A program made the position numbers and the translations under genes. This document shows, piece by piece, positions 1 through 64,000 of a DNA stretch of 64,000 nucleotides. This stretch comes from Leisingera methylohalidivorans DSM 14336 (GTDB lineage Bacteria; Pseudomonadota; Alphaproteobacteria; Rhodobacterales; Rhodobacteraceae), in contig NC_023135.1 in the NCBI RefSeq assembly GCF_000511355.1, positions 3,250,371 to 3,314,370 on the forward strand, given 5' to 3'. The notes beneath the pieces were generated by a model. The model ran no database searches. It was given only the letters and a program-made list of their open reading frames with translations, and was not told the DNA's origin. Within the stretch, counting starts at the first letter, position 1. Each line of letters starts with the position of its first letter.

Positions 1-267
1 GCCCTGGGTGTCGGACAGATGCTGCACGATGGCGCGGCGGTCCTCAGGGCTGATTTCCAGCCCATGCGCCTGCTGCATCCGGACGATGGTCATCATCCAG
101 CCTTCGGGCGTCTTGCGCTGGCCGCTGATCCGGGTCAATCCGCCGTCTTCGCCGGTATGGCAGGCGGTGCAGATGTCCTGCACCAGCGCTTCGCTGGCCA
201 GCGCGGGTGCGGCGCTGGTGAATGTTAAGAGCATTGCAGCCGTCAGACCGGCTGTTCGTTTTGCCAT
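1..267 (-). CDS. qhpA: Quinohemoprotein amine dehydrogenase alpha subunit, N-terminal part (cut by window edge)
   Basis: The first 89 codons are visible and the rest lies beyond the left edge. Translation from the ATG at 265-267 gives a Sec signal peptide ending near A-L-A/S-E, then a c-type heme site (C-T-A-C-H) near residues 33-37. In quinohemoprotein amine dehydrogenase the periplasmic alpha subunit carries hemes and passes electrons from oxidised primary amines. The start overlaps the 3' end of the qhpG-like gene by 25 bp, so the two are probably co-transcribed. On sequence alone this could be another periplasmic cytochrome c. The identity rests mainly on the adjoining qhpG- and qhpR-like genes. 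Confidence 0.72.
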   Translation of the reverse strand, partial: MAKRTAGLTAAMLLTFTSAAPALASEALVQDICTACHTGEDGGLTRISGQRKTPEGWMMTIVRMQQAHGLEISPEDRRAIVQHLSDTQG

Positions 268-1604
268 GGAAGGTTCTCCCTGTTGCTGGTGTCCCAGGGG
301 ATCTGCGCCCCCTCGGTGAAGCCTTGCGATAGAAGCCATTGATGGATGGCCCGGGCCGTCTGCGGCGGGGCCGCCGGTAAAACCGCGGTGTGAAAGCGCG
401 CCGCGTCCGGCAGCGGCCGGCCGTTCAGGCGGCGCAGCAGCGGCACGATCTCCTGCCCGGCGGCAAAGGCGGCGCCGCCGGGGGCATCGCGGGTGATCAG
501 CACCTCGCGCCGCGCCAGATGGCCGTTTTGCACGATGACCCGGCGGGCGATGTGCGGGCGGATCCCGGTGCCGTGGGCGGGGAGATCATCTGGCCAGGCG
601 GCACGCGGCTGCCAGAACGGTGTTTCAATGTCCGCCTCGCGGTAGAAATCGCGGCCCACCCGGGCCTGCCGCCAAAAGGTCTCTGCCACCCGGTTGCGGT
701 AGAAATCGCGGGCCAGTCCGGTGCCGCCGTCCAGCAAGGCCCGTGCGATGGGCACCGCCATCAGCGCCGAGGAGACCGCCCAGAACATGCCGTGCCCGGA
801 CAGGGGATCCAGGGCCACCGCCGCATCGCCCAGCCGCGGGCAGTGCGGATCAAGCTCCGGCGCGGTCAGCCGCGGTGCAATGGCATGAATGGCGGGGCGG
901 CGGGGCAGGGGGGTGTCCGCCAGCACCGTGTGCCACAGCGCCGCCACCGCCGCCTTGCCGCCGGTCCGTTTGTCCAGCGCGGCCGCGTCGCCCACAGCCT
1001 GGAGCCAAAGCTGGCCTTTGCCCAAGGGAGTGGACCAGGTCCAGCCGCCGGGCCGGGCCGTTATCTGCGGAGTGTCCAGGTCCCCGGTCTGCGGCTGCAC
1101 AATTCCTGCAATGGAGATGGTATCCGGGCCGATGAGCTCTGCCCGGCTTTGTTCTGTGCAGGGACGCGGGGCGCGGCGGCCGCGGGCCTCGAACAGCAAG
1201 CGGGCGGAGAGGTTTTGACCGCTGGCCAGCCGGATGACGCCGGCGTCCGGGCGGAGGCTGGCCACGGCCTGTTGAAAAACGGCGGCGCCCGCCGCCCTGG
1301 CGGCGTTCAGCAGCCCGGCGTCGAATTGGGTGCGGTCGGCCGGATGCTCGCTGTTGCGGCCGCCCTGGAAAGCCCCCCAGCTGACATGGCGCTGCGCCGC
1401 AGGCCCGATGCCCGCCAGCGGCAGCCGGTGCCGCTGCAGGATTGCGGCGACGCGGGCGGACATGCCCTCATGCCGCGGCCCGCGCGGCGGCAGGGTGGCC
1501 AGCGCCACGCGGAACCCGGCCCGCGCCAGCAGCGCTGCGGCCACCGATCCGGCCGGGCCGCCGCCTGCGATTGCTATGTCAAAGGTGCCGGTTTGAGGTG
1601 CCAT
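243..1604 (-). CDS. qhpG: FAD-dependent monooxygenase, QhpG-like (peptidyl-Trp hydroxylase for amine dehydrogenase cofactor)
   Basis: A 453-residue flavoprotein. It has an N-terminal Rossmann dinucleotide motif (GGGPAG, residues 14-19) and a second FAD motif in the middle (G-D-A-A-V-A-L-D-P-L-S-G-H-G, about residues 258-271), as in tryptophan-halogenase/geranylgeranyl-reductase-like monooxygenases. In Paracoccus, QhpG dihydroxylates a tryptophan of the small subunit QhpC while the crosslinked quinone cofactor is built. The gene runs directly into a signal-peptide cytochrome gene (qhpA-like), with an AraC regulator divergent. That context favours QhpG over a generic aromatic hydroxylase. qhpB, C, D, E and F are not in this window and may lie to the left. 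Confidence 0.72.
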   Translation of the reverse strand: MAPQTGTFDIAIAGGGPAGSVAAALLARAGFRVALATLPPRGPRHEGMSARVAAILQRHRLPLAGIGPAAQRHVSWGAFQGGRNSEHPADRTQFDAGLLNAARAAGAAVFQQAVASLRPDAGVIRLASGQNLSARLLFEARGRRAPRPCTEQSRAELIGPDTISIAGIVQPQTGDLDTPQITARPGGWTWSTPLGKGQLWLQAVGDAAALDKRTGGKAAVAALWHTVLADTPLPRRPAIHAIAPRLTAPELDPHCPRLGDAAVALDPLSGHGMFWAVSSALMAVPIARALLDGGTGLARDFYRNRVAETFWRQARVGRDFYREADIETPFWQPRAAWPDDLPAHGTGIRPHIARRVIVQNGHLARREVLITRDAPGGAAFAAGQEIVPLLRRLNGRPLPDAARFHTAVLPAAPPQTARAIHQWLLSQGFTEGAQIPWDTSNRENLPWQNEQPV

Positions 1605-1641
1605 TTACACAAGCTGCACTGTGGCGGCGGTGCTTGTGGCG

Positions 1642-1676
1642 GACACATCCGGACAACAAGACGACATTTCCGGACA
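1642..1676. promoter_or_regulatory. Tandem 14-bp direct repeats, candidate QhpR operator
   Basis: The 160-bp gap between qhpG (leftward) and qhpR (rightward) holds GACACATCCGGACA at 1642-1655 and GACATTTCCGGACA at 1663-1676. They match at 12 of 14 positions and their starts are 21 bp apart, two helical turns. Same-face direct repeats are the usual geometry for AraC-family dimers. The pair lies 38-72 bp upstream of the qhpG start, where an activator would act. The sequence and spacing are seen directly. Assignment to QhpR is inference. Confidence 0.5.
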
Positions 1677-1764
1677 GAATCGGCGGCTGCGGCCGGGACC
1701 GCCCTGTTTTTTCTGGAATGGCGGGATTTTACGGTATTCTGGCGCAATCCTGAGGAATTGCGCG

Positions 1765-2820
1765 ATGCCACACGACTACCAGCCCCGGATTTCGGCCTCC
1801 ACATTGAACGACCCGCTGCGGGCTGTTGAGTTCATGAACGGCGATGCCGGCAGGATTTTCCGCACCGCCGGGATCGGCCCCGGAGATCTGGAAGGCGAGA
1901 TCGGCCTGCAGAAGTTCGTGGCCTTCTGCGAGCATGCCTCGGACCAGCTGGGGCTGCCTGATTTCGGCTGGCGGGTGGGCTCGGTGTTCGACCTGCAGAA
2001 TCTTGGCACGCTTGGAGATTTCATCCAGCAGGCCCCGACGCTGGGGGCGGCGCTGTCGCTGTTCCGCAATGCCTTTCCGATGGTGCAGAGCGACTCGGAA
2101 ATGCGGCTGTCGACGGAGGCGGGCAAGGCGCTGCTGACCTACCGGATCCTGGATGCACGCATCTGGCCGCGGCAGCAGGATGCGGAGCTGACGCTGTCGG
2201 TGCTCCATAGTCTGGTGAGATCCGCGGCCGGGCCGGACTGGCGGCCCGATCTGTTGTCGCTGGAGCACGAATCAAGCGCCCTGCAGCACCGCAGCGCTGC
2301 CGGGCCGCGCTGTCCGGTGCAGTTTGCCGCCGCGTCCAATACGCTGGTGTTTCCGGCGGTCCTGCTGGATCTGCCGCTGGCGGACAGCGATAGCCCGGCG
2401 TTCAAGGCGGCGTCGCAGTCGATTGTCCGCAGCGCCCGGCAAAACGAGCGCGAGGCGCCGGTTGCCGTGCGGGTGCGCCGCGAGCTGCTGATGCGCATTG
2501 GCCGCGAGAGTTTCGAGCAGACCGTCATCGCCACCGCCCTGGGCATGTCGCGCCGGACCCTGCGGCGCAAGCTGGAGGAGGAGGGGCAGAAGTTCTCGCG
2601 GCTGCTGGCGGGCTGCCGGATGGAGATTGCCAAGCGCATGCTGCGGGCACCAGGGGCGCAGCTTCATGATATATCGGAGCGGCTGGGCTATTCCGAAGTC
2701 TCGGCTTTTGAGCGCGCGTTCCGCCAGCGGGAGGGGGCGACGCCGAGCCAGTACCGCAAGCAAGCGTCCGGTGGCGGAGCCGGTGACGGTGCTGCCGGGC
2801 TGGATACGGGGTCAAAGTAA
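1765..2820 (+). CDS. qhpR: AraC-family transcriptional regulator, QhpR-like
   Basis: A 351-residue regulator starting at the ATG at 1765, preceded by a GAGGAA-type ribosome site. The long N-terminal part resembles the Arabinose_bd (PF12625) domain of the OruR/ArgR-like AraC subgroup. The C-terminal ~100 residues carry the two helix-turn-helix units (TALGMSRRTLRRKL, then DISERLGYSEVSAFERAFRQ and the G-x-T-P-S-Q-Y-R end). Divergence from qhpG and the tandem repeats between them suggest amine-responsive activation of the qhp genes, as for QhpR of Paracoccus. An upstream in-frame start at 1621 exists but would cover the operator region and has no ribosome site. Confidence 0.7.
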   Translation: MPHDYQPRISASTLNDPLRAVEFMNGDAGRIFRTAGIGPGDLEGEIGLQKFVAFCEHASDQLGLPDFGWRVGSVFDLQNLGTLGDFIQQAPTLGAALSLFRNAFPMVQSDSEMRLSTEAGKALLTYRILDARIWPRQQDAELTLSVLHSLVRSAAGPDWRPDLLSLEHESSALQHRSAAGPRCPVQFAAASNTLVFPAVLLDLPLADSDSPAFKAASQSIVRSARQNEREAPVAVRVRRELLMRIGRESFEQTVIATALGMSRRTLRRKLEEEGQKFSRLLAGCRMEIAKRMLRAPGAQLHDISERLGYSEVSAFERAFRQREGATPSQYRKQASGGGAGDGAAGLDTGSK

Positions 2821-2858
2821 CCCGGCGCAGCGCGGCGCGGAAATTCTGCGGGCTGGTG

Positions 2859-2888
2859 TGATCCAGCTTTCCCGCCGGCCCGTAGATA
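2859..2888 (+). promoter_or_regulatory. RpoE-type (ECF) autoregulatory promoter of rpoE-chrR
   Basis: TGATCC at 2859-2864, an 18-bp spacer, then TAGATA at 2883-2888. TGATCC plus a TA-rich -10 at this spacing is the pattern described for singlet-oxygen sigma-E promoters of Rhodobacter. The same architecture occurs twice more at 5699-5789. Transcription should begin near 2894, which argues against the ATG at 2893 as the rpoE start. Confidence 0.72.
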
Positions 2889-2967
2889 TCCTATGATGCC
2901 AGTGAAAACAGACAGGCCGCCCGATAGAAACCTGGCGCGCGGGGAACCTCCTGAGGGCAAAGCTGCA

Positions 2968-3522
2968 GTGTCGAAGGCGCAACCTTATTCCGAGCTGACC
3001 ATCTGGCTGCTTGCCGTGCGCGATCAGCGGGACCGGGCAGCCTTCGGCAATCTGTTCGACGATCTGGCGCCGCGCCTGAAAGGGTTTGTCATGCGGTCCG
3101 GAGCGGCGCCGGCGCTGGCCGAGGAAATCGTTCAGGACGTCATGCTGACCATCTGGCGAAAGGCGGGCCTGTTTGATCCGCATAAGGCGCAAGCGGCGGC
3201 CTGGATCTATCAGATCGCCCGCAACCGCCATATCGATATTGTCCGCAAGGAAAACCGTCCGGTGCCGGATGAACTGGGCGAAGACCCTGGGCTGGGCGCT
3301 GATGCCGGCCAGATCCTGGCGATGGAGCAGGAAGCCGGGCATCTGAAACTGGCCATCGAGCAGCTGCACCCCGATCAGAGGGACATGATCGAAAAGGCCT
3401 ATCTCGGGGAATTGACCCATCAGGACATCAGCACCCAGACCGGCCTGCCGCTGGGAACCGTAAAATCGCGTATCCGCCTGGGACTTGGGCGGCTGCGCAA
3501 AGAGTTAAAAGGATTGCGCTGA
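2968..3522 (+). CDS. rpoE: ECF sigma factor RpoE (ChrR-controlled, singlet-oxygen type)
   Basis: An ECF sigma-70 factor with region 2 (AAFGNLFDDLAPRLKGFVMR through the WIYQIARNRHIDIVRK core) and region 4 (LTHQDISTQTGLPLGTVKSRIRLGLGRLR). It directs transcription of photo-oxidative-stress genes when its partner ChrR releases it. I chose GTG at 2968 because the promoter -10 box lies at 2883-2888, a TGAGGG ribosome site precedes the GTG, and the resulting 184 residues match usual ECF length. ATGs at 2893 and 2896 are in frame and would add 24-25 residues, but would need a leaderless message. The chrR start follows the stop codon directly. Confidence 0.88.
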   Translation: MSKAQPYSELTIWLLAVRDQRDRAAFGNLFDDLAPRLKGFVMRSGAAPALAEEIVQDVMLTIWRKAGLFDPHKAQAAAWIYQIARNRHIDIVRKENRPVPDELGEDPGLGADAGQILAMEQEAGHLKLAIEQLHPDQRDMIEKAYLGELTHQDISTQTGLPLGTVKSRIRLGLGRLRKELKGLR

Positions 3523-4158
3523 ATGCCGGCAATCACCCATCACATTCCCGACCCGATGATCGCCGCCTATGCGGGTGGCAGCCTGCCGCATGCGTTTTCC
3601 ATGGTGGTGGCAAGCCATCTGTCCTGCTGCCGCGGCTGCCAGGCAGCGCTTGGCGCGCATCAAAGCGTGGGCGGTGCCCTGCTGGAGCGCACCGAGGCGG
3701 CAGAGCTGTCCCGCGGCCTGAAGGCCGGTGTCATGGCGCTGCTGGACGCGCCGCCGGTGCCGGAGCCGCAGTATGACGCCAAGGGGATCTATCCGGGGCC
3801 GGTGATGCAGGCTCTGAAGGGGGCCGCGCCGCGCTGGAGGACGCTGGGCATGGGCGTCAAGCAGACCATCCTGTTCGAAGGGGAGGGCGGGTCGGCCCGG
3901 CTGCTGTACATCCCGGCGGGCCGGGCGGTGCCGGATCACAGCCATAACGGACTGGAGCTGACGCTGGTGCTGCAGGGCAGTTTCAGCGACGAAACCGGAC
4001 GTTTCGGGGTTGGCGACGTTGAGATCGGGGATGAGGAGCTGGAGCATACGCCGGTTGCGGATGCCGGGGAACCGTGCATTTGCCTGGCGGCCACCGATGC
4101 GCCGCTGCGGTTCAGCGCGTTCATGCCGCGGCTGCTGCAGCCGCTGTTCCGGATTTAG
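3523..4158 (+). CDS. chrR: Anti-sigma factor ChrR (zinc-binding ASD plus cupin)
   Basis: A 211-residue zinc-dependent anti-sigma factor for the adjacent RpoE. The N-terminal anti-sigma domain shows the ZAS-type ligands: His6/His7, then H32-x3-C36-x2-C39. The C-terminal cupin-like domain keeps H-S-H-x3-E in the G-R-A-V-P-D-H-S-H-N-G-L-E stretch and a later E-H-T, matching the metal ligands of the ChrR cupin domain. In Rhodobacter this domain is needed for the singlet-oxygen response. The gene abuts rpoE with no gap, the standard pairing for a sigma/anti-sigma module. Confidence 0.9.
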   Translation: MPAITHHIPDPMIAAYAGGSLPHAFSMVVASHLSCCRGCQAALGAHQSVGGALLERTEAAELSRGLKAGVMALLDAPPVPEPQYDAKGIYPGPVMQALKGAAPRWRTLGMGVKQTILFEGEGGSARLLYIPAGRAVPDHSHNGLELTLVLQGSFSDETGRFGVGDVEIGDEELEHTPVADAGEPCICLAATDAPLRFSAFMPRLLQPLFRI

Positions 4159-4189
4159 GCCGCCGGGTTTACCGGGCGGGCGGCGGGTC

Positions 4190-4927
4190 TCAGCCGCCGG
4201 TCTGCCGGCCGCGATAGGCCAGCCAGTCGGGCAGAAGGGCGAAGGCTTTGATGGCCCAGGAGAAGGGACGCGGGAAATCGGTTCTGAAGCGGCGCGATTG
4301 CAGGGCGCGCACAACATGCGCTGCGGCCTGTTCCGGGGTCATCAGCTGCGGCATCGCAAAGCTGTTCTTCTCCGTAAGCCGGGTCTTGATAAAGCCGGGG
4401 TTGATAATGCGGACGGTGACGCCGGTGCCTTTCAGATCATGGCGCATGGTTTCCGCCAGGCTGATCAGCGCGGCTTTGCTGGCACCGTAGCCGATGGCGG
4501 CGGGCAGGCCGCGGTATCCGGCCAGGGAGCCGATCAACGTTATCTCGCCGCGCCCGGATTTGACAAAGCCGGGCACGACCTGCCCCAGAACCCGCAGCGC
4601 ACCGTTGAAATTGACGTCAATCATTCTGAGGGCCGCATCGGTGTCCCAGTTCTGGGTGCGCAACGGTTCATAGGCGCCGGCGTTGTAGATGACGGCATCA
4701 ACCGGCCCGGCCAGCCGGGCGGCGGATGCGACGGACTGCGGATCGGTGACGTCCACCGCCGCCGGCCGGGCCTGTGTCAGCTCATCCGCGAGCTGTTCCA
4801 GGGCTTCGGCCGAGCGGGCAGAGAGGATCACCCGGGCACCCAAGGCGTCCAGCTGCCGGGCGGTTTCGCGGCCCAGCCCGTGGCTTGCCCCGATCAGCCA
4901 GATGGTTTTGCCGTGCAGGCTGTTCAT
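4190..4927 (-). CDS. Short-chain dehydrogenase/reductase of the RpoE regulon
   Basis: A 245-residue SDR. It has the N-terminal nucleotide-binding glycine motif G-A-S-H-G-L-G (about residues 13-19), the structural N-A-G motif, and the catalytic Ser...Y-x3-K (G-Y-G-A-S-K). It starts at the ATG at 4927, overlapping the stop of the DUF1365 gene by 4 bp, so the two form an operon read leftwards from the promoter at 5699-5728. SDRs of this type accompany rpoE-chrR and Cfa-like genes in Rhodobacter-type sigma-E regulons. Its substrate is not evident; a lipid-derived carbonyl is an inference from context. Confidence 0.8.
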   Translation of the reverse strand: MNSLHGKTIWLIGASHGLGRETARQLDALGARVILSARSAEALEQLADELTQARPAAVDVTDPQSVASAARLAGPVDAVIYNAGAYEPLRTQNWDTDAALRMIDVNFNGALRVLGQVVPGFVKSGRGEITLIGSLAGYRGLPAAIGYGASKAALISLAETMRHDLKGTGVTVRIINPGFIKTRLTEKNSFAMPQLMTPEQAAAHVVRALQSRRFRTDFPRPFSWAIKAFALLPDWLAYRGRQTGG

Positions 4928-5694
4928 GCCTTGCGGTCCGAATAGGTGGAACTGTCTGACAGCAGCGGCTTTGGCGGCGCGGGTTTTCTGAGAAACGGCG
5001 CGCGTTTGACCCAAAGCCTGAGGGCCTGCCAGTAAATCAGCGCCACCACGCGCAGCGCCCCGAAAGGCCGGCGGATGGCGGCGCGGGCCAGGGACGCGGT
5101 GGTTGCAGGCCGCCGCCGCCCGTTCAAAGTCGCCAGCACGCCCTGGCTGCCGTTTTGATAGGCGATCCGGATATTGAAGGCGCGGCGGGTCATTTCAAAG
5201 CTGAACTGGTAACGCCCGGCCACTTGCTGAAACGGGGAAACATGCATGAGCTTTTGCGCTTCAATCACCTGTTCGGGCTGAAGGGGCCGGAAATCAGGGT
5301 GCGCCGCGAAATAGCAGTGCCGGTGTCCGAAGGTGTTGTTCACCTCGGCGATGAAGGCCCGCGGCGTGCCGTCCCTGACCGCGATCCAAAAGCTGACCGG
5401 ATTGAAATGAAACCACAGAAAGCTGGGCTGGGTCAGTAACAGCAGCTGCGCCCTGCCGAGGGGAAAACCGCGCTGGAGCAACTCCTCGCGGAACCAGGCC
5501 GCGCCGCGCCCGTTGCCGCGCGGCCCGCCATGGTGGCGGTCATGGATGGAAAACAGATTGAACCGGTTGCGCGACAGCAAGGGCGGAGCGCCGCTGGTCA
5601 TGTCCGTCAGGATATAGTCGACACCATAGCGGAAGGCGTTTTCCACCGCGCCCCGCCGGGCATGAAAAGTCTGAGCTGCGACATGTTCAATCAT
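4924..5694 (-). CDS. DUF1365 family protein of the RpoE regulon
   Basis: A 256-residue DUF1365 protein. Family hallmarks are the N-terminal H-A-R-x-G-x-V-x-N-x-F-R-Y segment, the S-I-H-D-R-H-H stretch, and P-V-S-F-W followed later by H-V-S-P-F. DUF1365 genes sit beside flavin amine oxidase and Cfa-like genes in many bacteria, and a role in modifying membrane fatty acids is suspected. The promoter -10 hexamer ends only 4 bp before the ATG at 5694, so the message may be leaderless. The next internal Met would remove the conserved N-terminal motif. The SDR gene follows with a 4-bp overlap. Confidence 0.82.
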   Translation of the reverse strand: MIEHVAAQTFHARRGAVENAFRYGVDYILTDMTSGAPPLLSRNRFNLFSIHDRHHGGPRGNGRGAAWFREELLQRGFPLGRAQLLLLTQPSFLWFHFNPVSFWIAVRDGTPRAFIAEVNNTFGHRHCYFAAHPDFRPLQPEQVIEAQKLMHVSPFQQVAGRYQFSFEMTRRAFNIRIAYQNGSQGVLATLNGRRRPATTASLARAAIRRPFGALRVVALIYWQALRLWVKRAPFLRKPAPPKPLLSDSSTYSDRKA

Positions 5695-5698
5695 ACAG

Positions 5699-5728
5699 GG
5701 GTTACGTTTGCTTTGCGGTGCTGGATCA
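5699..5728 (-). promoter_or_regulatory. RpoE-type promoter of DUF1365-SDR operon
   Basis: Read on the minus strand: TGATCC (plus-strand GGATCA, 5723-5728), an 18-bp spacer, then TAACCC (5699-5704). The spacing equals that of the rpoE promoter at 2859-2888. It is back-to-back with the ufaD promoter at 5760-5789. The -10 box lies immediately before the DUF1365 ATG. Confidence 0.62.
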
Positions 5729-5759
5729 CCGCGGGCCGGTTATTTTATCGCACCCCAAG

Positions 5760-5789
5760 TGATCCGCAGCCGCCCGGCGGACGTAATGA
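5760..5789 (+). promoter_or_regulatory. RpoE-type promoter of ufaD operon
   Basis: TGATCC at 5760-5765, an 18-bp spacer, TAATGA at 5784-5789. The start codon of the flavin amine oxidase lies 28 bp beyond, with a GGAAGG ribosome site in between. Same architecture as the other two ECF promoters here. Confidence 0.7.
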
Positions 5790-5817
5790 AAGGAAACAGC
5801 GGGAAGGAAAACAACGC

Positions 5818-7167
5818 ATGCTGGATCAAACGCAGGGGCTCCGCCGCAAGATTGCAATCGCGGGGGGCGGCATTTCCGGGCTTGCTGCAGCATACTACCT
5901 GTCCTCCAGCCATGACGTGACTTTGTTCGAGGCAGCTCCGCGGCTGGGCGGGCATGCCCGGACCGTGCTGGCAGGGAAACACGGCGACCAGCCCGTGGAC
6001 ACGGGGTTCATCGTGTTCAATTATGCCACCTATCCGTATCTGACCCGGCTGTTCCGCGAACTGGACGTGCCGGTGATGAGAAGCGAGATGAGCTTTTGCG
6101 CCAGCATTGATGACGGGCGGCTGGAATACGGGCTGAACAGCCTGCGGATGCTGACCGCGCAGAAGCGCAATCTGATCCGGCCGCAGTTTCACAGGATGAT
6201 CGCCGATATTCTGCGTTTTGGAAGACAGGCCGAGGCGGCCGCGGCGGACGACGGGAAAACCATCGGCGAGCTGGTCGCGGAGCTGGGCCTGGGCAGCTGG
6301 TTCCGCGACCATTACCTGATGCCGATGTGCGGTGCGATCTGGTCCACGCCCGTCAGCGATGTCGATGCCTTTCCGGCCCGGTCGCTGGTGCAGTTTTTCC
6401 GCAACCACGCGCTGCTGGCGGGGGCCGGCAGGCATCAATGGTGGACCGTCAAGGGCGGCAGCATCGAATATGTCCGCCGCCTGGAGACTGCGCTGATAGC
6501 GCGGGGCTGCTGCATCCGGCTGAATGCTCCGGTCCAGCGGGCGGTGCGGCAGGCGGGCGGCGTGTCCGTGCAGGCGCAGGGGCAGCCGCCTCAGAGGTTC
6601 GACGATATCATATTTGCCTGCCACTCCGATCAGGCGCTGGCCATTCTGGGGGATGATGCCCGGCCGGAAGAAGCGGCGGCGCTGGGGGCAATCCGCTTTC
6701 AGCCGAACCGGGCGGTTCTGCATTGCGACGAAGGGCAGATGCCCAAGCGGCGCAGGTGCTGGTCCAGCTGGGCCTACCGCAGCCAGGAGGGCGGCGTCGG
6801 CATCACCTATTGGATGAACCGGCTGCAGAACATTCCCGAAAGCGATCCGCTGTTTGTGACGCTGAACCCCGCCCGGCCGATTCCGGCAGCAAAGATCTAT
6901 GATCAGGTGGAGTTTGCGCATCCGGTTTTCGACCAGGCGGCCCTGCAGGCGCAGCGGCAGATCCGGGCGATGCAGGGGCGCAGCAACACCTGGTTTGCCG
7001 GCGCCTACAATCGCCATGGTTTCCACGAAGACGGCATCGCCAGCGCCATGCGGATTGTCCGCATGATGAATCCGCTCATCTCTCACCCGGACAAAGGAAC
7101 AGATCATGGCATTTGCAGACAAGGCCTTGCAGTCGGAATTCCTGTCGGCCTGCGCGCGTCTGCGTGA
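5818..7167 (+). CDS. ufaD: FAD-dependent amine-oxidase-like protein, probable UfaD (furan fatty acid pathway desaturase)
   Basis: A 449-residue flavoprotein with an N-terminal dinucleotide motif (A-G-G-G-I-S-G-L) followed by the amine-oxidase/protoporphyrinogen-oxidase-like F-E-A-A-x-R-L-G-G-H-A-R-T motif. It starts at 5818 behind GGAAGG. In Rhodobacter sphaeroides the RpoE-controlled RSP_1091-1087 operon begins with this type of protein followed by a Cfa-like protein. From memory, these correspond to UfaD and UfaO, which convert a methylated vaccenic acid to a diene and then a furan fatty acid. The 3' end overlaps the next gene by 62 bp. The family call is firm; the ufaD name is less so. The methylase UfaM is not in this window. 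Confidence 0.68.
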   Translation: MLDQTQGLRRKIAIAGGGISGLAAAYYLSSSHDVTLFEAAPRLGGHARTVLAGKHGDQPVDTGFIVFNYATYPYLTRLFRELDVPVMRSEMSFCASIDDGRLEYGLNSLRMLTAQKRNLIRPQFHRMIADILRFGRQAEAAAADDGKTIGELVAELGLGSWFRDHYLMPMCGAIWSTPVSDVDAFPARSLVQFFRNHALLAGAGRHQWWTVKGGSIEYVRRLETALIARGCCIRLNAPVQRAVRQAGGVSVQAQGQPPQRFDDIIFACHSDQALAILGDDARPEEAAALGAIRFQPNRAVLHCDEGQMPKRRRCWSSWAYRSQEGGVGITYWMNRLQNIPESDPLFVTLNPARPIPAAKIYDQVEFAHPVFDQAALQAQRQIRAMQGRSNTWFAGAYNRHGFHEDGIASAMRIVRMMNPLISHPDKGTDHGICRQGLAVGIPVGLRASA

Positions 7168-8263
7168 CGGCCGGCTGACATTGCGCACGCCGGATGGCGC
7201 GCGCTATGAGTTCGGGGATCGGGGCCCGGGGGCTGAAATGCAGATCCATGACTGGGCTGCGGTGTCGGCGATGGCGGCGCATGGCCAGGTCGGGCTGGGC
7301 GAGGCCTATGTGCAGGGCCTGTGGGACACGCCATCAGTCGAAGGGCTGACGCAACTGGCGATGCGCAACCGGGCGCATCTGGGCAGCTATGATCAGGCCA
7401 GCGTGCTGAACCGGGTCAAGTTCCGCGCCGTCGATACCCTCCTGCGGGCAAATTCCAGACGCGGTGCGCGCAAGAATATCCGCGCCCATTATGACGTGGG
7501 AAACGAGTTCTATCAGCTGTGGCTGGACGACGGCATGACCTATTCCTCGGGCCTGTTCGGGGCTGACGGCGACGACCTGGCCCAGGCCCAAAGCCGCAAG
7601 AATGCCCGTATCCTGTCCCGCCTGGGAGAGGGGGAGCAGGTGCTGGAGATCGGCTGCGGCTGGGGCGGCTTTGCCGAACAGGCCAGTGCCGAGGGCCGCC
7701 ACGTGACCGGCGTCACCATTTCGCGCAATCAGCACAGCTATGCGGAATGCCGGCTGGACGGGCGCGCGAATATCCAGTTGCGGGACTACCGGGATATTGA
7801 CGGCAGGTTCGGCAGCATCGTCTCGATCGAGATGATCGAGGCGGTCGGGGAGCGTTACTGGCCCGGTTATTTCGCCAAGCTGAAGACCAGCCTGGCCGAA
7901 GGCGGGCGGGTTCTGCTGCAGGCGATCACCGTAAGGGATGACTTTTTCCAGACCTACCGGACCTCTTCCGACTACATCCGGCAGTATGTGTTTCCCGGCG
8001 GCATGCTGCTGTCCGATCAGGTGATTGCAGAGCAGGCAGAATCTGCCGGGCTGCAGGTTGCGGACAGTTTCGCCTTTGGCCAGGACTACGGCAAAACCTG
8101 CCGCATCTGGGCCAAGCGCCTGGCAGGCCAGAAACGCAGGATCATGGCGCTGGGATACGGCGAGGCGTTTTTCCGCAACTGGCAGTATTATCTGGAGATC
8201 TGCGCCGCCTCCTTTGCCGTCGGCCACACCAATGTGGTGCAGGTGGAGCTGGCCCATGCGTAG
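7106..8263 (+). CDS. ufaO: Cyclopropane-fatty-acid-synthase-like methyltransferase fold protein, probable UfaO
   Basis: A 385-residue member of the Cfa/mycolic-acid methyltransferase family. The SAM-binding core appears as V-L-E-I-G-C-G-W-G-G-F (motif I), with Y-D-V-G-N-E-F-Y upstream and S-I-E-M-I-E-A-V-G-E downstream, both typical of Cfa. It starts at 7106 behind AAAGGAA and overlaps ufaD, implying coupled translation. In the sigma-E regulon of Rhodobacter the equivalent protein takes part in oxygen-dependent furan fatty acid formation rather than plain cyclopropanation. A true cyclopropane synthase remains possible. Product assignment depends on context. Confidence 0.7.
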   Translation: MAFADKALQSEFLSACARLRDGRLTLRTPDGARYEFGDRGPGAEMQIHDWAAVSAMAAHGQVGLGEAYVQGLWDTPSVEGLTQLAMRNRAHLGSYDQASVLNRVKFRAVDTLLRANSRRGARKNIRAHYDVGNEFYQLWLDDGMTYSSGLFGADGDDLAQAQSRKNARILSRLGEGEQVLEIGCGWGGFAEQASAEGRHVTGVTISRNQHSYAECRLDGRANIQLRDYRDIDGRFGSIVSIEMIEAVGERYWPGYFAKLKTSLAEGGRVLLQAITVRDDFFQTYRTSSDYIRQYVFPGGMLLSDQVIAEQAESAGLQVADSFAFGQDYGKTCRIWAKRLAGQKRRIMALGYGEAFFRNWQYYLEICAASFAVGHTNVVQVELAHA

Positions 8264-8311
8264 GCAGGCCCTGCGTTTGCCCCGGTTGATCCGCGAATTG
8301 CCGGGCGGGTG

Positions 8312-9538
8312 ATGATTTACCCGCGGGTCAGCCTCTTTGCGATGATGCTCGCCTCGGCGGGGATCCCGCTGTACATCCACCTGCCGCAGTTTGCGGCGGT
8401 GGAGCTGGGCATCGGCCTGGGCGCGCTTGGCGGTATCCTGCTGGCGATCCGGCTGGTGGATCTGGTGCAGGATCCGCTGATCGGCTGGATCGTCGACCGC
8501 TGGCCCGGTGCACAGCTGAAGTTCGCAATGCTGGCGGCGGGCGGGCTGGCCCTCGGGTTTCCGCTGCTGTTCAGCCTTACTCCCGGGCCGGGGGTGATAC
8601 TGCAGCTGGTGCTGGTGCTGATCGGTCTGTTCACCGCCTACAGCCTGGGGATGATCCTGCTGTACGGCCGCAGCGCCACATTGGCGGCGCGCGCAGAGCC
8701 GCGCGAGCTGCTGACGCTGGCGGGGTTCCGCGAGGGCGGCATGCTGGGCGGCGTGCTATTGGCGGCAATTGCCCCCGCCGTTCTGGTGCGCCTTGGCGCG
8801 CCGGGGCAGGGCTATGCCGTGTTCGGGTTTGTGCTGGGCGGCTTTGCCCTGGCTGCCGCGGTTCTGACGCGGCCGGTCTGGACCCGGCCTGCGGTGACCG
8901 GGCAGCCGCTGTCGGTGGTGGCGCTGGCCAGGGCCGGGGCGCTGCGCCTGCTGGTTCTGGCGCTTCTCAACAGCCTGCCTGTGGCACTGACATCGACCCT
9001 GTTCCTGTTCTTTGCCGATGACCGGCTGAACCTGGCCGGATATGCCGGAGGGCTGCTGGTTCTGTTTTTCCTGGCCGCCGGGCTGAGCGTGCCGTTCTGG
9101 GCCTGGCTCAGCCGGCGGGCGGGGCCGAAACAGACGCTGCTGATCGCGATGCCGCTGGCCATCGCCAGCTTTGCAGGCGCCGCCTTTCTGGGGCCGGGCA
9201 GCCTGCCGGGGTTTGCCCTGATCTGCGCGGCGTCCGGTGCTGCCCTTGGGGCCGACATGGTTCTGCTGCCTGCGATGTTCAGCATCGCCCTGACCAAAGC
9301 GGGGCTGAATGCCTCCACCGCGTTCGGCATCTGGTCCTTTGCCGGAAAGCTGGCGCTGGCGCTGGCGGCCGCCCTGGCGCTTCCGCTGCTGGAACACCAC
9401 GGTTTCCGGCCCGGCGCGGACAACAGCCGGCAGGCGCTTGGCGCCCTCAACCTGGCCTATGCCGTGCTGCCCTGCGTCCTGAAAACAGCCGCCTTTGCCT
9501 TTGCACTCACCCTGCCAGAAGAAAGACCTGCCGCATGA
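8312..9538 (+). CDS. MFS transporter (GPH-type), RpoE operon
   Basis: A roughly 408-residue polytopic membrane protein with about 12 hydrophobic segments. A motif early in the protein (V-D-L-V-Q-D-P-L-I-G-W-I-V-D-R) is typical of the glycoside-pentoside-hexuronide branch of the MFS. It follows the Cfa-like gene after 48 bp and overlaps the DUF3833 gene by 4 bp, so it belongs to the RpoE-driven operon. An MFS gene holds the same place in the Rhodobacter operon. The substrate is unknown, and a lipid- or stress-related compound is only a guess. A GTG at 8309 directly before the ATG is an alternative start. Confidence 0.78.
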   Translation: MIYPRVSLFAMMLASAGIPLYIHLPQFAAVELGIGLGALGGILLAIRLVDLVQDPLIGWIVDRWPGAQLKFAMLAAGGLALGFPLLFSLTPGPGVILQLVLVLIGLFTAYSLGMILLYGRSATLAARAEPRELLTLAGFREGGMLGGVLLAAIAPAVLVRLGAPGQGYAVFGFVLGGFALAAAVLTRPVWTRPAVTGQPLSVVALARAGALRLLVLALLNSLPVALTSTLFLFFADDRLNLAGYAGGLLVLFFLAAGLSVPFWAWLSRRAGPKQTLLIAMPLAIASFAGAAFLGPGSLPGFALICAASGAALGADMVLLPAMFSIALTKAGLNASTAFGIWSFAGKLALALAAALALPLLEHHGFRPGADNSRQALGALNLAYAVLPCVLKTAAFAFALTLPEERPAA

Positions 9539-10083
9539 AACTCCTGATCGCCATCCTGTTGATCGCGCTTGTTGCGATGATTGCAAAAACCTATTGGCTG
9601 AGCTTCCGCTTCCAGTCGCCCGAAGATTATGCAGACACCGGTCCGCAGTTTGTTCTGAACAAACACCTGTCCGGTGAATTTATGTCGGAAGGGCTGATCT
9701 TTGGGCCCAGCGGCAAAATGACCAGCAGTTTTGTCGCAAAGATGGTTGGGGACTGGGACGGCGATACCGGCACGCTGAGCGAAGAATTCACCTATTCCAA
9801 CGGCGTGACCCAGAGCCGCAAATGGTTTCTGACTCTTGGCCCCGGCAGCACGTTCACTGCCACGGCAGAGGATCTGGCGGGTGAAGCACAGGGCGTTGTG
9901 TCAGGTTCGACAGTGCGGCTGAGTTATGAGATCATCCTGCCGGACAGCGCCGGGGGCCATGTTTTGAAGGCCACGGACTGGATGTATCTGACCGCCAACG
10001 GGGTGATCATGAACAAATCCGAAATGCGCAAATTCGGCCTGAAAGTTGCCGAACTGGCTGCCACCATACGTCCCGTGCAGTAA
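9535..10083 (+). CDS. DUF3833 family protein, membrane-anchored
   Basis: A 182-residue protein with one N-terminal hydrophobic helix (residues 2-17) that is a signal anchor or uncleaved signal, and a beta-rich soluble domain facing the periplasm. Family-like features include L-x-G-E-F-x-S-x-G-L-I, a W-D-G-D-T-G-T-L-x-E-E-F segment and a late T-D-W-M-Y-L. It overlaps the MFS gene by 4 bp and is the last gene of the RpoE operon. Its function is unknown. Linkage to Cfa-like enzymes suggests lipocalin-like handling of a modified lipid, but the sequence does not prove it. Confidence 0.72.
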   Translation: MKLLIAILLIALVAMIAKTYWLSFRFQSPEDYADTGPQFVLNKHLSGEFMSEGLIFGPSGKMTSSFVAKMVGDWDGDTGTLSEEFTYSNGVTQSRKWFLTLGPGSTFTATAEDLAGEAQGVVSGSTVRLSYEIILPDSAGGHVLKATDWMYLTANGVIMNKSEMRKFGLKVAELAATIRPVQ

Positions 10084-10136
10084 GCCGGCGGCAGCTAAGT
10101 GTGCCTGATGCGGGCCGCGGCGGCCGGGCGTTTGGG

Positions 10137-11453
10137 TCAGGCCCGCGGGATCCGGCCCAGGATCCTGAGGGCGTTCTGCTCGGCGCAGTTTGCGGCCTGT
10201 TCCACATAACCCGGCGCGGTGCCCGGCTGCGCGGCGGCATGCTGTTCGGCTGCGGGCCGGTGTTGCACCATCAGATCCACCAGCCGGGTGACGCGGTTCA
10301 GGACTTCGGCGGGGCGGAAGCCAAGCTCGGCCGCGATCTGCGCAAAGTGGTCCGGTGTCACGTCAGCGGGTTTGCGTTTGCGGCCGCCGATTTTCTGGGC
10401 GAAATACTGGTTCACCGCGGGCCAGGGCAGGACGGTGGAGACATCGTAGAGCGGGGCAAGCGCAACCGACGGGCCAAGCCGGTGCAATATGGAATAATTC
10501 TTGGCGTGGGCGTCGGTGTTGGCCACCAGGATGTTGAAGGCGAACTGATCAAACAGGTTGAGCACATCCCTGGGCTCCAGATGCCCGGCGGCGGTGAACA
10601 GATTGGCGAGGGTGAAGCCCGGCACCGATCCGACCTCATACTTGCGCCCCGGCGGAGTGGCTGTGGCCTGGGCAAAATCCTCCTGATGCAGGCGCTGGAT
10701 GCGCCCGGAGGCGGACAGGTGCCGGTCATAGCGCAGGACGCAAATGGCCGACCGGACCCCGAGGGCGATCGAGGCGGCCTGCGCGGCGGGGATGCCGGTC
10801 TTTTGCGCAAGCGTCAGGCAGTAGAGCTCATTTTCAACGATGCCCGGCAGCCGCGGGTTGTCCGGCTTGAGGATAACGGTCGAGGGGGCGCCGTTTCTGG
10901 GAATGGCCAGCCTGCTGCCGTCCTCCGGCAGCTGCAGCACCGGGCGCCCGTCCGCGTCCAGAACGGCGAGGGCGGATTTCTGCTGCCCGCCGGCCAGCGA
11001 CAGGCGGACCCCGTCGGCCCCGGCCAGAAACGGCCGCTGGGCCAGGTCGTTGAAATGCGCCTGCAGGGCGTCTTGGGGGCTGGAGGTGCGGTAGTAATCC
11101 GTCAGCAGGACATAGTCCCACTGGTCCTGCAGGGAGGGGCTGTCAAAGGACAGCGCCCCGGCGGTGTCGCCGCCGATTTCGCGCAGCAGGGCCACCGCAT
11201 CGGTTCTGGACAGGCCGAGCGAGCGGCTGAGGGTTTCCAGCTGCTGTTCTTCCGGCAGCAGGTTGGCCAGCCAGGGGGCCGTAACCCGGTTCGGAAACGG
11301 GTCAGGCCCGAGCGGCATCAGCACCGAAATGGGGAAGGCGCGGGGGGTGCTGATCCATTCCGGAGTGTAGGCAAACCCTATGGTGCCGTCGTCATGAACC
11401 GCGATGCGGCCAACCAGAAACTGCGCATAGTAGACCGGAACCTGAAGGGTCAT
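10137..11453 (-). CDS. hipA: HipA-family serine/threonine kinase toxin
   Basis: A 438-residue HipA-like protein. It shows the N-terminal subdomain 1, a S-L-A-G-G-Q-Q-K-S-A nucleotide-loop-like motif, and the catalytic loop N-T-D-A-H-A-K-N (about residues 320-327) followed by Y-D-V (metal-binding Asp). HipA kinases phosphorylate aminoacyl-tRNA synthetases or other targets to cause growth arrest. The start overlaps the stop of the HTH gene by 4 bp in the hipB-hipA order. The C-terminal tail is Ala/Gln-rich and poorly conserved. All key residues appear present, so the toxin looks intact. Confidence 0.87.
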   Translation of the reverse strand: MTLQVPVYYAQFLVGRIAVHDDGTIGFAYTPEWISTPRAFPISVLMPLGPDPFPNRVTAPWLANLLPEEQQLETLSRSLGLSRTDAVALLREIGGDTAGALSFDSPSLQDQWDYVLLTDYYRTSSPQDALQAHFNDLAQRPFLAGADGVRLSLAGGQQKSALAVLDADGRPVLQLPEDGSRLAIPRNGAPSTVILKPDNPRLPGIVENELYCLTLAQKTGIPAAQAASIALGVRSAICVLRYDRHLSASGRIQRLHQEDFAQATATPPGRKYEVGSVPGFTLANLFTAAGHLEPRDVLNLFDQFAFNILVANTDAHAKNYSILHRLGPSVALAPLYDVSTVLPWPAVNQYFAQKIGGRKRKPADVTPDHFAQIAAELGFRPAEVLNRVTRLVDLMVQHRPAAEQHAAAQPGTAPGYVEQAANCAEQNALRILGRIPRA

Positions 11454-11731
11454 TCCAGGTCTCCAAGGTCGTAGCCGCTGGCGGTGCCGGTGTGCGGAGC
11501 ATCGGCCGGGGACGCTTCGAACAGTTCTGCCGCGGGCACGCGCAGGGCCTTGGCGATCCGGTACAGGGTCGAGGCCCGCGCGTCGCGGGTGCCGGTTTCG
11601 ATTGTGGAGAGCGCCGAAACGCTGGCCCCGGTCAATTGCGCAAGCTGGGTCAGGCTGAGGCCCTTGTCCTTGCGGATGCTGCGGATGGACTGGCCAAGGC
11701 GGATCAGCTCCGGGTGTTTCTGATCGGTCAT
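11450..11731 (-). CDS. hipB: HipB-like HTH antitoxin/autorepressor
   Basis: A 93-residue protein with a single Xre/Cro-type helix-turn-helix (about residues 12-65: L-G-Q-S-I-R-S-I-R ... L-S-L-T-Q-L-A-Q-L-T-G-A-S-V-S-A-L-S-T-I-E). It would bind HipA and repress the operon. Three related 18-bp palindromes lie directly upstream at 11743-11860 and are the likely operators. The C-terminal ~25 residues are low-complexity and could contact HipA. Confidence 0.87.
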   Translation of the reverse strand: MTDQKHPELIRLGQSIRSIRKDKGLSLTQLAQLTGASVSALSTIETGTRDARASTLYRIAKALRVPAAELFEASPADAPHTGTASGYDLGDLE

Positions 11732-11742
11732 GCGGGCTCCGG

Positions 11743-11860
11743 TTTATCGAATACGATAAATATGCCCTGCGGCCGGAGGTGAATCAACAGTTTTTACCTT
11801 TTTCGATAAATTTCTACTGAGGGCGGGGAAAACCTCAGAGAATTTATCTAATACGGTAAA
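11743..11860. promoter_or_regulatory. Three HipB operator-like palindromes at 50-bp spacing
   Basis: Site 1 (11743-11760) is TTTATCGAATACGATAAA, arms TTTATCG and CGATAAA. Site 3 (11843-11860), TTTATCTAATACGGTAAA, differs at 2 positions. Site 2 (11793-11810) keeps one complete half (CGATAAA) and a partial other half. The site starts are exactly 50 bp apart. They recall the TATCC-N8-GGATA operators of E. coli hipBA, but with a shorter spacer. Confidence 0.68.
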
Positions 11861-11896
11861 AAACGGAGCCGGGCGCATACCTGTCCCGCGGAGGGA

Positions 11897-12208
11897 TTAC
11901 GCCGGGGCTGTTGCGGACTGCCAGATCATGTTCTTGAATTCTTCGCGGAAGGCAAAGCGGGCAAGGTGGTTGTCGATGATCTGGCGCGCATGATCCAGCT
12001 CCTCAGCGGTCGGGGCGGTGACATCGGCGGTCAGTTCCTGAGCGGTTGCGCGCAGGGTTGCGGGGCCCATTCCCAGCGCCACGGTGCCGTGGCCGGTTTT
12101 ATCGGTGGCGTCGAATTGCACCTCGACCTTATGGGCGAAATGCTTGCAGAGCTGCTGCAGGTATTTTGCTGCATCCGGGGTGTCAAAACGGCCTGTGTCG
12201 GTGAGCAT
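11897..12208 (-). CDS. DUF2218 domain protein
   Basis: A 103-residue DUF2218 protein starting at the ATG at 12208 behind AAGGAA. Matching features are the A-K-Y-L-Q-Q-L-C-K-H-F-A-H-K core and the C-terminal I-I-D-N-H-L-A-R-F-A-F-R-E. DUF2218 proteins are usually found beside siderophore uptake or siderophore-interacting genes, and some are fused to them. The biochemical role is unknown. It is divergent from the ABC exporter, with which it shares a 287-bp intergenic region containing two palindromes, so iron-dependent co-control is plausible. Confidence 0.8.
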   Translation of the reverse strand: MLTDTGRFDTPDAAKYLQQLCKHFAHKVEVQFDATDKTGHGTVALGMGPATLRATAQELTADVTAPTAEELDHARQIIDNHLARFAFREEFKNMIWQSATAPA

Positions 12209-12235
12209 CGCCAAATTCCTTACTGTTTTACTAAG

Positions 12236-12250
12236 CTACAGGCACTGTAG
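12236..12250. promoter_or_regulatory. 15-bp inverted repeat in DUF2218/exporter gap
   Basis: CTACA-N5-TGTAG, perfect arms, 28-42 bp upstream of the DUF2218 start. Candidate operator only; no matching copy was found elsewhere in the window. Confidence 0.25.
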
Positions 12251-12314
12251 TGAATCGCCACGGCGCCGCAACCCGTAAACACAAGCGCAGGCCGAGGGTT
12301 TTTACGGTTGCGAT

Positions 12315-12333
12315 ATTTGCGGCGGGGGCAAAT
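12315..12333. promoter_or_regulatory. 19-bp palindrome ATTTGC-N7-GCAAAT, candidate iron-regulator box
   Basis: Perfect 6-bp arms with a 7-bp spacer, in the gap between DUF2218 and the ABC exporter. The palindrome at 23767-23787, between the TonB receptor and the siderophore ABC importer, has the same layout (ATATGC-N7-GCATAT core). Two sites of the same design in divergent iron-gene promoters suggest one regulator, perhaps Fur-like given the 19-bp length. Confidence 0.42.
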
Positions 12334-12495
12334 CCGCTGCTGACAAATGCTTGCGCGCAATCTAGAAAAGCCGGGCTGCGGTGCAGGCATCTTTCGCAAT
12401 GGTTTCAGATTCGGCCCCGTCCGCGGGCCGTCTGCAGGGCGGAAACGGCAACCCACATCTCAAGCGATCCCAAAAATCCACTTGAGAGGGTCCCC

Positions 12496-14337
12496 ATGTT
12501 CCGGGCTTTTGAAAACCTTGTCGATCCTTTTGCCGCGGACCGGATGGACCCGCCGCGCGCCAGTCTGCGGGCCTATCTGATGCAGCAGATGGCGCCCTAT
12601 AAAAAATGGCTGCCGCTGATGTTTGCCACCGGGGTGCTGACGGCGCTGATGGAAAGCGGGCTGATCTTTTACTCCGGGCGGGTGGTTGATCTGATGGCCG
12701 GAACCGGCGCCGCGGCGTTCTGGGCCGCGCATGGCACGGAGATGCTGCTGGCGCTGTTCTGCGTGCTGATCCTGCGGCCGGCACTGACCGGGCTGAACCA
12801 TCTGCTGCTGGAGCAGACGCTGTCGTCGAACCTGCAGGAGCAGGTGCGCTGGCAGGCGCACCGGCATCTGCTGGGCCAATCGGCCGCCTTTTTTCAAAAC
12901 GATTTTGCCGGGCGGCTGAGCAACCGGGTGATGCAGATGGGGCCGGCAGTGCAGGACAGCGTGCATATGCTGTTCGAGGCGATCCTGTTTGCGGTCACCT
13001 ATATGATCGGCGCGGTGCTGGTGTTGTCGCAGATCGACTGGCGGCTGGCGGTGCCTTTGGTGCTGTGGGTGGGGCTGTATATTCTGTATGTGCGCCATGT
13101 GGCGCTGAACGTCGCGGCCACCGCCGAGAAATGGTCGGACGCGCGGTCGAACGCGACGGGGCGGATCGTGGATGCCTATGGCAACATTGAGACGGTCAAG
13201 CTGTTTGCCCGCAACCAGCAGGAGCAGGTCTATGCCTTGTCGGCGCTGCGCCGCCTGCGGGCGCGGTATCAGCGGTTCTTGCGGATGATGACGACGCTGG
13301 CCTTTGGCAGCATCGCGATCAACGGCGTGCTGATCCTGATTGTGGTGGCCCCCGCGATCTGGCTGTGGATGCGCGGCCAGGTCAGCGTCGGCGAGGTGGC
13401 GGCGGCCTCGGCCCTGACCATCCGGCTCAACGGGATGAGCGGCTGGATCCTGTGGGTGACGATCCGGCTGTTTGAAAACATGGGGGTGATCCGCGAGGGT
13501 TTGCGGTCGCTGTCGGCGCCGCATGGGATCACCGATGCGCCGGGGGCGCCGGCGCTGCTGGTCGGCAGGGCTGAGGTGCGGATCGAAGGGCTGACGCATC
13601 ATTACGGCAACGCGCGCGGCGGTGTGAGCGGGATCGATCTGCATATTCCGGCGGGCCAAAGGGTTGGCATTGCCGGGCCGTCGGGGGCGGGCAAGTCGAC
13701 CCTGATCAACCTGCTGCTGCGGTTCCGCGACCCCGAGGGCGGGCGCATCCTGATCGACGGGCAGGACATCCGCGGAGTGACGCAGGACTCGTTGCGCAGC
13801 CAGGTCGGGGTGGTGACGCAGAACACCTCGCTGATCCACCGGTCGGTGCGCGCCAATATCCTCTATGGCAACCCCGGCGCCAGCGAGGCGGAAATGATTG
13901 CCGCCGCCAAGCGGGCGGAGGCGCATGAGTTCATTATGGCGCTGCGCGATCAGGCGGGGCGCACCGGCTATGACGCCCATGTGGGAGAGCGCGGCGTGGC
14001 GCTGTCGGGCGGCCAGCGGCAGCGGATCGCCATTGCGCGGGTGGTGCTGAAGAACGCGCCGGTCCTGATCCTGGACGAGGCGACCTCGGCCTTGGACAGT
14101 GCGGTCGAGGAAGAGATCCAGAAAACCCTGATGGATGTGATGCAGGGCAAGACGGTGATTGCGATTGCCCACCGGCTGTCGACGATTGCCCGGATGGACC
14201 GCATTGTGGTGCTGCAGGACGGCCGGGTTGCCGAGGACGGCAGCCATCAGGCGCTGCTGGCCGGGCAGGGGGTCTATGCCGGATTATGGCAGCGGCAGGC
14301 CGGAACCGCCGAGAGGGTGCTGGAACCGGCCGGCTGA
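12496..14337 (+). CDS. ABC exporter (fused TMD-NBD), candidate siderophore exporter
   Basis: A 613-residue half-transporter. The N-terminal membrane domain has about six helices (residues 35-320). The C-terminal ATPase has Walker A G-P-S-G-A-G-K-S-T, signature L-S-G-G-Q-R-Q-R, Walker B V-L-I-L-D-E-A-T-S-A-L-D and an I-A-H-R-L-S switch histidine. The start at 12496 follows GAGAGG. It faces the asb operon tail to tail across a shared terminator and is divergent from DUF2218. That position suggests export of the petrobactin-type siderophore. A general lipid or drug exporter cannot be excluded by sequence. Confidence 0.8.
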   Translation: MFRAFENLVDPFAADRMDPPRASLRAYLMQQMAPYKKWLPLMFATGVLTALMESGLIFYSGRVVDLMAGTGAAAFWAAHGTEMLLALFCVLILRPALTGLNHLLLEQTLSSNLQEQVRWQAHRHLLGQSAAFFQNDFAGRLSNRVMQMGPAVQDSVHMLFEAILFAVTYMIGAVLVLSQIDWRLAVPLVLWVGLYILYVRHVALNVAATAEKWSDARSNATGRIVDAYGNIETVKLFARNQQEQVYALSALRRLRARYQRFLRMMTTLAFGSIAINGVLILIVVAPAIWLWMRGQVSVGEVAAASALTIRLNGMSGWILWVTIRLFENMGVIREGLRSLSAPHGITDAPGAPALLVGRAEVRIEGLTHHYGNARGGVSGIDLHIPAGQRVGIAGPSGAGKSTLINLLLRFRDPEGGRILIDGQDIRGVTQDSLRSQVGVVTQNTSLIHRSVRANILYGNPGASEAEMIAAAKRAEAHEFIMALRDQAGRTGYDAHVGERGVALSGGQRQRIAIARVVLKNAPVLILDEATSALDSAVEEEIQKTLMDVMQGKTVIAIAHRLSTIARMDRIVVLQDGRVAEDGSHQALLAGQGVYAGLWQRQAGTAERVLEPAG

Positions 14338-14373
14338 GGCCTGCTGGATATGCCGGCATGGAGAAAAGCAAAA

Positions 14374-14397
14374 CCGGTGTGCAGCGATGCACACCGG
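14374..14397. terminator. Bidirectional hairpin terminator between exporter and asbF
   Basis: Perfect 10-bp stem CCGGTGTGCA / TGCACACCGG closed by a GCGA (GNRA) tetraloop. A T-rich stretch follows on both strands (GTCTTTTCC on plus, TTTTGCTTTTC on minus), fitting termination of both convergent operons. Confidence 0.8.
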
Positions 14398-14425
14398 GTC
14401 TTTTCCGCACAGGCGGGGCGGGTTG

Positions 14426-15262
14426 CTAGACTGCTTCTGCCTTGGCGATGCCGTTGCGGGTTCGGGCGCGGACTTCTGCGATATCGCTTTTCAGGGTCTG
14501 AAAAACCGCATCTCCGAACCATTCCAGCGAGGCCTCGCAGCCGGGTTCCTGTGCCAGGGCATACAGGAAATCGCTGTAATCATAGGCCCCGTCAAACAGC
14601 GGCACCATGCCGTCGCGGCTGCCTGCCGCGCTGTAGACGTTGCCGGGGGCAAAGACCCCGAGCCGGTCGCGGGCGGAGACGTTTTTCAGGTGGTAATGCG
14701 CGATGCGGGGCAACAGGATGCGGCGGGCCTCGACCGGGTCGCCGCCGCCTTCCCAGATGTGCAGGGCGTCGAAATTGATCATCAGCGCATCGTGATCGGC
14801 GGCATCGATCAGATCGCAAGTGCTGGCCAGCGTGTCGGCCAAGGTGCCGGGGTGGGTTTCAACCAGAAGCCGCAGCCCGTGATCGGCGGCGATGGTGCAG
14901 GCCTCGCGCAGGGCGCCGATGGTCCGGCGGCGCTCGTCAGGCGTGGCGGCGGCGCTGCCGTGCTGGCCGGCAAAGGTGCGCATCTTCCCAGCCCCCCAGG
15001 TGCGGGCCTGAGCGCAGAGCGCGAGGGTGCGGCTGCGCAGCAGACCGGGGTCCTGCAGCGGCAGGTAGTCGCTGATCATCGGCACCGTCAGCCCCTGCGC
15101 CGCCATCCACTGGGCGTTATGCAGGGCCAGCGGCGGCTGGCTGCGGGCGTGCACGCCCCACAGCTCGATCCCCTGGAAGCCGTTGTCACGGGCCCAGAAC
15201 GCAATGTCCTTGAGGCCGATGAGCTGGTGGCGGAACGAGATGGTGCAAAGGGATATCTTCAT
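14426..15262 (-). CDS. asbF: 3-dehydroshikimate dehydratase, AsbF-like
   Basis: A 278-residue TIM-barrel protein of the sugar phosphate isomerase/AP-endonuclease-2 family, starting at the ATG at 15262 that overlaps the asbDE stop by 4 bp. Barrel signatures are visible: G-F-Q-G-I-E-L-W, L-L-V-E-T-H-P-G, M-I-N-F-D-A-L-H-I, and a late E-W-F-G. In petrobactin biosynthesis AsbF converts 3-dehydroshikimate to 3,4-dihydroxybenzoate, the catechol unit. Its place at the end of an asbA-B-C-DE-F array supports that reading over a sugar isomerase. Metal-binding Glu, Asp and His residues appear conserved. Confidence 0.83.
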   Translation of the reverse strand: MKISLCTISFRHQLIGLKDIAFWARDNGFQGIELWGVHARSQPPLALHNAQWMAAQGLTVPMISDYLPLQDPGLLRSRTLALCAQARTWGAGKMRTFAGQHGSAAATPDERRRTIGALREACTIAADHGLRLLVETHPGTLADTLASTCDLIDAADHDALMINFDALHIWEGGGDPVEARRILLPRIAHYHLKNVSARDRLGVFAPGNVYSAAGSRDGMVPLFDGAYDYSDFLYALAQEPGCEASLEWFGDAVFQTLKSDIAEVRARTRNGIAKAEAV

Positions 15263-16566
15263 GCCGGAAGCTCCTGCGGCTGGGGGCTGGCCGGAAGACC
15301 GGCCGGAAGACTGGGCGGGGCTGGCAGATTGACCGCGCACCAGGCGTGGAACTGGCTCTGGAGCGCGGATTTGATGGTGAATTCCAGCTCGTCCAGCGCA
15401 TCCAGCGCGGCGAACAGATCGGGGATCAGCGCGCGGTCGCCGGTATGGGCGATGCGGGCGGCCAGGAAGTGCAGGCTGCGGAAGCCCTCGCACAGCGCCT
15501 CGACCCGGTCGCATTCGGCGTCGAAAGCCGCAAACGCCGTGCCGAGTTCCTGCCAGAAGAAGGCAAAGGCGTGCTCGTAGGCGTATTTGCGCAAGGACAG
15601 CACCGGCAATTCGCGCACCGCGTGCTGCAGGTCTGCCAAGGCCAGCGGGCGTGCGGGCAGGCAGTGGTAATCAAAGATCCGGCGCAGGGCGCTGGTCAGC
15701 AGATTGCCGTCCGGCCGGAAGGTTTCATTGAAATAGGCGGCCAGATCCTGCGGGTGCGGCGCCCGCGCATGACCGCTGTGGATAATATAGCCGCCTGCGA
15801 CGGTGGGCTGCGCCATGGCATTGAGGATGGTCTTGCGCGGCAGGCCGCCGCGCCAGCGGTAGTCCGGATCATAAAGGTGCCAGATGTCCGGATCGTCTGT
15901 CAGTTCAATGATCACGAAATGCGGGAAGGGGTTCTGATTGTACTTATTCTCGCGCTCGGGCAGGTGGTACATGTCGAGCAAGACCACCAGCTGCTCGTCA
16001 TCTGATTTGGTGGACAGCAGCCGTTCGAAACGGGCCAGGTTTTCCGCCTTGGTCCGGCTGTGATCGTACCATTCGCGCACCGGGATATTGTAGAGCCGTT
16101 CGACCCAGCCGGCGTAATGGTCCTGGGTGATCTCCTTGCTGTGGTAGGCGAGCTGCATCGAGGGGGTGACGGCAAAGCTGCTGTCCCAGGTGCCGAAGTA
16201 GAACGGCCGGAAGTTCAGATCCTGGTGCCGGCGGATCGCGGCGCAGAGACAGCTGACAAAGCAATGCACGGTGATTTCGTTGGGGGCGGGGGCGTTGCCG
16301 TCGTCCATGGCCGGTGCCGGGGTTTCGCCCATCAGCATCCGGATCAGGGCGTCCACCGTGGCAAAATCGTCCTTGGACAATGCGCGTTCGGGCATTTCGA
16401 TGCCGTGATCGGTTTCCAGATGCAGCATCAGGTTGATCAGAATGACCGAGTCGATGTGCAGATCGTCGTTCAGCACGGCAGCGGGGCCGAACCGCGCCAT
16501 ATGCGCATTTGCCAGCGGCCCCTGCAGGGTCAGGCGGATGGCCTCGAGAAGACTGTCGTAGGTCAT
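15259..16566 (-). CDS. asbDE: Fused AsbD carrier protein and AsbE condensing protein
   Basis: A 435-residue fusion. Residues 1-90 are an acyl-carrier domain with the phosphopantetheine Ser40 in D-D-L-H-I-D-S-V-I-L. An Ala/Pro linker (about 85-98) leads to a ~330-residue domain resembling AsbE of petrobactin pathways. In Bacillus, AsbD carries 3,4-dihydroxybenzoate and AsbE transfers it to the polyamine, as two separate proteins. Here they are one polypeptide, which would tether donor and condensing domain. The start overlaps the asbC stop by 4 bp. The C-terminus is a Pro/Ala-rich tail of about 25 residues. Confidence 0.82.
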   Translation of the reverse strand: MTYDSLLEAIRLTLQGPLANAHMARFGPAAVLNDDLHIDSVILINLMLHLETDHGIEMPERALSKDDFATVDALIRMLMGETPAPAMDDGNAPAPNEITVHCFVSCLCAAIRRHQDLNFRPFYFGTWDSSFAVTPSMQLAYHSKEITQDHYAGWVERLYNIPVREWYDHSRTKAENLARFERLLSTKSDDEQLVVLLDMYHLPERENKYNQNPFPHFVIIELTDDPDIWHLYDPDYRWRGGLPRKTILNAMAQPTVAGGYIIHSGHARAPHPQDLAAYFNETFRPDGNLLTSALRRIFDYHCLPARPLALADLQHAVRELPVLSLRKYAYEHAFAFFWQELGTAFAAFDAECDRVEALCEGFRSLHFLAARIAHTGDRALIPDLFAALDALDELEFTIKSALQSQFHAWCAVNLPAPPSLPAGLPASPQPQELPA

Positions 16567-17810
16567 GCGTTTTCCAGATCCTTGGGGGCGGCGGGGGCGG
16601 CATATTGTGCCGCGATTTCGCGGCGGCTGATCTTGCCGTTGGCCTGGCGGGGCAGGGCGGGCAGATGTTTGATGAGACGCGGCTGCTGGTAGTCGGCCAG
16701 CGTATCACGGCAGGCCCGGCGCACATCGTCCTCGGCTGCGCTGCCGGCATAGAGCAGCCCGGCGCGGGCGCCGGAGTGCGGGTCGGGCAGGCGGAAGGCG
16801 ACGGCATCGGAGACGCCGGGCAGCGCCATGACGGTTTTCTCGACGTCCTGCGGATAGACGTTGAGGCCTGCGACATTGATCATGTCGTCGGCGCGGGCGG
16901 TGAACACCAGCATTCCGTCCGCGCGCAGGTGGCCAAGATCGCCGGTGTCGATTTCGCGCCCGGCGGCGGTGACATGCACCGCATCCGGGGCGCCGTTTTG
17001 GCCGGCGGTCAGGGTGGCATGCGGCAGCGGGTGGCCGACGTCATAGGGGTTTTGCAGGTCCTGGTTGATGGCAACGCAGCCGGCCTCGGAGCAGCCGTAC
17101 TGCTGGAAAAAATGGGTGGTGCGGGCGCGGATCAGCTGGAACCAGGCCTCGGGCAGCACGGTGCCGGAGGTGTTGGCCGCATAAAGCCGCTGGCCGGCGG
17201 GCAGCAGCCGGGCCAGGGTGTGCAGCATCGCGGGCGAGGTATAGAGCAGCGGCTGATCCGTCTCGCGCAGGCGGCGCAGGATGTATTTCGGGTTCAGGCT
17301 GTCGAGGATCACCGGCAGATGGCCGCGGTGCAGCGCCACCAGAACACCGGCAATCAGCCCGTAGGAATGGGTGACCGGGCAGGCAATCACCGGCGTCATC
17401 GCCGCGCTGGCGGTAAAGAAGGCGGCGTAGCTTTCGACCTCAGCCGCGATTTCCTCCCAGGTGCGGGTGATGACCTTGGCGGCCCCCGTTGTGCCCGAGC
17501 TCATCTGCACCAGAACGCCGCCGCGCGGGGTGTTGCCGGGGTGCGGGACGGCGGTCTGCTTCAGCCCGTCGCTCAGCAGCAGATCGCAGCCCGCCGCCTG
17601 GGCCATTTCACGGGCGGTCTCCGCCGGGATGCCGGCATGGATCGGGAACACGCCCGCGTTCTGCACCCGCAGGTACAGCAGGACCGAGAGCGCGGCGCCG
17701 GTGTTCTGCATGTGCAGCCCGTAGCGGTGCGCAGCGGGATCGGTCAGGACGCTGTCCAGCCGGGCGGCCAGATCAGCCGGGTCGATGGGGGTGTCGTTCA
17801 GCACAAACAT
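16563..17810 (-). CDS. asbC: Acyl-AMP ligase AsbC-like (3,4-dihydroxybenzoate activating)
   Basis: A 415-residue adenylate-forming enzyme beginning at the ATG at 17810. It has the P-loop-like S-S-G-T-T-G-A-A-K (about residues 104-112), the Y-G-C-S-E-A-G motif, the adenylation motif (D-T-G-D-L-G) and the C-terminal catalytic lysine in N-G-K-I-S-R-R. It should activate 3,4-dihydroxybenzoate as the AMP ester and load the AsbD carrier domain encoded by the next gene. It is shorter than most NRPS adenylation enzymes, as expected for AsbC. The gene starts one base after the asbB stop. Confidence 0.82.
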   Translation of the reverse strand: MFVLNDTPIDPADLAARLDSVLTDPAAHRYGLHMQNTGAALSVLLYLRVQNAGVFPIHAGIPAETAREMAQAAGCDLLLSDGLKQTAVPHPGNTPRGGVLVQMSSGTTGAAKVITRTWEEIAAEVESYAAFFTASAAMTPVIACPVTHSYGLIAGVLVALHRGHLPVILDSLNPKYILRRLRETDQPLLYTSPAMLHTLARLLPAGQRLYAANTSGTVLPEAWFQLIRARTTHFFQQYGCSEAGCVAINQDLQNPYDVGHPLPHATLTAGQNGAPDAVHVTAAGREIDTGDLGHLRADGMLVFTARADDMINVAGLNVYPQDVEKTVMALPGVSDAVAFRLPDPHSGARAGLLYAGSAAEDDVRRACRDTLADYQQPRLIKHLPALPRQANGKISRREIAAQYAAPAAPKDLENA

Positions 17811-17811
17811 G

Positions 17812-19524
17812 TCAGCAGTCCTTTGCAGGGGCCAGGGCATTGGTGATCAGATGGCGGTACAGCGGCCGGCCGGGATCGATTTTCCGGGTGATGAGGCTTT
17901 CGGCGTGGATCTTCGGCGCAAAGGGCGCCAGTGCGGCCTGGCGGGCCTCCAGCCCGTGCTCGGCGGCATACCGGTCAAGCCGCGCCCGGACCCGGCGCCA
18001 GAATGCGGTCTCGGCCAGGCCGTACCGGCGCTGCAGCAGGTCCGAGAGGTCGGCGAGGTTGAACACAAACAGCGTGTCCATCACCAGTTCGCGCAAGCCA
18101 TCGGGCGCAGACAGCTTGTGGTAGTCATCCAGCGGCGCATCCGCATAGATGGGATCGATCTGCGCCAGGTCCGGGCACAGGCCGGGGCGCGACAGCAGCG
18201 CGTCAACATATTCGACGCCGTCGTGGAAATCGCGGGCGATGAGACCGGCGGGCCAGCCGTTATCATGCTGCAGGATCAGGTTCTGGCCATGCGCTTCAAG
18301 CCCGATGCCATGCGCCACCATCAGGTGCCAGACCGGCAGAACGGCGACTTCGATCAGCTGGTCCAGCCAGGGATCCAGCCCGTGCCGGTCTATCCAGGGG
18401 GCAATCAGCGGGGTGCCGTCCGGCTCGGTCAGGGCAAGGCCGTTGAAGGGCATCATCCGGTCTCCGGCCAAGCCCAGCGACTCGGGGCTTTGGCGCCAGA
18501 TCGCGGCCAGATGCCCGTCCAGCGCGGTGCCGCGGCCCGCGATGATGCCGGCGTATTCGGGCAGCAGGGTCAGCCGGTAGCGGGTGGCAAACAGCGGGTC
18601 GCCGGCCAGCACGTCTGCCAGCCACCGCGAGATTGCGGGGGCAATGGCAACCGTGGCCGGAATGAAGGTGCGCAGCGAGGAGGTGTTGCGCATGGCCATC
18701 GCGGTTTTGACATGGGCGCGCTGCGGGGTGTCTGCATTCATCAGGGTGCGCACCGACTGGGTGGCGCGGTAGGGGTCGCCGACCGGGCCGATCTGCACCG
18801 CCCGGCCGGTGCGGCACCAGTCCTGAAACAGCGGATCGTCCTGCAGCCTGGCGGCTTGCCAGGGGTGCAGCGGCAGCAGGCGGAAATCCTGCAGCGGCGC
18901 GTCCTGCTGGTCTGCCAGCGCGGTGATGCGGTCCCATTCGGCAGTGCCCAGCTCCTGCGGCCAGAAGTCCTTATCCGGCAGGGACTGCTGCACCAGAGTG
19001 TGGTGGAACAGGACCCCGGCCAGCCGGAAGGTCCGGCCTGCTTCGGGTCCATAGGCCAGATGGTCGGCGTCGGAAAACCCGCTGCGCGCCTTGAAACAGG
19101 GGTGGTAGGGGTGGCCCTCGTGCAGGGCGGTTTCCAGCGCGGAAACCGTCAGCCTGCGGCGCTCGGTCATCGGCGGGATCTGCTGTGCATTGAGATCGCT
19201 GAGATGTTCGGTGCGGGCCAGATCGGCGCGCAGGATTTCCATCGCCGGCGAGGGGTCCGCCACTGCAGCCAGCACATCACCGGTGTCAGCGGGGCGCCAT
19301 CCGCTGCTGTCATATACCTCGATACTGCCCTCCTGCAGGCGGTAGCGGTCAAAAGCGCCGCGGCGGCCAAGGGCGCGGAACCGGGTGCCCCTCAGCGACC
19401 AGCGCAGCATCCGGCCGTGCCCGGTTTGCAGCGATGCGGCCCAGCCTTCGCTGAGCAGGGCTTCGCACAGCTGGCGCAGGACGCGCGGCGCGGTGCCGGC
19501 AAAGCGGTGTTCATGCAAGGACAT
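17812..19524 (-). CDS. asbB: NRPS-independent siderophore synthetase, AsbB-like (IucA/IucC)
   Basis: A 570-residue IucA/IucC-family synthetase starting at the ATG at 19524 behind AGGAG. It has the family ATP-site pattern K-T-A-M-A-M-R-N-T-S-S-L-R-T-F and the downstream H-G-I-G-L-E-A-H-G-Q-N motif plus a R-D-F-H-D stretch. In petrobactin biosynthesis AsbB joins a polyamine (or dihydroxybenzoyl-polyamine) to the citrate backbone. It overlaps asbA by 14 bp and is one base from asbC, so the operon is tightly coupled. Distinguishing AsbB from AsbA by order is inference. Confidence 0.83.
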   Translation of the reverse strand: MSLHEHRFAGTAPRVLRQLCEALLSEGWAASLQTGHGRMLRWSLRGTRFRALGRRGAFDRYRLQEGSIEVYDSSGWRPADTGDVLAAVADPSPAMEILRADLARTEHLSDLNAQQIPPMTERRRLTVSALETALHEGHPYHPCFKARSGFSDADHLAYGPEAGRTFRLAGVLFHHTLVQQSLPDKDFWPQELGTAEWDRITALADQQDAPLQDFRLLPLHPWQAARLQDDPLFQDWCRTGRAVQIGPVGDPYRATQSVRTLMNADTPQRAHVKTAMAMRNTSSLRTFIPATVAIAPAISRWLADVLAGDPLFATRYRLTLLPEYAGIIAGRGTALDGHLAAIWRQSPESLGLAGDRMMPFNGLALTEPDGTPLIAPWIDRHGLDPWLDQLIEVAVLPVWHLMVAHGIGLEAHGQNLILQHDNGWPAGLIARDFHDGVEYVDALLSRPGLCPDLAQIDPIYADAPLDDYHKLSAPDGLRELVMDTLFVFNLADLSDLLQRRYGLAETAFWRRVRARLDRYAAEHGLEARQAALAPFAPKIHAESLITRKIDPGRPLYRHLITNALAPAKDC

Positions 19525-21313
19525 CGGCAGGCTCCTGTGCGGGCTGCGGCAGGCAGGCGGCAATCGGGTTCTTGATCTGCAGGAACAGGCCTTCCTGGGT
19601 GTCGGTCTCCAGCTCGTCCATATTGTGAACGCGGGTCAGCAGGTTGGCCTTGGCGGCCAGGGCCGGGGCGGTCAGCAGATAGCGGGCAAACCCGGCGGCG
19701 GCGCCGGTGAACCGGCCGGCGGCTGCGGTCAGGCGGCGGCGCAGTTGCAGCAGCAGGGCGGCTTCCTCTGCCACCCCGTCGCAGCCCAGGCGGCGGATCA
19801 CCGCAAACAGCTGATTGACGATCAGGTAATAGGCCAGCCGTTCATTGATGTGGTCCTCAGAGAAGACCAGCACCGGCTGGCCCGCCAGCGAGGGTTCCAG
19901 CGCGCTGAGCCGCGGATAGGCGTCCCGGGTGATGAAATAGCCCTGGTTGTCGCGGTAATAGGCACGCGACGGCAGGCCGGTGCCGAGATCCAGCAGGCTG
20001 TTCTGCTGATGCGCCTCCAGTGCGATGCCATGCCGGTCGTAGAGCGCCAGAACCGGATCCAGCATGCAGTCGAGATAGGCATCAAACCAGATGCGGGCCG
20101 TCTTGGCCCGGGGTTCGCCGCGTGCGGCTGCCAGCCGGGTGATGATACCGGTCAGCAGGGCGGTGCGGCCGGGCGGGGGGTCTGCGGTCAGGGCGGCAAG
20201 GTTATAGATGCCCTTGCCCTGTTCGCCGGCAAAAGGGTTCTGGCGGAAGATCACCTCGAACCCGCTTTCGCGGCGGCCGGGCAGGTCCACGGTCAGATAG
20301 GCCGGATCGTCAATGATTTGGAAGCGCGGGCTGGTCTTGGCGAACCCGAGCCTGTGCAGCAGCCGGGCCATGGACACGCCCACCTCCAGCTCGTTGCGCA
20401 GGGTGGCGCGCAAGGAATTTGTCAGCCGCACGGGAATGGAGAATTTCAGCATCCAGGGGCAATCCGGTGCATAAACCGTGCGGACCGAGGAGGTGGCGGC
20501 AAAGTCGCCGCCTGCCGCGCCCAGGTCGCGCAACCTGCCGGCGGCCAGAAGCGCCTGCACTGCCGGATCCAGCCGCAGCGCCTGCGCCTGCAGCGGGTGC
20601 GCGGGGATCAGTATTTCATCCGCTTGCAGCTGGAACATCCCGGCGATGCCGGGGATTTGATTGACCAAGCCCGCGGCGGCCCCCTGCGCAGCCCCCCGTG
20701 CGTCGTCCTGGGCGGCGCCCTGCGAGACGATGGATTTATCCGCCGCAAAGAAGGTGAGCGGGAACCGGCCTGCATATTCGGGGGCATATACCGCCTGCTG
20801 CCAGCCGGTCAGCCCGTCGCGGCTTTTGGGGGTGGGGTGCAGCCAGTGGCCATAGGACAGGGCCTGCTCGGCGGTCAGAAAACCATCCGGCTCGGGCAGG
20901 CCGGCATTGCGGTGCAGGATGGTTTCGATCTGGGCATTGCTGTTGAAGATGCCGCGCAGGAACTCCGGCAGTTTGCCCGGATCGCGGGTGTTCAGGCGCG
21001 AGAAGCATTCCTGCGCGATCAGGGTGATCACCTGCACCGGCGCTGCCGCCTGCCAGGCGGGGGAGGCGGCGAAGCGGATCTGCGCCGCTCCGAATTGATG
21101 CGGCCCGGTCCGGGAGTGGTACACGACCGCCACGCGCAGCCGGGCGGGGATGTGGCTGAGCGGGATCTCCACCGGGCGGCCGGGGGTGACACTGTCCGGC
21201 ATGATTTCCCGCAGGAAACCGTTCAGCAGCGCCTGCAAGGATGCGGCCTGAGATACGGCCTGGGATGCGCTCTGGCCGCAGGCGCCGGGCGGAGGGGGCT
21301 GCTGAAAACTCAT
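19511..21313 (-). CDS. asbA: NRPS-independent siderophore synthetase, AsbA-like (IucA/IucC)
   Basis: A 600-residue IucA/IucC-family enzyme and the first gene of the operon. The family signature K-F-S-I-P-V-R-L-T-N-S-L-R preceded by A-T-S-S-V-R-T-V is present, as is H-G-I-A-L-E-A-H-Q-Q-N. AsbA couples citrate to spermidine in the first step of petrobactin assembly. The order asbA-asbB-asbC-asbDE-asbF matches the Bacillus asbABCDEF operon except for the D-E fusion. The related siderophore enzymes of aerobactin or rhizobactin type lack AsbC, AsbE and AsbF, so the neighbours fix the product class. Confidence 0.84.
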   Translation of the reverse strand: MSFQQPPPPGACGQSASQAVSQAASLQALLNGFLREIMPDSVTPGRPVEIPLSHIPARLRVAVVYHSRTGPHQFGAAQIRFAASPAWQAAAPVQVITLIAQECFSRLNTRDPGKLPEFLRGIFNSNAQIETILHRNAGLPEPDGFLTAEQALSYGHWLHPTPKSRDGLTGWQQAVYAPEYAGRFPLTFFAADKSIVSQGAAQDDARGAAQGAAAGLVNQIPGIAGMFQLQADEILIPAHPLQAQALRLDPAVQALLAAGRLRDLGAAGGDFAATSSVRTVYAPDCPWMLKFSIPVRLTNSLRATLRNELEVGVSMARLLHRLGFAKTSPRFQIIDDPAYLTVDLPGRRESGFEVIFRQNPFAGEQGKGIYNLAALTADPPPGRTALLTGIITRLAAARGEPRAKTARIWFDAYLDCMLDPVLALYDRHGIALEAHQQNSLLDLGTGLPSRAYYRDNQGYFITRDAYPRLSALEPSLAGQPVLVFSEDHINERLAYYLIVNQLFAVIRRLGCDGVAEEAALLLQLRRRLTAAAGRFTGAAAGFARYLLTAPALAAKANLLTRVHNMDELETDTQEGLFLQIKNPIAACLPQPAQEPADVLA

Positions 21314-21623
21314 CGCGGGCAGCCCCGCAGGGACGTGATGGGAGGAAAGGCAGGTCGCATGGTCCAGGATTTTCCCGTAGCCGTGCCGCGGCTGGCTGAC
21401 GCCTGGCGGGGGCCGGGCATTCAGGTCAACCGGGTCTGTTTCGACATGAACTAGCGGGAAGGCTGGCTGCTGAGCGGCGCCGGCGGAAGGCAGGGCGCCT
21501 GTTGTGACGTTGGATTCACACCGCTTTTAATAATCGGATTCCGAGCGGCGGGGAAGCGGTTTTTTCCAAAAATACGAAGGATTTACGGCGCCCGGCAGAA
21601 GACCGCGCATGGCGGGAATCCGG
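21314..21623. other. asb upstream region without a convincing gene
   Basis: This region should hold the asb promoter. A TGTGA-N8-TCACA inverted repeat lies at 21503-21520 and an AT-rich TTTTAATAAT patch follows at about 21525-21534; either could belong to an iron-responsive promoter. A 31-codon plus-strand frame at 21359-21454 has a good ribosome site (GGGAGGAAAGG) but no recognisable product. Confidence 0.35.
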
Positions 21624-21653
21624 CACGGGAGCGCCACGGCAGGCGCCCCCGTG
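21624..21653 (-). terminator. Stem-loop after the TonB receptor gene
   Basis: A 12-bp stem (21624-21635 with 21642-21653, including one G-T mismatch) closed by a 6-base loop, 6 bp beyond the receptor stop codon. No clear U-run follows, so termination is likely but not certain. Confidence 0.45.
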
Positions 21654-21658
21654 ATGGT

Positions 21659-23644
21659 TTAGAACTTGAGCGTGGCAACAACCGAGATATTGCGGCCCGG
21701 CTCCTTGATCGTGTTGATCGTCGAGGCGGAGTATTCGGTGCCATAGGTGGCGCGGTCGGCGTATTGGGTGTCGAACACGTTGTCGATGGCCGCCCGGATG
21801 GTGACGTTGCCAAGCGACGGCGGGCTGTATTCAGCAAAGAGGTTCAGAACCTGATAGCTTTCCTGCTTTTGGGTGTAGGTTTCATAAACACCGTTGTCGT
21901 TCGACAGGGCGGCCTCGACACTGCCGCCGACCAGCAGGTTCATCGCCGGGATCTCCTGCTGCACCTCAAAGGCCAGCACTTTGCCGATCGGGGTGCCCGA
22001 GTCGACCAGGAAGAAGCTTTCGGCCGGCGCATCGTTGAATTCGACGTCGCTGCTGTTCATGGTGAAGCGGGCAAAGCCGCTGTCCCAGCCATAGGTCGCG
22101 GCCAGGTTGAAACCCTTGCTTTCAAAATCGTTACCGGCGACAGCACCGGCCCCGGAGACGCCGCGGACGTTGTCGATACCGGTCTTGAACAGCTCGCCGC
22201 CCAGGGTCCAGTTGCCGCGCTGCCAGTCGGCGCCGACGATGATGTTCTTGGCGCGTGAGGATTGCAGGGCGGAGTAGTCCCAGGCCTGATAAAACAGAAA
22301 GTTGTCTTCCAGGTCGATGCCGCCGAAGACGTTGGAATAGCCGGCCCGCAGGGACAGTGCATCGGTCACGTCATAGACCAGCGACAGGTTGCCGCTTGCC
22401 CCGGAGGGCGAGGCGGTAAAAGACGTGCCGGTCTGGGCAAAGTCCTGACCGGTGAAGTCCTGCCAGTCATAGCGGAGGCCGGCCGAAACGCTGAGGCGGC
22501 TGCTGGGTTCAAGCCGGGCCTGGGCGAAGACGCCCAGGTTCGTGCTTTCCTCCCCGGTCAGCCCGTTGACCCAGGTGGCGTTCACCGCGCTTTCGCGGAT
22601 CTGATAATCCACGCCGGCCGTGATCGTGTTGCTGTCGGACAGGTGGAAGTCGTTCTGCAGCGTCAGCGCGTAGGTGTTCGAGCTGGTGGACGTGGAATCG
22701 CCGAACGGATCGGAGGGGCGGTCAACGTTGATTTCAGAGAAACCAAAGGTCGCCGAAGGGTCCCAAAGGCCGGTTTCATTGCCGCTTTCATAGCGCAGCG
22801 AGGCGATGCGGCGGCGGGTGAAATAGGGGGCGAAGCCGCGGGTGCTGGAGCCGAAATTCGGCTGGAAGTTGCGGATTTCATTGTCCTGCGCCTCTTGCAG
22901 CGATAGTTCGATCCGGTCGCCCTGATCGCCCTCATAGGCGAATTTCAACAGGCCTGCGGTGAGGTTCGCGGCAGAGCCCGTGACCTCGTTGCCGTCGCCG
23001 TCCTTGTAGTTGTCGCCGGTTGCGCGTTTGGCGTAGCCGAGGATTTCAAAGCCGCCGCTGCGGCCTGCCAGGGTCAGCGACCCCTGGGCGGTACTGCCGT
23101 TGCTGGAATAGGACAGGCGGGAGCGGCCGCCGAAGGTCTCGCCGTCTTGCAGGATGTCTTCGGCGTCGATGGTTTCCATCACCACCCGGCCCGCCAGCGC
23201 CCGCGGGCCTGCATCGGCGGGGGCGACGCCGGGATCGACGCGGACCGATTTCATCAGCCCGGGGTCAAAGGCATTGGCGCTGACGTGGTGGAAGGTGCGG
23301 TTGTTCTGCGACACCCCGTCCACCTGCACCGCGAGGTTCAGCATGTCGACACCGTTGACGAAGATTTTCTGCGCGATCGGAATGCCGCCGCCGACAGAGA
23401 CCGAGGCGATGCCGGCAAACAGGTCCTTGAGGTCGCCCATCGCGGCGCGTTCGATTTCGGCGTCGGCGACATAGATCGATGTTGCGCGGTCGGCGGCGTT
23501 GCCTGCGGGGTCGCGCTGTTTGACGATGATCGGATCCAGCGACAGCACGCCGTCGTCTTCTGCAAAGGCTGCCGGGGCGGAGATGAGAGTCAGGGCGGTG
23601 CTGCACAGCAGCCCTGACAGGCGGATGTTGGAAGTTCGTGCCAT
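21659..23644 (-). CDS. TonB-dependent outer-membrane siderophore receptor
   Basis: A 661-residue TonB-dependent receptor. It has a Sec signal peptide (about residues 1-28, cut after A-F-A), a TonB-box-like L-D-P-I-I-V segment, a plug domain (G-I-A-S-V-S-V-G-G-G-I-P-I ... V-N-G-V-D) and a C-terminal beta barrel ending with aromatic/hydrophobic V-A-T-L-K-F, the usual Omp assembly signal. It lies between the asb operon (same strand) and the divergent ABC importer, so it should bring the petrobactin-type siderophore across the outer membrane. The ligand is inferred from location only. Confidence 0.85.
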   Translation of the reverse strand: MARTSNIRLSGLLCSTALTLISAPAAFAEDDGVLSLDPIIVKQRDPAGNAADRATSIYVADAEIERAAMGDLKDLFAGIASVSVGGGIPIAQKIFVNGVDMLNLAVQVDGVSQNNRTFHHVSANAFDPGLMKSVRVDPGVAPADAGPRALAGRVVMETIDAEDILQDGETFGGRSRLSYSSNGSTAQGSLTLAGRSGGFEILGYAKRATGDNYKDGDGNEVTGSAANLTAGLLKFAYEGDQGDRIELSLQEAQDNEIRNFQPNFGSSTRGFAPYFTRRRIASLRYESGNETGLWDPSATFGFSEINVDRPSDPFGDSTSTSSNTYALTLQNDFHLSDSNTITAGVDYQIRESAVNATWVNGLTGEESTNLGVFAQARLEPSSRLSVSAGLRYDWQDFTGQDFAQTGTSFTASPSGASGNLSLVYDVTDALSLRAGYSNVFGGIDLEDNFLFYQAWDYSALQSSRAKNIIVGADWQRGNWTLGGELFKTGIDNVRGVSGAGAVAGNDFESKGFNLAATYGWDSGFARFTMNSSDVEFNDAPAESFFLVDSGTPIGKVLAFEVQQEIPAMNLLVGGSVEAALSNDNGVYETYTQKQESYQVLNLFAEYSPPSLGNVTIRAAIDNVFDTQYADRATYGTEYSASTINTIKEPGRNISVVATLKF

Positions 23645-23766
23645 GATAAAACCCGTGTTCTAAGAGCTGATAGCTTGGGTTGAATCCTGGCTGGCCTTGC
23701 AAAGGCTGGGGTCTGATAAGAAGCAATCCCCGCAGCTGCAAGCCCCTGTCAGGGAGATTTGCCGTT

Positions 23767-23787
23767 AATATGCTGATGTTGCATATT
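23767..23787. promoter_or_regulatory. 21-bp palindrome AATATGC-N7-GCATATT, candidate iron operator
   Basis: Perfect 7-bp arms separated by 7 bp, centrally placed in the 273-bp gap between the divergent TonB receptor and substrate-binding protein genes. It shares the half-site design AT[A/T]TGC and the spacer length of the palindrome at 12315-12333. A single bound regulator could control both directions. Confidence 0.5.
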
Positions 23788-23917
23788 TGCGCAGCCTGCA
23801 GCCTGCGGCAGAGGTTGCAGCGGCGCGGCTGGACTTTTGCCGCGCGGGCCGGTAAGCCGCTCTCGATTTTGAGCAAGCCAGCCCCGCCAGCCAATTTCCA
23901 TCTTAGCAGGATAGAAA

Positions 23918-24829
23918 ATGGCCCATCGGAAGATCGTGCAGCTGGCTGCATCAATTGCTGTTGCCCTGTGCGGCGCAGCGCAGGCGCAAGGCATTGCCAT
24001 CGACACCGCGCGCGGCGTGGTGGAGCTGCCTGGGCAGCCGCAGAAAATCGTCGTCCTTGATGCCGCTGCTGCGGACACGCTGGAAGCTCTGCAGGCGCCC
24101 ATTGCCGGGGTGCCGTCGCAGCTTTATGCCGGGCACCTGCAGGATCTGCAGGACAAGGCCGCGCCGGTGGGCACCCTGTTTGAGCCGGATTACGAGGCCA
24201 TTGCCATGCTGGCCCCGGATCTGATCATTGCGGGCGGGCGGTCCTCGGCCCGGGTTGCGGCGCTGGCCGGGATCGCGCCTGCCATCGACATGACGATCTG
24301 GGGCGAAGACCACATTGGGCAATCGCTGGCACGGCTGCGCAGCTATGGCCGCCTGACCGGGCAGGAGGCACGGGCCGAGGATCTGGAAGCGGCGTTCACC
24401 GCCAAGCTGGAGCGGGCCAGAGCCGCCGTTGCGGGCCGCGGCAATGCGATGATCCTGATGACCAACGGCCCCAAAGTGTCGGTCTACGGCGCAGGATCGC
24501 GGTTCGGCTGGCTGCATACCGCGCTGGACCTGCCGGAGGCGGTTGCAAGCGTCGATGCGCAGACCCACGGCGAGGCGGTCTCGTTTGAATTCATTGCCGC
24601 GGCTGACCCCGACTGGCTGATCATCATCGACCGGGCTGCGGCGATCGGCCAGGGCAATCAGGCGGCGGCGGTCACCCTTGATAACGCGCTGGTGGCGGGC
24701 ACCACGGCCTGGCGGCGGCAGCAGGTGGTCTATCTGGATGCCGCCAGCGTCTATGTGGCCGGCGGCGGCATCCAGGCGATGACCGCGACGCTGGAAGAAG
24801 TTCTGGCAGGGTTTGCGGCAGGTGGCTGA
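23918..24829 (+). CDS. Siderophore ABC transporter substrate-binding protein (FatB/YclQ-like)
   Basis: A 303-residue periplasmic binding protein with a Sec signal peptide (about residues 1-23, ending A-Q-A) and a Peripla_BP_2 fold. Characteristic stretches are P-Q-K-I-V-V-L-D, Y-E-A-I-A-M-L-A-P-D-L-I-I-A-G-G-R and the late W-L-I-I-I-D-R. The type resembles catecholate/petrobactin binders such as YclQ and FatB. It starts at 23918 behind AGGA and heads a four-gene importer operon with all junctions overlapping. Ligand inferred from the neighbouring asb operon. Confidence 0.83.
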   Translation: MAHRKIVQLAASIAVALCGAAQAQGIAIDTARGVVELPGQPQKIVVLDAAAADTLEALQAPIAGVPSQLYAGHLQDLQDKAAPVGTLFEPDYEAIAMLAPDLIIAGGRSSARVAALAGIAPAIDMTIWGEDHIGQSLARLRSYGRLTGQEARAEDLEAAFTAKLERARAAVAGRGNAMILMTNGPKVSVYGAGSRFGWLHTALDLPEAVASVDAQTHGEAVSFEFIAAADPDWLIIIDRAAAIGQGNQAAAVTLDNALVAGTTAWRRQQVVYLDAASVYVAGGGIQAMTATLEEVLAGFAAGG

Positions 24830-25814
24830 TCCGGCCGCCCTGGATAACCGCAGTGCCGGGGGGCGCCGCCCGCTGGTTCTGATGGGCCTGCTGCTGTGCC
24901 TGCTGGCTGGGATCAGCCTGTTTGTGGGCGCCAGCCCGCTGCATCCCGGCGCCCTGCTGAGCGATCCGCAAGCGCTGCAGCTGCTGGCGGTCAGCCGCAT
25001 TCCCCGCACCGCGGCGGTGCTGCTGACCGGTGCTGCCATGGCGGCGGCGGGTGTCATCATGCAGCTGCTGGTGCGCAACAAATTCGTCGAACCCGGCACC
25101 ACCGGCACCAATGAAGCCGCCATGCTGGGATTGCTTGCGGTGACGCTGCTGACTCCCGCGATGCCCCTGTTCGGTAAGATGCTGGCGGCCTCGGCGTCGG
25201 CCCTGGCGGGCACGGCGTTGTTCATCCTGCTGGCCCGCCGCATTCCGCCGGAGCGGCCGCTGCTGATCCCGCTGGCCGGGCTGGTTTACGGCGGGGTGCT
25301 GATGGCCTGTGCGAGTTTTATCGCCATTCAGAGCGACCTGCTGCAATACCTTGGGATCTGGATGAGCGGTGAGTTCTCCGGCATTCTGGCGGGGCGGTAC
25401 GAGCTGCTGTGGCTGGCCGGCGGGCTGGCGCTGCTGTCTTATTTCGCCGCCGATCAATTCACCATTGCGGGCCTGGGGCGGGCTGTCAGCCTGAACCTCG
25501 GGCTGCGCTACGGGCAGGTTCTGGGGTTCGGCATTGTCACCGTTTCGCTGGTGTCGGCGCTGGTGATCGTGACCGTTGGCATGCTGCCCTTTGTCGGGCT
25601 GGTGGTGCCCAATCTGGTCTCACGCATTATGGGCGACAATCTGGGTGCCAGCCTGCCGGTTGTTGCCGGAACCGGAGCCGGGCTGCTGCTGCTGTGCGAT
25701 ATTCTGGGGCGGCTGCTGCGTTACCCGTATGAGATCCCCGCCGGGACCGTTTTCGGCCTCTTTGGTGCCGCGGTGTTCCTGTACATGCTGCTGGGGCGGC
25801 GGGCGCATGGCTGA
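24822..25814 (+). CDS. FecCD-type siderophore ABC permease 1
   Basis: A 330-residue BtuC/FecCD-family permease with about nine or ten hydrophobic helices. Family motifs include R-I-P-R-T-A-A-V-L-L-T-G-A-A-M-A-A-A-G, E-P-G-T-T-G-T-N-E-A-A, and G-L-V-V-P-N-L-V-S-R. I place the start at the GTG at 24822, overlapping the binding-protein stop by 8 bp; a TTG at 24813 would add three residues. It would form a heterodimeric channel with the next gene product. Confidence 0.85.
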   Translation: MADPAALDNRSAGGRRPLVLMGLLLCLLAGISLFVGASPLHPGALLSDPQALQLLAVSRIPRTAAVLLTGAAMAAAGVIMQLLVRNKFVEPGTTGTNEAAMLGLLAVTLLTPAMPLFGKMLAASASALAGTALFILLARRIPPERPLLIPLAGLVYGGVLMACASFIAIQSDLLQYLGIWMSGEFSGILAGRYELLWLAGGLALLSYFAADQFTIAGLGRAVSLNLGLRYGQVLGFGIVTVSLVSALVIVTVGMLPFVGLVVPNLVSRIMGDNLGASLPVVAGTGAGLLLLCDILGRLLRYPYEIPAGTVFGLFGAAVFLYMLLGRRAHG

Positions 25815-26751
25815 CCGGCGGATCCTGGGCCTTGGCTGTTTGCTGGCGGCGGCGGCGGCGCTGTTCCTGTTCTGGGGCTTGCGCGGGCCGACGGCCTATA
25901 TCCTGGAGCTGCGGATGGTCAAACTGGCGGGCCTGCTGTCGGTCGGGGCCGCCGTGGGGGTGGCGACGGTGCTGCTGCAGACGATCAGCCGCAACCGCAT
26001 TCTGACGCCCGCCTTCATGGGGTTCGATGCGCTGTTCCTGCTGCTGCAGACCGGGCTGGTTGCCGGGCTGGGAATTGCCGGCAGCAGCCGGATCCCGCCT
26101 CTGGCGGGGTTTTTGCTGGACGCCGCGGTGATGATGGGCGCGGCGCTGCTGTTGTTCACCAGCGTGCTGCGCCGGACCCGCCACGACATTCAGCTGATGG
26201 TGCTGACCGGCGTGGTGCTGGGCCTGATGTTCCGGACCATCACTGCCTTTCTCCAGCGGCTGATGGATCCATCCGAATTCTCGATCGTGCAGACCAGGAT
26301 GTTCGCGCAGTTCGGCAGCATCGACCGCGAGGCCCTGGTGATGGCGCTGGGGCTGATGATGCTGGCCTTTTGCTGGCTCTGGCGCAATCACGCGGTGCTG
26401 GATGTGGCCGCGCTTGGCCGGGACACGGCGCGCAGCCTGGGCGTGGGCCATGACCGGCTGCAGCTGAAGGTGCTGTGCATCATTGCCGCGCTGGTCTCGG
26501 TGTCGACGGCGCTGGCCGGGCCGGTTGCCTTTCTGGGGCTGCTGGTGACCAGCCTGGCGCACAGCCTGATGCGGACCCACCGCCATGCGCTGCTGCTGCC
26601 GGCCGCGGCGCAGATTTCCGCGCTTATCCTGGTTGCGGGCCAGACCGTGTTCGAACGCATCCTGAGGCTGCAATCCACCCTCGCCGTTGTCATCGAGTTC
26701 TGCGGCGGCCTGCTGTTCATGTTTTTGCTGACAAGGGGGAAAATCTGGTGA
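25807..26751 (+). CDS. FecCD-type siderophore ABC permease 2
   Basis: A 314-residue FecCD-family permease, second of the pair, starting at the ATG at 25807 with an 8-bp overlap. It has about nine hydrophobic segments, the L-L-Q-T-I-S-R-N-R-I-L-T-P-A-F-M-G segment equivalent to the coupling region of YclO-type subunits, and G-P-V-A-F-L-G-L-L-V near the end. The gene order binder-permease-permease-ATPase is that of catechol siderophore importers. The stop overlaps the ATPase start (GTGA). Confidence 0.84.
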   Translation: MADRRILGLGCLLAAAAALFLFWGLRGPTAYILELRMVKLAGLLSVGAAVGVATVLLQTISRNRILTPAFMGFDALFLLLQTGLVAGLGIAGSSRIPPLAGFLLDAAVMMGAALLLFTSVLRRTRHDIQLMVLTGVVLGLMFRTITAFLQRLMDPSEFSIVQTRMFAQFGSIDREALVMALGLMMLAFCWLWRNHAVLDVAALGRDTARSLGVGHDRLQLKVLCIIAALVSVSTALAGPVAFLGLLVTSLAHSLMRTHRHALLLPAAAQISALILVAGQTVFERILRLQSTLAVVIEFCGGLLFMFLLTRGKIW

Positions 26752-27506
26752 TTACAGTATCCGGCCTCAGCTATGGCCTTGGCGCGAAGCCCATTCTGGA
26801 CGGGATTGATGCGGAGATCCCCGCAGGCCGGGTCACCGCCCTGATCGGCCCCAATGGCGCGGGCAAATCGACCCTGCTGAACCTGATCGCGCAGCAGCTG
26901 ACCCCCAGCCGCGGCCGCATCAGCCTGGACGGTATGGACGCGGCCCGGATCGCCCCCGGCCGGCTGGCCCGCAAGATGGCGGTTGTGGCCCAGAACCTGA
27001 CCGTGGCCAGCCGGGTCCGGGTCAAGGATCTGATCGGTTTCGGCCGCTGGCCCCACAGCCAGGGGCGGCTGACGGCAGCGGATCACGCGGCAATCGGGGA
27101 TGCAACAGAGCTGTTCGGCCTTGCCCCGCTGCAGCAGCGGTTTCTGGATGAGCTGTCGGGCGGCCAGCGCCAGCGGGCCTTTATCGCCATGGCCTATGCC
27201 CAGGACACCGATTGGCTGCTGCTGGACGAGCCTCTGAACAACCTGGACCTGCACCACGCCCGCAACCTGATGGCGCAGCTGCGCCGCCTGGCCGAAGAGC
27301 GCGGCAAAGGCATCGTGATTGTCGTGCATGACCTCAACTATGCGATCAGCTGGTCCGATCACGTGGTGGCGCTGAAGGACGGCCGGATCGCTTTTCAGGG
27401 CCCGGTGGATGAGGCCGCCAGCGCCGCCAGCCTGACGGCGCTGTATCAGACACCGGTGGCCCTGACCCGGATCGGCGGCCTGCCGTTTGCGCACTACCAC
27501 CGTTAA
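26748..27506 (+). CDS. Siderophore ABC importer ATPase (FepC/YclP-like)
   Basis: A 252-residue ATPase starting at the GTG at 26748. Walker A is G-P-N-G-A-G-K-S-T, signature L-S-G-G-Q-R-Q-R, Walker B W-L-L-L-D-E-P-L-N-N-L-D, and the switch histidine V-V-H-D-L-N. The P-L-N-N-L-D form of Walker B is common in YclP/FatE-type petrobactin ATPases. It overlaps permease 2 by 4 bp and completes the importer. It converges with mdeB across only 39 bp. Confidence 0.86.
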   Translation: MITVSGLSYGLGAKPILDGIDAEIPAGRVTALIGPNGAGKSTLLNLIAQQLTPSRGRISLDGMDAARIAPGRLARKMAVVAQNLTVASRVRVKDLIGFGRWPHSQGRLTAADHAAIGDATELFGLAPLQQRFLDELSGGQRQRAFIAMAYAQDTDWLLLDEPLNNLDLHHARNLMAQLRRLAEERGKGIVIVVHDLNYAISWSDHVVALKDGRIAFQGPVDEAASAASLTALYQTPVALTRIGGLPFAHYHR

Positions 27507-27545
27507 GGGCGGATGCAGGCGCCGCGGCGGGCCGTTTGACCTGCG

Positions 27546-29933
27546 TCAGCCGGGAGTGACCGCCATCAGCGCCGCCTTGCGGCCTGCTGTAAGGCCGTCA
27601 ATGGAATTGACGATTGCCCTCCGGTCGATCCGGAAATGGCGGGAGAGATCCCCGATTGTCCCGGTTTGGCCAAAATGCTCCACCCCGTGCGGCACTGTCC
27701 TGTGCCCGGCCACGGCGCCAAGCCAGGCGAGGGTGGCCGGATGGCCGTCGATCACGGTGACCAGGGTGCAATGCGCAGGCAGATCCCGCAGCAGCTGTTC
27801 GATATGCGACAGGGCGGCCGGATTGCCACGGGCGCGCTCCCGCTGGGCGGCGGTCCAGCCTGCGTTCAGACGGTCCGCCGAGGTGACGGCCAGCACGCCG
27901 GCATCCCGCCGCACTTCGCCGATCATGCCGGCGGCGGCAATCGCCTCATCCGCTACTGCGCCCTGATAGGCGATCACAACCGAACAATTCGGTCCGGGCT
28001 TGCGCAGCCAGTAGGCACCATCGATGGCGCCTTGGCGGAAATCATCATCGGCGCGTTTACCGGGCTGCTCCAGCGGTTTTGTGCTGAGCCGCAAATAGAC
28101 CGATCCGCCGGTCTCATCCCGGAGCCAAGTGCGTTCATCCGGGTCGCCCTCGCCCTCCCGCTGCAAATAGCCAAAGGCCCATTCCATGATCACCGCCAGT
28201 TCATCGGCAAAGGCGGGTTCAAAGGCGGCCAGCCCGTCCTGGCTCATCCCGATCAGCGGCGTGCTGATGGATTGATGGGCGCCGCCCTCGGGCGCCAGGG
28301 TCACGCCGGAAGGGGTGCCAGCGATCATGAAGCGCGCATCCTGGTAGCAGGCATAGTTCAGCGCATCGAGACCGCGGCAGACAAAGGGGTCATAGACCGT
28401 GCCGACCGGGATCACCCGCTTGCCCCACAGGCTGTGCGCCAGCCCCGCCGCTCCCAGCAGCAGGAACAGGTTCATCTCGGCGATGCCCAGCTCCAGATGC
28501 TGGCCCTCGGGGGCAAAGTTCCACTTGGCGGTCGAGGGAATGCGGTGCTCGATAAACGCATCCGCCTGGGCCTCGCGGGCGAAAAGTTTGCGCCGGTTCA
28601 CCCAAGGCCCCAGCCCGGTGGTGCCGGTCACATCCGGCGAGGTGGTCATGATCCGTGCTGCCAGTTCGCTGTCACCGCGCGCCAGCGCGTCCATGATTTT
28701 GCCAAAGGCCATCTGGGTTGAGATTTCGCGGGATGCATCCAGCGCCACGGCCGGCACCGCCAGCGGAGCCTCGGCATAGCGGCGCGGGCCATGGGCAAAA
28801 AACGGCACCTGGCCCAGGAAGGCCTGCAGCGCCGGCACATCCGCAACGGTGGCAAAAGGATCCCATTCCCGGCCTTCGGGCACCCCCATATGGGTCTGCC
28901 AGTCCGTCATCTGCGCCTTGGTCATCAGCCCGCCGTGGTTGTCCTTGTGGCCGGCAATCGGCGTGCCCCAGCCCTTGACCGTATAGGCCAGGAAGCAGAC
29001 CGGGCGGTCGTGATCAATGGCCGCAAATGCCTCTGCCATGGTTTCCACGCAGTTGCCGCCGAGATTTTCCATCAGCGCCGCCAGTTCGGCGTCATCGCGG
29101 CCCTCAATCAGCGCGGTGACTGCGCCTTGATCACCCAGATCATCCAGCAGCCGCTGGCGCCAGACCGCGCCGCCCATATAGGTCAGCGCTGAATATTCCT
29201 GGTTCGGGCAGGCATCGATCCAGGCGCGCAAGGCGTCCCCGCCCGGCTCCTCGAACGCGGCACGCTGCAGCGCCCCGTATTTGACCTTCACCACATCCCA
29301 GCCAAAGGCATCGAACACTTTTTCGATCCGCCCAAACAAGCCCTCGCGCACGATCCCGTCCAGCGACTGGCGGTTGTAGTCGATGATCCACCAGGTGTTG
29401 CGCAGGCCGTTTTTCCAGCCCTCCTGCAGCACCTCGTAGATATTGCCCTCGTCCAGTTCCGCGTCGCCCGCCAGCGCCACCATGCGGCCCAGCCTGGTGC
29501 CCGACCCCCAGTCCTTGGCCGCGATGAAGTCCTGCACCATCGAGGCCAGCGCGGTGATGCCGACACCGAGCCCGACCGAGCCGGTGGAGAAATCCACATC
29601 GTCAATGTCCTTGGTGCGGCTGGGATAGCTTTGGACGCCGCCGAAGCCGCGGAAGTTTTCCATTTTTTCGCGGGTCTGATTGCCCATCAGATACTGCATC
29701 GCGTGGAACACCGGCGCGGCATGGGGTTTGACGGCCACCCGGTCCTCGGGCCGCAGCGCCGAGAAATACAGCGCTGTCATGATCGACACCATCGAGGCCG
29801 AGGAGGCCTGATGCCCGCCCACCTTGATCCCGTCAGGATTGGGGCGGATGTGGTTGGCATTGTGGATCATCCAATGCGACAGCCACAACAGCCGCTGTTC
29901 GATGGTCTTCAGATGGGGCAGGGCCGGGTGCAT
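27546..29933 (-). CDS. mdeB: Thiamine-dependent 2-oxobutyrate dehydrogenase E1-like protein (MdeB-type)
   Basis: A 795-residue single-chain transketolase/AceE-like E1 protein, starting at the ATG at 29933 with GGAG upstream. The thiamine diphosphate site appears as G-D-A-E-L-D-E-G-N followed by I-I-D-Y-N-R-Q-S-L-D-G. An H-Q-A-S-S-A-S-M segment and a later E-L-G-I-A-E-M-N segment match the transketolase-like Pyr domain. In Pseudomonas putida, mdeB lies next to methionine gamma-lyase and handles the 2-oxobutyrate formed. Here it follows mdeA by 10 bp. Usual AceE proteins are about 890 residues, so this is the shorter branch. No E2/E3 partners lie nearby. Confidence 0.78.
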   Translation of the reverse strand: MHPALPHLKTIEQRLLWLSHWMIHNANHIRPNPDGIKVGGHQASSASMVSIMTALYFSALRPEDRVAVKPHAAPVFHAMQYLMGNQTREKMENFRGFGGVQSYPSRTKDIDDVDFSTGSVGLGVGITALASMVQDFIAAKDWGSGTRLGRMVALAGDAELDEGNIYEVLQEGWKNGLRNTWWIIDYNRQSLDGIVREGLFGRIEKVFDAFGWDVVKVKYGALQRAAFEEPGGDALRAWIDACPNQEYSALTYMGGAVWRQRLLDDLGDQGAVTALIEGRDDAELAALMENLGGNCVETMAEAFAAIDHDRPVCFLAYTVKGWGTPIAGHKDNHGGLMTKAQMTDWQTHMGVPEGREWDPFATVADVPALQAFLGQVPFFAHGPRRYAEAPLAVPAVALDASREISTQMAFGKIMDALARGDSELAARIMTTSPDVTGTTGLGPWVNRRKLFAREAQADAFIEHRIPSTAKWNFAPEGQHLELGIAEMNLFLLLGAAGLAHSLWGKRVIPVGTVYDPFVCRGLDALNYACYQDARFMIAGTPSGVTLAPEGGAHQSISTPLIGMSQDGLAAFEPAFADELAVIMEWAFGYLQREGEGDPDERTWLRDETGGSVYLRLSTKPLEQPGKRADDDFRQGAIDGAYWLRKPGPNCSVVIAYQGAVADEAIAAAGMIGEVRRDAGVLAVTSADRLNAGWTAAQRERARGNPAALSHIEQLLRDLPAHCTLVTVIDGHPATLAWLGAVAGHRTVPHGVEHFGQTGTIGDLSRHFRIDRRAIVNSIDGLTAGRKAALMAVTPG

Positions 29934-29943
29934 GGCGGTCTCC

Positions 29944-31146
29944 TTATTCGGCGGCGTGCTGCACCGGGGCAGGCAGGGCCTGCTCCAGATCAGCCAGAAT
30001 GTCCTCAACCTCTTCCAGGCCGACGGACAGGCGGATCAGCCCGTCGCTGATGCCATGTTCGGCGCGCTCTTCCGGCGTATAGGTCGAATGGGTCATCGAG
30101 GCGGGGTGCTGGATCAGGGTTTCGGCATCGCCCAGGGACACCGCGCGCTGGATCATCTGCAGTCCGTTCATCAGGGCGATGCCGCCGGGCAGGCCGCCGT
30201 CAACCTCAAACGCAATCATCGCGCCCGGCTGGTCCATCTGGCGTTCTGCCACGTCATACTGCGGGAAGCTTTTGAGGCCTGGGAAATGCACCGTGCGGAC
30301 AGCCGGATGAGCGGCAAGGTAGTCTGCAACCACCCTGGCCGAGGCGCAGTGGCGGTCCATCCGCAGGTTCAGCGTCTTCAGCCCGCGCAGGATCAGCATG
30401 GCGTTGAACGGCGCCATCACGGCCCCGGTCATGTCTTTCATTCCGACCAGGCGGATTTCGGCAATCTGCTCGGCGCGGCCCGCGACTAGCCCGGCCACCA
30501 CATCGCCATGGCCGCCAAGGTATTTGGTGGCGGAATGCAGCACGATATCAGCGCCCAGTTCAATCGGGCGGGTCAGATACGGGGTGGAATAGGTGTTGTC
30601 GACCACCAGCTGCGCGCCGGCAGCATGGGCGATCCCGGCCGCGGCGGCGATATCGACCAGCCGCATGTTGGGATTGGCCGGTGTTTCGAAATAGACCACC
30701 CGGGTCTTGCTGGTGACCGCCTGGCGCAGGTTGTCCAGGTCGCTCATGTCGACATGGGTGATGGTGACGCCCCACTTTGCCAGCCCGTGGCGCATAAAGG
30801 CAAAGGTGCAGCCGTAAAGCGTCTTGTCGACGATGACCTCGTCCCCCGGCGACAGCAGCGTCCACAGCACGGCGGTCACCGCGCCCATGCCGCTGGCCAG
30901 CGCCAGGCCTGCTTCCGCCCCCTCGAGCGTGGCGATGCGCTGCTCCAGCAGATCGCAGGTCGGGTTTGAGATGCGGCTGTAAATATGGCCCGCGCGCTCC
31001 CCCGCAAACATCTCGCCGCCCGCCTCGGCGGTCTCAAACGCAAAGGTCGAGGTAAGGTGCAAAGGCGGCGTCAGCGCGCCCTCGTGGTCCTGCGGATCAT
31101 AGGCGTGGTGAATGGCGCGGGTGGCAAAGCCGTTGGGGCGGGTCAT
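29944..31146 (-). CDS. mdeA: L-methionine gamma-lyase
   Basis: A 400-residue PLP enzyme of the Cys/Met metabolism family. The PLP lysine is in H-S-A-T-K-Y-L-G-G-H. The N-terminal Y-S-R-I-S-N-P-T motif binds cofactor phosphate from the neighbouring subunit. The D-K-T-L-Y-G-C-T-F-A-F segment carries the Tyr and the Cys (Cys116 in the Pseudomonas enzyme) that set methionine gamma-lyases apart from cystathionine enzymes. It cleaves methionine to methanethiol, ammonia and 2-oxobutyrate. The downstream E1-like gene and divergent Lrp regulator match the mdeRAB arrangement. Methanethiol release is also relevant to marine sulfur cycling. Confidence 0.86.
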   Translation of the reverse strand: MTRPNGFATRAIHHAYDPQDHEGALTPPLHLTSTFAFETAEAGGEMFAGERAGHIYSRISNPTCDLLEQRIATLEGAEAGLALASGMGAVTAVLWTLLSPGDEVIVDKTLYGCTFAFMRHGLAKWGVTITHVDMSDLDNLRQAVTSKTRVVYFETPANPNMRLVDIAAAAGIAHAAGAQLVVDNTYSTPYLTRPIELGADIVLHSATKYLGGHGDVVAGLVAGRAEQIAEIRLVGMKDMTGAVMAPFNAMLILRGLKTLNLRMDRHCASARVVADYLAAHPAVRTVHFPGLKSFPQYDVAERQMDQPGAMIAFEVDGGLPGGIALMNGLQMIQRAVSLGDAETLIQHPASMTHSTYTPEERAEHGISDGLIRLSVGLEEVEDILADLEQALPAPVQHAAE

Positions 31147-31230
31147 GGCTGTCTCCTCAATCTGATTTCAGCCATAATACGCCAGATGATGTGGCAAGTG
31201 ATTGCGGATTGTGCTTCAATAGGCGGAAAA

Positions 31231-31249
31231 ATTGGCAGATACTGCCAAT
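31231..31249. promoter_or_regulatory. 19-bp palindrome directly before mdeR ribosome site
   Basis: ATTGGCAG-ATA-CTGCCAAT, perfect 8-bp arms with a 3-bp centre, ending exactly at the GGAGG ribosome site of mdeR (31250-31254) in the mdeA/mdeR divergent gap. It fits an operator for an Lrp/AsnC dimer, or as RNA a hairpin next to the ribosome site. Confidence 0.52.
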
Positions 31250-31259
31250 GGAGGATTTA

Positions 31260-31718
31260 ATGGACGCCAAGGACAGACAAATCATCCGCGCCCTGCAGCA
31301 GGACGGGCGGATGACGAACCAAGAGCTTGCCGACGCGGTCAGCCTGTCCCCGTCGCCCTGCCTGAGGCGGGTCCGGAACCTGGAGGCCAAGGGGATTATC
31401 CGGGGCTACAGCGCCGATGCGGATGCTGCTGCCTGCGGATTGGCGATCACGGTCTTTGTCCGCATCCGGCTGGAACGGCATAACGAAACCGACGTTCAGA
31501 ATTTCGAACGGCGGATGCAAATGATCGAGGAAGTGCTGGAATGCCACGTTCTGACCGGCGCAATGGACTACCAGCTGCGCGTTCTGGTGCCTGACCTGGA
31601 AGCTTATGAGAATTTCATCCGCCACCGTATTCACCCGATCGGCGGCATCGCATCAATCGACACCAGTTTTGTCTACAGTACCGTCAAACGCACTGCCGTC
31701 TTTCCCTTGATTGAATGA
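31260..31718 (+). CDS. mdeR: Lrp/AsnC-family regulator of methionine catabolism (MdeR-like)
   Basis: A 152-residue Lrp/AsnC protein with an N-terminal HTH (D-A-K-D-R-Q-I-I-R-A-L-Q-Q-D-G-R-M-T-N start, then L-S-P-S-P-C-L-R-R-V) and a C-terminal RAM ligand-binding domain (V-L-E-C-H-V-L-T-G-A-M-D-Y and the final S-T-V-K-R-T-A-V-F-P-L). It starts at 31260 behind GGAGG. Divergence from mdeA and the 19-bp palindrome upstream suggest it controls mdeAB, probably in response to methionine, as MdeR does in Pseudomonas. Confidence 0.82.
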   Translation: MDAKDRQIIRALQQDGRMTNQELADAVSLSPSPCLRRVRNLEAKGIIRGYSADADAAACGLAITVFVRIRLERHNETDVQNFERRMQMIEEVLECHVLTGAMDYQLRVLVPDLEAYENFIRHRIHPIGGIASIDTSFVYSTVKRTAVFPLIE

Positions 31719-31736
31719 ACCCGGGCGCTCCGGGTT
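31718..31736 (+). terminator. Short hairpin at mdeR stop codon
   Basis: AACCCGG / CCGGGTT 7-bp stem with a 5-base loop beginning at the last base of the stop codon. There is no U-tract, so it is a weak candidate. Confidence 0.35.
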
Positions 31737-31740
31737 AACA

Positions 31741-32072
31741 GCGCCGATGCCCGCGGGCGCGCTGTTCTGAAGCGCGGTATCCGGCGTCGGGACCTGTTCT
31801 TTTTTCGGAGCGTTACCGGCTGCCACGTCGGAATGGAGGCGTGCTTGAGCGCATGATTGCAGATTTGGCAACGCGGAATTTTGGGGCCGGCATCTTAAGC
31901 CAGCCGCCGGCACGCGCTTTCCAGCCCGGCTTACTCGGTCTCTGGTGACGGAGAAAGGTACGCGCCTTTGCTGCCCCGCAGGAAGTCAATGTGATGCAGT
32001 GGTTCGCGCTCTCCGGCGGCATCGATGTGCCAGACTGGGTTGTTGTAAAACCCTGGAGAGGAGCCATCCACC
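31741..32072. other. Non-coding stretch upstream of IS110 fragment
   Basis: No frame here has a recognisable product. The segment ends in a good ribosome site (GAGAGGAG) for the IS110-type transposase start at 32073. It may therefore include the original left end of that element, where IS110-group elements encode their guide RNA. I cannot mark an end. Confidence 0.3.
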
Positions 32073-32210
32073 ATGAACGGGATCACCACCATCGGGCTTG
32101 ATATCGCAAAGAAAGTCTTCCAGCTTCACGGAGTAGATGAAGACGCTAAGGTTATTCTGCGCAAATCGCTGCGACGCGGGCAGATGCCGGCATTCTTCAG
32201 CGCTCTACCG
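32073..32210 (+). pseudogene. IS110-family transposase, N-terminal fragment
   Basis: About 46 codons match the start of IS110-family transposases: M-N-G-I-T-T-I-G-L-D-I-A-K, then V-F-Q-L-H-G-V-D and L-R-R-G-Q-M with F-F-S-A-L-P. The I-G-L-D-I-A-K stretch carries the first catalytic Asp of the DEDD site. Homology stops near 32210 and the frame goes on as unrelated sequence, so the rest of the gene is missing or scrambled. Inactive. Confidence 0.65.
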
Positions 32211-32286
32211 CAGGGCCCTGGTCTGCCGCCCGCCGGCCCCGGAAACCATCCTCCCGATGGAGCAACGGCCAACCATGCACTAACTT

Positions 32287-32517
32287 TCAAACCGGACCAC
32301 CCGATGGGGGCACGCCAATCATCCGCATGCAAACCTCATCATGGCTGGCGGCGCGTTTGACACGCCGGTCAAGTTCCAGAAAGTGTTGATATAACACTAC
32401 TCTTGGGTCCGGACGCGGCACGAGGGCATGTTCCAGAACATCGTCCATCTCGATCATAGGGCGTGCAATGCCATCGAAACTCCCGTGCTTCACGGTTTCG
32501 GGCGGACGACTCCCCAA
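32287..32517 (-). pseudogene. IS110-family transposase, internal fragment (opposite strand)
   Basis: The minus-strand frame contains L-D-R-R-V-K-R ... S-H-D-E-V-C-M-R-M-I-G-V-P, resembling the stretch ahead of the V-P-G-V-G-P-V motif of IS110/IS1111 transposases (D-E-x-C-R-R-x-M-x-V-P-G). The P-S-G-G-P-V end suggests an altered or frameshifted motif. It is opposite in strand to the fragment at 32073, so this is debris of two elements or of one rearranged element. Confidence 0.42.
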
Positions 32518-32746
32518 ATATCTTCAGCAACCCGCGTTCTAAGCCTTGAATGGGGACTGCAGCCGCAGCAGGCTGCGCGCAGCGCTTCGCGGAGGATTGT
32601 GCAGCTCGCAACAACATCCCGGCTGCCATGATTTTTTGCCTGGAGGCCAGAAACGAGCAGCTGCAAGTTCAGCGGCAGCTGCAAGCGCAAAGCGGTCACG
32701 CAGATTGCTTATTTTCGTGTTTGCAGTGAGGCAGACCTTCAAGCTA

Positions 32747-35248
32747 TCACCGTGACGCTAACAGGTCCCGCATCATAATTTCCGTGACAGGTTTTGTCAG
32801 AGTTGCTAGCCGGGAAGCCCCATTAAGGGCGTTCGGTATACGCGTTGCCTCTCTCGTTGACATCAGCACGAGCCGGCATTCTGGGTGCAGGTTGTGCGCC
32901 AGCCGCAACACCTCCCATCCAGAAGCGCCATCGTCGAGATTGAGATCGCTTATAACCAGGTTCAACTTGCACTGCTGCTGGATCTGAGTTGTGCCTTCGG
33001 TAAAGCTTGCAGCCGCGAAGACTGCATAGCCCAAGCGCTCCAGCGCATTGGACGTGGCGGCAAGGTTGGCCGGATCATCGTCAACCACCAGCGCGGTCCC
33101 GGCGGCATGCGCCTGGCGGGCGTGATTGTCCTCTTTCGCCAAGGCAGGGAATTTCATCGTAACAGTTGTGCCCTGAAGTGGCGGCTCAGTCCGCGAGGTG
33201 ATGGTCAGGTGTCCGCCTGACTGGTGAACGAAGCCATCGACCATGGACAGCCCTAGTCCAGTCCCGTTGCCATCGTTGCGATGGGTGAAAAAGGGTTCGG
33301 CCGCGCGCCGCAGGACATCGGGGGGCATGCCGCAGCCGCTATCGCGGATGGACAATTGAGCCCCCCCGCCGTTGCCGGTGCCGACGGTCACATAAATTGT
33401 GCCGGAACCGGTGATCGCTTGGCCTGCATTGACGCAAAGGTTCAGCACGGCACTTTCCAGCTGTCCCGGATCGACGCGGGCGAAGACGGGTGCGTCCGAA
33501 GGGGTGAACTCGAGGGAGACGGTGTCAGGCAATGCGATTTCCAGCAGGTCGGTCATGCCTTCGACAAGCAGTCCGATGTCGGTCACCTGCGGTTCCAGAT
33601 GCTGTTTGCGGGCAAAGGCCAGAAGCCGCTCCGTCAATGACACGCCCAGATCCACGGCAGACCTGATGCGGGCGCGGAAGTGCCGCGACTTTTCCTTGTC
33701 TGCTTCTTCCAGAAGGTGCAGATTGCCGGAGATGCTGGACAGGATATTTCCGAAGTCGTGGGCGACTTCGCCAGTGACCTTTCCCAGCGTTTCGACCCGG
33801 CGGATCTCCTCCAGCCGCTCGTCGATGCGCTTGCGCTCGGTGGTTTCCGACAGGAGCCACACTGCACCGCCGTCTGGCAGCGGCGAGTGGCGCAGTTCCA
33901 GCACGTGACCGGACGTATCGGTGTATTCTTCAAACCCGCCCCGTTCGCCTGCGCTTGCCTGCCGCACAAAAGCAGAGCGGGCGATCAGCGCCTGCATGTC
34001 CATGCGGGGTTCGTTGTCCTCTGGCGCCAGCCGAAGGAGGGTGCGGAGGGTGCCGTTTTCCGCTTCGATCTGCCCGTCGGCGGCGGTGATGGCGACGCCG
34101 TCCTTGATGTTGCGGAACACGCGGGAAAACAGCGCGTTCTGGCGTCGGATCTCGCCGGTGCGGCGGTCGAGCTTGCGGGCGTTGTCGCGGAAAACCTGGA
34201 AGGCTGCAAAAAGCTGACCGATCTCATCGTCGCTGATGCGCGCGCGGGGCAGGTCGCTGCGGTGATCGCCTGCCGCGAGTCTGCGCATGGCGAAGGCAAC
34301 CCGGCGCAGGTTGCGGGTGACATAGCGCGAGACATAAAACGCGGAAGTCACCGCCACCAGAAGGCTCATCAGCGTAAATGCGAGAAAGGAGTTCTTGGCA
34401 ATGCCGAGGTTGTACGAGGTCTCGGCACGGGCCTGGCTGAGGCGGGCCTCTGCCTGGGCGACCTTTTCCCCTGCATAGGTGGTCACGCGGCCAACTTCCT
34501 GCCGGATGCGGAAGAGGGCATTTCCCGCGTCAAGCTGTGCGGCGAGTTCACGGTGTTTGAGCACGAAGAGGCCGTCGCTGCGCGACAGCGACGCCTGGAT
34601 CTCTCGATAAGTAGAGCGATGGGCGGGCAGCAAGCGCGGTTCGAGGCGGTCACGGATGGCGGTGTAGCGGCGGGTGAACTCGCCCAGTTCGATCAGGGCC
34701 GCGGCCCGCCCGGCGGCGATGGCGCTGGCGGTCAGCTGTTGGAGTTCGGCCCAGATCTCGCGCTCCGCCAGCGGCAGCGAGGTATCGCCTGATTGCCGCC
34801 GGACCCGTCCGTTCAGTCGCTGCATATCGCGGTCTATCGCCGTGAGGCCGGCCTTGCGCGCGGTTTGCGGAACCAGCGCGGCGGTTAAATCGTCGATGGC
34901 AAGCTGCAGCCGGGCCAAGGGCAGTTCAAGCGCGGGATCGCCGGTCGCATGGGCCTCAATCCGGGCGAGGCTGCCGCGGACCTTCTCGGCCTCCTGTTCA
35001 AGCTGGAAGGTCGGGAAGAGCGCATGGAGAAAGGGCGCGGAGGTCGCCAGATCGGCCGCATGGCGCGACAGGTCGAGGGCGTCGGAGACTTCGGCCAGCG
35101 TTTCCTGATGCAGCACGTTCATCCAGATTTCGGTCCGGTTCAGCACCCGCATCCCGATCAGGCTGACCAGCAGGATCAGCCCGAACAGCACCGCAATGGC
35201 GGCGGAAAGGCGAAAGCGGACGCTGAGGGAGGAGAGCGGAGGCAACAC
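32747..35248 (-). CDS. Hybrid sensor histidine kinase, TorS-like
   Basis: An 833-residue membrane kinase. TM1 is about residues 12-33, a long helical periplasmic sensor follows (34-285), then TM2 (288-306), HAMP (306-358), a PAS-like domain (365-470), HisKA with His497 in V-A-H-D-F-G-N-I-L, HATPase (G-T-G-L-G-L-S-M) and a C-terminal receiver with Asp768 (V-I-S-D-L-N). The helical sensor plus HAMP and receiver resembles TorS, though no Hpt domain is seen. It starts at a GTG 4 bp after the response regulator stop. The pair is divergent from a phosphonate-type ABC importer, which it probably controls. Confidence 0.82.
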   Translation of the reverse strand: MLPPLSSLSVRFRLSAAIAVLFGLILLVSLIGMRVLNRTEIWMNVLHQETLAEVSDALDLSRHAADLATSAPFLHALFPTFQLEQEAEKVRGSLARIEAHATGDPALELPLARLQLAIDDLTAALVPQTARKAGLTAIDRDMQRLNGRVRRQSGDTSLPLAEREIWAELQQLTASAIAAGRAAALIELGEFTRRYTAIRDRLEPRLLPAHRSTYREIQASLSRSDGLFVLKHRELAAQLDAGNALFRIRQEVGRVTTYAGEKVAQAEARLSQARAETSYNLGIAKNSFLAFTLMSLLVAVTSAFYVSRYVTRNLRRVAFAMRRLAAGDHRSDLPRARISDDEIGQLFAAFQVFRDNARKLDRRTGEIRRQNALFSRVFRNIKDGVAITAADGQIEAENGTLRTLLRLAPEDNEPRMDMQALIARSAFVRQASAGERGGFEEYTDTSGHVLELRHSPLPDGGAVWLLSETTERKRIDERLEEIRRVETLGKVTGEVAHDFGNILSSISGNLHLLEEADKEKSRHFRARIRSAVDLGVSLTERLLAFARKQHLEPQVTDIGLLVEGMTDLLEIALPDTVSLEFTPSDAPVFARVDPGQLESAVLNLCVNAGQAITGSGTIYVTVGTGNGGGAQLSIRDSGCGMPPDVLRRAAEPFFTHRNDGNGTGLGLSMVDGFVHQSGGHLTITSRTEPPLQGTTVTMKFPALAKEDNHARQAHAAGTALVVDDDPANLAATSNALERLGYAVFAAASFTEGTTQIQQQCKLNLVISDLNLDDGASGWEVLRLAHNLHPECRLVLMSTREATRIPNALNGASRLATLTKPVTEIMMRDLLASR

Positions 35249-35252
35249 CTGT

Positions 35253-35975
35253 TCAGTTCCCGGAGAGCTGAAAAATATACCCTTGCGCCCGGCGGGTCTG
35301 CAGGTGGACGGGTTTTGAGGGCACGCCTTCGATCTTGCGGCGCAGGCGCAGGATCAGCACGTCGATGGTGCGGTCCACGTAGCGCTGCATGTCGGAGCCC
35401 AGTTCCTCCAGCAGTTCCGGGCGCGGGATGACCCGGTCGGGGTTGCGGGCGAAATATTCCAGCAGGCGGTATTCGGCGTTGGTGAGCGGGATCTCCTCGC
35501 CCTCTGCATCCAAAAGGCGGCGGGATTGCACGTCGATCCGCTTGGAGCCGAAGGCGATCTCCTGGCCGGGATTGGCGCTGGGGCGGGCGGAGCCATGGCC
35601 ATAGCGGCGCAGCACGGCGCGGATGCGGGCCACCAGCTCGCGCGGGTTGAAGGGCTTGATCATATAATCATCGGCCCCGGTCTCCAGCCCGATGATCTTG
35701 TCGATCTCGTCACCCACACCGGTCAGCATGACGATGGGGATCTCATAGCGTTCGCGGATATGGATCGCCAGCGTCAGCCCGGATTCGCCGCGCAGCCGCA
35801 GGTCGATCAGCGCCAGATCCACCGGCGGCGGGTCGCCAAGGGCGTGAAAGGCCGGGATATCGGCGCAGCAGATGGCGTCAAAGCCACTCTCCCGCATCAG
35901 CGCAGACAGCGTGTCACGCATGTTGGCGTCATCGTCAACGATGGCAATGAGCGGCTCTGTCTTGCCCTGCTGCAT
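35253..35975 (-). CDS. OmpR-family response regulator, TorR-like
   Basis: A 240-residue regulator with a receiver domain (acidic D14-D15-D16, phospho-acceptor Asp58 in L-A-L-I-D-L-R, Lys107 in M-I-K-P-F) and a C-terminal winged helix (about residues 140-235, E-Y-R-L-L-E-Y-F ... R-T-I-D-V-L-I-L-R-L-R-R-K-I). The V-G-D-E-I-D-K-I-I-G-L-E-T-G-A-D-D-Y stretch resembles TorR/ArcA. It lies directly upstream of its kinase and is divergent from the phnD-like gene, with GTTAACA repeats between them. Confidence 0.86.
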   Translation of the reverse strand: MQQGKTEPLIAIVDDDANMRDTLSALMRESGFDAICCADIPAFHALGDPPPVDLALIDLRLRGESGLTLAIHIRERYEIPIVMLTGVGDEIDKIIGLETGADDYMIKPFNPRELVARIRAVLRRYGHGSARPSANPGQEIAFGSKRIDVQSRRLLDAEGEEIPLTNAEYRLLEYFARNPDRVIPRPELLEELGSDMQRYVDRTIDVLILRLRRKIEGVPSKPVHLQTRRAQGYIFQLSGN

Positions 35976-36082
35976 GCAACCCTCCTCCTGTCACCTGCGG
36001 GTATTTTCGCGGCTCGCGCGCGGCGGCCGCCCTCTTTCTGTGTCGCAAGTGACGGCCAAGTTTAAGGGGACGCGGGAAAGAT

Positions 36083-36129
36083 TGTAACACTGTTAACATG
36101 AATCCTGCATTCGCGCTGTTCCGTTAACA
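36083..36129. promoter_or_regulatory. Repeated GTTAACA elements between response regulator and phnD-like gene
   Basis: TGTAACA at 36083-36089 region, TGTTAACA at 36091-36098 and CGTTAACA at 36122-36129. Two exact GTTAACA copies start 31 bp apart (about three turns), with the degenerate copy beside the first. Candidate binding sites for the adjacent OmpR-type regulator. They do not fit the 11-bp repeat of a PhoB box. Confidence 0.42.
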
Positions 36130-36229
36130 GAACGCGGCTCGCCTCCCCGGTAGCGCCGCGCCTATCGTCGGGGGGTCAGCGCCTGATCCACCGGGGAGGT
36201 TTCCGGCAGGCGTATCTAGGGAGGATATC

Positions 36230-37210
36230 ATGACAAAATTCTTTACCCGTTCCGCGGCGGCACTGGGCGTTCTATCGCTGAGCGCATTTGCAGCAGCTGC
36301 CGAGGACTGCTCCGAGCGCGGCGCGCTTGACGTTCTGTATTGCGACGCAAATGGCGACCTGGTTGCGGATACACCGACCAACCCGGCAGAACTGAGCAAC
36401 CCGGACACGCTGGTCTTTGCCTATACCCCGGTCGAAGACCCGGCGGTCTATGCCGACATCTGGGCGCCGTTCATCGCGCATCTGGAAGAAGTCACCGGCA
36501 AGGACGTGCAGTTCTTTGCAGTGCAGTCGAACTCTGCCGAGGTTGAGGCGATGCGCTCCGGCCGTCTGCATGTGGCGGGCTTCTCTACCGGGCCGACACC
36601 CTTTGCCGTGAACCTCGCGGGCGCCGTGCCCTTTGCCATCATGGGGGCCGAGGACGGCCAGTTCGGCTACAAGCTGCAGGTCTTCACCCAGGCCGACAGC
36701 GACATCCAGGAAGTGAAGGATCTGGCAGGCCGCCGCGTGGCGCATACCTCGCCGACCTCGAACTCCGGCAATCAGGCGCCGCGCGCGCTGTTCCCGAGCC
36801 TGGGCGTGGAGCCCGACAAGGATTACGAGGTGATCTATTCCGGCTCCCACGACCAGTCGATGCTGGGTGTGGTCGCGGGCGACTATGACGCGGCGCCGGT
36901 GGCCTCGGAAGTGGTGGACCGCATGGCGGAACGTGGCCTTTATGACCCTGCCGACGTGCGCAAGATTTGGGAGAGCGATCCCTTCCCGACGACCTCCTTC
37001 AACGTGGCGCACAACCTAGACCCTGAGCTGACCGCGAAGATCAAGGAAGCGTTCTTCAGCTTTGATTTCGCCGGTACCAAGCTGGGCGAGGAATTCGATG
37101 GCGTCAGCAAGTTCATCCCGATCACCTACAAGGATCAATGGGCGGTTATCCGTCAGATCCAGGCCTCTAACGGTGTGGAATACACGCCGCAGGGACTTGC
37201 CGGGAATTAA
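36230..37210 (+). CDS. phnD: Phosphonate/phosphite-type ABC transporter substrate-binding protein (PhnD-like)
   Basis: A 326-residue periplasmic protein with a Sec signal peptide (about residues 1-24, A-A-A-A) and the PhnD/PtxB binding fold. The anion-binding loop appears as H-T-S-P-T-S-N-S-G-N-Q-A-P-R, and F-S-T-G-P-T-P lies in the first lobe. It starts at 36230 behind GGGAGG. Family members bind phosphonates, phosphite or phosphate, and the residues seen do not settle which. It precedes the ATPase and two permeases by 126 bp containing a hairpin. By analogy with TorT, it might also present ligand to the divergent kinase. Confidence 0.82.
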   Translation: MTKFFTRSAAALGVLSLSAFAAAAEDCSERGALDVLYCDANGDLVADTPTNPAELSNPDTLVFAYTPVEDPAVYADIWAPFIAHLEEVTGKDVQFFAVQSNSAEVEAMRSGRLHVAGFSTGPTPFAVNLAGAVPFAIMGAEDGQFGYKLQVFTQADSDIQEVKDLAGRRVAHTSPTSNSGNQAPRALFPSLGVEPDKDYEVIYSGSHDQSMLGVVAGDYDAAPVASEVVDRMAERGLYDPADVRKIWESDPFPTTSFNVAHNLDPELTAKIKEAFFSFDFAGTKLGEEFDGVSKFIPITYKDQWAVIRQIQASNGVEYTPQGLAGN

Positions 37211-37231
37211 CCCTGCCTGCAATTGAAACCG

Positions 37232-37256
37232 CCCGGTCAGCATGGATCTGACCGGG
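37232..37256 (+). terminator. Intra-operon hairpin after phnD-like gene
   Basis: CCCGGTCA / TGACCGGG 8-bp stem with a 9-base loop, 22 bp after the binding-protein stop. No U-run. Such hairpins often stabilise the binding-protein message and lower read-through into transporter genes. Confidence 0.45.
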
Positions 37257-37336
37257 TGCCTTTCGCGGCCCGGTTTACGTCTCTGCCAAGCGGCAACGTG
37301 ACAGGGGCGGGGCCGCGCTATGTCCGGGAGACCGTC

Positions 37337-38110
37337 ATGCTGAAAATCACCAAACTGACCAAACGCTACGGATCCGGCGATCCGGTGCTGAAGGAGCTGG
37401 ACCTGACCGTTGAGGGCGATCAGCTGACCTCGGTCATTGGTTCATCCGGCGCAGGCAAGAGTACCCTCTTGCGCTGCATCAACCGCCTGGTGGAGCCTAC
37501 ATCCGGCACCGTTGATCTGAACGGCACCGATTTCACCAAGCTGAGCCGCCGCGAGCTGCGCACCGCGCGGCGCCGGATCGGAATGGTGTTTCAGAGCTTC
37601 AACCTGATCGACAGGCTGACGGTGATGGAAAACGTCCAGTCCGGGCGGCTTGGCTATATTTCCACCTGGGCGGCACTGACACGGCGGTACCCGCGCGAGG
37701 ACATCCGCCACGCTTATGAGCTGATGGAGCGGGTGGGCATCGCCCATTACGCCAACAAACGCGCCGACGAGCTGTCGGGCGGCGAGCGTCAGCGGGTCGG
37801 CGTGGTGCGCGCGCTGATGCAGCGGCCGGAGATCCTCCTGGCGGATGAACCCACGGCTTCGCTCGACCCCAAGACCTCGGAGCAGATCATGACGCTGCTG
37901 CGCGATCTGGCCAGCGAGCTGAAGCTGCCGGTGATCATCAACATCCACAATGTGACCGAAGCCAAGGAATTCAGCGACCGCATCGTCGGCATGCGCTATG
38001 GGCGGATCATCTTTGACGACAAGCCCGCGGCGCTTGATAAGGAGCAGATGGACGAGATCTATGCAGGCGTGCCGGCCGAGGACCGCGCCCAGGTCGGGGC
38101 AGCGGCATGA
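37337..38110 (+). CDS. phnC: Phosphonate-type ABC transporter ATPase
   Basis: A 257-residue ATPase starting at the ATG at 37337 behind GGGAG. Walker A is G-S-S-G-A-G-K-S-T, signature L-S-G-G-E-R-Q-R, Walker B I-L-L-A-D-E-P-T-A-S-L-D, and the switch histidine I-N-I-H-N-V. The overall pattern (R-I-G-M-V-F-Q-S-F-N-L-I-D-R-L-T-V-M-E-N-V) is typical of PhnC. The stop overlaps the first permease start by 4 bp. Confidence 0.88.
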   Translation: MLKITKLTKRYGSGDPVLKELDLTVEGDQLTSVIGSSGAGKSTLLRCINRLVEPTSGTVDLNGTDFTKLSRRELRTARRRIGMVFQSFNLIDRLTVMENVQSGRLGYISTWAALTRRYPREDIRHAYELMERVGIAHYANKRADELSGGERQRVGVVRALMQRPEILLADEPTASLDPKTSEQIMTLLRDLASELKLPVIINIHNVTEAKEFSDRIVGMRYGRIIFDDKPAALDKEQMDEIYAGVPAEDRAQVGAAA

Positions 38111-38901
38111 GCACGGTCAAGGACACCTGGCGCAAGCCGCCGTTCATTGCCAACCCGGTGCTGCGCTATGGGCTTTATGCTGCGGTGGCGATCTATTTCC
38201 TGGTGACTCTGGTGACCCTGCCCATCGACTGGGACCGGGTTTCGGACGGGATGGTCCGGGCGCAGCGGATCTTCAGCGGCGCCTTCCCCCCAAGTTTCGA
38301 GCGCGCGGGGCTGTTGTTCGACGGCTTCATGGAAAGCCTGAAGATCGCCATTCTCGCAACTGTCGGCGGCATCCTTCTGTCGGTGCCGCTGGCCTTCATG
38401 GCGGCGGGCAACATTGCAGTGAAACCCGTCTATCTGCTGGGTCGCGGCATTATCATCGTTGCACGCAGCTTCCACCCGGTCATCGTCGCGATCATCTTTG
38501 TGAAGGCGGTGGGCTTCGGCCCCTTTGCGGGCGCTTTGACGCTGGTGGTCTACTCGATCGGCTTTGTCGGGAAACTCTTGGCGGAACGGATTGAGGAGAT
38601 CGATTTCGGCCAGGTGGAGGCGATGCGCTCTGCTGGGGCAGGCTTCATAGCGACGCTGGCCTATGCGGTGATGCCGCAGATCATGCCGCGCCTCGTCGGC
38701 CTTGGCATTTATCAGCTCGACAGCAACCTGCGTGCCTCTGCCGTGGTCGGCATAGTGGGCGCGGGCGGGATCGGCGCGACGCTGGCCAATGCCTTCGGGC
38801 GCTATGACTACGACTTTGCCCTGGCGATCACCATGGTCATCGTTGGAGTGATCCTCATCTCCGAGGCGGTAAGCGGATTTATCAGGAAGCGGATTGCATG
38901 A
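38107..38901 (+). CDS. phnE: Phosphonate-type ABC permease 1
   Basis: A 264-residue PhnE-family permease with about six hydrophobic segments. The inner-membrane coupling motif is seen as E-A-M-R-S-A-G-A-G-F-I-A-T-L-A-Y-A-V-M-P-Q, and V-G-A-G-G-I-G follows. A R-S-F-H-P-V-I-V-A segment is typical of the family. It overlaps the ATPase and the second permease by 4 bp each. PhnE1/PhnE2 pairs are common in alphaproteobacterial phosphonate and phosphite importers. Confidence 0.87.
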   Translation: MSTVKDTWRKPPFIANPVLRYGLYAAVAIYFLVTLVTLPIDWDRVSDGMVRAQRIFSGAFPPSFERAGLLFDGFMESLKIAILATVGGILLSVPLAFMAAGNIAVKPVYLLGRGIIIVARSFHPVIVAIIFVKAVGFGPFAGALTLVVYSIGFVGKLLAERIEEIDFGQVEAMRSAGAGFIATLAYAVMPQIMPRLVGLGIYQLDSNLRASAVVGIVGAGGIGATLANAFGRYDYDFALAITMVIVGVILISEAVSGFIRKRIA

Positions 38902-39710
38902 TGACCAGCAAATCTTTGAACCAAACCCTCGACCACTGGACCCGCTTCACCCTGCGCCAGCGGCTGATGCGCTATGGCGGCTTTGCCTTGACCCTGCTGG
39001 TGGTGGCCTGGGCGCTGAGCAGCATCGACGTGATCTGGGCCTGGGTCTGGGACGCGCCGTCGCAGATGGCGGATCTGTTCGGCCGGATGATGCCGCCGGA
39101 CCCCTCCAACCTGCCGTCAATCCTTGAGGCGATCTGGCAGACGGTCAACATCGCCACGTTGGCGACGATGATCGCGGTCGTGGTCTCGCTGCCGGTTGCC
39201 TATATCGCGGCGCAGAACACCACGCCGAACAAGTTCGCCCTTTGGGTCGGGCGCTTCATCCTGGTGTCGTCGCGGTCGGTGAACACGATCATCTGGGCGC
39301 TGCTGTTCGTGGCCATCTTCGGCCCCGGCATCGTGGCCGGGATCGTGGCAATCATGTTCCGCTCCATCGGCTTCCTGGGCAAGCTGCTGGGCGAAGCAAT
39401 CGAAGAGATCGACCGCAAACCCGTCGAGGCGCTGGAAGCCTGCGGCGCGTCGCGCTTTAAGATCGTGCTCTATGCCATCGTGCCGCAGGTAATGCCCGCC
39501 TTCTTTGCCGTGGCGATCCTGCGCTGGGACATCAATCTGCGCGAATCCACCGTGCTGGGCCTTGTCGGCGCGGGCGGCATCGGGATGATCCTGCAGGGCG
39601 CGATCGACACCTTCAACTGGCCCGAGGTTTCCATGGTGCTGCTGACCATCCTTGCTCTGGTGGTCTTTGGCGAGGTGGTCTCGTCCTACCTGCGCAAAAA
39701 GATCCTGTGA
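38898..39710 (+). CDS. phnE: Phosphonate-type ABC permease 2
   Basis: A 270-residue PhnE-family permease, paralogous to its neighbour. It has six or so hydrophobic segments, the coupling motif E-A-L-E-A-C-G-A-S-R-F-K-I-V-L-Y-A-I-V-P-Q and the V-G-A-G-G-I-G-M-I-L-Q-G end motif. R-S-V-N-T-I-I-W-A corresponds to the R-S-F-H-P-V segment of permease 1. It starts at 38898 within the last codons of permease 1 and ends the transporter operon. Confidence 0.87.
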   Translation: MMTSKSLNQTLDHWTRFTLRQRLMRYGGFALTLLVVAWALSSIDVIWAWVWDAPSQMADLFGRMMPPDPSNLPSILEAIWQTVNIATLATMIAVVVSLPVAYIAAQNTTPNKFALWVGRFILVSSRSVNTIIWALLFVAIFGPGIVAGIVAIMFRSIGFLGKLLGEAIEEIDRKPVEALEACGASRFKIVLYAIVPQVMPAFFAVAILRWDINLRESTVLGLVGAGGIGMILQGAIDTFNWPEVSMVLLTILALVVFGEVVSSYLRKKIL

Positions 39711-39849
39711 AACCGGCCAGATGCACGTAACCCCAGTCTGTTGTGCCTTGCCGCACCAGTGATGGTTGCATAGCGGAGATTCTGGGACTGGGAGCATGCC
39801 GAAACCCCGGGGGAAGGGCCTGCCGCTGACTTAAAGGGAACTGGGCAAG

Positions 39850-40752
39850 ATGATCAGTACGAATTGGGCATTTGACACCTATGAAAGTCTGCGGGCGGAT
39901 CTGCCGCGCGCAGATTTCCCGCAGGAGATGCGCTCTGGCCATGACCTGGGCGACACGGCCCAGGATTACGACGCCTATGTCCTGGATGCTTTCGGCGTGC
40001 TGAACCGGGGAGAAACCGCAATCCCTGGCGCGGTGGAGCGCATGGCCGCGCTCCGGGAGCAGGGAAAGCGGCTGGTGGTTCTGACCAACGCTGCAAGCTA
40101 CAGGCGCGCTGACATTCTGGCCAAGTACCACCGGCTGGGGTTTGATTTTGCGCCGTCAGAGGTTGTTTCCAGCCGGGATGTGGCCTTCTCTGCGCTCCCG
40201 AAATTGCCAGACGGCAAGGTTTGGGCTGCAGCGGCGGCGGATGGGGATGATTTCAGTGATGCGCCTGAAGCAGCGCGGATTGCAAAACTGGCGGATGATC
40301 CCGGTCTGCTGCGCACTGCAGGCGGCTTCCTGCTGCTGTCCTCGGAACGCTGGAGCGAGACGGAGACCGCGGCCTTGACCGATGCGCTGCTGCGCGATCC
40401 AAGGCCGCTCATCGTTGCAAACCCCGACCTCGTTGCGCCGCGTGAAAAAGGCCTGACGGTTGAGCCCGGGCTGATCGCGCATCGGATCACCGGGCGAACT
40501 GGCGTAAAGGCGGTTTTCTTCGGAAAGCCGTTCGGTAACGCTTTCGAGGCCGCGCTTGCCCGGCTGGACGGGATCCCGCTGCACCGGATCGCGATGGTGG
40601 GCGATACCCTGCACACCGATGTGCTGGGCGGGGCCGCCGCGGGTATTGGCACAATTCTCATCACCGATAACGGCCTGTTCCGAGGCCATGAAATCGCCCC
40701 ATACATCACGAGATGTGCGATCCGGCCTAACTGGATCATCGCGACGACTTAG
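39850..40752 (+). CDS. HAD-superfamily class IIA (NagD/TIGR01459-like) hydrolase
   Basis: A 300-residue HAD-IIA protein. Motif I is Y-V-L-D-A-F-G-V-L (nucleophile Asp, but Phe instead of the usual second Asp), motif II V-V-L-T-N-A, motif III K-A-V-F-F-G-K-P and motif IV M-V-G-D-T-L-H-T-D. It follows the second permease by 139 bp on the same strand. The location suggests action on an imported organophosphorus compound or on its phosphate ester, but the substrate is unknown. The unusual D-A-F is shared with the TIGR01459 branch (D-x-W), so activity may still be present. Confidence 0.75.
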   Translation: MISTNWAFDTYESLRADLPRADFPQEMRSGHDLGDTAQDYDAYVLDAFGVLNRGETAIPGAVERMAALREQGKRLVVLTNAASYRRADILAKYHRLGFDFAPSEVVSSRDVAFSALPKLPDGKVWAAAAADGDDFSDAPEAARIAKLADDPGLLRTAGGFLLLSSERWSETETAALTDALLRDPRPLIVANPDLVAPREKGLTVEPGLIAHRITGRTGVKAVFFGKPFGNAFEAALARLDGIPLHRIAMVGDTLHTDVLGGAAAGIGTILITDNGLFRGHEIAPYITRCAIRPNWIIATT

Positions 40753-40809
40753 GGCAGTCAGCTATTGCTGAGCTTTGCAAAGGATCCCGGAACGTTATCG
40801 GCGGATTCC

Positions 40810-42333
40810 GTGGAAAAACACCCGTTCGCGGGCGCAGAATTTCGTTGCTTGAGTTGGGCGCAAGCGCCTTTCCTATCAGGCTGTGCGCGTCTGCTGCGGT
40901 GCAGGAAAGATCTTGGCCAATTTGCGGATGTTTTGGGCGGTTGCGGCGAGGAGGAATTCGTCATTTGCACCGCATGGGCCACGTAATCGTAGCCTTCCGA
41001 GGCCGAGGATGCGCTTGAGGTGCGCGAAGAGCATCTCGACCTTCTTTCGGAGCTTCATGGAGATGTCGTATTGCTTGGTCTTTGCGATGTCTCGGGCGAC
41101 CTGGCGGGCGTCTTCGTGTTCTTCGCGGGTGATTGATCTGGCATCTGCGTTCGGGCAGCATTTCGCCTTGGACGGGCAGGCCTGGCAGGTCAGTTTCAGG
41201 GCACGGTATTTGGTTCTGCCCTGTCCGGTCGGCCCCCGGTTCGGATCGGAATAGTTCCGCCGGAACTGCTTCAGCTCTTGGCCCTCGGGGCAGACGTATT
41301 GGTCGTTCTCGGCGTCCCACTCGAAGTCCGCCCGGCTCCAGGTGCCGTCGCTGCGGCCAGATTTGTCGAAGACGGGGATGTGCGGGTTAATCTTGCGTTC
41401 AACCAGCCAACCCAGCATCGGTCCGGTGCCATAGGCCGTGTCGGCGATCAGGCGTTCGGGATGCAGGTCGAACTTCTCTTTGACCCGCTTCAACATGGTC
41501 TTTGTTGACCCGACCTCTGCTTGCCGGATGGAGCGGGTGGGTTCCACATCCAAGATGACACCATGATCTGTGTCGATGAGATAATTGTCGGAATAGCTGA
41601 AGAATGCAGGGCCTTTACGGGCCGCTGTCCATTGGCTGGCGGGATCAGAATGCGAGGTGAACTTGGGTTGCACCTCGCTGGCGGCGCCAAAAGCGGCCTC
41701 GTCCAGGGTGTCGAGATACTCGCGCACGGCGCGGGGCGCATCGGCGGGATCGATTTGTCCCGCATCCCATTCTTCCTTCGGCGTCGAGTTCTGCTTGTTG
41801 GCATCCGCCTCGATCAGGCTGGCATCGACGGCCATGCGCTGTCCGCTCACCAGACCTTCTTGGATACACCGGGCGACAGTCGTCTCGAACAGGTGCCGCA
41901 GCAGTTCGCTGTCACGGAAGCGCCCGTGCCGGTTCTTGGAGAAAGTCGAGTGATCCGGAACCCGGTCGCTCAGATCAAGCCGACAAAACCACCGATAGGC
42001 GAGGTTCAGATGCACCTCTTCGCAAAGCCGCCGTTCCGACCGAATGCCGAAGCAATAGCCGACCAGGAGCATGCGGATCAGCAACTCGGGATCGACGGAG
42101 GGGCGGCCCGTGTGGCTGTAGAAATCCGCCAGATAGGCGCGGACGTCAGTCAAATCGACGAAGCGGTCGATGGACCGAAGAAGGTGATCCTGAGGGACAT
42201 GATCTTCCAGCGAGAACTCGTAGAACAGCGACGGCTGCGCCTCCTGCCTTGGTCCCATCATCGCAAATCCTCCCGCCCAATGCGGGAATTGAATCAGTAG
42301 TTCAGGCCGCAATCAAGGAGGAGTTTTTCAACA
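40810..42333 (-). mobile_element. IS1182-family insertion sequence
   Basis: About 1.5 kb bounded by imperfect inverted repeats: GTGGAAAAACACCC at 40810-40823, and at the other end, read inward, TGTTGAAAAACTCCTCC (plus-strand 42317-42333). Both share the G-A-A-A-A-A-C core. It contains one full-length transposase gene and may be active. I could not confirm a target-site duplication, and the exact ends are approximate. Confidence 0.7.
40876..42261 (-). CDS. IS1182-family transposase
   Basis: A 461-residue DDE transposase. I start at the ATG at 42261 (M-M-G-P-R), which has GGGAGG upstream; an in-frame ATG at 42312 would add 17 residues. It has the N-terminal DUF772-type region (R-P-S-V-D-P-E-L-L-I-R-M-L-L-V-G-Y), the first catalytic Asp in A-V-D-A-S-L-I, D-T-A-Y-G-T-G for the second, a Cys-rich zinc-like patch (C-Q-A-C-P-S-K-A-K-C-C) and a C-terminal E-M-L-F-A-H-L-K-R. 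No frameshift is visible. Confidence 0.88.
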   Translation of the reverse strand: MMGPRQEAQPSLFYEFSLEDHVPQDHLLRSIDRFVDLTDVRAYLADFYSHTGRPSVDPELLIRMLLVGYCFGIRSERRLCEEVHLNLAYRWFCRLDLSDRVPDHSTFSKNRHGRFRDSELLRHLFETTVARCIQEGLVSGQRMAVDASLIEADANKQNSTPKEEWDAGQIDPADAPRAVREYLDTLDEAAFGAASEVQPKFTSHSDPASQWTAARKGPAFFSYSDNYLIDTDHGVILDVEPTRSIRQAEVGSTKTMLKRVKEKFDLHPERLIADTAYGTGPMLGWLVERKINPHIPVFDKSGRSDGTWSRADFEWDAENDQYVCPEGQELKQFRRNYSDPNRGPTGQGRTKYRALKLTCQACPSKAKCCPNADARSITREEHEDARQVARDIAKTKQYDISMKLRKKVEMLFAHLKRILGLGRLRLRGPCGANDEFLLAATAQNIRKLAKIFPAPQQTRTA

Positions 42334-42370
42334 AAATAGGCGGGAAGAGGTCATTGGGAAGATGCTGACT

Positions 42371-42530
42371 TCAATGTTGAGGCTCGTTGAAATCCGAGAG
42401 GACCGGATTGCCGCTGCGATCCAGCAAGACGAGCGTGCCATTTTCCCGGCCGTTCATCAGGCCGATCACGGTGACCGGGTTTGGCTTGGTGTAGAAGAGT
42501 GAAACGTTAACATACGATAATCGGGGATCA
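42371..42530 (-). pseudogene. Remnant C-terminal coding fragment of unknown gene
   Basis: The minus-strand frame ends with about 45 plausible protein-like residues (N-V-S-L-F-Y-T-K-P-N-P-V ... L-L-D-R-S-G-N-P-V-L-S-D-F) before a stop at 42371. The upstream part of the frame is low-quality and runs into the IS5 end at 42616. It looks like the tail of a gene whose 5' part was lost to IS insertion. I do not recognise it. Confidence 0.25.
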
Positions 42531-42615
42531 AGCCGGGCTTGTACGGACGTTGATGTTTGTCGAGATTGCCCAAAGCCCTTGCGACAGGGCCCTTCAGTGG
42601 CTTTTAACGCTCGAA

Positions 42616-42635
42616 GGGGCTTTGTTGCATAAATC
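42616..42635. repeat. Terminal inverted-repeat-like end of the IS5 remnant
   Basis: GGGGCTTTGTTGCATAAATC, the form seen at ends of many alphaproteobacterial IS5-group elements, lies just beyond the transposase 3' end. No matching partner was found near 43450-43620, so the other end is lost. Confidence 0.5.
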
Positions 42636-42672
42636 GGGTTTTGAGCGTACTTAACCCTTTCCCCGGACAGAC

Positions 42673-43448
42673 TTATCCTGCGGCCAGGGTATCCGGTATG
42701 CCGAGAGCTGTGTATCGGTTGAGCACGGCGATGGGGACCTGAATCTCTGCGACCTGCCGATCGAAGTCCAGCGCCATGAGGCTTTGGCCGAGCAGTTTGA
42801 TGCAATGCATCCAATCGCCGGGAAAATGATCCCCCGGATCATTTTCAGACCCTCGTCATATCCCGGCGCGGCGCCGGCGCTGGTATCCAGTCAACCGTCG
42901 CCATAGGACGCGGCCCAGGTACTGTGCGGCCCGTAGAGCTTCGGTCCGTGCGATGGCACCCGCGCTTGCCGGCTTCCAGGGATTGGCGTTCCCGCGGGGG
43001 GGGATGATGGCGTCAGCACCAGGGGCAGCAATTGCCCCCTGGCATTTCCGGGTGCCATATGCGCCGTCCGCAGTGACGCTGCCTATCTTCTGTTCAGGCG
43101 GGATTTGGCCAGGCAGCTCGGGTACGGCAGGCTCACGTTCAGCGTCTTCCGGCGGCGGCATCACCTGCTGCAGTCCGGCACGGCCCAATCCAGCCCAACC
43201 AGCGGCAGGAGGCTCTCGGCGAACCCCGCCGTCTGCCGAAGCGGCATGGCGAACATGGCCTTCAATGCCAGGCAGGTCTGGATCGCGGCGTCGCTGAAGC
43301 GCTGCTGCCGGCCGCGCTTGCCGCTCGGCGGCGGCGTCCAGATCATCTCCGGATCGAACCAGATTGCAAGAGATCCGCGTCGCCTTGGCGCGTCGTTGCA
43401 GGACGACCAGTTCGTGGTCTGGTAATTTGCAGGGGCCCAACGGCTCAT
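42673..43448 (-). pseudogene. IS5-family (IS427-like) transposase, decayed
   Basis: Three frames together recall one transposase. The first is N-Y-Q-T-T-N-W ... R-R-G-S-L-A-I-W-F-D-P-E-M ... L-D-W-A-V-P-D (43448 to ~43165). After an internal gap comes L-P-G-Q-I-P-P-E-Q-K-I-G-S-V-T-A-D-G-A-Y-G-T-R-K and Y-L-G-R-V-L-W-R-R (~43090 to 42856). The tail in a third frame is M-H-C-I-K-L-L-G-Q ... L-N-R-Y-T-A-L-G-I-P, stopping at 42673. Part of the catalytic core between the first two pieces is deleted and there are at least two frame breaks. Inactive. Confidence 0.8.
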
Positions 43449-43620
43449 GATCCCCAGCTATCGTGCCGTTGTTTCGATGCGCCCCAGTGACGGAGTGGCA
43501 TTTGGCTCAATTCCTGGTTTTTTTGGCGAATAAATTGGGGGCGGCTTGTGCATCACCGGGGCGGGGCGAGCGTCCGGCATCCGCGTTTGACCGTGCCCTT
43601 TTGATGGTAACAGACGGAGC

Positions 43621-44988
43621 ATGGACGTGTTTGAAGACAGCCCGCATATCTATCGGTGCATCGGCATTGGTTTCGGCCCCTCGAACATCGCGCTGGCGAT
43701 CGCGCTTGAGGAAGCAGGGGAACTGGACAATGTGCTGTTTCTGGAAAAGGCGGCGGCACCGGACTGGCAGGGTGAATTCCTGATCGATGGCAGCGATATC
43801 CAGCACAACCCGCTGCGCGATTTTGTAACACCGCGCAACCCGTCCTCCCCGTACGGATTCCTCAGCTATCTGAAGGCTAAGGGCCGCCTTTTCGAATTTC
43901 TCAATCTGGAAGCCCCCTATCCGCCGCGAACCGAGTATGCCCGCTATACTGTATGGGTGGCGCGCCAGTTCGACCGGGCGGTGCGCTACAGTTCGGCGGT
44001 GCGCAACCTGGCCTATGTCGAGGCCGGCGGGCTTCCGGCAATCCGGATCAGCCTTGAAAACGGGCAGGTGTACCTTGCCCGCAGCGTGAGCTTTGCACCG
44101 GGCCGGTCAATCAACGTCCCGGCGCCCTTTGCCGGGCATATGGGCGGGCGGATGGTGCATGCGGCGCAGTACCGGTCTGCCTTGGCCCGCTGGCAGCTCG
44201 AGGGCGCTGTCGAACGCATTGCTGTGATCGGTGCCAGCCAGAGCGCCGTGGAAATGCTGCTGGATCTTCCGGGGCATTTTCCGTCGGCGCAGATCACCGG
44301 CATCTGCCGGTCCTTCGGCTACAAGCAAAAGGACCTCAGCCCGTTCACCGAACGTGTGTATGAGCCGGAGTTTGTCGACCGGTTTTATGACGCGCCGGAG
44401 GCTGTGCAGAACAGCATGCGGCGGGAGCTGTGGCGCAGCAACTATGGCGCAGCAGACCATGACGTGATCGCCGCGCTGCAATTCCGCATGTATGAGCAGC
44501 GGGTCACCGGGCGCGAGCAGATCGTACTGCTGGACAACAAGACCACGCTGGACATCACGCCGCGGGACGGGGCAGGGGGCTTTGAGCTGACGCTGCTGGA
44601 CCGGATGGATGGCAGCGAAATCCGGGCGGGGTTTGATGCGGTCATTCTGGCGACGGGGTTCTTGAACCATAGCTGTGCGCCCGAGGGTGAGCCCTTTCAC
44701 CCGCTGCTGGCCGGTGTTGCGGAAGATGCCCGGTTCCGCGCGGATGGCGCCATTGCGCAGGCGCGGGATTACCGGCTGCTGAACAAGCCGGGCCTGACGC
44801 GGGCCCCGGTCTTCCTGAACGGCGTTTCGGAAACCAGCCATGGATTTGGCGATGCCGGCTCCTTTAGCCTGCTTTCGGTCCGCTCGGCAGAGCTGGCCCG
44901 GTCGATTGCCGGGGTGCCGGTCCGGCCGCAGAAAATCTCCCCCGGCGCAGGGCAGGACACCCCTGCGCTGACGGTTCAACCTGCATGA
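43621..44988 (+). CDS. Flavin-dependent L-lysine/ornithine-type N-hydroxylase (hydrazine pathway)
   Basis: A 455-residue SidA/IucD/PvdA-family N-monooxygenase. It has an FAD motif G-I-G-F-G-P-S-N near the N-terminus, an NADPH motif V-I-G-A-S-Q-S-A-V-E in the middle and the family A-T-G-F motif near residue 345. It should hydroxylate the terminal amine of lysine or a related diamine. The next two genes are a cupin and a MetRS-like protein, the partners that in s56-p1, triacsin and formycin-type pathways join N6-hydroxylysine to an amino acid. The 4-bp overlap with the cupin supports coupling. The siderophore alternative is less likely because no hydroxamate acyltransferase/NIS gene follows. 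Confidence 0.84.
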   Translation: MDVFEDSPHIYRCIGIGFGPSNIALAIALEEAGELDNVLFLEKAAAPDWQGEFLIDGSDIQHNPLRDFVTPRNPSSPYGFLSYLKAKGRLFEFLNLEAPYPPRTEYARYTVWVARQFDRAVRYSSAVRNLAYVEAGGLPAIRISLENGQVYLARSVSFAPGRSINVPAPFAGHMGGRMVHAAQYRSALARWQLEGAVERIAVIGASQSAVEMLLDLPGHFPSAQITGICRSFGYKQKDLSPFTERVYEPEFVDRFYDAPEAVQNSMRRELWRSNYGAADHDVIAALQFRMYEQRVTGREQIVLLDNKTTLDITPRDGAGGFELTLLDRMDGSEIRAGFDAVILATGFLNHSCAPEGEPFHPLLAGVAEDARFRADGAIAQARDYRLLNKPGLTRAPVFLNGVSETSHGFGDAGSFSLLSVRSAELARSIAGVPVRPQKISPGAGQDTPALTVQPA

Positions 44989-45431
44989 CGAGGCAGATTA
45001 TGTTTGCACTGAAAGACAGAGACACCTTTGACATCGAAACCCTGGTGCGCCGGGGTGAGACCGCGGTGACAACGCGCGAGTACAACGCCGATCTGCGGCG
45101 GCTGCTGCCCTGGCCCGGGCGCGCAAACAGCAAGCGCCCGCTGACGGAATTCGGTGCCATCCTAGTGACCATCCGGCCGCAGGAGGACGTCGATGCCCAC
45201 CGCCACGATGAGGAGGAATGCTTTATCGTCACCGTGGGCCGGGCGAGCCTGGAGATCGAGGGGCAGACAACGCAGCTGTCCGCCGGCGACGTGGTCTATA
45301 TCCCCCGCTTCTGGATGCACCAGCTGCGCAATCCCAATGCCGAACCCTTTGTCTTTGTTGATCTGTATTGGGACGACAAGGGCCGCAGTTTCGAGACATT
45401 TTCCGCCACTGAGCTTGAGGAGGCCATGTGA
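44985..45431 (+). CDS. Cupin metalloprotein, stand-alone hydrazine-synthetase cupin module
   Basis: A 148-residue single-domain cupin. The metal site is H72-R-H74-x3-E78 (motif 1) with His112 (motif 2, W-M-H-Q-L). It overlaps the N-hydroxylase gene by 4 bp, and its stop codon shares a base with the MetRS-like start. In Spb40-type hydrazine synthetases a cupin domain is fused to a MetRS-like domain and rearranges the O-aminoacyl hydroxylamine to an N-N bond. Here the same two modules are separate but adjacent. The homology to the fused cupin domain is inferred from order and motif, not tested by alignment. Confidence 0.72.
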   Translation: MTRQIMFALKDRDTFDIETLVRRGETAVTTREYNADLRRLLPWPGRANSKRPLTEFGAILVTIRPQEDVDAHRHDEEECFIVTVGRASLEIEGQTTQLSAGDVVYIPRFWMHQLRNPNAEPFVFVDLYWDDKGRSFETFSATELEEAM

Positions 45432-46951
45432 TGAAACCCGCTGCCGCCACGCCCGATTTCATCGTCACCCTGCCGCCGCCGACCCCGAATGGCGGCCTGC
45501 ATGTGGGCCATATGGCCGGACCGTTTCTGGCTGCGGACATCTTTGCCAAGGCGGCCCAAGCGGGTGGCCGGAGCGTGCATGTGCTGTCCTTCAGCGACAC
45601 CAACCAGTCCTATGTGCGGGCAACCGCGGAAAAGCAGAACCGCGATCCGGCGGAGCTGGCGTCCGGCTGGACACGCGACATTCTGAACACGCTGGAGATC
45701 TACGGCTGCCAGGTCGACAATTACTTTGAACCGGGTCCGGCATCCGACGGCTTTGTGCGGGACACGCTGCTGCGGCTTTACGAGGCGGGGGTTCTCAAGA
45801 AAAAATCATTTCCATTCATGTATTTGCCGGACGAAGATCAGTTTCTCGACGAAGCCGGCGCCAGCGGCTTGTGCCCGCGCTGCCTGGATGACTGCAAATG
45901 CGGCATCTGCGAGGCCTGCGGGTTTCCGACCCAGGCCGACACGCTTCTGAACCCGCGGTCCACCAATGATCCTTCGGCCCGGGTTGAGGTCCGTCATGCT
46001 GAGGTGCTGGTGCTGGAGCTGGAAACCTGGCGCGATGTTCTGCGCCGCTTCCATAGCTTCGGCGACGCGATCCGCCCGAAATACCGCTGGCTGGTCGATG
46101 ACGCGCTTGCCGGGCCGCTTCCGGACTTCCCGGTGACGGTGCCGGGCAGCTGGGGGATCGAAGCCGGGCACCCGGATCTGCCGGGGCAGGTTGTCAATGC
46201 CTGGCCGGAACTGGCACTGAATTTCGTGCATGGCTACAAGCAGGCAGCATCCGCTGGCGGGACGCCGAAGATTGTCAATTTCTTCGGCTATGACAATTCC
46301 TATTTCTACGCGATCGTGCATGTGGCCCTGTTGCATGCCGCCGGGATGGAGCAGTTCTTGCCCCATGCCACGGTGATCAATGAATTCTACAATCTGGAGA
46401 ACGCGAAATTCTCCACCAGCCGCGGGCATCTGATCTGGGCGCGCGACATCGCCGCGGACTATCCGGCAGATCTGGTGCGCTTTTACACGGCGCTTTCCGC
46501 GCCGGGATTCGAGCAGGGGAATTTCAATGCCCAGGACATGGAGGAGGTCATCGAGCGCAGGCTGCTGGCTCCGTACAGGCGGATCGCGGCGGCCGCGGCG
46601 GCCGCTGGCCAGGGTGCCGGGCTGCCGGAAACTGCTGCCGGTGCGGCAGCGGTGATGGAAGCGCGGGTGGCTGCAAGCTTCTCACTGGAGCGGTTCAACC
46701 TCCGGCAGGGGGCCGAGGATGTCCTCAAGGGGCTTGGCGCCATCGAGAGCTTTCAGGCGGCGCCGGGGGCGGGCCGGGACAGCGTGATGCAGATGCTGGG
46801 CGCCTGGGCGCGCGCCGCCGCGCCGCTGATGCCTTCGGTTGCCAGCGGCCTGCTGCGGGCGCTGGAGGCCGGGCGCATGCCTGGGGAGCTGGCCGGGCAG
46901 GGCGCGGCAGGCGATGCCGCCGCCAGATCGGAGGAGCCGGAACATGCCTGA
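45431..46951 (+). CDS. Methionyl-tRNA-synthetase-like amino acid ligase (hydrazine synthetase)
   Basis: A 506-residue class I synthetase paralogue. HIGH motif is H-V-G-H (residues 24-27), KMSKS is replaced by K-F-S-T-S (326-330), and a zinc knuckle spans residues 148-163 (Cys 148, 151, 155, 157, 160, 163). The C-terminal ~130 residues are Ala-rich and only loosely like the MetRS anticodon domain. Such paralogues activate an amino acid (glycine in the s56-p1 pathway) as the adenylate and transfer it to N-hydroxylysine instead of tRNA. I start at the ATG at 45431 (GAGGAGG 7 bp upstream) rather than the GTG at 45428. A second housekeeping MetRS is unlikely in this operon. Confidence 0.83.
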   Translation: MKPAAATPDFIVTLPPPTPNGGLHVGHMAGPFLAADIFAKAAQAGGRSVHVLSFSDTNQSYVRATAEKQNRDPAELASGWTRDILNTLEIYGCQVDNYFEPGPASDGFVRDTLLRLYEAGVLKKKSFPFMYLPDEDQFLDEAGASGLCPRCLDDCKCGICEACGFPTQADTLLNPRSTNDPSARVEVRHAEVLVLELETWRDVLRRFHSFGDAIRPKYRWLVDDALAGPLPDFPVTVPGSWGIEAGHPDLPGQVVNAWPELALNFVHGYKQAASAGGTPKIVNFFGYDNSYFYAIVHVALLHAAGMEQFLPHATVINEFYNLENAKFSTSRGHLIWARDIAADYPADLVRFYTALSAPGFEQGNFNAQDMEEVIERRLLAPYRRIAAAAAAAGQGAGLPETAAGAAAVMEARVAASFSLERFNLRQGAEDVLKGLGAIESFQAAPGAGRDSVMQMLGAWARAAAPLMPSVASGLLRALEAGRMPGELAGQGAAGDAAARSEEPEHA

Positions 46952-47504
46952 GCAAATGCACCTCGCCTTCATGACATTTTCCGTGCTCAAGGCGCCCTAT
47001 GGCGATCCGTCGGTGCAGGAATTCGATGACCGGACGCCGGATACCTTTGCCGAAGCGGAAAGCAGCGACGGCTTTATCGACCGTGCCAAGCCGGTGGAGG
47101 ACACCGCCTGGATGACCAACTACCAAAAGGACTGGGGGCGCTGGGGGCCGTTCGCGGTGCCGCGCTTCTATCCCGGCGGCACCTCCAGCGGCAGCTCCTA
47201 TCAGGCGCAGACGCTGTCGGTTTGGCGCGACCTGCATTCGGTCTGGACCTTTGCCTACCGCGGCGCCCGCCACCGGTCCGCGCTGAAGCAATCCGCCGAG
47301 TGGTTCGGGCAGCAGGACTGGCCGATTTTTGCAGCCTGGTGGATTCCGGCCGGGCATCAGCCCGTCTGGCCGGAGGCCTGCGCCAGGCTGGAGCATCTGC
47401 ATGACCACGGGCCGGCACCGCATGCCTTTACCTTCAAGTCGGCCTTTGACCCGCAAGGCAGGCCCTGCCGGCCGAATGCCAAACTTGAGCCGGAGCCTGC
47501 CTGA
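46944..47504 (+). CDS. DUF3291 family protein
   Basis: A 186-residue protein of the DUF3291 type. Matching features are L-S-V-W-R-D-L-H-S-V-W-T-F-A-Y-R-G-A-R-H, E-W-F, the W-W-I-P-A-G-H-x-P segment and the end A-P-H-A-F-T-F-K. The fold is thought to be a ferredoxin-like dimer related to antibiotic monooxygenases, with no known reaction. It overlaps the MetRS-like gene by 8 bp, so it is translated with the core enzymes. It could act on a hydrazine intermediate or be a binding protein. Confidence 0.72.
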   Translation: MPEQMHLAFMTFSVLKAPYGDPSVQEFDDRTPDTFAEAESSDGFIDRAKPVEDTAWMTNYQKDWGRWGPFAVPRFYPGGTSSGSSYQAQTLSVWRDLHSVWTFAYRGARHRSALKQSAEWFGQQDWPIFAAWWIPAGHQPVWPEACARLEHLHDHGPAPHAFTFKSAFDPQGRPCRPNAKLEPEPA

Positions 47505-47527
47505 GCAGGCGCGCAGGATGAAGCAGC

Positions 47528-48214
47528 ATGACCTTCGATTTTGAAACCTTCGCTGCGGTCATCGCGGTTTATGTGATGATCGTCATCAGCCCGGGGCCCA
47601 ATTTTGTTCTGATCACCCGCTACAGCCTGCGGCACCCGGTGCCGCTGGCGTTTGCGGTGACGCTCGGCCTAGCGGCGGGCGCTACAATCAATGCCTCGAT
47701 CACCATGTTCGGTGTGGGGTCGCTGATTGTGGCTTATCCGGTGTTCGGCTTCATGGTCTCTGTCGCGGGCGGCGGGTTCATGGGGTATCTGGGGCTGAGC
47801 GCAATTGTCTCGGCGCTGCGGGGGCGCACGCAGCTGCAGCCGGCAGGCCACGTGAGCACGCTGCCCGCGGAGCAGATGGAGGCGGTACCGGATGACCCGC
47901 CCGCCGGTGAAAGCCTTTTATCTGCGCTTAACAAGGGGCTGCTGGTCAATTTGCTCAACCCGAAGGGCATCGTGTTCTTCATCGGGCTTTATGCGCCGCT
48001 GATCGCCCGGACCAGCCTGGCCACCAAGGGCGCTGTGCTGGCCGCGAGTTTTCTGATCGAGATCCTTTGGTACGGTCTGGTGATCCTGATCCTGGCCCGG
48101 CCCAGGTTCCGCAGCCTGTATGAACGTGCCAGCTTTTCCATCGATTGTGTTCTTGGATTGGTGCTGCTGCTGATCGGGATGCGGATCCTGCTGCAGGCGG
48201 GCACATATCTATAG
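47528..48214 (+). CDS. LysE-family exporter
   Basis: A 228-residue RhtB/LysE-type membrane protein with about six hydrophobic segments. The N-terminal S-P-G-P-N-F-V-L-I motif and the L-L-N-P-K-G-I-V-F-F segment are family signatures. A hydrophilic loop of about 40 residues (about 105-140) is longer than usual. It lies 23 bp after DUF3291 in the same direction. Such carriers export amino acids and analogues, so it may export the product or an N-amino acid intermediate and give self-protection. Confidence 0.85.
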   Translation: MTFDFETFAAVIAVYVMIVISPGPNFVLITRYSLRHPVPLAFAVTLGLAAGATINASITMFGVGSLIVAYPVFGFMVSVAGGGFMGYLGLSAIVSALRGRTQLQPAGHVSTLPAEQMEAVPDDPPAGESLLSALNKGLLVNLLNPKGIVFFIGLYAPLIARTSLATKGAVLAASFLIEILWYGLVILILARPRFRSLYERASFSIDCVLGLVLLLIGMRILLQAGTYL

Positions 48215-48227
48215 GAGCTTGAAAGCG

Positions 48228-49295
48228 ATGAGCGAATTCTTCAGCCACAGCCCGCAGCTGATCTTGCCGACTGCGGCCCGCCGCCCGGTCCCTGCCTTGC
48301 CCGGCTGGTTCCTGCAGCGGCAGCAAAGCGCCTCTGATGCTGGCGGTTCTTGTGTGCTGCTGGGCGAGAGCGAGGGGGAGAACTTTGAGGACCTTCTGGC
48401 TGCCTGGTGCCTGAACCTGGGGCGCCGCTCCGGTGTCCGGGCGGTTGTGCTTGATGACCAGCGCGACCCCGGAATATGCGCTGTGACACTGGACAGGATG
48501 TTCGCTGACGGGTTGCGTCCGGACGCTGCCATTGGCCATTTCTCCTCTCCGGTCGCACGGCAGGCAGCACAGCGCTATGCCGCACAGGGGGTGCCGTTTT
48601 TCGCCCCGGGGTCCTCTACCGATGACCTGGCGCAGGTGCCCGGTGCTCCGGTTTTCCAGACTTTCGCCCGTGACAGCGGCCAGATCGCTGTGCTGTGCGG
48701 CGCGCTGCGGGGGGCAGGCCGGGCGGTGGTGCTGGGCCAGCCGGCCAATGCCGGTGCCGCCTTGCTCAGCGCTTTGAGGGCAGAGAAGCCATGCCCCCTG
48801 GCCGGATACAGCAGCTTCCCCCAGGTTCCCGCCGGACAGATTGCGGGCAATCCGCTGGTGCTTCTGGGATCCAAGGAATACGCCGCAGAGGCTTTGGCCG
48901 CCCTGCCGGTGCAGGCGCAGCCCTCCGCCGTCTATCTGTCCGACGACAGCCTGAATGCCGCAGCGGTCCGTCAGCAAGCGGTGCGGCTGGACTGTCCGGT
49001 CTATATTGCGGCGCTCAGCCGGCCCCGGCAGCAGACCTGCCTTCTGGGGTTTTCGGCTGACAGTATCGAACATGATGCCGCCCGTCTGCTGGGGCGGCAG
49101 CCCGGGCCCTATTTCCTGACCGCCTGGATGGCGGTCTATCTCGCGTTGCGCGGACTGAAGCAGGGGTGCCGGACACCCGGGCAGATGCTGCAAAGCCTGC
49201 AGGGGCGGAGCTGGCAAACAGTTTATGGACCGCTGTTTTTTGATGATTGCGGGCGGGCCGAAGGTTTTTCCTGGGAATTGAGGAGGGTGGCATGA
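48228..49295 (+). CDS. Periplasmic-binding-protein-fold protein without signal peptide (AmiC/LivJ-like)
   Basis: A 355-residue protein resembling Peripla_BP_6 proteins (L-L-G-E-S-E-G, the G-H-F-S-S-P-V-A region, Y-F-L-T-A-W-M-A-V-Y, and Y-G-P-L-F-F-D near the end). It starts at 48228 behind AGGAG and shows no signal peptide or membrane anchor, so it is predicted to be cytoplasmic. AmiC is a cytoplasmic example that senses amides. No ABC permease is adjacent. It may be a ligand sensor or a binding scaffold for a pathway intermediate. Its job in the cluster is unknown. Confidence 0.65.
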   Translation: MSEFFSHSPQLILPTAARRPVPALPGWFLQRQQSASDAGGSCVLLGESEGENFEDLLAAWCLNLGRRSGVRAVVLDDQRDPGICAVTLDRMFADGLRPDAAIGHFSSPVARQAAQRYAAQGVPFFAPGSSTDDLAQVPGAPVFQTFARDSGQIAVLCGALRGAGRAVVLGQPANAGAALLSALRAEKPCPLAGYSSFPQVPAGQIAGNPLVLLGSKEYAAEALAALPVQAQPSAVYLSDDSLNAAAVRQQAVRLDCPVYIAALSRPRQQTCLLGFSADSIEHDAARLLGRQPGPYFLTAWMAVYLALRGLKQGCRTPGQMLQSLQGRSWQTVYGPLFFDDCGRAEGFSWELRRVA

Positions 49296-49639
49296 GCCAT
49301 GCAACAGATGCGGTGCGGCTGCGGCCGGAGGATATGCGCAACAGCATTCCAGGCCAGGGCGGGGAGCGGTTTCATATCGGGCTGCTGCGCGGCGAATTGC
49401 AGGTCGAGCTGTATGTGCCGCAGAATGAAGACCTGCAACAGCCGCACAGCCGTGATGAATGCTATGTGGTGATCCGCGGGTCCGGCCGGTTCCAGATGGG
49501 GGAGGAGACGGTGCCGTTTGAGGCGGGCGACTTCCTGTTTGTTCCGGCGGGAATGGAGCACCGGTTTCTCGACTTTGGCAGCAGCCTGGAAACCTGGGTG
49601 ATCTTCTACGGGCCGGAAGGCGGTGAGCAGCTTGCCTGA
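49292..49639 (+). CDS. Second small cupin protein
   Basis: A 115-residue cupin. It starts at 49292 behind GAGGAGGG and overlaps the previous gene by 4 bp. Motif 1 appears as P-H52-S-R-D-E56 and motif 2 contains P-A-G-M-E-H90, with a conserved G-D-F-L-F-V-P stretch. One His of the canonical pair in motif 1 is a Ser/Arg, so metal ligation differs from the first cupin at 44985. It sits directly before the DAO-type flavoenzyme and overlaps it by 17 bp. It may help in the step that flavoenzyme performs. Confidence 0.75.
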   Translation: MSHATDAVRLRPEDMRNSIPGQGGERFHIGLLRGELQVELYVPQNEDLQQPHSRDECYVVIRGSGRFQMGEETVPFEAGDFLFVPAGMEHRFLDFGSSLETWVIFYGPEGGEQLA

Positions 49640-50720
49640 CTGCCACCCGCATATCCTGGTCGCGGGGGCGGGAATTAACGGGCTGATGGCTGCCTATTAC
49701 CTGATCCGGGCCGGGGCGCGGGTGACGGTCTGCGAGGCCGGACCGGTGCCCAATCCCGCCAGCGCTTCGTACGGGGCGCACCGGCTGATCCACCCCTGGC
49801 CGCCTGCCGGACGGCCGCAGGAGGCTGCTGCGGCGCAGCGGGCGCTGCCGCTGTGGCGCGCGCTTTTGCAGGACATCGGCTGCAGCGGTTTTGTGCAGAC
49901 GGGTGTTCTGGTGGCCTCGCCGGAGGCTTGTGACGCTGCCGCAGGAGAACACACGCTGCGGCTTCTGCCGGCACGGGCCGATGCCTTGCTGGCAGGTGCG
50001 GCGGAAATGCCCGGGGCGGTTTTGTTTCCTGAATTTGGCGTGCTGCTGGCGGAAAAGATCCTGTCGGCGCTGTGTAACGGTTTGGCCAAGCGCGGAGTGG
50101 AGTTCCTGCCAAGGGCGCCGCTGCGCGGCCTGGACACGGCAACCGGAGCGGCGGATATCGCGGGTGGTGCGCCGCAGCGCTTTGACGGGATTGTCTGCGC
50201 CCTTGGCTGGAAGTCCCGGGATCTGGAGCATATTGCCGGGGCAGGGGAGTTCCTGGCGCAGTTCAGCCCCCGCCGCAGCTATGTTGTCTACCTGCCCGAG
50301 GCAGAGCTGCCGGAGGCCAGACGGCCGCGCACGGCCTGGACCGGTTTCCTGGGGCAGGACCTGTGGGGCATGCCGGCACTGGGCAGGAATGACGCCAAGT
50401 TCGGCTGCGGTCTGCTGACCCACAGCGCTGATGAGCCGGTGCTGCCGGATAACGAGGTCCGCGCCAAGATGGCTGCCGCCTACAGCGGTGCAGATCCGGC
50501 CTACCGCGCGTTGCTGAACGGGCGGGTTGCTTCAAATATCTGGGCCATGTGCCCGTTTCCCGGGATGGTTCAGCAGGCCGGGCTTTGCACCGTGATAACC
50601 TCGGATACCGGCGGCGGGTTCAAGACGGCTCCGCTGGCCGGGCTGGCCGCGTGCGAGGCCGTCCTTGCGGCGGTTCCAGGCTGGCAGGACCTGAAAACTC
50701 AGAAGGAACAGCTGACATGA
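49623..50720 (+). CDS. DAO-type FAD-dependent oxidoreductase (hydrazino acid releasing)
   Basis: A 365-residue glycine-oxidase/D-amino-acid-oxidase-like flavoenzyme starting at GTG 49623. It has the N-terminal G-A-G-I-N-G dinucleotide motif, an H-R-L-I-H-P segment early on, and a C-terminal T-G/D-T-G-G-G-F-K-T-A-P FAD motif. In s56-p1 and related pathways a flavoenzyme of this class oxidises the N6-(carboxymethylamino)lysine intermediate and frees hydrazinoacetic acid. Its presence with the N-hydroxylase, cupin and MetRS-like genes completes the known four-activity set. Substrate not proven. Confidence 0.76.
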   Translation: MSSLPDCHPHILVAGAGINGLMAAYYLIRAGARVTVCEAGPVPNPASASYGAHRLIHPWPPAGRPQEAAAAQRALPLWRALLQDIGCSGFVQTGVLVASPEACDAAAGEHTLRLLPARADALLAGAAEMPGAVLFPEFGVLLAEKILSALCNGLAKRGVEFLPRAPLRGLDTATGAADIAGGAPQRFDGIVCALGWKSRDLEHIAGAGEFLAQFSPRRSYVVYLPEAELPEARRPRTAWTGFLGQDLWGMPALGRNDAKFGCGLLTHSADEPVLPDNEVRAKMAAAYSGADPAYRALLNGRVASNIWAMCPFPGMVQQAGLCTVITSDTGGGFKTAPLAGLAACEAVLAAVPGWQDLKTQKEQLT

Positions 50721-51187
50721 CCGCACAAGACTTTGAACTGCGCCCGCTGCGGGAAAGCGACAGGGCGGAATGGGCGCGGCTATGGACCGGTTATCTGGCG
50801 TTCTATGAGACCGCGCTTGCCGAGGAAATCTACGAGGGGACATTTGCGCGCCTGATGTCGGGGGCCGCTTGGGAGCCGTCAGCGCTGGTGCTGACATCCG
50901 CTGGAAGCGGAGACGGGCCGCAGCCGCTCGCAGGGCTGGTGCATTTCCTGTATCACGCCCATTGCTGGAAGCCGTCGCCGGTCTGCTACTTGCAAGACCT
51001 GTATGTAGACCCGGGGATACGCGGGCAGGGGCTGGGGCGGCGTCTTATCGAGGGGGTCTATGCGGCGGCGGATGAGGCCGCTGCCAGCGGCGTCTACTGG
51101 ATGACGCAGCATTTCAACAGCCAGGCCCGGCAGCTGTATGACCGTATCGGCGTGGAAACGCCCTTCATCAAGTACCAGCGCCCGTAA
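50717..51187 (+). CDS. GNAT-family N-acetyltransferase
   Basis: A 156-residue GNAT with the acetyl-CoA motif A in L-Y-V-D-P-G-I-R-G-Q-G-L-G-R-R-L-I (R/Q-x-x-G-x-G/A type) and the C-terminal A-R-Q-L-Y-D-R-I-G. It starts at 50717, overlapping the flavoenzyme stop by 4 bp, and ends the first operon before a hairpin. It could acylate the hydrazine nitrogen, protecting the cell and allowing later chemistry. GNATs do this kind of step in some hydrazinoacetate-derived pathways. It may instead act in self-resistance. Confidence 0.82.
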   Translation: MTAQDFELRPLRESDRAEWARLWTGYLAFYETALAEEIYEGTFARLMSGAAWEPSALVLTSAGSGDGPQPLAGLVHFLYHAHCWKPSPVCYLQDLYVDPGIRGQGLGRRLIEGVYAAADEAAASGVYWMTQHFNSQARQLYDRIGVETPFIKYQRP

Positions 51188-51196
51188 ACAGGTGAA

Positions 51197-51233
51197 CGGA
51201 ACCGGGAGCGCAGGGGCGCAGTCCCCGGTTCCG
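51197..51233. terminator. Hairpin between GNAT and NTF2-like genes
   Basis: A 10-bp perfect stem (51197-51206 with 51224-51233) with a 17-base loop that can pair further (GCGC/GCGC). It lies between two convergent genes and could stop transcription from both sides. No U-tract. Confidence 0.55.
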
Positions 51234-51241
51234 CGTGCAGT

Positions 51242-51637
51242 TCAGGCGTCTGCAGCGACCTCATCCAGGTGCCACAGCTTGGCGACGATACGCCATTCGG
51301 ATCCGTCATGGGCAAACATCAGATGATCAGAGAACCGATTGTTGTGGATCCGGACCCGCACTTTCACAGTGGCCGCAGCGTCTGAAAGCAGGTCAACGAA
51401 CAGGATCTCGTCCTCACGCGGGGCATTCAGGGCGGCAGGCGGAGACCGGCGCAGAATGGTGTCGTGGTAACAGCTGATCGGGTCGGCAAAGATGCGGCCG
51501 TCATCGGCATCGAACAGGCTGGCAGCGGGATGGAATACCCGCTGCAGCAGGTCTGTATCGCAAAAGTAGAGCGCGTCGAAATACCGGGTAACAGCCTGGG
51601 TAAGCCCGGCGGGGGCATGGGAGATATCCAAAGCCAT
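51242..51637 (-). CDS. NTF2-like (lumazine-binding/SnoaL-type) protein
   Basis: A 131-residue cone-fold protein resembling the Lumazine_bd_2/NTF2-like group: an N-terminal helix with Y-F-D-A-L-Y-F-C-D, a F-H-P-A-A-S-L-F segment, and a C-terminal E-W-R-I-V-A-K-L-W-H. These small domains act as cyclases, isomerases or binding proteins in many biosynthetic clusters. It is encoded just downstream of the MFS gene on the minus strand and converges with the main operon. Specific role unknown. Confidence 0.72.
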   Translation of the reverse strand: MALDISHAPAGLTQAVTRYFDALYFCDTDLLQRVFHPAASLFDADDGRIFADPISCYHDTILRRSPPAALNAPREDEILFVDLLSDAAATVKVRVRIHNNRFSDHLMFAHDGSEWRIVAKLWHLDEVAADA

Positions 51638-51654
51638 GGCGATGTCCTGTGAAG

Positions 51655-52851
51655 TTAATATTGCACGAGAGAAGAGGTGTTTGACACCGCTTGACGCTGC
51701 TTGAAGCTGGAGAAGGCAACAACTGCCGCGAACCCCAGCAGAGCCGCTGCGATCATCGCCCAGCCCACAGAGGCAATCATCAGGCCGGAACTGAAGGAGG
51801 CGATGGCCGCGCCAAGCGCGATGCCTGTATCGTTGATGCCCTGGAAAAGGGATTTTTCGCTGTCCATCAGTTCAGAGTTCAGCAGCGTTGTTGCGCCGAC
51901 GAAACCAAAATTCCATCCCAGCCCCAGCAGGACCAGGGATACGTAGAAATGCACAAGCTCAATCCCGGCAAGAGCCGTCAGCCCGGACAGGGCCAGCAGG
52001 ACCGCGCCTGTTGCGACGATGGCATTGGCGCCAAAGCGGGTGATCAATGAGCCGGTGAAGAAGCTGGGGGCGAACATCGCTACCACATGCCAGCGGATGA
52101 CATCGGCGGCCTGAACGTCGCTGAAGCCGCAGCCGACCATTGCCAGCGGCGTTGGCGTCATCAGCAGCATCATGCCGGCAAAGCTGCCGACCCCGCACAG
52201 GATCGCCCACAGCAGCCGCGGGCGGTTCCACAGCGCCGCGGTCTGGCCGCGGGACTTGTCCTTGCCGGCTTTGGGCTGCGGCGGTGCGAACTTTGCGGCT
52301 GCGATTGGCAGCATGCCGGCCAGCGCGATGGCGGACACCGCCAGATAGGCGCCTGCGAGGGGGACAGGTGCCAGGGAATCCTTGAACAGTCGGAAAACTT
52401 CGGGCGCCAGCAGTGCAGCGACCAGCCCCGAGCCGAGGGTCAGGGAAATCGCCTTGGCCTGCTGCGGCGCCGCAACCAGTTCCGCCGCGGCAAAGCGGAA
52501 CAGCCCGAAGCTGACAACCGCAGCGCCGAGCAGCGCGTGGGCAAAACACAGCAATGCAAACAACCCGTGGATCAAGCTGTAGGCTGCCAGCGCCCCGCCC
52601 AGCACGGCAAACAGCGCGGCAAGCAGGAACCCAGCCTTGCGCCCGCGCGCGCCCATCAGGATCGACATTGGCGTCGCCGTGAACAGCCCTGCCAGCAGCT
52701 GGATCGACACGGGCAGCGTGGCCAGGCCTTCGCCCGGCGACAGCTGCAGTCCTGCAAGCCCTCCCAGGATGATCAGCATCGGCATCGGGATCGTCAGAAC
52801 TGTCGCGCCAAGCAGCACGAGCAGGAAGTTTGGGCTTTTGATCAGCAGCAT
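51655..52851 (-). CDS. MFS transporter, candidate product exporter
   Basis: A 398-residue MFS protein with about 12 hydrophobic segments, starting at the ATG at 52851. G-A-R-G-R-K-A-G lies in the loop between helices 2 and 3 (the MFS motif A position), and a Lys-rich central loop (P-K-A-G-K-D-K-S-R) separates the halves. It is divergent from the GlxA/AraC regulator and co-directional with the NTF2-like gene 17 bp downstream. It probably exports the cluster product. The in-frame upstream codons to 53028 look non-coding and lack a ribosome site. Confidence 0.82.
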   Translation of the reverse strand: MLLIKSPNFLLVLLGATVLTIPMPMLIILGGLAGLQLSPGEGLATLPVSIQLLAGLFTATPMSILMGARGRKAGFLLAALFAVLGGALAAYSLIHGLFALLCFAHALLGAAVVSFGLFRFAAAELVAAPQQAKAISLTLGSGLVAALLAPEVFRLFKDSLAPVPLAGAYLAVSAIALAGMLPIAAAKFAPPQPKAGKDKSRGQTAALWNRPRLLWAILCGVGSFAGMMLLMTPTPLAMVGCGFSDVQAADVIRWHVVAMFAPSFFTGSLITRFGANAIVATGAVLLALSGLTALAGIELVHFYVSLVLLGLGWNFGFVGATTLLNSELMDSEKSLFQGINDTGIALGAAIASFSSGLMIASVGWAMIAAALLGFAAVVAFSSFKQRQAVSNTSSLVQY

Positions 52852-53100
52852 GGGTCTGTCCACAGAATTACTTGCAGAGGGGATACAGCTTGCGGCACCT
52901 GATTTTATGTCAACGGCACGGTGATTTAAGCCAGTCTGCCGACCGCCGGCCCCGGCGGAATCCTGCAACCCCTGTGAAGTTTGAAAAAATTTCTCTACTG
53001 ACGGTAAAGTTGTGCTATCGCGCCGCAAAAGTAAGATTACGCCGCGTCACAATTTGCTATGCGGTACCAAAGGCAAGTCGAAAAAGGGGGGGGCAGGCTG

Positions 53101-54066
53101 ATGGCGGCTCAGGAACGCAGGAAGATTAAAGTGGTCATGTTTCCCGATTCCCAGGTGCTGGACATTTCCGGCCCGGTGACGGTTTTCGAGGGCGCAAACA
53201 AGCTTTTGCCGCCGGCGCTGGGGTATGACGTCTCGCTGATCTCGCCGGGCGGCGGGCCGGTTGCGACCAATGGCTGTATCGCAATACAGGCGCATGGCAG
53301 CGTTGAGAGCGAGGATCTGGAAGGGGTAGACACCCTTTTGATCCCGGGCGGCAGCAAGGGAACGCCGCAGGCGATGCGGGACCCGGCATTGCGGCGGCTG
53401 GTTCGGCGCGCCAACGACAAGCAAATCCGCCTCATGTCCATATGCACCGGTGCCTTTGTCCTGGCTGAGGCCGGCATTCTGGACAACCGCCAATGCACGA
53501 CGCATTGGGCCGAAATCGGCAACTTCCGCCGCCTGTTCCCCGGCGTAACCGTCCTGACCGATGTGATTTACCACACCGAGGACAACATTTGGACGTCGGC
53601 CGGAGTGGCCACCGGGATTGATATGGCCCTGGCCATTGTTGCAGAGGATTTCGGTCAGGACATTTCGCAGCAGGTGGCCCGGAACCTTGTTCTCTACATG
53701 GCGCGGCCAGGTCATCTGGAGCAGATCTCAGAGTTCCTGCGCAATGTGCCCACACAGGAGGAAAAGTTCAACGAGCTGGTCATGTACATCAGGACCAATC
53801 CTGCCGCCAATCATGACGTGAACCGTATGGCGGAGCGCTGCAATATGAGCACCCGAAGCTTTACCCGGAAGTTCAAGACTGCCCTGGGCAAGACCCCGGC
53901 GGCAATGGTTCGGGAAATACGGGCCGCCCGTGCAGAGTTTTACATGAAGAACACGGATTACAATCAGAAGCGGATTGCAGCGCTGGCGGGCTTTTCCTCG
54001 GTCGATGTCATGCGCCATTGCATGAAGGCCGTGCAGAAAGACGGGGCTGCAGCTGAATCCGGCTGA
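53101..54066 (+). CDS. GlxA-family AraC transcriptional regulator
   Basis: A 321-residue regulator. The N-terminal DJ-1/PfpI-like domain (F-P-D-S-Q-V-L-D-I-S-G-P, P-G-G-S-K-G-T, S-I-C-T-G-A-F-V-L-A-E-A-G nucleophile-elbow Cys, T-T-H-W) is followed by a C-terminal AraC HTH (R-M-A-E-R-C-N-M-S-T-R-S-F-T-R-K-F, then I-A-A-L-A-G-F-S-S-V). I prefer the ATG at 53101, which has a G-rich ribosome site, over the one at 53059. It sits between the two halves of the biosynthetic cluster and is divergent from the exporter, so it is the likely pathway regulator. Confidence 0.84.
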   Translation: MAAQERRKIKVVMFPDSQVLDISGPVTVFEGANKLLPPALGYDVSLISPGGGPVATNGCIAIQAHGSVESEDLEGVDTLLIPGGSKGTPQAMRDPALRRLVRRANDKQIRLMSICTGAFVLAEAGILDNRQCTTHWAEIGNFRRLFPGVTVLTDVIYHTEDNIWTSAGVATGIDMALAIVAEDFGQDISQQVARNLVLYMARPGHLEQISEFLRNVPTQEEKFNELVMYIRTNPAANHDVNRMAERCNMSTRSFTRKFKTALGKTPAAMVREIRAARAEFYMKNTDYNQKRIAALAGFSSVDVMRHCMKAVQKDGAAAESG

Positions 54067-54402
54067 AAAGTGCGGCAGCTGTCAGGCTGCCGCCAGTTAA
54101 TCAGGAGTTGGCCTGCAAATGATGGCGGGCCAAAGGGATCATTCCCAAAGCTATCGCGTCCGGAAGGCAATGGCGGCCAAAACTGCTGTCAGAACGGCCA
54201 ATGCAAGAGACGTGCTGCTGGTTCCGGCCGGTATATTGCCTTTCCTGGCCGCGGAAGGTGCTGATCCTTTAGTTGCTTGATTGGTTAATGAATCTGCTAA
54301 AAGGTGTCTTAAACCGTCGTGAATTTGGCCGAAATCCCTTAAAACTCCTGCCTAGGAAAGCGAAGGGTTCACCACGTTTTTGCGAATTGGAGTGCAGGGG
54401 AA
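54067..54402. other. Regulatory gap before the second biosynthetic operon
   Basis: A hairpin GCGGCAGC / GCTGCCGC (54072-54079 with 54086-54093) right after the regulator stop is a probable terminator. The rest has no convincing gene. The AT-richer part at 54270-54370, with two CTTAAA elements (54310-54345), probably holds the promoter for the aminotransferase operon. Confidence 0.4.
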
Positions 54403-55692
54403 ATGATTGCAAACAGGACAATGGAATCAAATGTGCGCAGCTATAACCGGGCGTTCGGGAGTACATTTGACCGGGCGGCCGGCGCTGAGATGTTCGACGA
54501 AACCGGCGGTCGGCATCTGGATTTTCTCGCAGGCTGCGGGTCGCTGAATTACGGGCACAATCACCCGGTGCTCAAGGCCGCGCTGATGGATTATGTGGCC
54601 CGTGATGGATTGTGCATGTCGCTTGATCTGAACTCCACCGCGCGGTCGGCATTCCTGGAGCGGTTTGAACGGATTGTCCTGGCGCCGCGCGGGTTGGACT
54701 ATCTGGTGCAGTTTCCTGGCCCGACCGGGGCAAACTGTGTGGAGGCGGCAATCAAGCTGGCCCGCAAGGCGACCGGGCGCAGCAATGTCATCGGCTTCAC
54801 CAACGGGTTCCATGGCTGTTCGCTGGGCGCGCTGTCGCTGACCGGGAGCAGCCATCACCGGGCCGGCTCGGCAGCCTTGCTGCAGCAGGTAAGTCGGATG
54901 CCTTATGAAGGCTACCTTGGGAGCGGTCTCGATACCGCAGATTATATTGACCGGCTGCTGGATGACCCGAGCAGCGGCATTGATGCGCCTGCGGCCTTTG
55001 TGGTGGAGCTTGTGCAGGGCGAGGGCGGTTTGCAAGCCGCGTCTGCAGGCTGGGTCGGCCGCCTGCAGGAGATTGCACGCAAGCACGGCGCGCTGCTGAT
55101 TGTCGATGACATCCAGGCAGGATGCGGCAGGACCGGCACGTTCTTCTCGTTCGAGCCGCTTGGCATCATCCCGGACATGATTTGCCTGGCCAAGGCGGTA
55201 TCCGGCTATGGCCTGCCGATGTCGCTGCTGCTTCTGAAGCCGGAGCTGGATTGCTGGAAGCCGGGCGAGCATAACGGCACGTTCCGTGGCAACAGCCACG
55301 CCTTTGTCACCGCCGCGGCTGCGCTGGAGCATTTCTGGGGCGATCCTGAGTTTGCGCAAACCCTCGCAGACCGCTGCGCAGCAATGCAGCGCCACTGCGG
55401 ACAGCTTGCAGACAACTTTGGCCTGCGCGTCAAAGGGCGCGGAATGATGATGGGCCTCGAATTCACCGACTACGGCATGGCGGCGGCAGTGCAGGCGGAC
55501 TGTGTCCGCCGCGGTCTGATTATCGAACGCTGCGGACCGCATGACGAAGTGCTGAAATTCCTGCCGCCGCTCACTCTTGCGCCGGAACAGCTGGACGAAG
55601 GATTTGCCATTGTCCGGCAGGCGCTGACCGCTGTGCTGGGTGACAGGGAATGCACTGCCCAGCCCCGTGTGCCGGAATTTCAACCGGCATAA
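54403..55692 (+). CDS. Class III aminotransferase, diaminobutyrate-2-oxoglutarate type (EctB-like)
   Basis: A 429-residue fold-type I PLP enzyme of the EctB/DABA-aminotransferase group. Visible motifs are G-P-T-G-A-N-C-V-E-A-A-I-K (cofactor phosphate), D-D-I-Q-A-G-C-G-R-T-G-T-F-F (PLP-contacting Asp), the lysine in L-A-K-A-V-S-G-Y-G-L-P, and G-E-H-N-G-T-F-R-G-N. EctB makes L-2,4-diaminobutyrate from aspartate semialdehyde. No ectA or ectC is nearby, so ectoine is not the purpose. The next gene is an amine N-hydroxylase that could use the product. The start at 54403 has AGGGG close by; an ATG at 54421 is possible. Confidence 0.84.
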   Translation: MIANRTMESNVRSYNRAFGSTFDRAAGAEMFDETGGRHLDFLAGCGSLNYGHNHPVLKAALMDYVARDGLCMSLDLNSTARSAFLERFERIVLAPRGLDYLVQFPGPTGANCVEAAIKLARKATGRSNVIGFTNGFHGCSLGALSLTGSSHHRAGSAALLQQVSRMPYEGYLGSGLDTADYIDRLLDDPSSGIDAPAAFVVELVQGEGGLQAASAGWVGRLQEIARKHGALLIVDDIQAGCGRTGTFFSFEPLGIIPDMICLAKAVSGYGLPMSLLLLKPELDCWKPGEHNGTFRGNSHAFVTAAAALEHFWGDPEFAQTLADRCAAMQRHCGQLADNFGLRVKGRGMMMGLEFTDYGMAAAVQADCVRRGLIIERCGPHDEVLKFLPPLTLAPEQLDEGFAIVRQALTAVLGDRECTAQPRVPEFQPA

Positions 55693-55766
55693 CCACTGAA
55701 TTTTCAATTTTCATTCAATGCAAAGCAGGCCGTGCCTGCTTTGCCCAGACAGAGATGAGTCCTGAA

Positions 55767-57104
55767 ATGACAAAGACCTTTGATGTCGCCGGTATCGGCT
55801 TCGGCCCTGCAAATATCGCTCTGGCAGCGCTGTTTGACGAAGAAAGCCTGTATTCGAATTCAGTGTTCCTGGACAAGTCGGTCAATCCGACCTGGCAGCA
55901 GGAAATGCTGTTTAATAACGCGCTCGATATTCATTCGAACATTCAGAATATCCCGCACCGGGATCTGGCCACGCTGCGGTCGCCGCGCAGCAAATACACC
56001 TTCATGAACTACCTGCACAGAACCGGAAAGCTGCTGAGCCATTTGAACATGGATCTTCTGATGCCGATGCGGCCGGACTTTGCCGCCTATGTCGGCTGGG
56101 TCGCGGAGCAGCTGTCCGGCAAATTGCAGACCGGGTGCGGTGTGGAGCGGATCACCATGCTGGATGAGGCGCACCAGCATGTCTACCGGATCGACATGCA
56201 ATCGGGCGAGCCCGTCTTTGCCCGTCATGTTGTGGTCGGCACGGGCCGCGAGCCCTATATCCCGCCAGCCTTCGAGGAACTGACCGCCTCCGGCCGGGTG
56301 TTCCACCTCAACCGGTACAACAGCGCGCATAAGGCGCTGCTGAACAAGGGCGCCCGGAAGTTTGCCGTTGTCGGCAGCAGCCAGAGCGCGGTGGAAATCC
56401 TGCTGCATCTTTCCAAATACGAGCCGCGTCTGGAACTGCACAGCTTTATGCGCCGCTTTGCCTTCCCGCTGAAGGACACCAACCCCTTCATGAGCGAGAT
56501 CTATTTCCCGTCCTTCACCGAAATGTATTTCGAGGCCGGCAAGGACTTGAAGGGGCGGATCGACCGGGATGTCCGCCGCACCAATTACGGCGCGTGCGAC
56601 ATGGATGTGCTCGAGGAGCTGTACCGCCAGCTTTACTATGACCGGATGCATGGCGTGAACCGGATCACCATTAACAGGCTGACCGATATTCTTGCGGCGA
56701 AAGAGGAGGCAGAGGGTGTCCGTCTGACGGTCCGCGACGGCGAGACCGGTGAAACCCGCAGCGAGTGCTTCGACGGGGTGATCCTGGCAACCGGGTTCCG
56801 CAACATCGGCAGCGACAGCAGATCGGTACGGGTGCCGCGCCTTCTGGAAGGTGTGCAGGACCAGCTGGCGCTGGACGAAGACGGCTGTGTCCAGGTGGAT
56901 CGGTCCTACCGCGCGCAGCTGCAGCCCGGTTTTGCCAGTGCCGGCGCGCTGGTGCTGAACGGATTGTGCGAGGCGACCCACGGCATGGGCGATGCCGGCT
57001 CCTTGTCGCTGCTGGCGCCCAGGGCGCAAACCATCGCCAATGCGCTGCTGCAGCAGGACCATGATGCGGATGCTGGCCTGGCCAGCGGCGTTGCGGCCCA
57101 ATAG
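55767..57104 (+). CDS. Second flavin-dependent amine N-hydroxylase (SidA/IucD family)
   Basis: A 445-residue N-monooxygenase with FAD motif G-I-G-F-G-P-A-N, NADPH motif V-V-G-S-S-Q-S-A-V-E and a late A-T-G-F-R-N. It is clearly related to the enzyme at 43621 but quite diverged, so the two probably act on different amines. Next to a diaminobutyrate aminotransferase, the expected substrate is L-2,4-diaminobutyrate. It starts at 55767 with GAGATGAG upstream; an ATG at 55755 is in frame. Two N-hydroxylases in one cluster imply two N-oxidised building blocks. Confidence 0.84.
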   Translation: MTKTFDVAGIGFGPANIALAALFDEESLYSNSVFLDKSVNPTWQQEMLFNNALDIHSNIQNIPHRDLATLRSPRSKYTFMNYLHRTGKLLSHLNMDLLMPMRPDFAAYVGWVAEQLSGKLQTGCGVERITMLDEAHQHVYRIDMQSGEPVFARHVVVGTGREPYIPPAFEELTASGRVFHLNRYNSAHKALLNKGARKFAVVGSSQSAVEILLHLSKYEPRLELHSFMRRFAFPLKDTNPFMSEIYFPSFTEMYFEAGKDLKGRIDRDVRRTNYGACDMDVLEELYRQLYYDRMHGVNRITINRLTDILAAKEEAEGVRLTVRDGETGETRSECFDGVILATGFRNIGSDSRSVRVPRLLEGVQDQLALDEDGCVQVDRSYRAQLQPGFASAGALVLNGLCEATHGMGDAGSLSLLAPRAQTIANALLQQDHDADAGLASGVAAQ

Positions 57105-57122
57105 GCGGAAGGGTTTATCAAC

Positions 57123-58430
57123 ATGCGTTTCGATACACTTGCGGTGCGCGGCGGCTATGGTGAGCCGTCGGCGCTGGCAAACGAAGGCGCGATTTGCGAG
57201 CCGGCCTATCTGTCGCCTGCCCAGCATTTTGCCTCTTCTGAACATATGCGGCAGGCGCTCAGCGGGGAGGCGGATGGCTGGATCTATACCCGGATCGACA
57301 ACCCGACCGTGCGCCAGCTGGAGACCACAATTGCGGCGCTTGAGGCCTACGGCGGCGGGTTCACCGCCACCGCCACGGTGTTCTCCTCCGGCATGGCGGC
57401 GCTGTTCATGGCGGCCACCGCGCTGGTTGCGGATGACCCGGCCCGGCCCAAGCCGAACATCGTGCTGCCCGCGGCCTGCTATGGCGGCAGTTTCATGCTG
57501 TTCCGGGAAAGGTTCCAGCAGGACCGGGGCATCGAGCTGCGCTGGATCCAGGACTCGCTGGATCTTGGCGAATGGGAGCGCGCGATCGACGGCAACACCC
57601 GGTTCGCGCTGTGCGAGGTGCCGTGCAACCCGCTGCTGCGGATGACCGACATCCCTGCGCTGGCCCGTATCACCTCGGCCCATGACGTGCCGCTTATGGT
57701 GGATGCCACCCTGTCCAGTCCGGCGGTGATGCGGCCGCTGGTTCTGGGGGCCGATATCGTGGTGCATTCGGTCAGCAAATCCATGTCGGCCAGCGGCCTG
57801 AGCATTGCAGGTGCTGTTGTGTCGCGGCCCGGTATCTGCTGCCCGCACCCGCGGCAGGAAATGCGCGCCGACTTCGCCGGATTTCTGAAACGCGGGCCGC
57901 AGCGCGATACAGGCGTCATCCTCAGCCCGTTCAACGCCCTGCAAAGCCTTGCGGATTTGCGCAGCCTGCGCAGCCGGATGCAGATCATGGGGCGCTCAGC
58001 CCAGCGGCTGGCAGAGGTGCTGGCAGCACACCCGGCGGTGGCTGAGACCTATTATCCGGGGCTGCCGGGCATGCCCGGTCATGAGATTGCCCGGCGCGAC
58101 ATGGTGCTGGTGGACAGCGAAATGGAGCCCGGCGGGCAAGAGAACTGCTTTGGCTATCTGATGTCGGTGCGGATGCGCGGCGGAATTCCGGCGGCCCGGG
58201 CCTTTCTTGACGGGCTGCAGATCTTCTGGCGGGCAAATGATCTGGGGCGTATCAAGAGCACCGCAACCATCCCCTCGATATCCACCCACTCGCAGCTCAG
58301 TGAGGCGGAAAAGAAACTGGGAGGCATTCCCGGCGATCTGGTGCGTCTCAGTGTCGGCTGCGAGCATGAGGACGATATCATTGCCGATGCCGTCCAGGCC
58401 CTGGACCGCGTCCGCAAGGTGGCAGCATGA
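57123..58430 (+). CDS. Cys/Met metabolism PLP enzyme (cystathionine gamma-synthase-like)
   Basis: A 435-residue PLP enzyme. The internal aldimine lysine is in H-S-V-S-K-S-M-S-A-S-G, Y-T-R-I-D-N-P-T near the N-terminus contacts the cofactor of the partner subunit, and C-E-V-P-C-N-P and D-A-T-L-S-S-P match the family. It lacks the L-Y-G-C of methionine gamma-lyase (here C-Y-G-G-S). Such enzymes do gamma- or beta-replacement or elimination. In this operon it could attach an N-nucleophile to an activated homoserine, or cleave an intermediate. A GGAAGGG site precedes the ATG. It overlaps the KAS III gene by 4 bp. Confidence 0.8.
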   Translation: MRFDTLAVRGGYGEPSALANEGAICEPAYLSPAQHFASSEHMRQALSGEADGWIYTRIDNPTVRQLETTIAALEAYGGGFTATATVFSSGMAALFMAATALVADDPARPKPNIVLPAACYGGSFMLFRERFQQDRGIELRWIQDSLDLGEWERAIDGNTRFALCEVPCNPLLRMTDIPALARITSAHDVPLMVDATLSSPAVMRPLVLGADIVVHSVSKSMSASGLSIAGAVVSRPGICCPHPRQEMRADFAGFLKRGPQRDTGVILSPFNALQSLADLRSLRSRMQIMGRSAQRLAEVLAAHPAVAETYYPGLPGMPGHEIARRDMVLVDSEMEPGGQENCFGYLMSVRMRGGIPAARAFLDGLQIFWRANDLGRIKSTATIPSISTHSQLSEAEKKLGGIPGDLVRLSVGCEHEDDIIADAVQALDRVRKVAA

Positions 58431-59422
58431 CAGCAGATGTGTATCTCTCCGGCGTGAGCGCATGGCTTCCGGAAACCGTTTGCACGGTTTCCGAGGCGAT
58501 TTCGCAAGGCCGCTATGACGAGACCCGGGCCGCCACGGACGGTTTCACGTCGGTTTGCATCGAACAGCAGCTGAGCCCGCCGGAAATGGCGCTGCGTGCC
58601 GCGCGGCCGCTGTTGCGCCCCGAGGATGCCAGCGCCATCAATTCGCTGTACCTCTGCAGCATCCACCGGCACGGCCACAAGCTGCTGTGGCCACCGGCCA
58701 GCTATCTGCACCGGGCGCTGGAACTGGACAGCCGCACCCGTGTCATGTCCCTGAACCAGGGGTGCAACGGCGGTTTCACCGCGGTCTCGCTGGCCTATGA
58801 TCTGATCCGGGGCGGGCTGCCGGGCGACCAGCTGGTTCTTGGCGGGGACCGGTTTTCCGGGTCGGCCTTTGACCGGTTCAATTCGGATCTTGGGACGCTT
58901 TACGGTGATGCGGCGTTTGCGCTGCGGCTGAGCGCCGATCCCGGTCCCTACCGGATTGTCAGCCTTGAGCTGGAGTCGGAACCGGCGCTGGAACCCATGT
59001 ACCGGGCCGCCAGGCCTGAGCCGGAAGGGCCGGGCGATCACGACGTTAAATCCGCCAAGAAAGCGTATCTGGAGGCACATGGACGGGAAGGCTTCAACGC
59101 GCTGTTCATCCCCGCGCTGCAGCGTTTGCGCCGCAGGTTGCTGGAAGCCGCGGATCTTGATGCGCGCCCGGCGGAATACGTGATCTATCCGAATGTCGGT
59201 GCCGGGCTGAGTGCTCAGCTGTACGCGGGGGCGTTTGCGGACCTCGCAAAACAGGATTTGTGGGACTTTGGGCGCAGCGTCGGGCATACGGGAACGGCTG
59301 ACCAGTTTCTTGGTCTGTGGGAGATCGACCGGAGGCAAGCGCTTCGCAAGCATGACCGTGTGCTGATGATTGGAGCCGGAAACGGTCTTGGCCTTGCAGC
59401 CATGCTTGTGGAAAAAATCTAG
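58427..59422 (+). CDS. KAS III-like acyltransferase with altered triad
   Basis: A 331-residue thiolase-fold protein of the 3-oxoacyl-ACP synthase III family. The nucleophile Cys113 is in L-N-Q-G-C-N-G-G-F. The usual His motif (H-Q-A-N) is replaced by Y-P-N-V-G (about residues 254-258), and the Asn motif G-N-T reads G-H-T-G-T-A-D (286-292). Loss of the decarboxylation triad suggests acyl transfer to an N or O nucleophile, as in CerJ-type enzymes, instead of chain elongation. It is the last gene of the operon; its stop codon lies at an IS481 fragment boundary. Confidence 0.8.
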   Translation: MTADVYLSGVSAWLPETVCTVSEAISQGRYDETRAATDGFTSVCIEQQLSPPEMALRAARPLLRPEDASAINSLYLCSIHRHGHKLLWPPASYLHRALELDSRTRVMSLNQGCNGGFTAVSLAYDLIRGGLPGDQLVLGGDRFSGSAFDRFNSDLGTLYGDAAFALRLSADPGPYRIVSLELESEPALEPMYRAARPEPEGPGDHDVKSAKKAYLEAHGREGFNALFIPALQRLRRRLLEAADLDARPAEYVIYPNVGAGLSAQLYAGAFADLAKQDLWDFGRSVGHTGTADQFLGLWEIDRRQALRKHDRVLMIGAGNGLGLAAMLVEKI

Positions 59423-59750
59423 CTGTTCAGTCCCGGCCTCTGGTGGACCAGATTTAGGATGAAACGATCTGGCTCTGAAGGCCAGATTTTGCAGATGTAT
59501 TCGTAAGGCGTGAGACCGTTGAGTGTCTTGAGCCTGCGTGCGAAGTTGTCGGCCGCCATGAAGTCGGCGAGGTGCGTGCGCAGCTGATCATGGCTATCGT
59601 ATTGGGATCGTTTCACCTTCGCTTCCTTGATCGTTCGGGACATCCGTTCGACCTGGCCGTTGGTCCATGGATGGTTTGGCTTTGTCAGGCGGTGCTCGAT
59701 CCCATGTGCCTGGCAGATCATGCCGAAGCGCATTGGACGTGCCGCGTTTT
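59419..59750 (-). pseudogene. IS481-family transposase, C-terminal fragment
   Basis: The minus-strand frame matches the end of IS481-type integrase-core transposases: H-G-I-E-H-R-L-T-K-P-N-H-P-W-T-N-G-Q-V-E-R-M, then H-D-Q-L-R-T-H-L-A-D-F and L-T-P-Y-E-Y-I-C-K-I-W. The catalytic Glu of the DDE core (Q-V-E) is present but everything upstream is missing, cut by the IS3-type element at about 59755. Its stop codon overlaps the KAS III stop by 2 bases on the other strand. Confidence 0.8.
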
Positions 59751-59771
59751 TGTGCCGCCCCAAGTGCTCGT

Positions 59772-60284
59772 TTAAGCCACCTGTCGTTCGAAGGCGACTG
59801 GGCTTTTGCATCCCAATGCTGAATGGCGTCTTCGCGGATTATAGAACCCGTTGATGTATTCGAAGATGGCCACTTCTGCGTCTCGGCGCCTCTGCCATGA
59901 CCTGCGCCAGATGAGTTCTGCCTTGATCGTTTTGAAGAATGTCTCGACGGCGGAGCTGTCGTAGCAATTGCCTTTGCCTGACATCGGCACTTGGAAACCG
60001 TGCTGGCGCAGAATCTTCTGATAATCATGTGAACAGTATTGGCTGCCGCGATCCGTGTGGTGAATGCAGCCCTTGGGCGGTTGCCGGAGCGCGATGGCCA
60101 TCTTCAAGGCGCGGATCGGCAGATCACGCTTCATCCGGTTACTCTCTGCCCAGCCGATGACACGGCGGGAGTGGAGGTCGAGAACGACAGCCAGGTAGAG
60201 CCAGCCTTCATGCGTCCATACATAGCTGATCAGTGCAATCCGCACCGCATCCTGGCGGAATTCATCCGTGCTTCCATGTCTCAT
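59772..60284 (-). pseudogene. IS3-family element with in-frame OrfA-OrfB deletion fusion
   Basis: A 170-residue frame. Its first ~18 residues (T-D-E-F-R-Q-D-A-V-R-I-A-L) are the start of an IS3-group OrfA. The rest (Y-V-W-T-H-E-G-W-L-Y-L-A-V-V-L-D-L-H-S-R-R onward, with H-H-T-D-R-G-S-Q-Y and V-E-T-F-F-K-T-I-K-A-E) is the integrase core of OrfB. The OrfA body and the OrfB N-terminus are deleted, and the junction keeps frame. Asp and Glu catalytic residues remain, but the element should be inactive without OrfA. Confidence 0.8.
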
Positions 60285-60685
60285 CGTTCGTCTCCTTTGC
60301 TGCAGTAAATGCTATCAAAGGAGCGGCACAAATCCGTGGCAGGTCCAGATGCTGGCTGACCCGATGGTGCGCCTTGCGACGGAAGCCGACAGTGTGTCCG
60401 AAACGCAGATTTGCCAGCTGTATTCCGGTCTGCATCACCATCCAGCGGGCAAAACGATGCAATGCTTAGTTGCAGGTGCGAATATTCAGTGACAGACGCG
60501 TTCCTACCGGTCGCGAAGGGACTGGAGCAAAGGTTCCTGGCTCTCAAAAATCAGTTCTCGCACGCTGCAGAATATGGCATACAGCGGTGTGAACCAATGG
60601 TGCAAACCGGGCTCCGGAACCCCGGCTAACCACCTGCGCTTCGCCGTCGGCGCTCAACAGCACGGCATTGTTTCGGGTGGCCCGA
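60285..60685. other. Gap between IS3 remnant and SLC13 transporter
   Basis: Short unrelated frames only. The first ~60 bp likely include the IS3 leader and its terminal repeat. The remainder should contain the transporter promoter, but I see no strong -10/-35 pair. Confidence 0.35.
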
Positions 60686-62461
60686 ATGCTGATCGATCTC
60701 GGCTCCTATGCACCCTACGGCGCACTTCTTCTGGTTGTGGCGGTTTTTACCCTCTTTGTCAGCGAACGCTTCGCAGCAGAAGTCGCAGCGCTTGGGGGTG
60801 TTGCGCTGGCGCTGCTTTTGGGTCTTGTCAGTGTGGATGATGTGCTTAAGGCGCTGAGCAACCCGGCCCCGGCCACAATCGGTGCGATGTTCGTGCTGAG
60901 CGCGGCGCTGGTGCGGACTGGTGTACTGGAGACTGTGGCTGAATGGCTCGGCCACGGCATGGCGCATCGTCCCTCTGCCACAATCGCGTTCTTTTTCTTG
61001 CTGGCGGCGATAGCTTCCGCCCTCATGAACAATACGCCGGTGATCATGATCCTGATCCCGGTCGTGTTCAGCCTCTCCCGGCGGTCCGGAATCAGCGCGT
61101 CGCGCCTTCTGATGCCGCTCAGCTTTGTTGTGATCATGGGAGGAACCTGCACGCTGATTGGCACTTCCACCAACCTGCTCGTAGACGGGGTCTCGCGGGA
61201 TCTGGGCCTTGCACCGTTTTCACTGCTTGAAATCGCACCGCTTGGGATCGCACTGGCTCTCGTGGGCAGCTGTTATCTTTCCCTCGCTGCGCCTCTTCTG
61301 CTGCCCCAGCGCAGCGCGGCCGGCGAGCAGGCATTTGGGGTCCGGCGCTCCTGGCAGGTTGAGCTTTTCGTTCCGCCGGGATCGCCTCTTATTGGGCGGA
61401 AAGTGGCAGAGGTGCCTGATTTCCGGCGCAGCACCACGCAGATCGTCGATCTTATACGTGAAGACGTCTCGCTCAGGCGGCAGCTGCGCGATGAGGTCTT
61501 GAAGGCGGGCGACAGGGTAGTGGTGCATGCCTCGGATTCCGAGGTGATAGGATTTCGGTCCTCTGACGCAAAAGAGTTTGCCATTGCCGGTACGGAGCCC
61601 GCTGCGGCCCGGCCTCACAAGGTGGTAGAAGCGCTGGTGAAGGACCGCAAGGGCGGCTTCTCTGCTCTGGGCTGGCGACGCAGCCACGGCGTCTATCCGA
61701 TTGCCGTCCACCGGCATGGCAGCGCCGTGGATTTGCAGGATGAAACCCTCCATCTGCGCCCGGGCGACACGGTGTTACTGGACGGTCCTGCCGAGGAGAT
61801 CGCACGGCTTGCGCGCGATGAGGATCTTATCCTGCTTGCTCCGATGCAGGCGCGGGCCTACCGCCGCGGCAAGGCCCCAATCGCGCTGGCGGTGCTGGCG
61901 CTGGTTGTACTCGGCGCTGCGCTAGACTTGGCGCCGATCCTGCCGCTGGCCATTGTCGGGGCGGCAATCGTGCTGCTCACACGCTGCGTCGAGCCGGACG
62001 AAGGTGTCGGGGCAATCGACGGGCGGCTACTGCTCCTGATCGTCAGCATGCTGGTTCTTGGCGCGGCCATGGAACGCAGCGGCGCCATGACCTTGATCGT
62101 GGAAACGCTGTCTGGACCGCTGCGGCAGCTGAGTCCGATCTTTGCGCTGGCGTTGATTTACGCAGTGACCTCGGTGCTGACGGAACTCGTTACGAACAAC
62201 GCGGTCGCCGTTATCATGACGCCCATCGCGGTGGGTGTTGCAGCCGCAATGGGCTTCGATCCACGCGCATTTGTCGTTGTGGTCATGTTCGGTGCAAGCG
62301 CGAGTTTCGCCACGCCGGTCGGCTACCAGACGAACACGATGGTCTACAACGCCGGGGGTTACCGCTTCTCAGATTTTCTGCGTTTGGGCCTGCCAATGAA
62401 CATCCTGGCTGGCGTTGTGACCGTGCTGCTAGCACCGCTCATCTGGCCTTTGCAGCCATAG
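60686..62461 (+). CDS. SLC13/DASS-type permease with TrkA-C (RCK_C) domains
   Basis: A 591-residue membrane protein with two blocks of about five to six helices flanking a soluble middle (about residues 200-395) that reads as two TrkA-C domains (P-P-G-S-P-L-I-G-R-K-V-A-E-V ... G-D-R-V-V-V-H-A and L-R-P-G-D-T-V-L-L-D-G-P). Hairpin motifs N-N-T-P-V-I-M-I-L and T-N-N-A-V-A-V-I-M-T-P match the divalent anion:Na+ symporter fold. Members carry sulfate, taurine, dicarboxylates or related anions. I start at the ATG at 60686; a TTG at 60668 is also in frame. Possible link to phosphonate or sulfur compounds is speculative. Confidence 0.84.
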   Translation: MLIDLGSYAPYGALLLVVAVFTLFVSERFAAEVAALGGVALALLLGLVSVDDVLKALSNPAPATIGAMFVLSAALVRTGVLETVAEWLGHGMAHRPSATIAFFFLLAAIASALMNNTPVIMILIPVVFSLSRRSGISASRLLMPLSFVVIMGGTCTLIGTSTNLLVDGVSRDLGLAPFSLLEIAPLGIALALVGSCYLSLAAPLLLPQRSAAGEQAFGVRRSWQVELFVPPGSPLIGRKVAEVPDFRRSTTQIVDLIREDVSLRRQLRDEVLKAGDRVVVHASDSEVIGFRSSDAKEFAIAGTEPAAARPHKVVEALVKDRKGGFSALGWRRSHGVYPIAVHRHGSAVDLQDETLHLRPGDTVLLDGPAEEIARLARDEDLILLAPMQARAYRRGKAPIALAVLALVVLGAALDLAPILPLAIVGAAIVLLTRCVEPDEGVGAIDGRLLLLIVSMLVLGAAMERSGAMTLIVETLSGPLRQLSPIFALALIYAVTSVLTELVTNNAVAVIMTPIAVGVAAAMGFDPRAFVVVVMFGASASFATPVGYQTNTMVYNAGGYRFSDFLRLGLPMNILAGVVTVLLAPLIWPLQP

Positions 62462-62514
62462 CATGTGAAGGACTCGAATAGGGCGTCATTACCTCATCCA
62501 AAGCGCCCCGCCGC

Positions 62515-62670
62515 CTAGCCATATCGGCCATATTGACGTGTCAGCTCGATCATGTCGGCGGCTGGGCGATCTTCGTCAGCACGCCCCAGAGGCATTCGCC
62601 GCTGTGTGGACCGGTGTTGGACCAGCACGCGGCACACGCGGCGGTCCAAAACCTTCATCTGGCTGTGGAC
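62515..62670 (-). pseudogene. IS3-family OrfB N-terminal scrap
   Basis: About 50 residues (R-R-V-C-R-V-L-V-Q-H-R-S-T-Q-R-R ... D-E-D-R-P-A-A-D-M-I-E-L-T-R-Q-Y-G-R-Y-G) resemble the N-terminal stretch of IS3-group OrfB just ahead of Y-G-Y-R-R-I. It ends at a stop and the integrase core is missing. The rest of 62462-62917 has no recognisable gene. Confidence 0.6.
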
Positions 62671-62917
62671 ATGGCGCAGCTCGTCAGGCTGCTCGATAGC
62701 GGCAGGGATAGCAGCAGTATTTCGGCGGCGCAGCAGATTTCCCAAGCACGGACATCCAAAGCCACGCTTCGGGGTTGATTTCAAACCATCCGTTCGCCGC
62801 ATCGTGGTCTAAGAGTCGAGACGCGGGACACCTTTGCTATTGAAGTGCTCGGCCAGAACTGTTCAGCTCTTCAACCTCGCTCATACCGAAACCAAACGAA
62901 GTTGTAAGAGAGGCAAG

Positions 62918-64000
62918 CTACAAGGTTTCTTTCGTTCGAGTTGGCGTTAAGGCGCAGACCTGCCCCGCCGCAAATACAGCCGACAGGAAGAACACAGCCT
63001 CCGCTCCGATGGTGGCATAGACTACCCCGCCTAAGAGCGGCAACACAAATGCCGGGGCAGTCAACGCATTGAAGTACCCGGAGTAGGCTGGCCGGCAGTG
63101 TTCCGGGGAAATCTCCATCAGCAGCCCGGGTACAGCGATGGTTAATCCGTTTGCGAGGGCGCCGAGCAGCAGGAATACAGCCAAAAGAGCAATCAGAATT
63201 TGCGTATGCGGCATCTCCAAGAATAGCAGGGCCAGTAGTATCAAGGGTGGTGCAAGCCGCAGGATAGAGACCAGGCGCATGAGGGGAAGCTTGCCGCGCG
63301 TATCGCCCCGCCAGCCCCAGAGCAGGTTGGAAGCCAGAGCACCTGACGTTTGGGCGCCGAGAAGAAGCGCAATGTTTTCAAGATCAAGCCCCATATCCGC
63401 GGCGGCGGCCACATAGAACGGGGCCGCGATCAGCACCGCGTTACCGCTGCATTGCGCGAAGACGAACAGGCGGAAGCGGGGATCTTTCCGGAAGGCCGTG
63501 CGCCGCTCGCGGAAATTGGCCGCGAAACTCTCTGCGCCTTCCGAGATGCCCGGGCGCTCCGGCTCCCGTATTGAGACAAAGAGGACTGAAGATACCAGCA
63601 TCAATGACGCCGCGATCCCGAACACAGCTGCATAGGAGACGGGGAACTCCGTGGACCTGACGAAATGACCGGCCAAGGCCGCCACTGCCAAAGCAACGAG
63701 ACCGCCCCCGAAAAACCGCAGCGCCAGCAAGCACGACCGGCGGTTAGAGGGAACCGAACGGGCAACGATATCATTGCAGGGGACGCCAACGATCCCGCTT
63801 ACAAAGGCGTATAGCATCCAGAGCGCCAGTGCCGCGGCGCCGAGAGATACCGGCCGCCAATCTGCGGCCGAGCCATGCCAAAGCACTGCGGCCAGCAAGG
63901 CGATAGCTGCGGTCCGGCCGAGTGCTCCGGCGGCGCAGTATGGCATTGAAGCGCCGCTTCGCCCCGCGAGATATGGCGGCGCGAGGGGCTGAAGGTTCCA
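62918..64000 (-). CDS. MFS transporter, 5' end beyond window
   Basis: An open frame runs from the stop at 62918 through the right edge without interruption, at least 360 residues. An internal ATG at 63946 is not the likely start because the frame continues upstream with plausible sequence (L-A-P-P-Y-L-A-G-R-S-G). About ten hydrophobic segments are visible. I-R-E-P-E-R-P-G follows helix 6 and a second MFS half starts at R-L-F-V-F-A-Q-C-S-G-N. It resembles the sugar:cation symporter/GPH-like branch (W-R-G-D-T-R-G-K). Substrate unknown. Confidence 0.78.
   Translation of the reverse strand, partial: WNLQPLAPPYLAGRSGASMPYCAAGALGRTAAIALLAAVLWHGSAADWRPVSLGAAALALWMLYAFVSGIVGVPCNDIVARSVPSNRRSCLLALRFFGGGLVALAVAALAGHFVRSTEFPVSYAAVFGIAASLMLVSSVLFVSIREPERPGISEGAESFAANFRERRTAFRKDPRFRLFVFAQCSGNAVLIAAPFYVAAAADMGLDLENIALLLGAQTSGALASNLLWGWRGDTRGKLPLMRLVSILRLAPPLILLALLFLEMPHTQILIALLAVFLLLGALANGLTIAVPGLLMEISPEHCRPAYSGYFNALTAPAFVLPLLGGVVYATIGAEAVFFLSAVFAAGQVCALTPTRTKETL

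Follow-up and report, generated by a model that had tools for sequence, protein, structure and literature searches.

A cassette of 16 genes from Leisingera methylohalidivorans DSM 14336 probably makes a hydrazine-containing small molecule, using a split synthetase coupled to a second N-hydroxylation module; we infer its reactions, its substrates, the link between the modules and the product. The cassette lies within a 64,000-nucleotide stretch of DNA, called the window here, and coordinates refer to the window unless a contig or record is named. A family placement was obtained for all 16 proteins (Pfam; NCBIfam). N-N enzymology is a small, growing field, and this compact cassette, with its functions on separate genes, makes it practical to test each step one gene at a time.

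A mobile cassette in Leisingera

Positions 43485-59423 of the window are a discrete, self-contained cassette. Aligned to Leisingera JC1, the 16 genes (43485..59423) form one blastn block, and the counterpart block of Leisingera SS27 is 43515-59422; the block is 88% identical in JC1 and SS27. The cassette ends agree within 30 nt between JC1 and SS27, and blastn gave no flank match adjoining either. The cassette is mobile: JC1 has the same 16 genes amid different neighbouring DNA. A decayed copy was found on a plasmid of Leisingera S132. The order of the first eight genes, A-H, recurs in two other Leisingera genomes with 82-96% protein identity, and so is not a chance array.

The preliminary description had placed the gene set at 43621..50720. 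Its eight genes are real; each is an open reading frame of the plus strand within 43621-50720, and they have the order and the Pfam families that it named, each match being above the family cut-off. It was also right that the junctions are mostly overlaps, since five of those in A-H overlap (4 nt each at A/B, B/C and F/G, 8 nt at C/D, 17 nt at G/H), while D-E and E-F are short gaps. However, the unit was drawn too short, as the inherited block runs to 59422 and has a second N-hydroxylase. The GNAT, EctB, second NMO, PLP enzyme and KAS III genes and the sharp cassette ends had been missed.

The MetRS-like protein C was found at E 1e-60 in two of 394 genomes of the family and at E 1e-80 in one of 398 genomes of the phylum, and the KAS III protein P at E 1e-50 in one of 385 genomes of the class, its own genome being included each time. 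JC1 was isolated from squid egg jelly coats and, in the text available to us, its authors state that indigoidine is not its sole means of inhibiting vibrios (PMC5014874). The cassette may be regarded as a candidate for the remaining inhibition. The killing cluster of Ruegeria pomeroyi was also considered and, as far as its available description goes, is unrelated to the cassette.

A predicted split hydrazine synthetase

Gene A (43621..44988, plus strand) encodes NMO1, a member of the FAD/NADPH N-hydroxylating monooxygenase family (PF13434 Lys_Orn_oxgnase, 1.9e-76) with GFGPSN at 17, GASQSA at 204 and ATGF at 344. Gene B (44985..45431, plus strand; PF07883 Cupin_2, 9e-16) encodes cupin1, a likely N-N-forming zinc cupin for an ester-to-hydrazine rearrangement. 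Gene C (45428..46951, plus strand; PF09334 tRNA-synt_1g, 2.5e-47) encodes a MetRS-like amino-acid-activating enzyme, which retains the aminoacyl-adenylation motifs HVGH (25-28) and KFSTS and is 70% identical to a Colwellia protein. C has no Anticodon_3 domain at E 0.1, whereas the housekeeping MetRS of the genome (C1:831312-832703) has it at 1.1e-77. This sets C apart from tRNA-charging MetRS, as the preliminary description had expected. Separate cupin and MetRS proteins are described as an established form of hydrazine synthetase in the part of PMC8664883 available to us. Judged from motifs and family, NMO1, cupin1 and C are a split member of the cupin/MetRS hydrazine-synthetase family. Family placement, motifs and gene context all support the earlier proposal that this marine alphaproteobacterium has a cupin/MetRS gene set for N-N bond formation.

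In cupin1, H72, H74, E78 and H112 stand at the ligand positions of RHS1, in a register that is partly assumed because of a 3-residue numbering offset in the PDB chain. In this register cupin1 retains the Glu needed for catalysis and the two zinc-binding His, and His replaces Asp63 of RHS1. A cupin-MetRS fusion from Pantoea has an N-terminal cupin that cupin1 matches (31% over 99 residues), and another fusion protein, P0216, joins an NMO to a cupin1-type domain. Gene G (49292..49639, plus strand; PF07883 Cupin_2, 1.6e-11) encodes a second small cupin, cupin2, with Q50, H52, E56 and H90. Cupin2 matches the C-terminal cupin fused to the MetRS-like protein P0009 (40% over 68 residues). In two Burkholderia loci with a cupin2 relative, which are poorly or not annotated, tblastn matched only the two cupins. 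The AlphaFold2 model of cupin2 was weak (pLDDT 49.4, shallow alignment) and was set aside.

The association of these genes extends beyond Leisingera. The gene order is NMO-cupin-MetRS in Klebsiella variicola and NMO-cupin-MetRS-DAO-ATP-grasp-binding protein in Deinococcus ficus. With an identical longest-contig size taken as a proxy for the same contig, 24 of the 50 MetRS-like matches compared coincide with one of 120 listed NMO1 matches.

Accessory genes of the first half

Gene D (46944..47504, plus strand; PF11695, 2.9e-35) encodes a DUF3291 protein, and a 49% identical gene lies in the hydrazine-type cluster G111. D may oxidise the hydrazine, as an oxidase or a monooxygenase. Its AlphaFold2 model was unusable (pLDDT 37.5, shallow alignment), and the annotation around DUF3291 genes in two alphaproteobacterial plasmids lists no MetRS-like gene; a third such locus is unannotated. 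Gene E (47528..48214, plus strand; PF01810, 4.1e-24) encodes a LysE-family amino-acid exporter. Gene F (48219..49295, plus strand, starting at TTG 48219 or ATG 48228) encodes a periplasmic-binding-protein fold (PF13458 Peripla_BP_6, 2.2e-10). F has no evident signal peptide; the top 15-residue hydropathy in its first 45 residues is 0.63, against 1.93 in one presumed-secreted control. The F family adjoins MetRS-like genes in Xenorhabdus, Deinococcus and G008, with a weak pairwise match between F and the Xenorhabdus binding protein (E 0.008).

Gene H (49623..50720, plus strand; PF01266, 1.5e-28) encodes a DAO/glycine-oxidase-type FAD enzyme with the dinucleotide motif GAGING. H is 29% identical to the DAO of the Deinococcus cluster (1e-17) and 33% identical to that of G111. 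In pairwise comparison H and the Xenorhabdus DAO do not match clearly (E 0.017), although both belong to PF01266. H likely cleaves a C-N bond. The GNAT acyltransferase gene I (50717..51187, plus strand; PF00583, 6e-11) overlaps H by 4 nt, and GNAT genes also occur in the Vibrio halioticoli, Xenorhabdus and G111 clusters; I possibly acylates the free hydrazine. Tblastn at 1e-3 gave no match to F, H or D in the V. halioticoli locus. Two minus-strand genes follow and are retained in JC1 and SS27: J (51242..51637; PF12893, 1.2e-23), a SnoaL/lumazine-binding-like small protein, and K (51655..53028; PF07690, 1.5e-14), an MFS transporter.

A second N-hydroxylation module

The genes L-P are all on the plus strand. 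L (53059..54066; PF01965, PF12833) is a GlxA/FtrA-type AraC regulator with a DJ-1 domain, and M (54403..55692) is an EctB-type L-2,4-diaminobutyrate aminotransferase that scores above the TIGR02407 and NF006733 cut-offs. N (55755..57104, starting at ATG 55755 or 55767; PF13434, 3.8e-79) is the second N-hydroxylating monooxygenase, NMO2. O (57123..58430; PF01053, 1.3e-80) is a PLP enzyme of the methionine gamma-lyase/O-acylhomoserine sulfhydrylase family with the lysine motif SVSKS at 216, and its closest solved structure is methionine gamma-lyase. P (58427..59422) is a KAS III-like acyltransferase of the DpsC/CerJ/ChlB3 type, named after its best solved relatives, with NQGC at 110 and GHTGTADQ at 286. 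DpsC is presumably the protein that the PDB names 'daunorubicin-doxorubicin polyketide synthase'. M is a second EctB copy. The other, 52% identical, lies at C1:3217249-3218484 beside an ectoine synthase gene, and the reading of M as the ectoine gene of the genome was therefore set aside. In V. halioticoli, Xenorhabdus and G111, too, an EctB gene has one NMO gene and a MetRS-like gene as neighbours. The Leisingera cassette encodes two NMO-family enzymes, whereas one was seen in the more distantly related gene sets compared here.

A plasmid of Agrobacterium vitis (NZ_AP023270.1, record 436878-443058) has regulator, EctB, NMO, PLP and KAS III genes in the same order as L-P, with 35-57% identity. 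Its regulator, 35% identical to L and adjoining ectB, is on the opposite strand, unlike L. The module is followed by MFS, annotated iron-containing redox enzyme, LysE, carbamoyltransferase and SGNH hydrolase genes.

Since this module has no MetRS-like gene within 15 kb, it can be asked whether the cassette holds two independent pathways side by side, A-I for a hydrazine and L-P for another N-oxidised diaminobutyrate metabolite, with only the cassette and perhaps export in common. Compared by eye, 48 of 51 KAS III matches share no contig size with the 120 listed MetRS-like matches, which also fits such independence. The other three do share one (36732, a Colwellia; 147689; 11289), and two of these coincide with an NMO1 match as well. 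Moreover, JC1 and SS27 each carry both halves in one block whose ends are near-identical, and both cassette ends persist in S132. We therefore consider two separate pathways unlikely, and favour a coupling of the two modules. The annotation of KAS III neighbourhoods in three Streptomyces plasmids lists no MetRS-like gene. In the parts of the N-N literature available to us, no description was found of hydrazine machinery paired with a diaminobutyrate/N-hydroxylase/PLP/KAS III module.

Phylogeny of the N-hydroxylases

In the first tree, NMO1 belongs to a clade in which 17 of 20 rows are labelled MetRS-linked (support 99/98; 98/99 in the second tree). NMO2, which likely acts on diaminobutyrate, is the sister of the EctB-linked NMO of A. 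vitis with 100/100 in both trees. A wider EctB-linked group is poorly supported in the first tree (49/60), and NMO1, which stands beside the synthetase, is placed elsewhere in both. The first tree has long branches that meet, namely those of IucD, of AcbB and of one NMO from Rhizobium rhizogenes whose gene adjoins a MetRS-like gene, so these placements are unsafe. The second tree left out these three and eight of the listed rows of the P series (numbered as in P0009) and added G111, and both results used here persisted. The Klebsiella and Deinococcus NMOs adjoin MetRS-like genes, yet they fall outside the NMO1 clade in both trees, and in the second they are on the 100/100 side with the siderophore-type Azotobacter and Pseudosulfitobacter NMOs. 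Thus, gene context does not simply track NMO clade. Relatives of NMO1 are named both ornithine and lysine hydroxylases, and the clade contains an NMO of Pseudomonas orientalis. By species name only, this may be Por9, which the accessible part of a review ties to N5-hydroxyornithine.

Both NMOs belong to the SidA/IucD/PvdA family, and the window also contains two IucA/IucC genes (about 17.8-21.3 kb), so the NMOs might feed a hydroxamate siderophore assembled elsewhere in the genome. No further IucA/IucC gene was found in the genome; the two lie about 22 kb from the cassette, and their neighbours look petrobactin-type to us. No NMO was found in the IucA/IucC stretch, and neither NMO1 nor NMO2 groups with the siderophore NMOs used for comparison (four in the first tree, two of them labelled as such from NRPS context, and two in the second). 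On these two grounds the siderophore reading, which we regard as highly improbable, was set aside. Of the two results that the preliminary description had named as refuting its proposal, a tRNA-charging type of MetRS and an N-hydroxylase of the siderophore group, neither was obtained. A siderophore function of MetRS/cupin proteins is not known to us.

Proposed pathway and known systems

In the pathway that we propose, the first step would be the hydroxylation by NMO1 of a basic amino acid, either ornithine, lysine or diaminobutyrate, at its side-chain nitrogen. C would activate another amino acid as its adenylate and join it to the N-OH as an ester, and cupin1 would rearrange the ester to form the N-N bond. 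H would then cleave one C-N bond to give a monosubstituted hydrazine, which the GNAT protein I would acylate. The LysE and MFS proteins may export the product, and F, likely cytoplasmic, may hold or sense it. In the second module, the dedicated EctB M would supply diaminobutyrate, which NMO2 would convert to N4-hydroxy-diaminobutyrate, and O, by gamma-elimination or gamma-replacement, would join with P in assembling the other part of the molecule. We tentatively extend this proposal to an undescribed N-N product made from two enzymatic hydroxylamines, although this is rather less likely than not to hold in full. The NMO1/cupin1/MetRS hydrazine would be combined with the N4-hydroxy-diaminobutyrate unit, which the gamma-lyase/gamma-replacement PLP enzyme and the CerJ-type KAS III would convert by unreported chemistry; cupin2 would be a further N-N catalyst, and module 2 a biosynthetic unit in its own right, functioning by itself in Agrobacterium too.

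Compared by description, the s56-p1, triacsin and azaserine clusters (Spb38-40, Tri26-28, AzsL-N) also have an N-hydroxylase, a cupin/MetRS and a DAO-type flavoenzyme. As far as their descriptions were available, the likeness extends to a succinylating N-acyltransferase in triacsin and azaserine, and to a 3-oxoacyl-ACP-synthase-like acyl transferase in azaserine. The cassette might accordingly follow the classical route from lysine and glycine to hydrazinoacetic acid, the more so as it has NMO, cupin, MetRS-like, DAO and GNAT families as in the azaserine cluster. However, by Pfam none of the 16 genes encodes an AMP ligase or a carrier protein, both of which triacsin and azaserine, the two systems that serve as yardstick here, use after the hydrazine step. 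The P. orientalis NMO in the NMO1 clade and the EctB gene in the cassette also argue against lysine and point to ornithine or diaminobutyrate. Hydrazinoacetic acid is thus a rather unlikely product. Leisingera further differs from these three systems in its split synthetase, its two NMOs and its added EctB and gamma-lyase-like PLP enzyme. The actinopyridazinone cluster (Apy9-11), in the description available, resembles the proposed pathway in having diaminobutyrate as a likely hydroxylated amino acid and a DAO-type cleavage, and differs in that the cassette has two NMOs.

The split synthetases of Rhodococcus jostii (RHS1 and its partner) and Colwellia (Col1-Col2) likewise have the cupin directly 5' of the MetRS-like gene, an adjoining N-hydroxylase, and the Glu and His kept. 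Leisingera differs from both in its second cupin gene and in the cupin1 His at the Asp63 position. The Colwellia pair appears in Table 2 of PMC11705231, in the part of that paper available to us. The 70%-identical Colwellia protein, P0004, is a candidate for the listed Col protein.

Gene content and limits of the cassette

The compact cassette encodes a genuine new version of the cupin/MetRS route to hydrazines that is already known, together with an extra module. ORF reading and Pfam families revealed that the eight genes named in the preliminary description are present as claimed at 43621-50720. They encode an N-hydroxylating monooxygenase (NMO1), a cupin (cupin1), a MetRS-like protein, a DUF3291 protein, a LysE exporter, a protein of binding-protein fold, a second cupin (cupin2) and a DAO-type flavoenzyme. 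The ninth gene encodes a GNAT acyltransferase and shares a 4-nt overlap with the DAO gene. It is followed on the minus strand by genes for a SnoaL-like protein and an MFS transporter, and then on the plus strand by module 2, which consists of genes for a GlxA-type regulator, an EctB-type aminotransferase, a second N-hydroxylating monooxygenase (NMO2), a Cys/Met-metabolism PLP enzyme and a KAS III-like protein, the last ending at 59422. Transposase-like frames lie on both sides of the cassette: a DDE-type transposase fragment (PF01609; 42856-43440) and a putative transposase frame (40876-42312) on the left, and putative transposase-like frames (59419-60284) on the right, of which all but the first were judged by reading. 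The cassette is probably mobile.

Two Leisingera strains, JC1 and SS27, match the cassette as a single block (window 43485-59423 and 43515-59422, respectively), each with 88% nucleotide identity, and no further window match adjoins the block in either. Nothing else of the window matched within the fetched 10.7 kb left and 9.4 kb right of the JC1 block; SS27 showed one extra match of 1.9 kb (window 12437-14320), inverted and 8.4 kb left of the block. A plasmid of strain S132 retains a remnant, with NMO1, cupin1 and a 274-residue part of the MetRS-like protein, interrupted by a frame break, at one end, pieces of the PLP-gene end and of the KAS III gene at the other, and phage-type genes between. 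In a search of 61 genomes, the MetRS-like protein had matches at 1e-20 in five: its own genome, the two with intact copies, one with the S132-type remnant and one with a distant 30% relative. All five belong to the genus, which contributed 21 genomes to the search. From the block limits, the remnant and this search, it can be said that one inherited unit extends from the NMO1 gene to the KAS III-like gene. The search and the pattern of copies also indicate that the cassette is rare and patchy. On the S132 plasmid (L012:17573-21004), PAAR and phage-baseplate-type genes take the place of the cassette's central part, and both ends are kept. Another genome of the genus (G008, contig C104, L046:2193-7247) carries a different, distant set of a MetRS-like protein (31%), NMO, cupin and binding protein, as found by tblastn.

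No description of the cassette was found in the literature searched, largely without subscription papers. The word hydrazine is absent from the main text of the JC1 genome paper (PMC5014874). According to the available part of a 2026 Nature paper (PMC13061610), 129 actinobacterial and proteobacterial clusters have hydrazone-forming homologues.

MetRS-like protein and cupins

The MetRS-like protein is a MetRS paralogue that keeps the HVGH and KFSTS motifs, and no anticodon domain was found in it even at E 0.1. The genome's own MetRS is 24% identical to it and matches Anticodon_3 at 1.1e-77. At the position of the Tyr before the HIGH motif of the own MetRS, each of the nine aligned family rows has Thr; at that of the His in its GKDNVPFHT stretch, eight of the nine have Tyr or Trp, the Vibrio halioticoli row keeping His. 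We take these two positions to line the methionine pocket of MetRS. The search at 1e-20 gave 183 relatives, and among the 120 listed a Colwellia protein (P0004) is 70% identical. Among the hydrazine synthetases identified so far, the accessible text of a review lists Col1-Col2, a pair from a Colwellia (PMC11705231). P0004, from the same genus, may be a member of this pair.

Residues 72-129 of cupin1 pair with residues 66-123 of PDB 5UQP, the cupin RHS1, in phmmer. The zinc ligands of RHS1 are Asp63, His65, Glu69 and His103, and Glu69 is catalytic, according to the part of the RHS1 paper available (PMC8664883). Assuming three extra residues in the PDB chain, these positions are H72, H74, E78 and H112 of cupin1. 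Cupin2 has Q50, H52, E56 and H90, and its search gave no match to 5UQP at 1e-3. Fusion proteins were also observed. In P0216 a cupin1-type domain is attached to an NMO, and in the Pantoea fusion P0102 such a domain stands N-terminally. P0009 consists of a MetRS-like protein, with 62% identity to that of the cassette, and a C-terminal cupin that is closer to cupin2 (40% over 68 residues) than to cupin1 (34% over 41). The RHS1 match, the ligand residues and the fusion pattern suggest that cupin1 is a better candidate than cupin2 for N-N formation.

N-hydroxylating monooxygenases

PF13434 gives four matches above its cut-off in the genome; those of NMO1 and NMO2 are at 1e-76 or better, and the other two are weak. 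NMO1 belongs to a clade of 27 (support 99/98) in the tree built from 39 proteins; its clade in a second tree of 30 proteins has support 98/99. In the first tree, the clade contains 17 of the 20 rows labelled as MetRS-linked and ten unlabelled rows; Pseudomonas orientalis and Litchfieldella NMOs lie in it. The MetRS-linked rows outside it are those of Klebsiella, Deinococcus and Rhizobium rhizogenes. None of the siderophore NMOs included (IucD, AcbB, and those of Azotobacter and Pseudosulfitobacter NRPS clusters) is inside the clade. NMO2 is sister to an Agrobacterium vitis NMO with 100/100 support in both trees, and the EctB-linked NMOs of V. halioticoli, Xenorhabdus, Mycetohabitans and G111, a genome of the same family, lie near NMO2 in unresolved branching. 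Substrates cannot be read off from these trees.

By a same-contig proxy, an equal length of the longest contig, 24 of the 50 MetRS-like matches compared are apparently co-located with one of the 120 listed NMO1 matches, out of 854 that passed. A subclade next to NMO1 (93/83) consists of P0216 (586 aa) and sister NMOs P0137, P0151, P0161, P0166, P0170, P0177 and P0213; by the same proxy, none is co-located with the MetRS-like matches compared.

Module 2

The A. vitis plasmid pRvVAR031a carries regulator, EctB, NMO, PLP enzyme and KAS III genes in the order of module 2 (35, 57, 55, 51 and 46% identical, respectively), but there the regulator is on the opposite strand. On the 3' side of these genes (within L013:17429-22981) are annotated genes for MFS, an iron-containing redox enzyme, LysE, a carbamoyltransferase and an SGNH hydrolase. 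The MetRS-like protein, cupin1 and DAO had no tblastn match in the fetched 30.9 kb of this plasmid.

The KAS III-like protein resembles DpsC, CerJ and ChlB3, which are acyltransferases and not chain-extending KAS III. In azaserine biosynthesis, the 3-oxoacyl-ACP synthase AzsD transfers a hydrazono-acyl group, according to the part of the source available (PMC10445470). The PLP enzyme belongs to the methionine gamma-lyase/O-acylhomoserine sulfhydrylase family. It might catalyze gamma-elimination from an N4-substituted diaminobutyrate, or it might catalyze gamma-replacement with a nitrogen nucleophile, as occurs in loline biosynthesis; both chemistries would be compatible with the family placement.

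Related clusters

Deinococcus ficus has NMO, cupin, MetRS-like, DAO, ATP-grasp and binding-protein genes, and Klebsiella variicola has NMO, cupin and MetRS-like genes at the end of its record. The Xenorhabdus cluster encodes MetRS-like, GNAT, AMP ligase, carrier-cupin, DAO, binding, hydrolase and rhodanese proteins, one NMO and EctB. In the unannotated V. halioticoli record, tblastn found MetRS-like, GNAT, cupin, NMO and EctB genes, and DAO, binding-protein, ligase, hydrolase and rhodanese genes in the Xenorhabdus order were judged by ORF reading. G111 has DAO, cupin, MetRS-like, NMO, EctB, DUF3291 and GNAT genes by tblastn, and PhzF, AMP ligase and hydrolase genes judged by reading. The last three clusters each have one NMO together with EctB, whereas the Leisingera cassette has NMO1 plus an EctB/NMO2 pair. 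This single NMO accompanied by EctB suggests that diaminobutyrate is the hydroxylated amino acid in the three clusters, as reported for actinopyridazinone.

Binding proteins, GNATs and transporters accompanying such MetRS paralogues were already noted in the available part of an earlier paper (PMC2922099). The highest mean hydropathy in the first 45 residues is 0.63 for the cassette's binding protein and 0.64 for that of Xenorhabdus, compared with 1.25 for Deinococcus, 1.29 for V. halioticoli and 1.93 for one control taken as secreted. The low value relative to this control makes a cytoplasmic location likely for the cassette protein.

Mycetohabitans rhizoxinica pBRH01 (L022:9481-13999) has an annotated row of a Rieske-type dioxygenase, a diaminobutyrate aminotransferase, an N-hydroxylase and an FMN-binding (PaiB-like) regulator. 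Because PaiB proteins are linked to piperazate synthase activity in the accessible text of the review (PMC11705231), this row is a candidate for making a five-membered cyclic hydrazine amino acid.

The window also contains a siderophore cluster on the minus strand (14426-23644), with two IucA/IucC genes (PF04183) and with TonB receptor, AMP ligase, DUF6005-like and AsbF-like genes judged by ORF reading. It is presumably of petrobactin type. The S132 plasmid with the decayed cassette has annotated genes of the same types.
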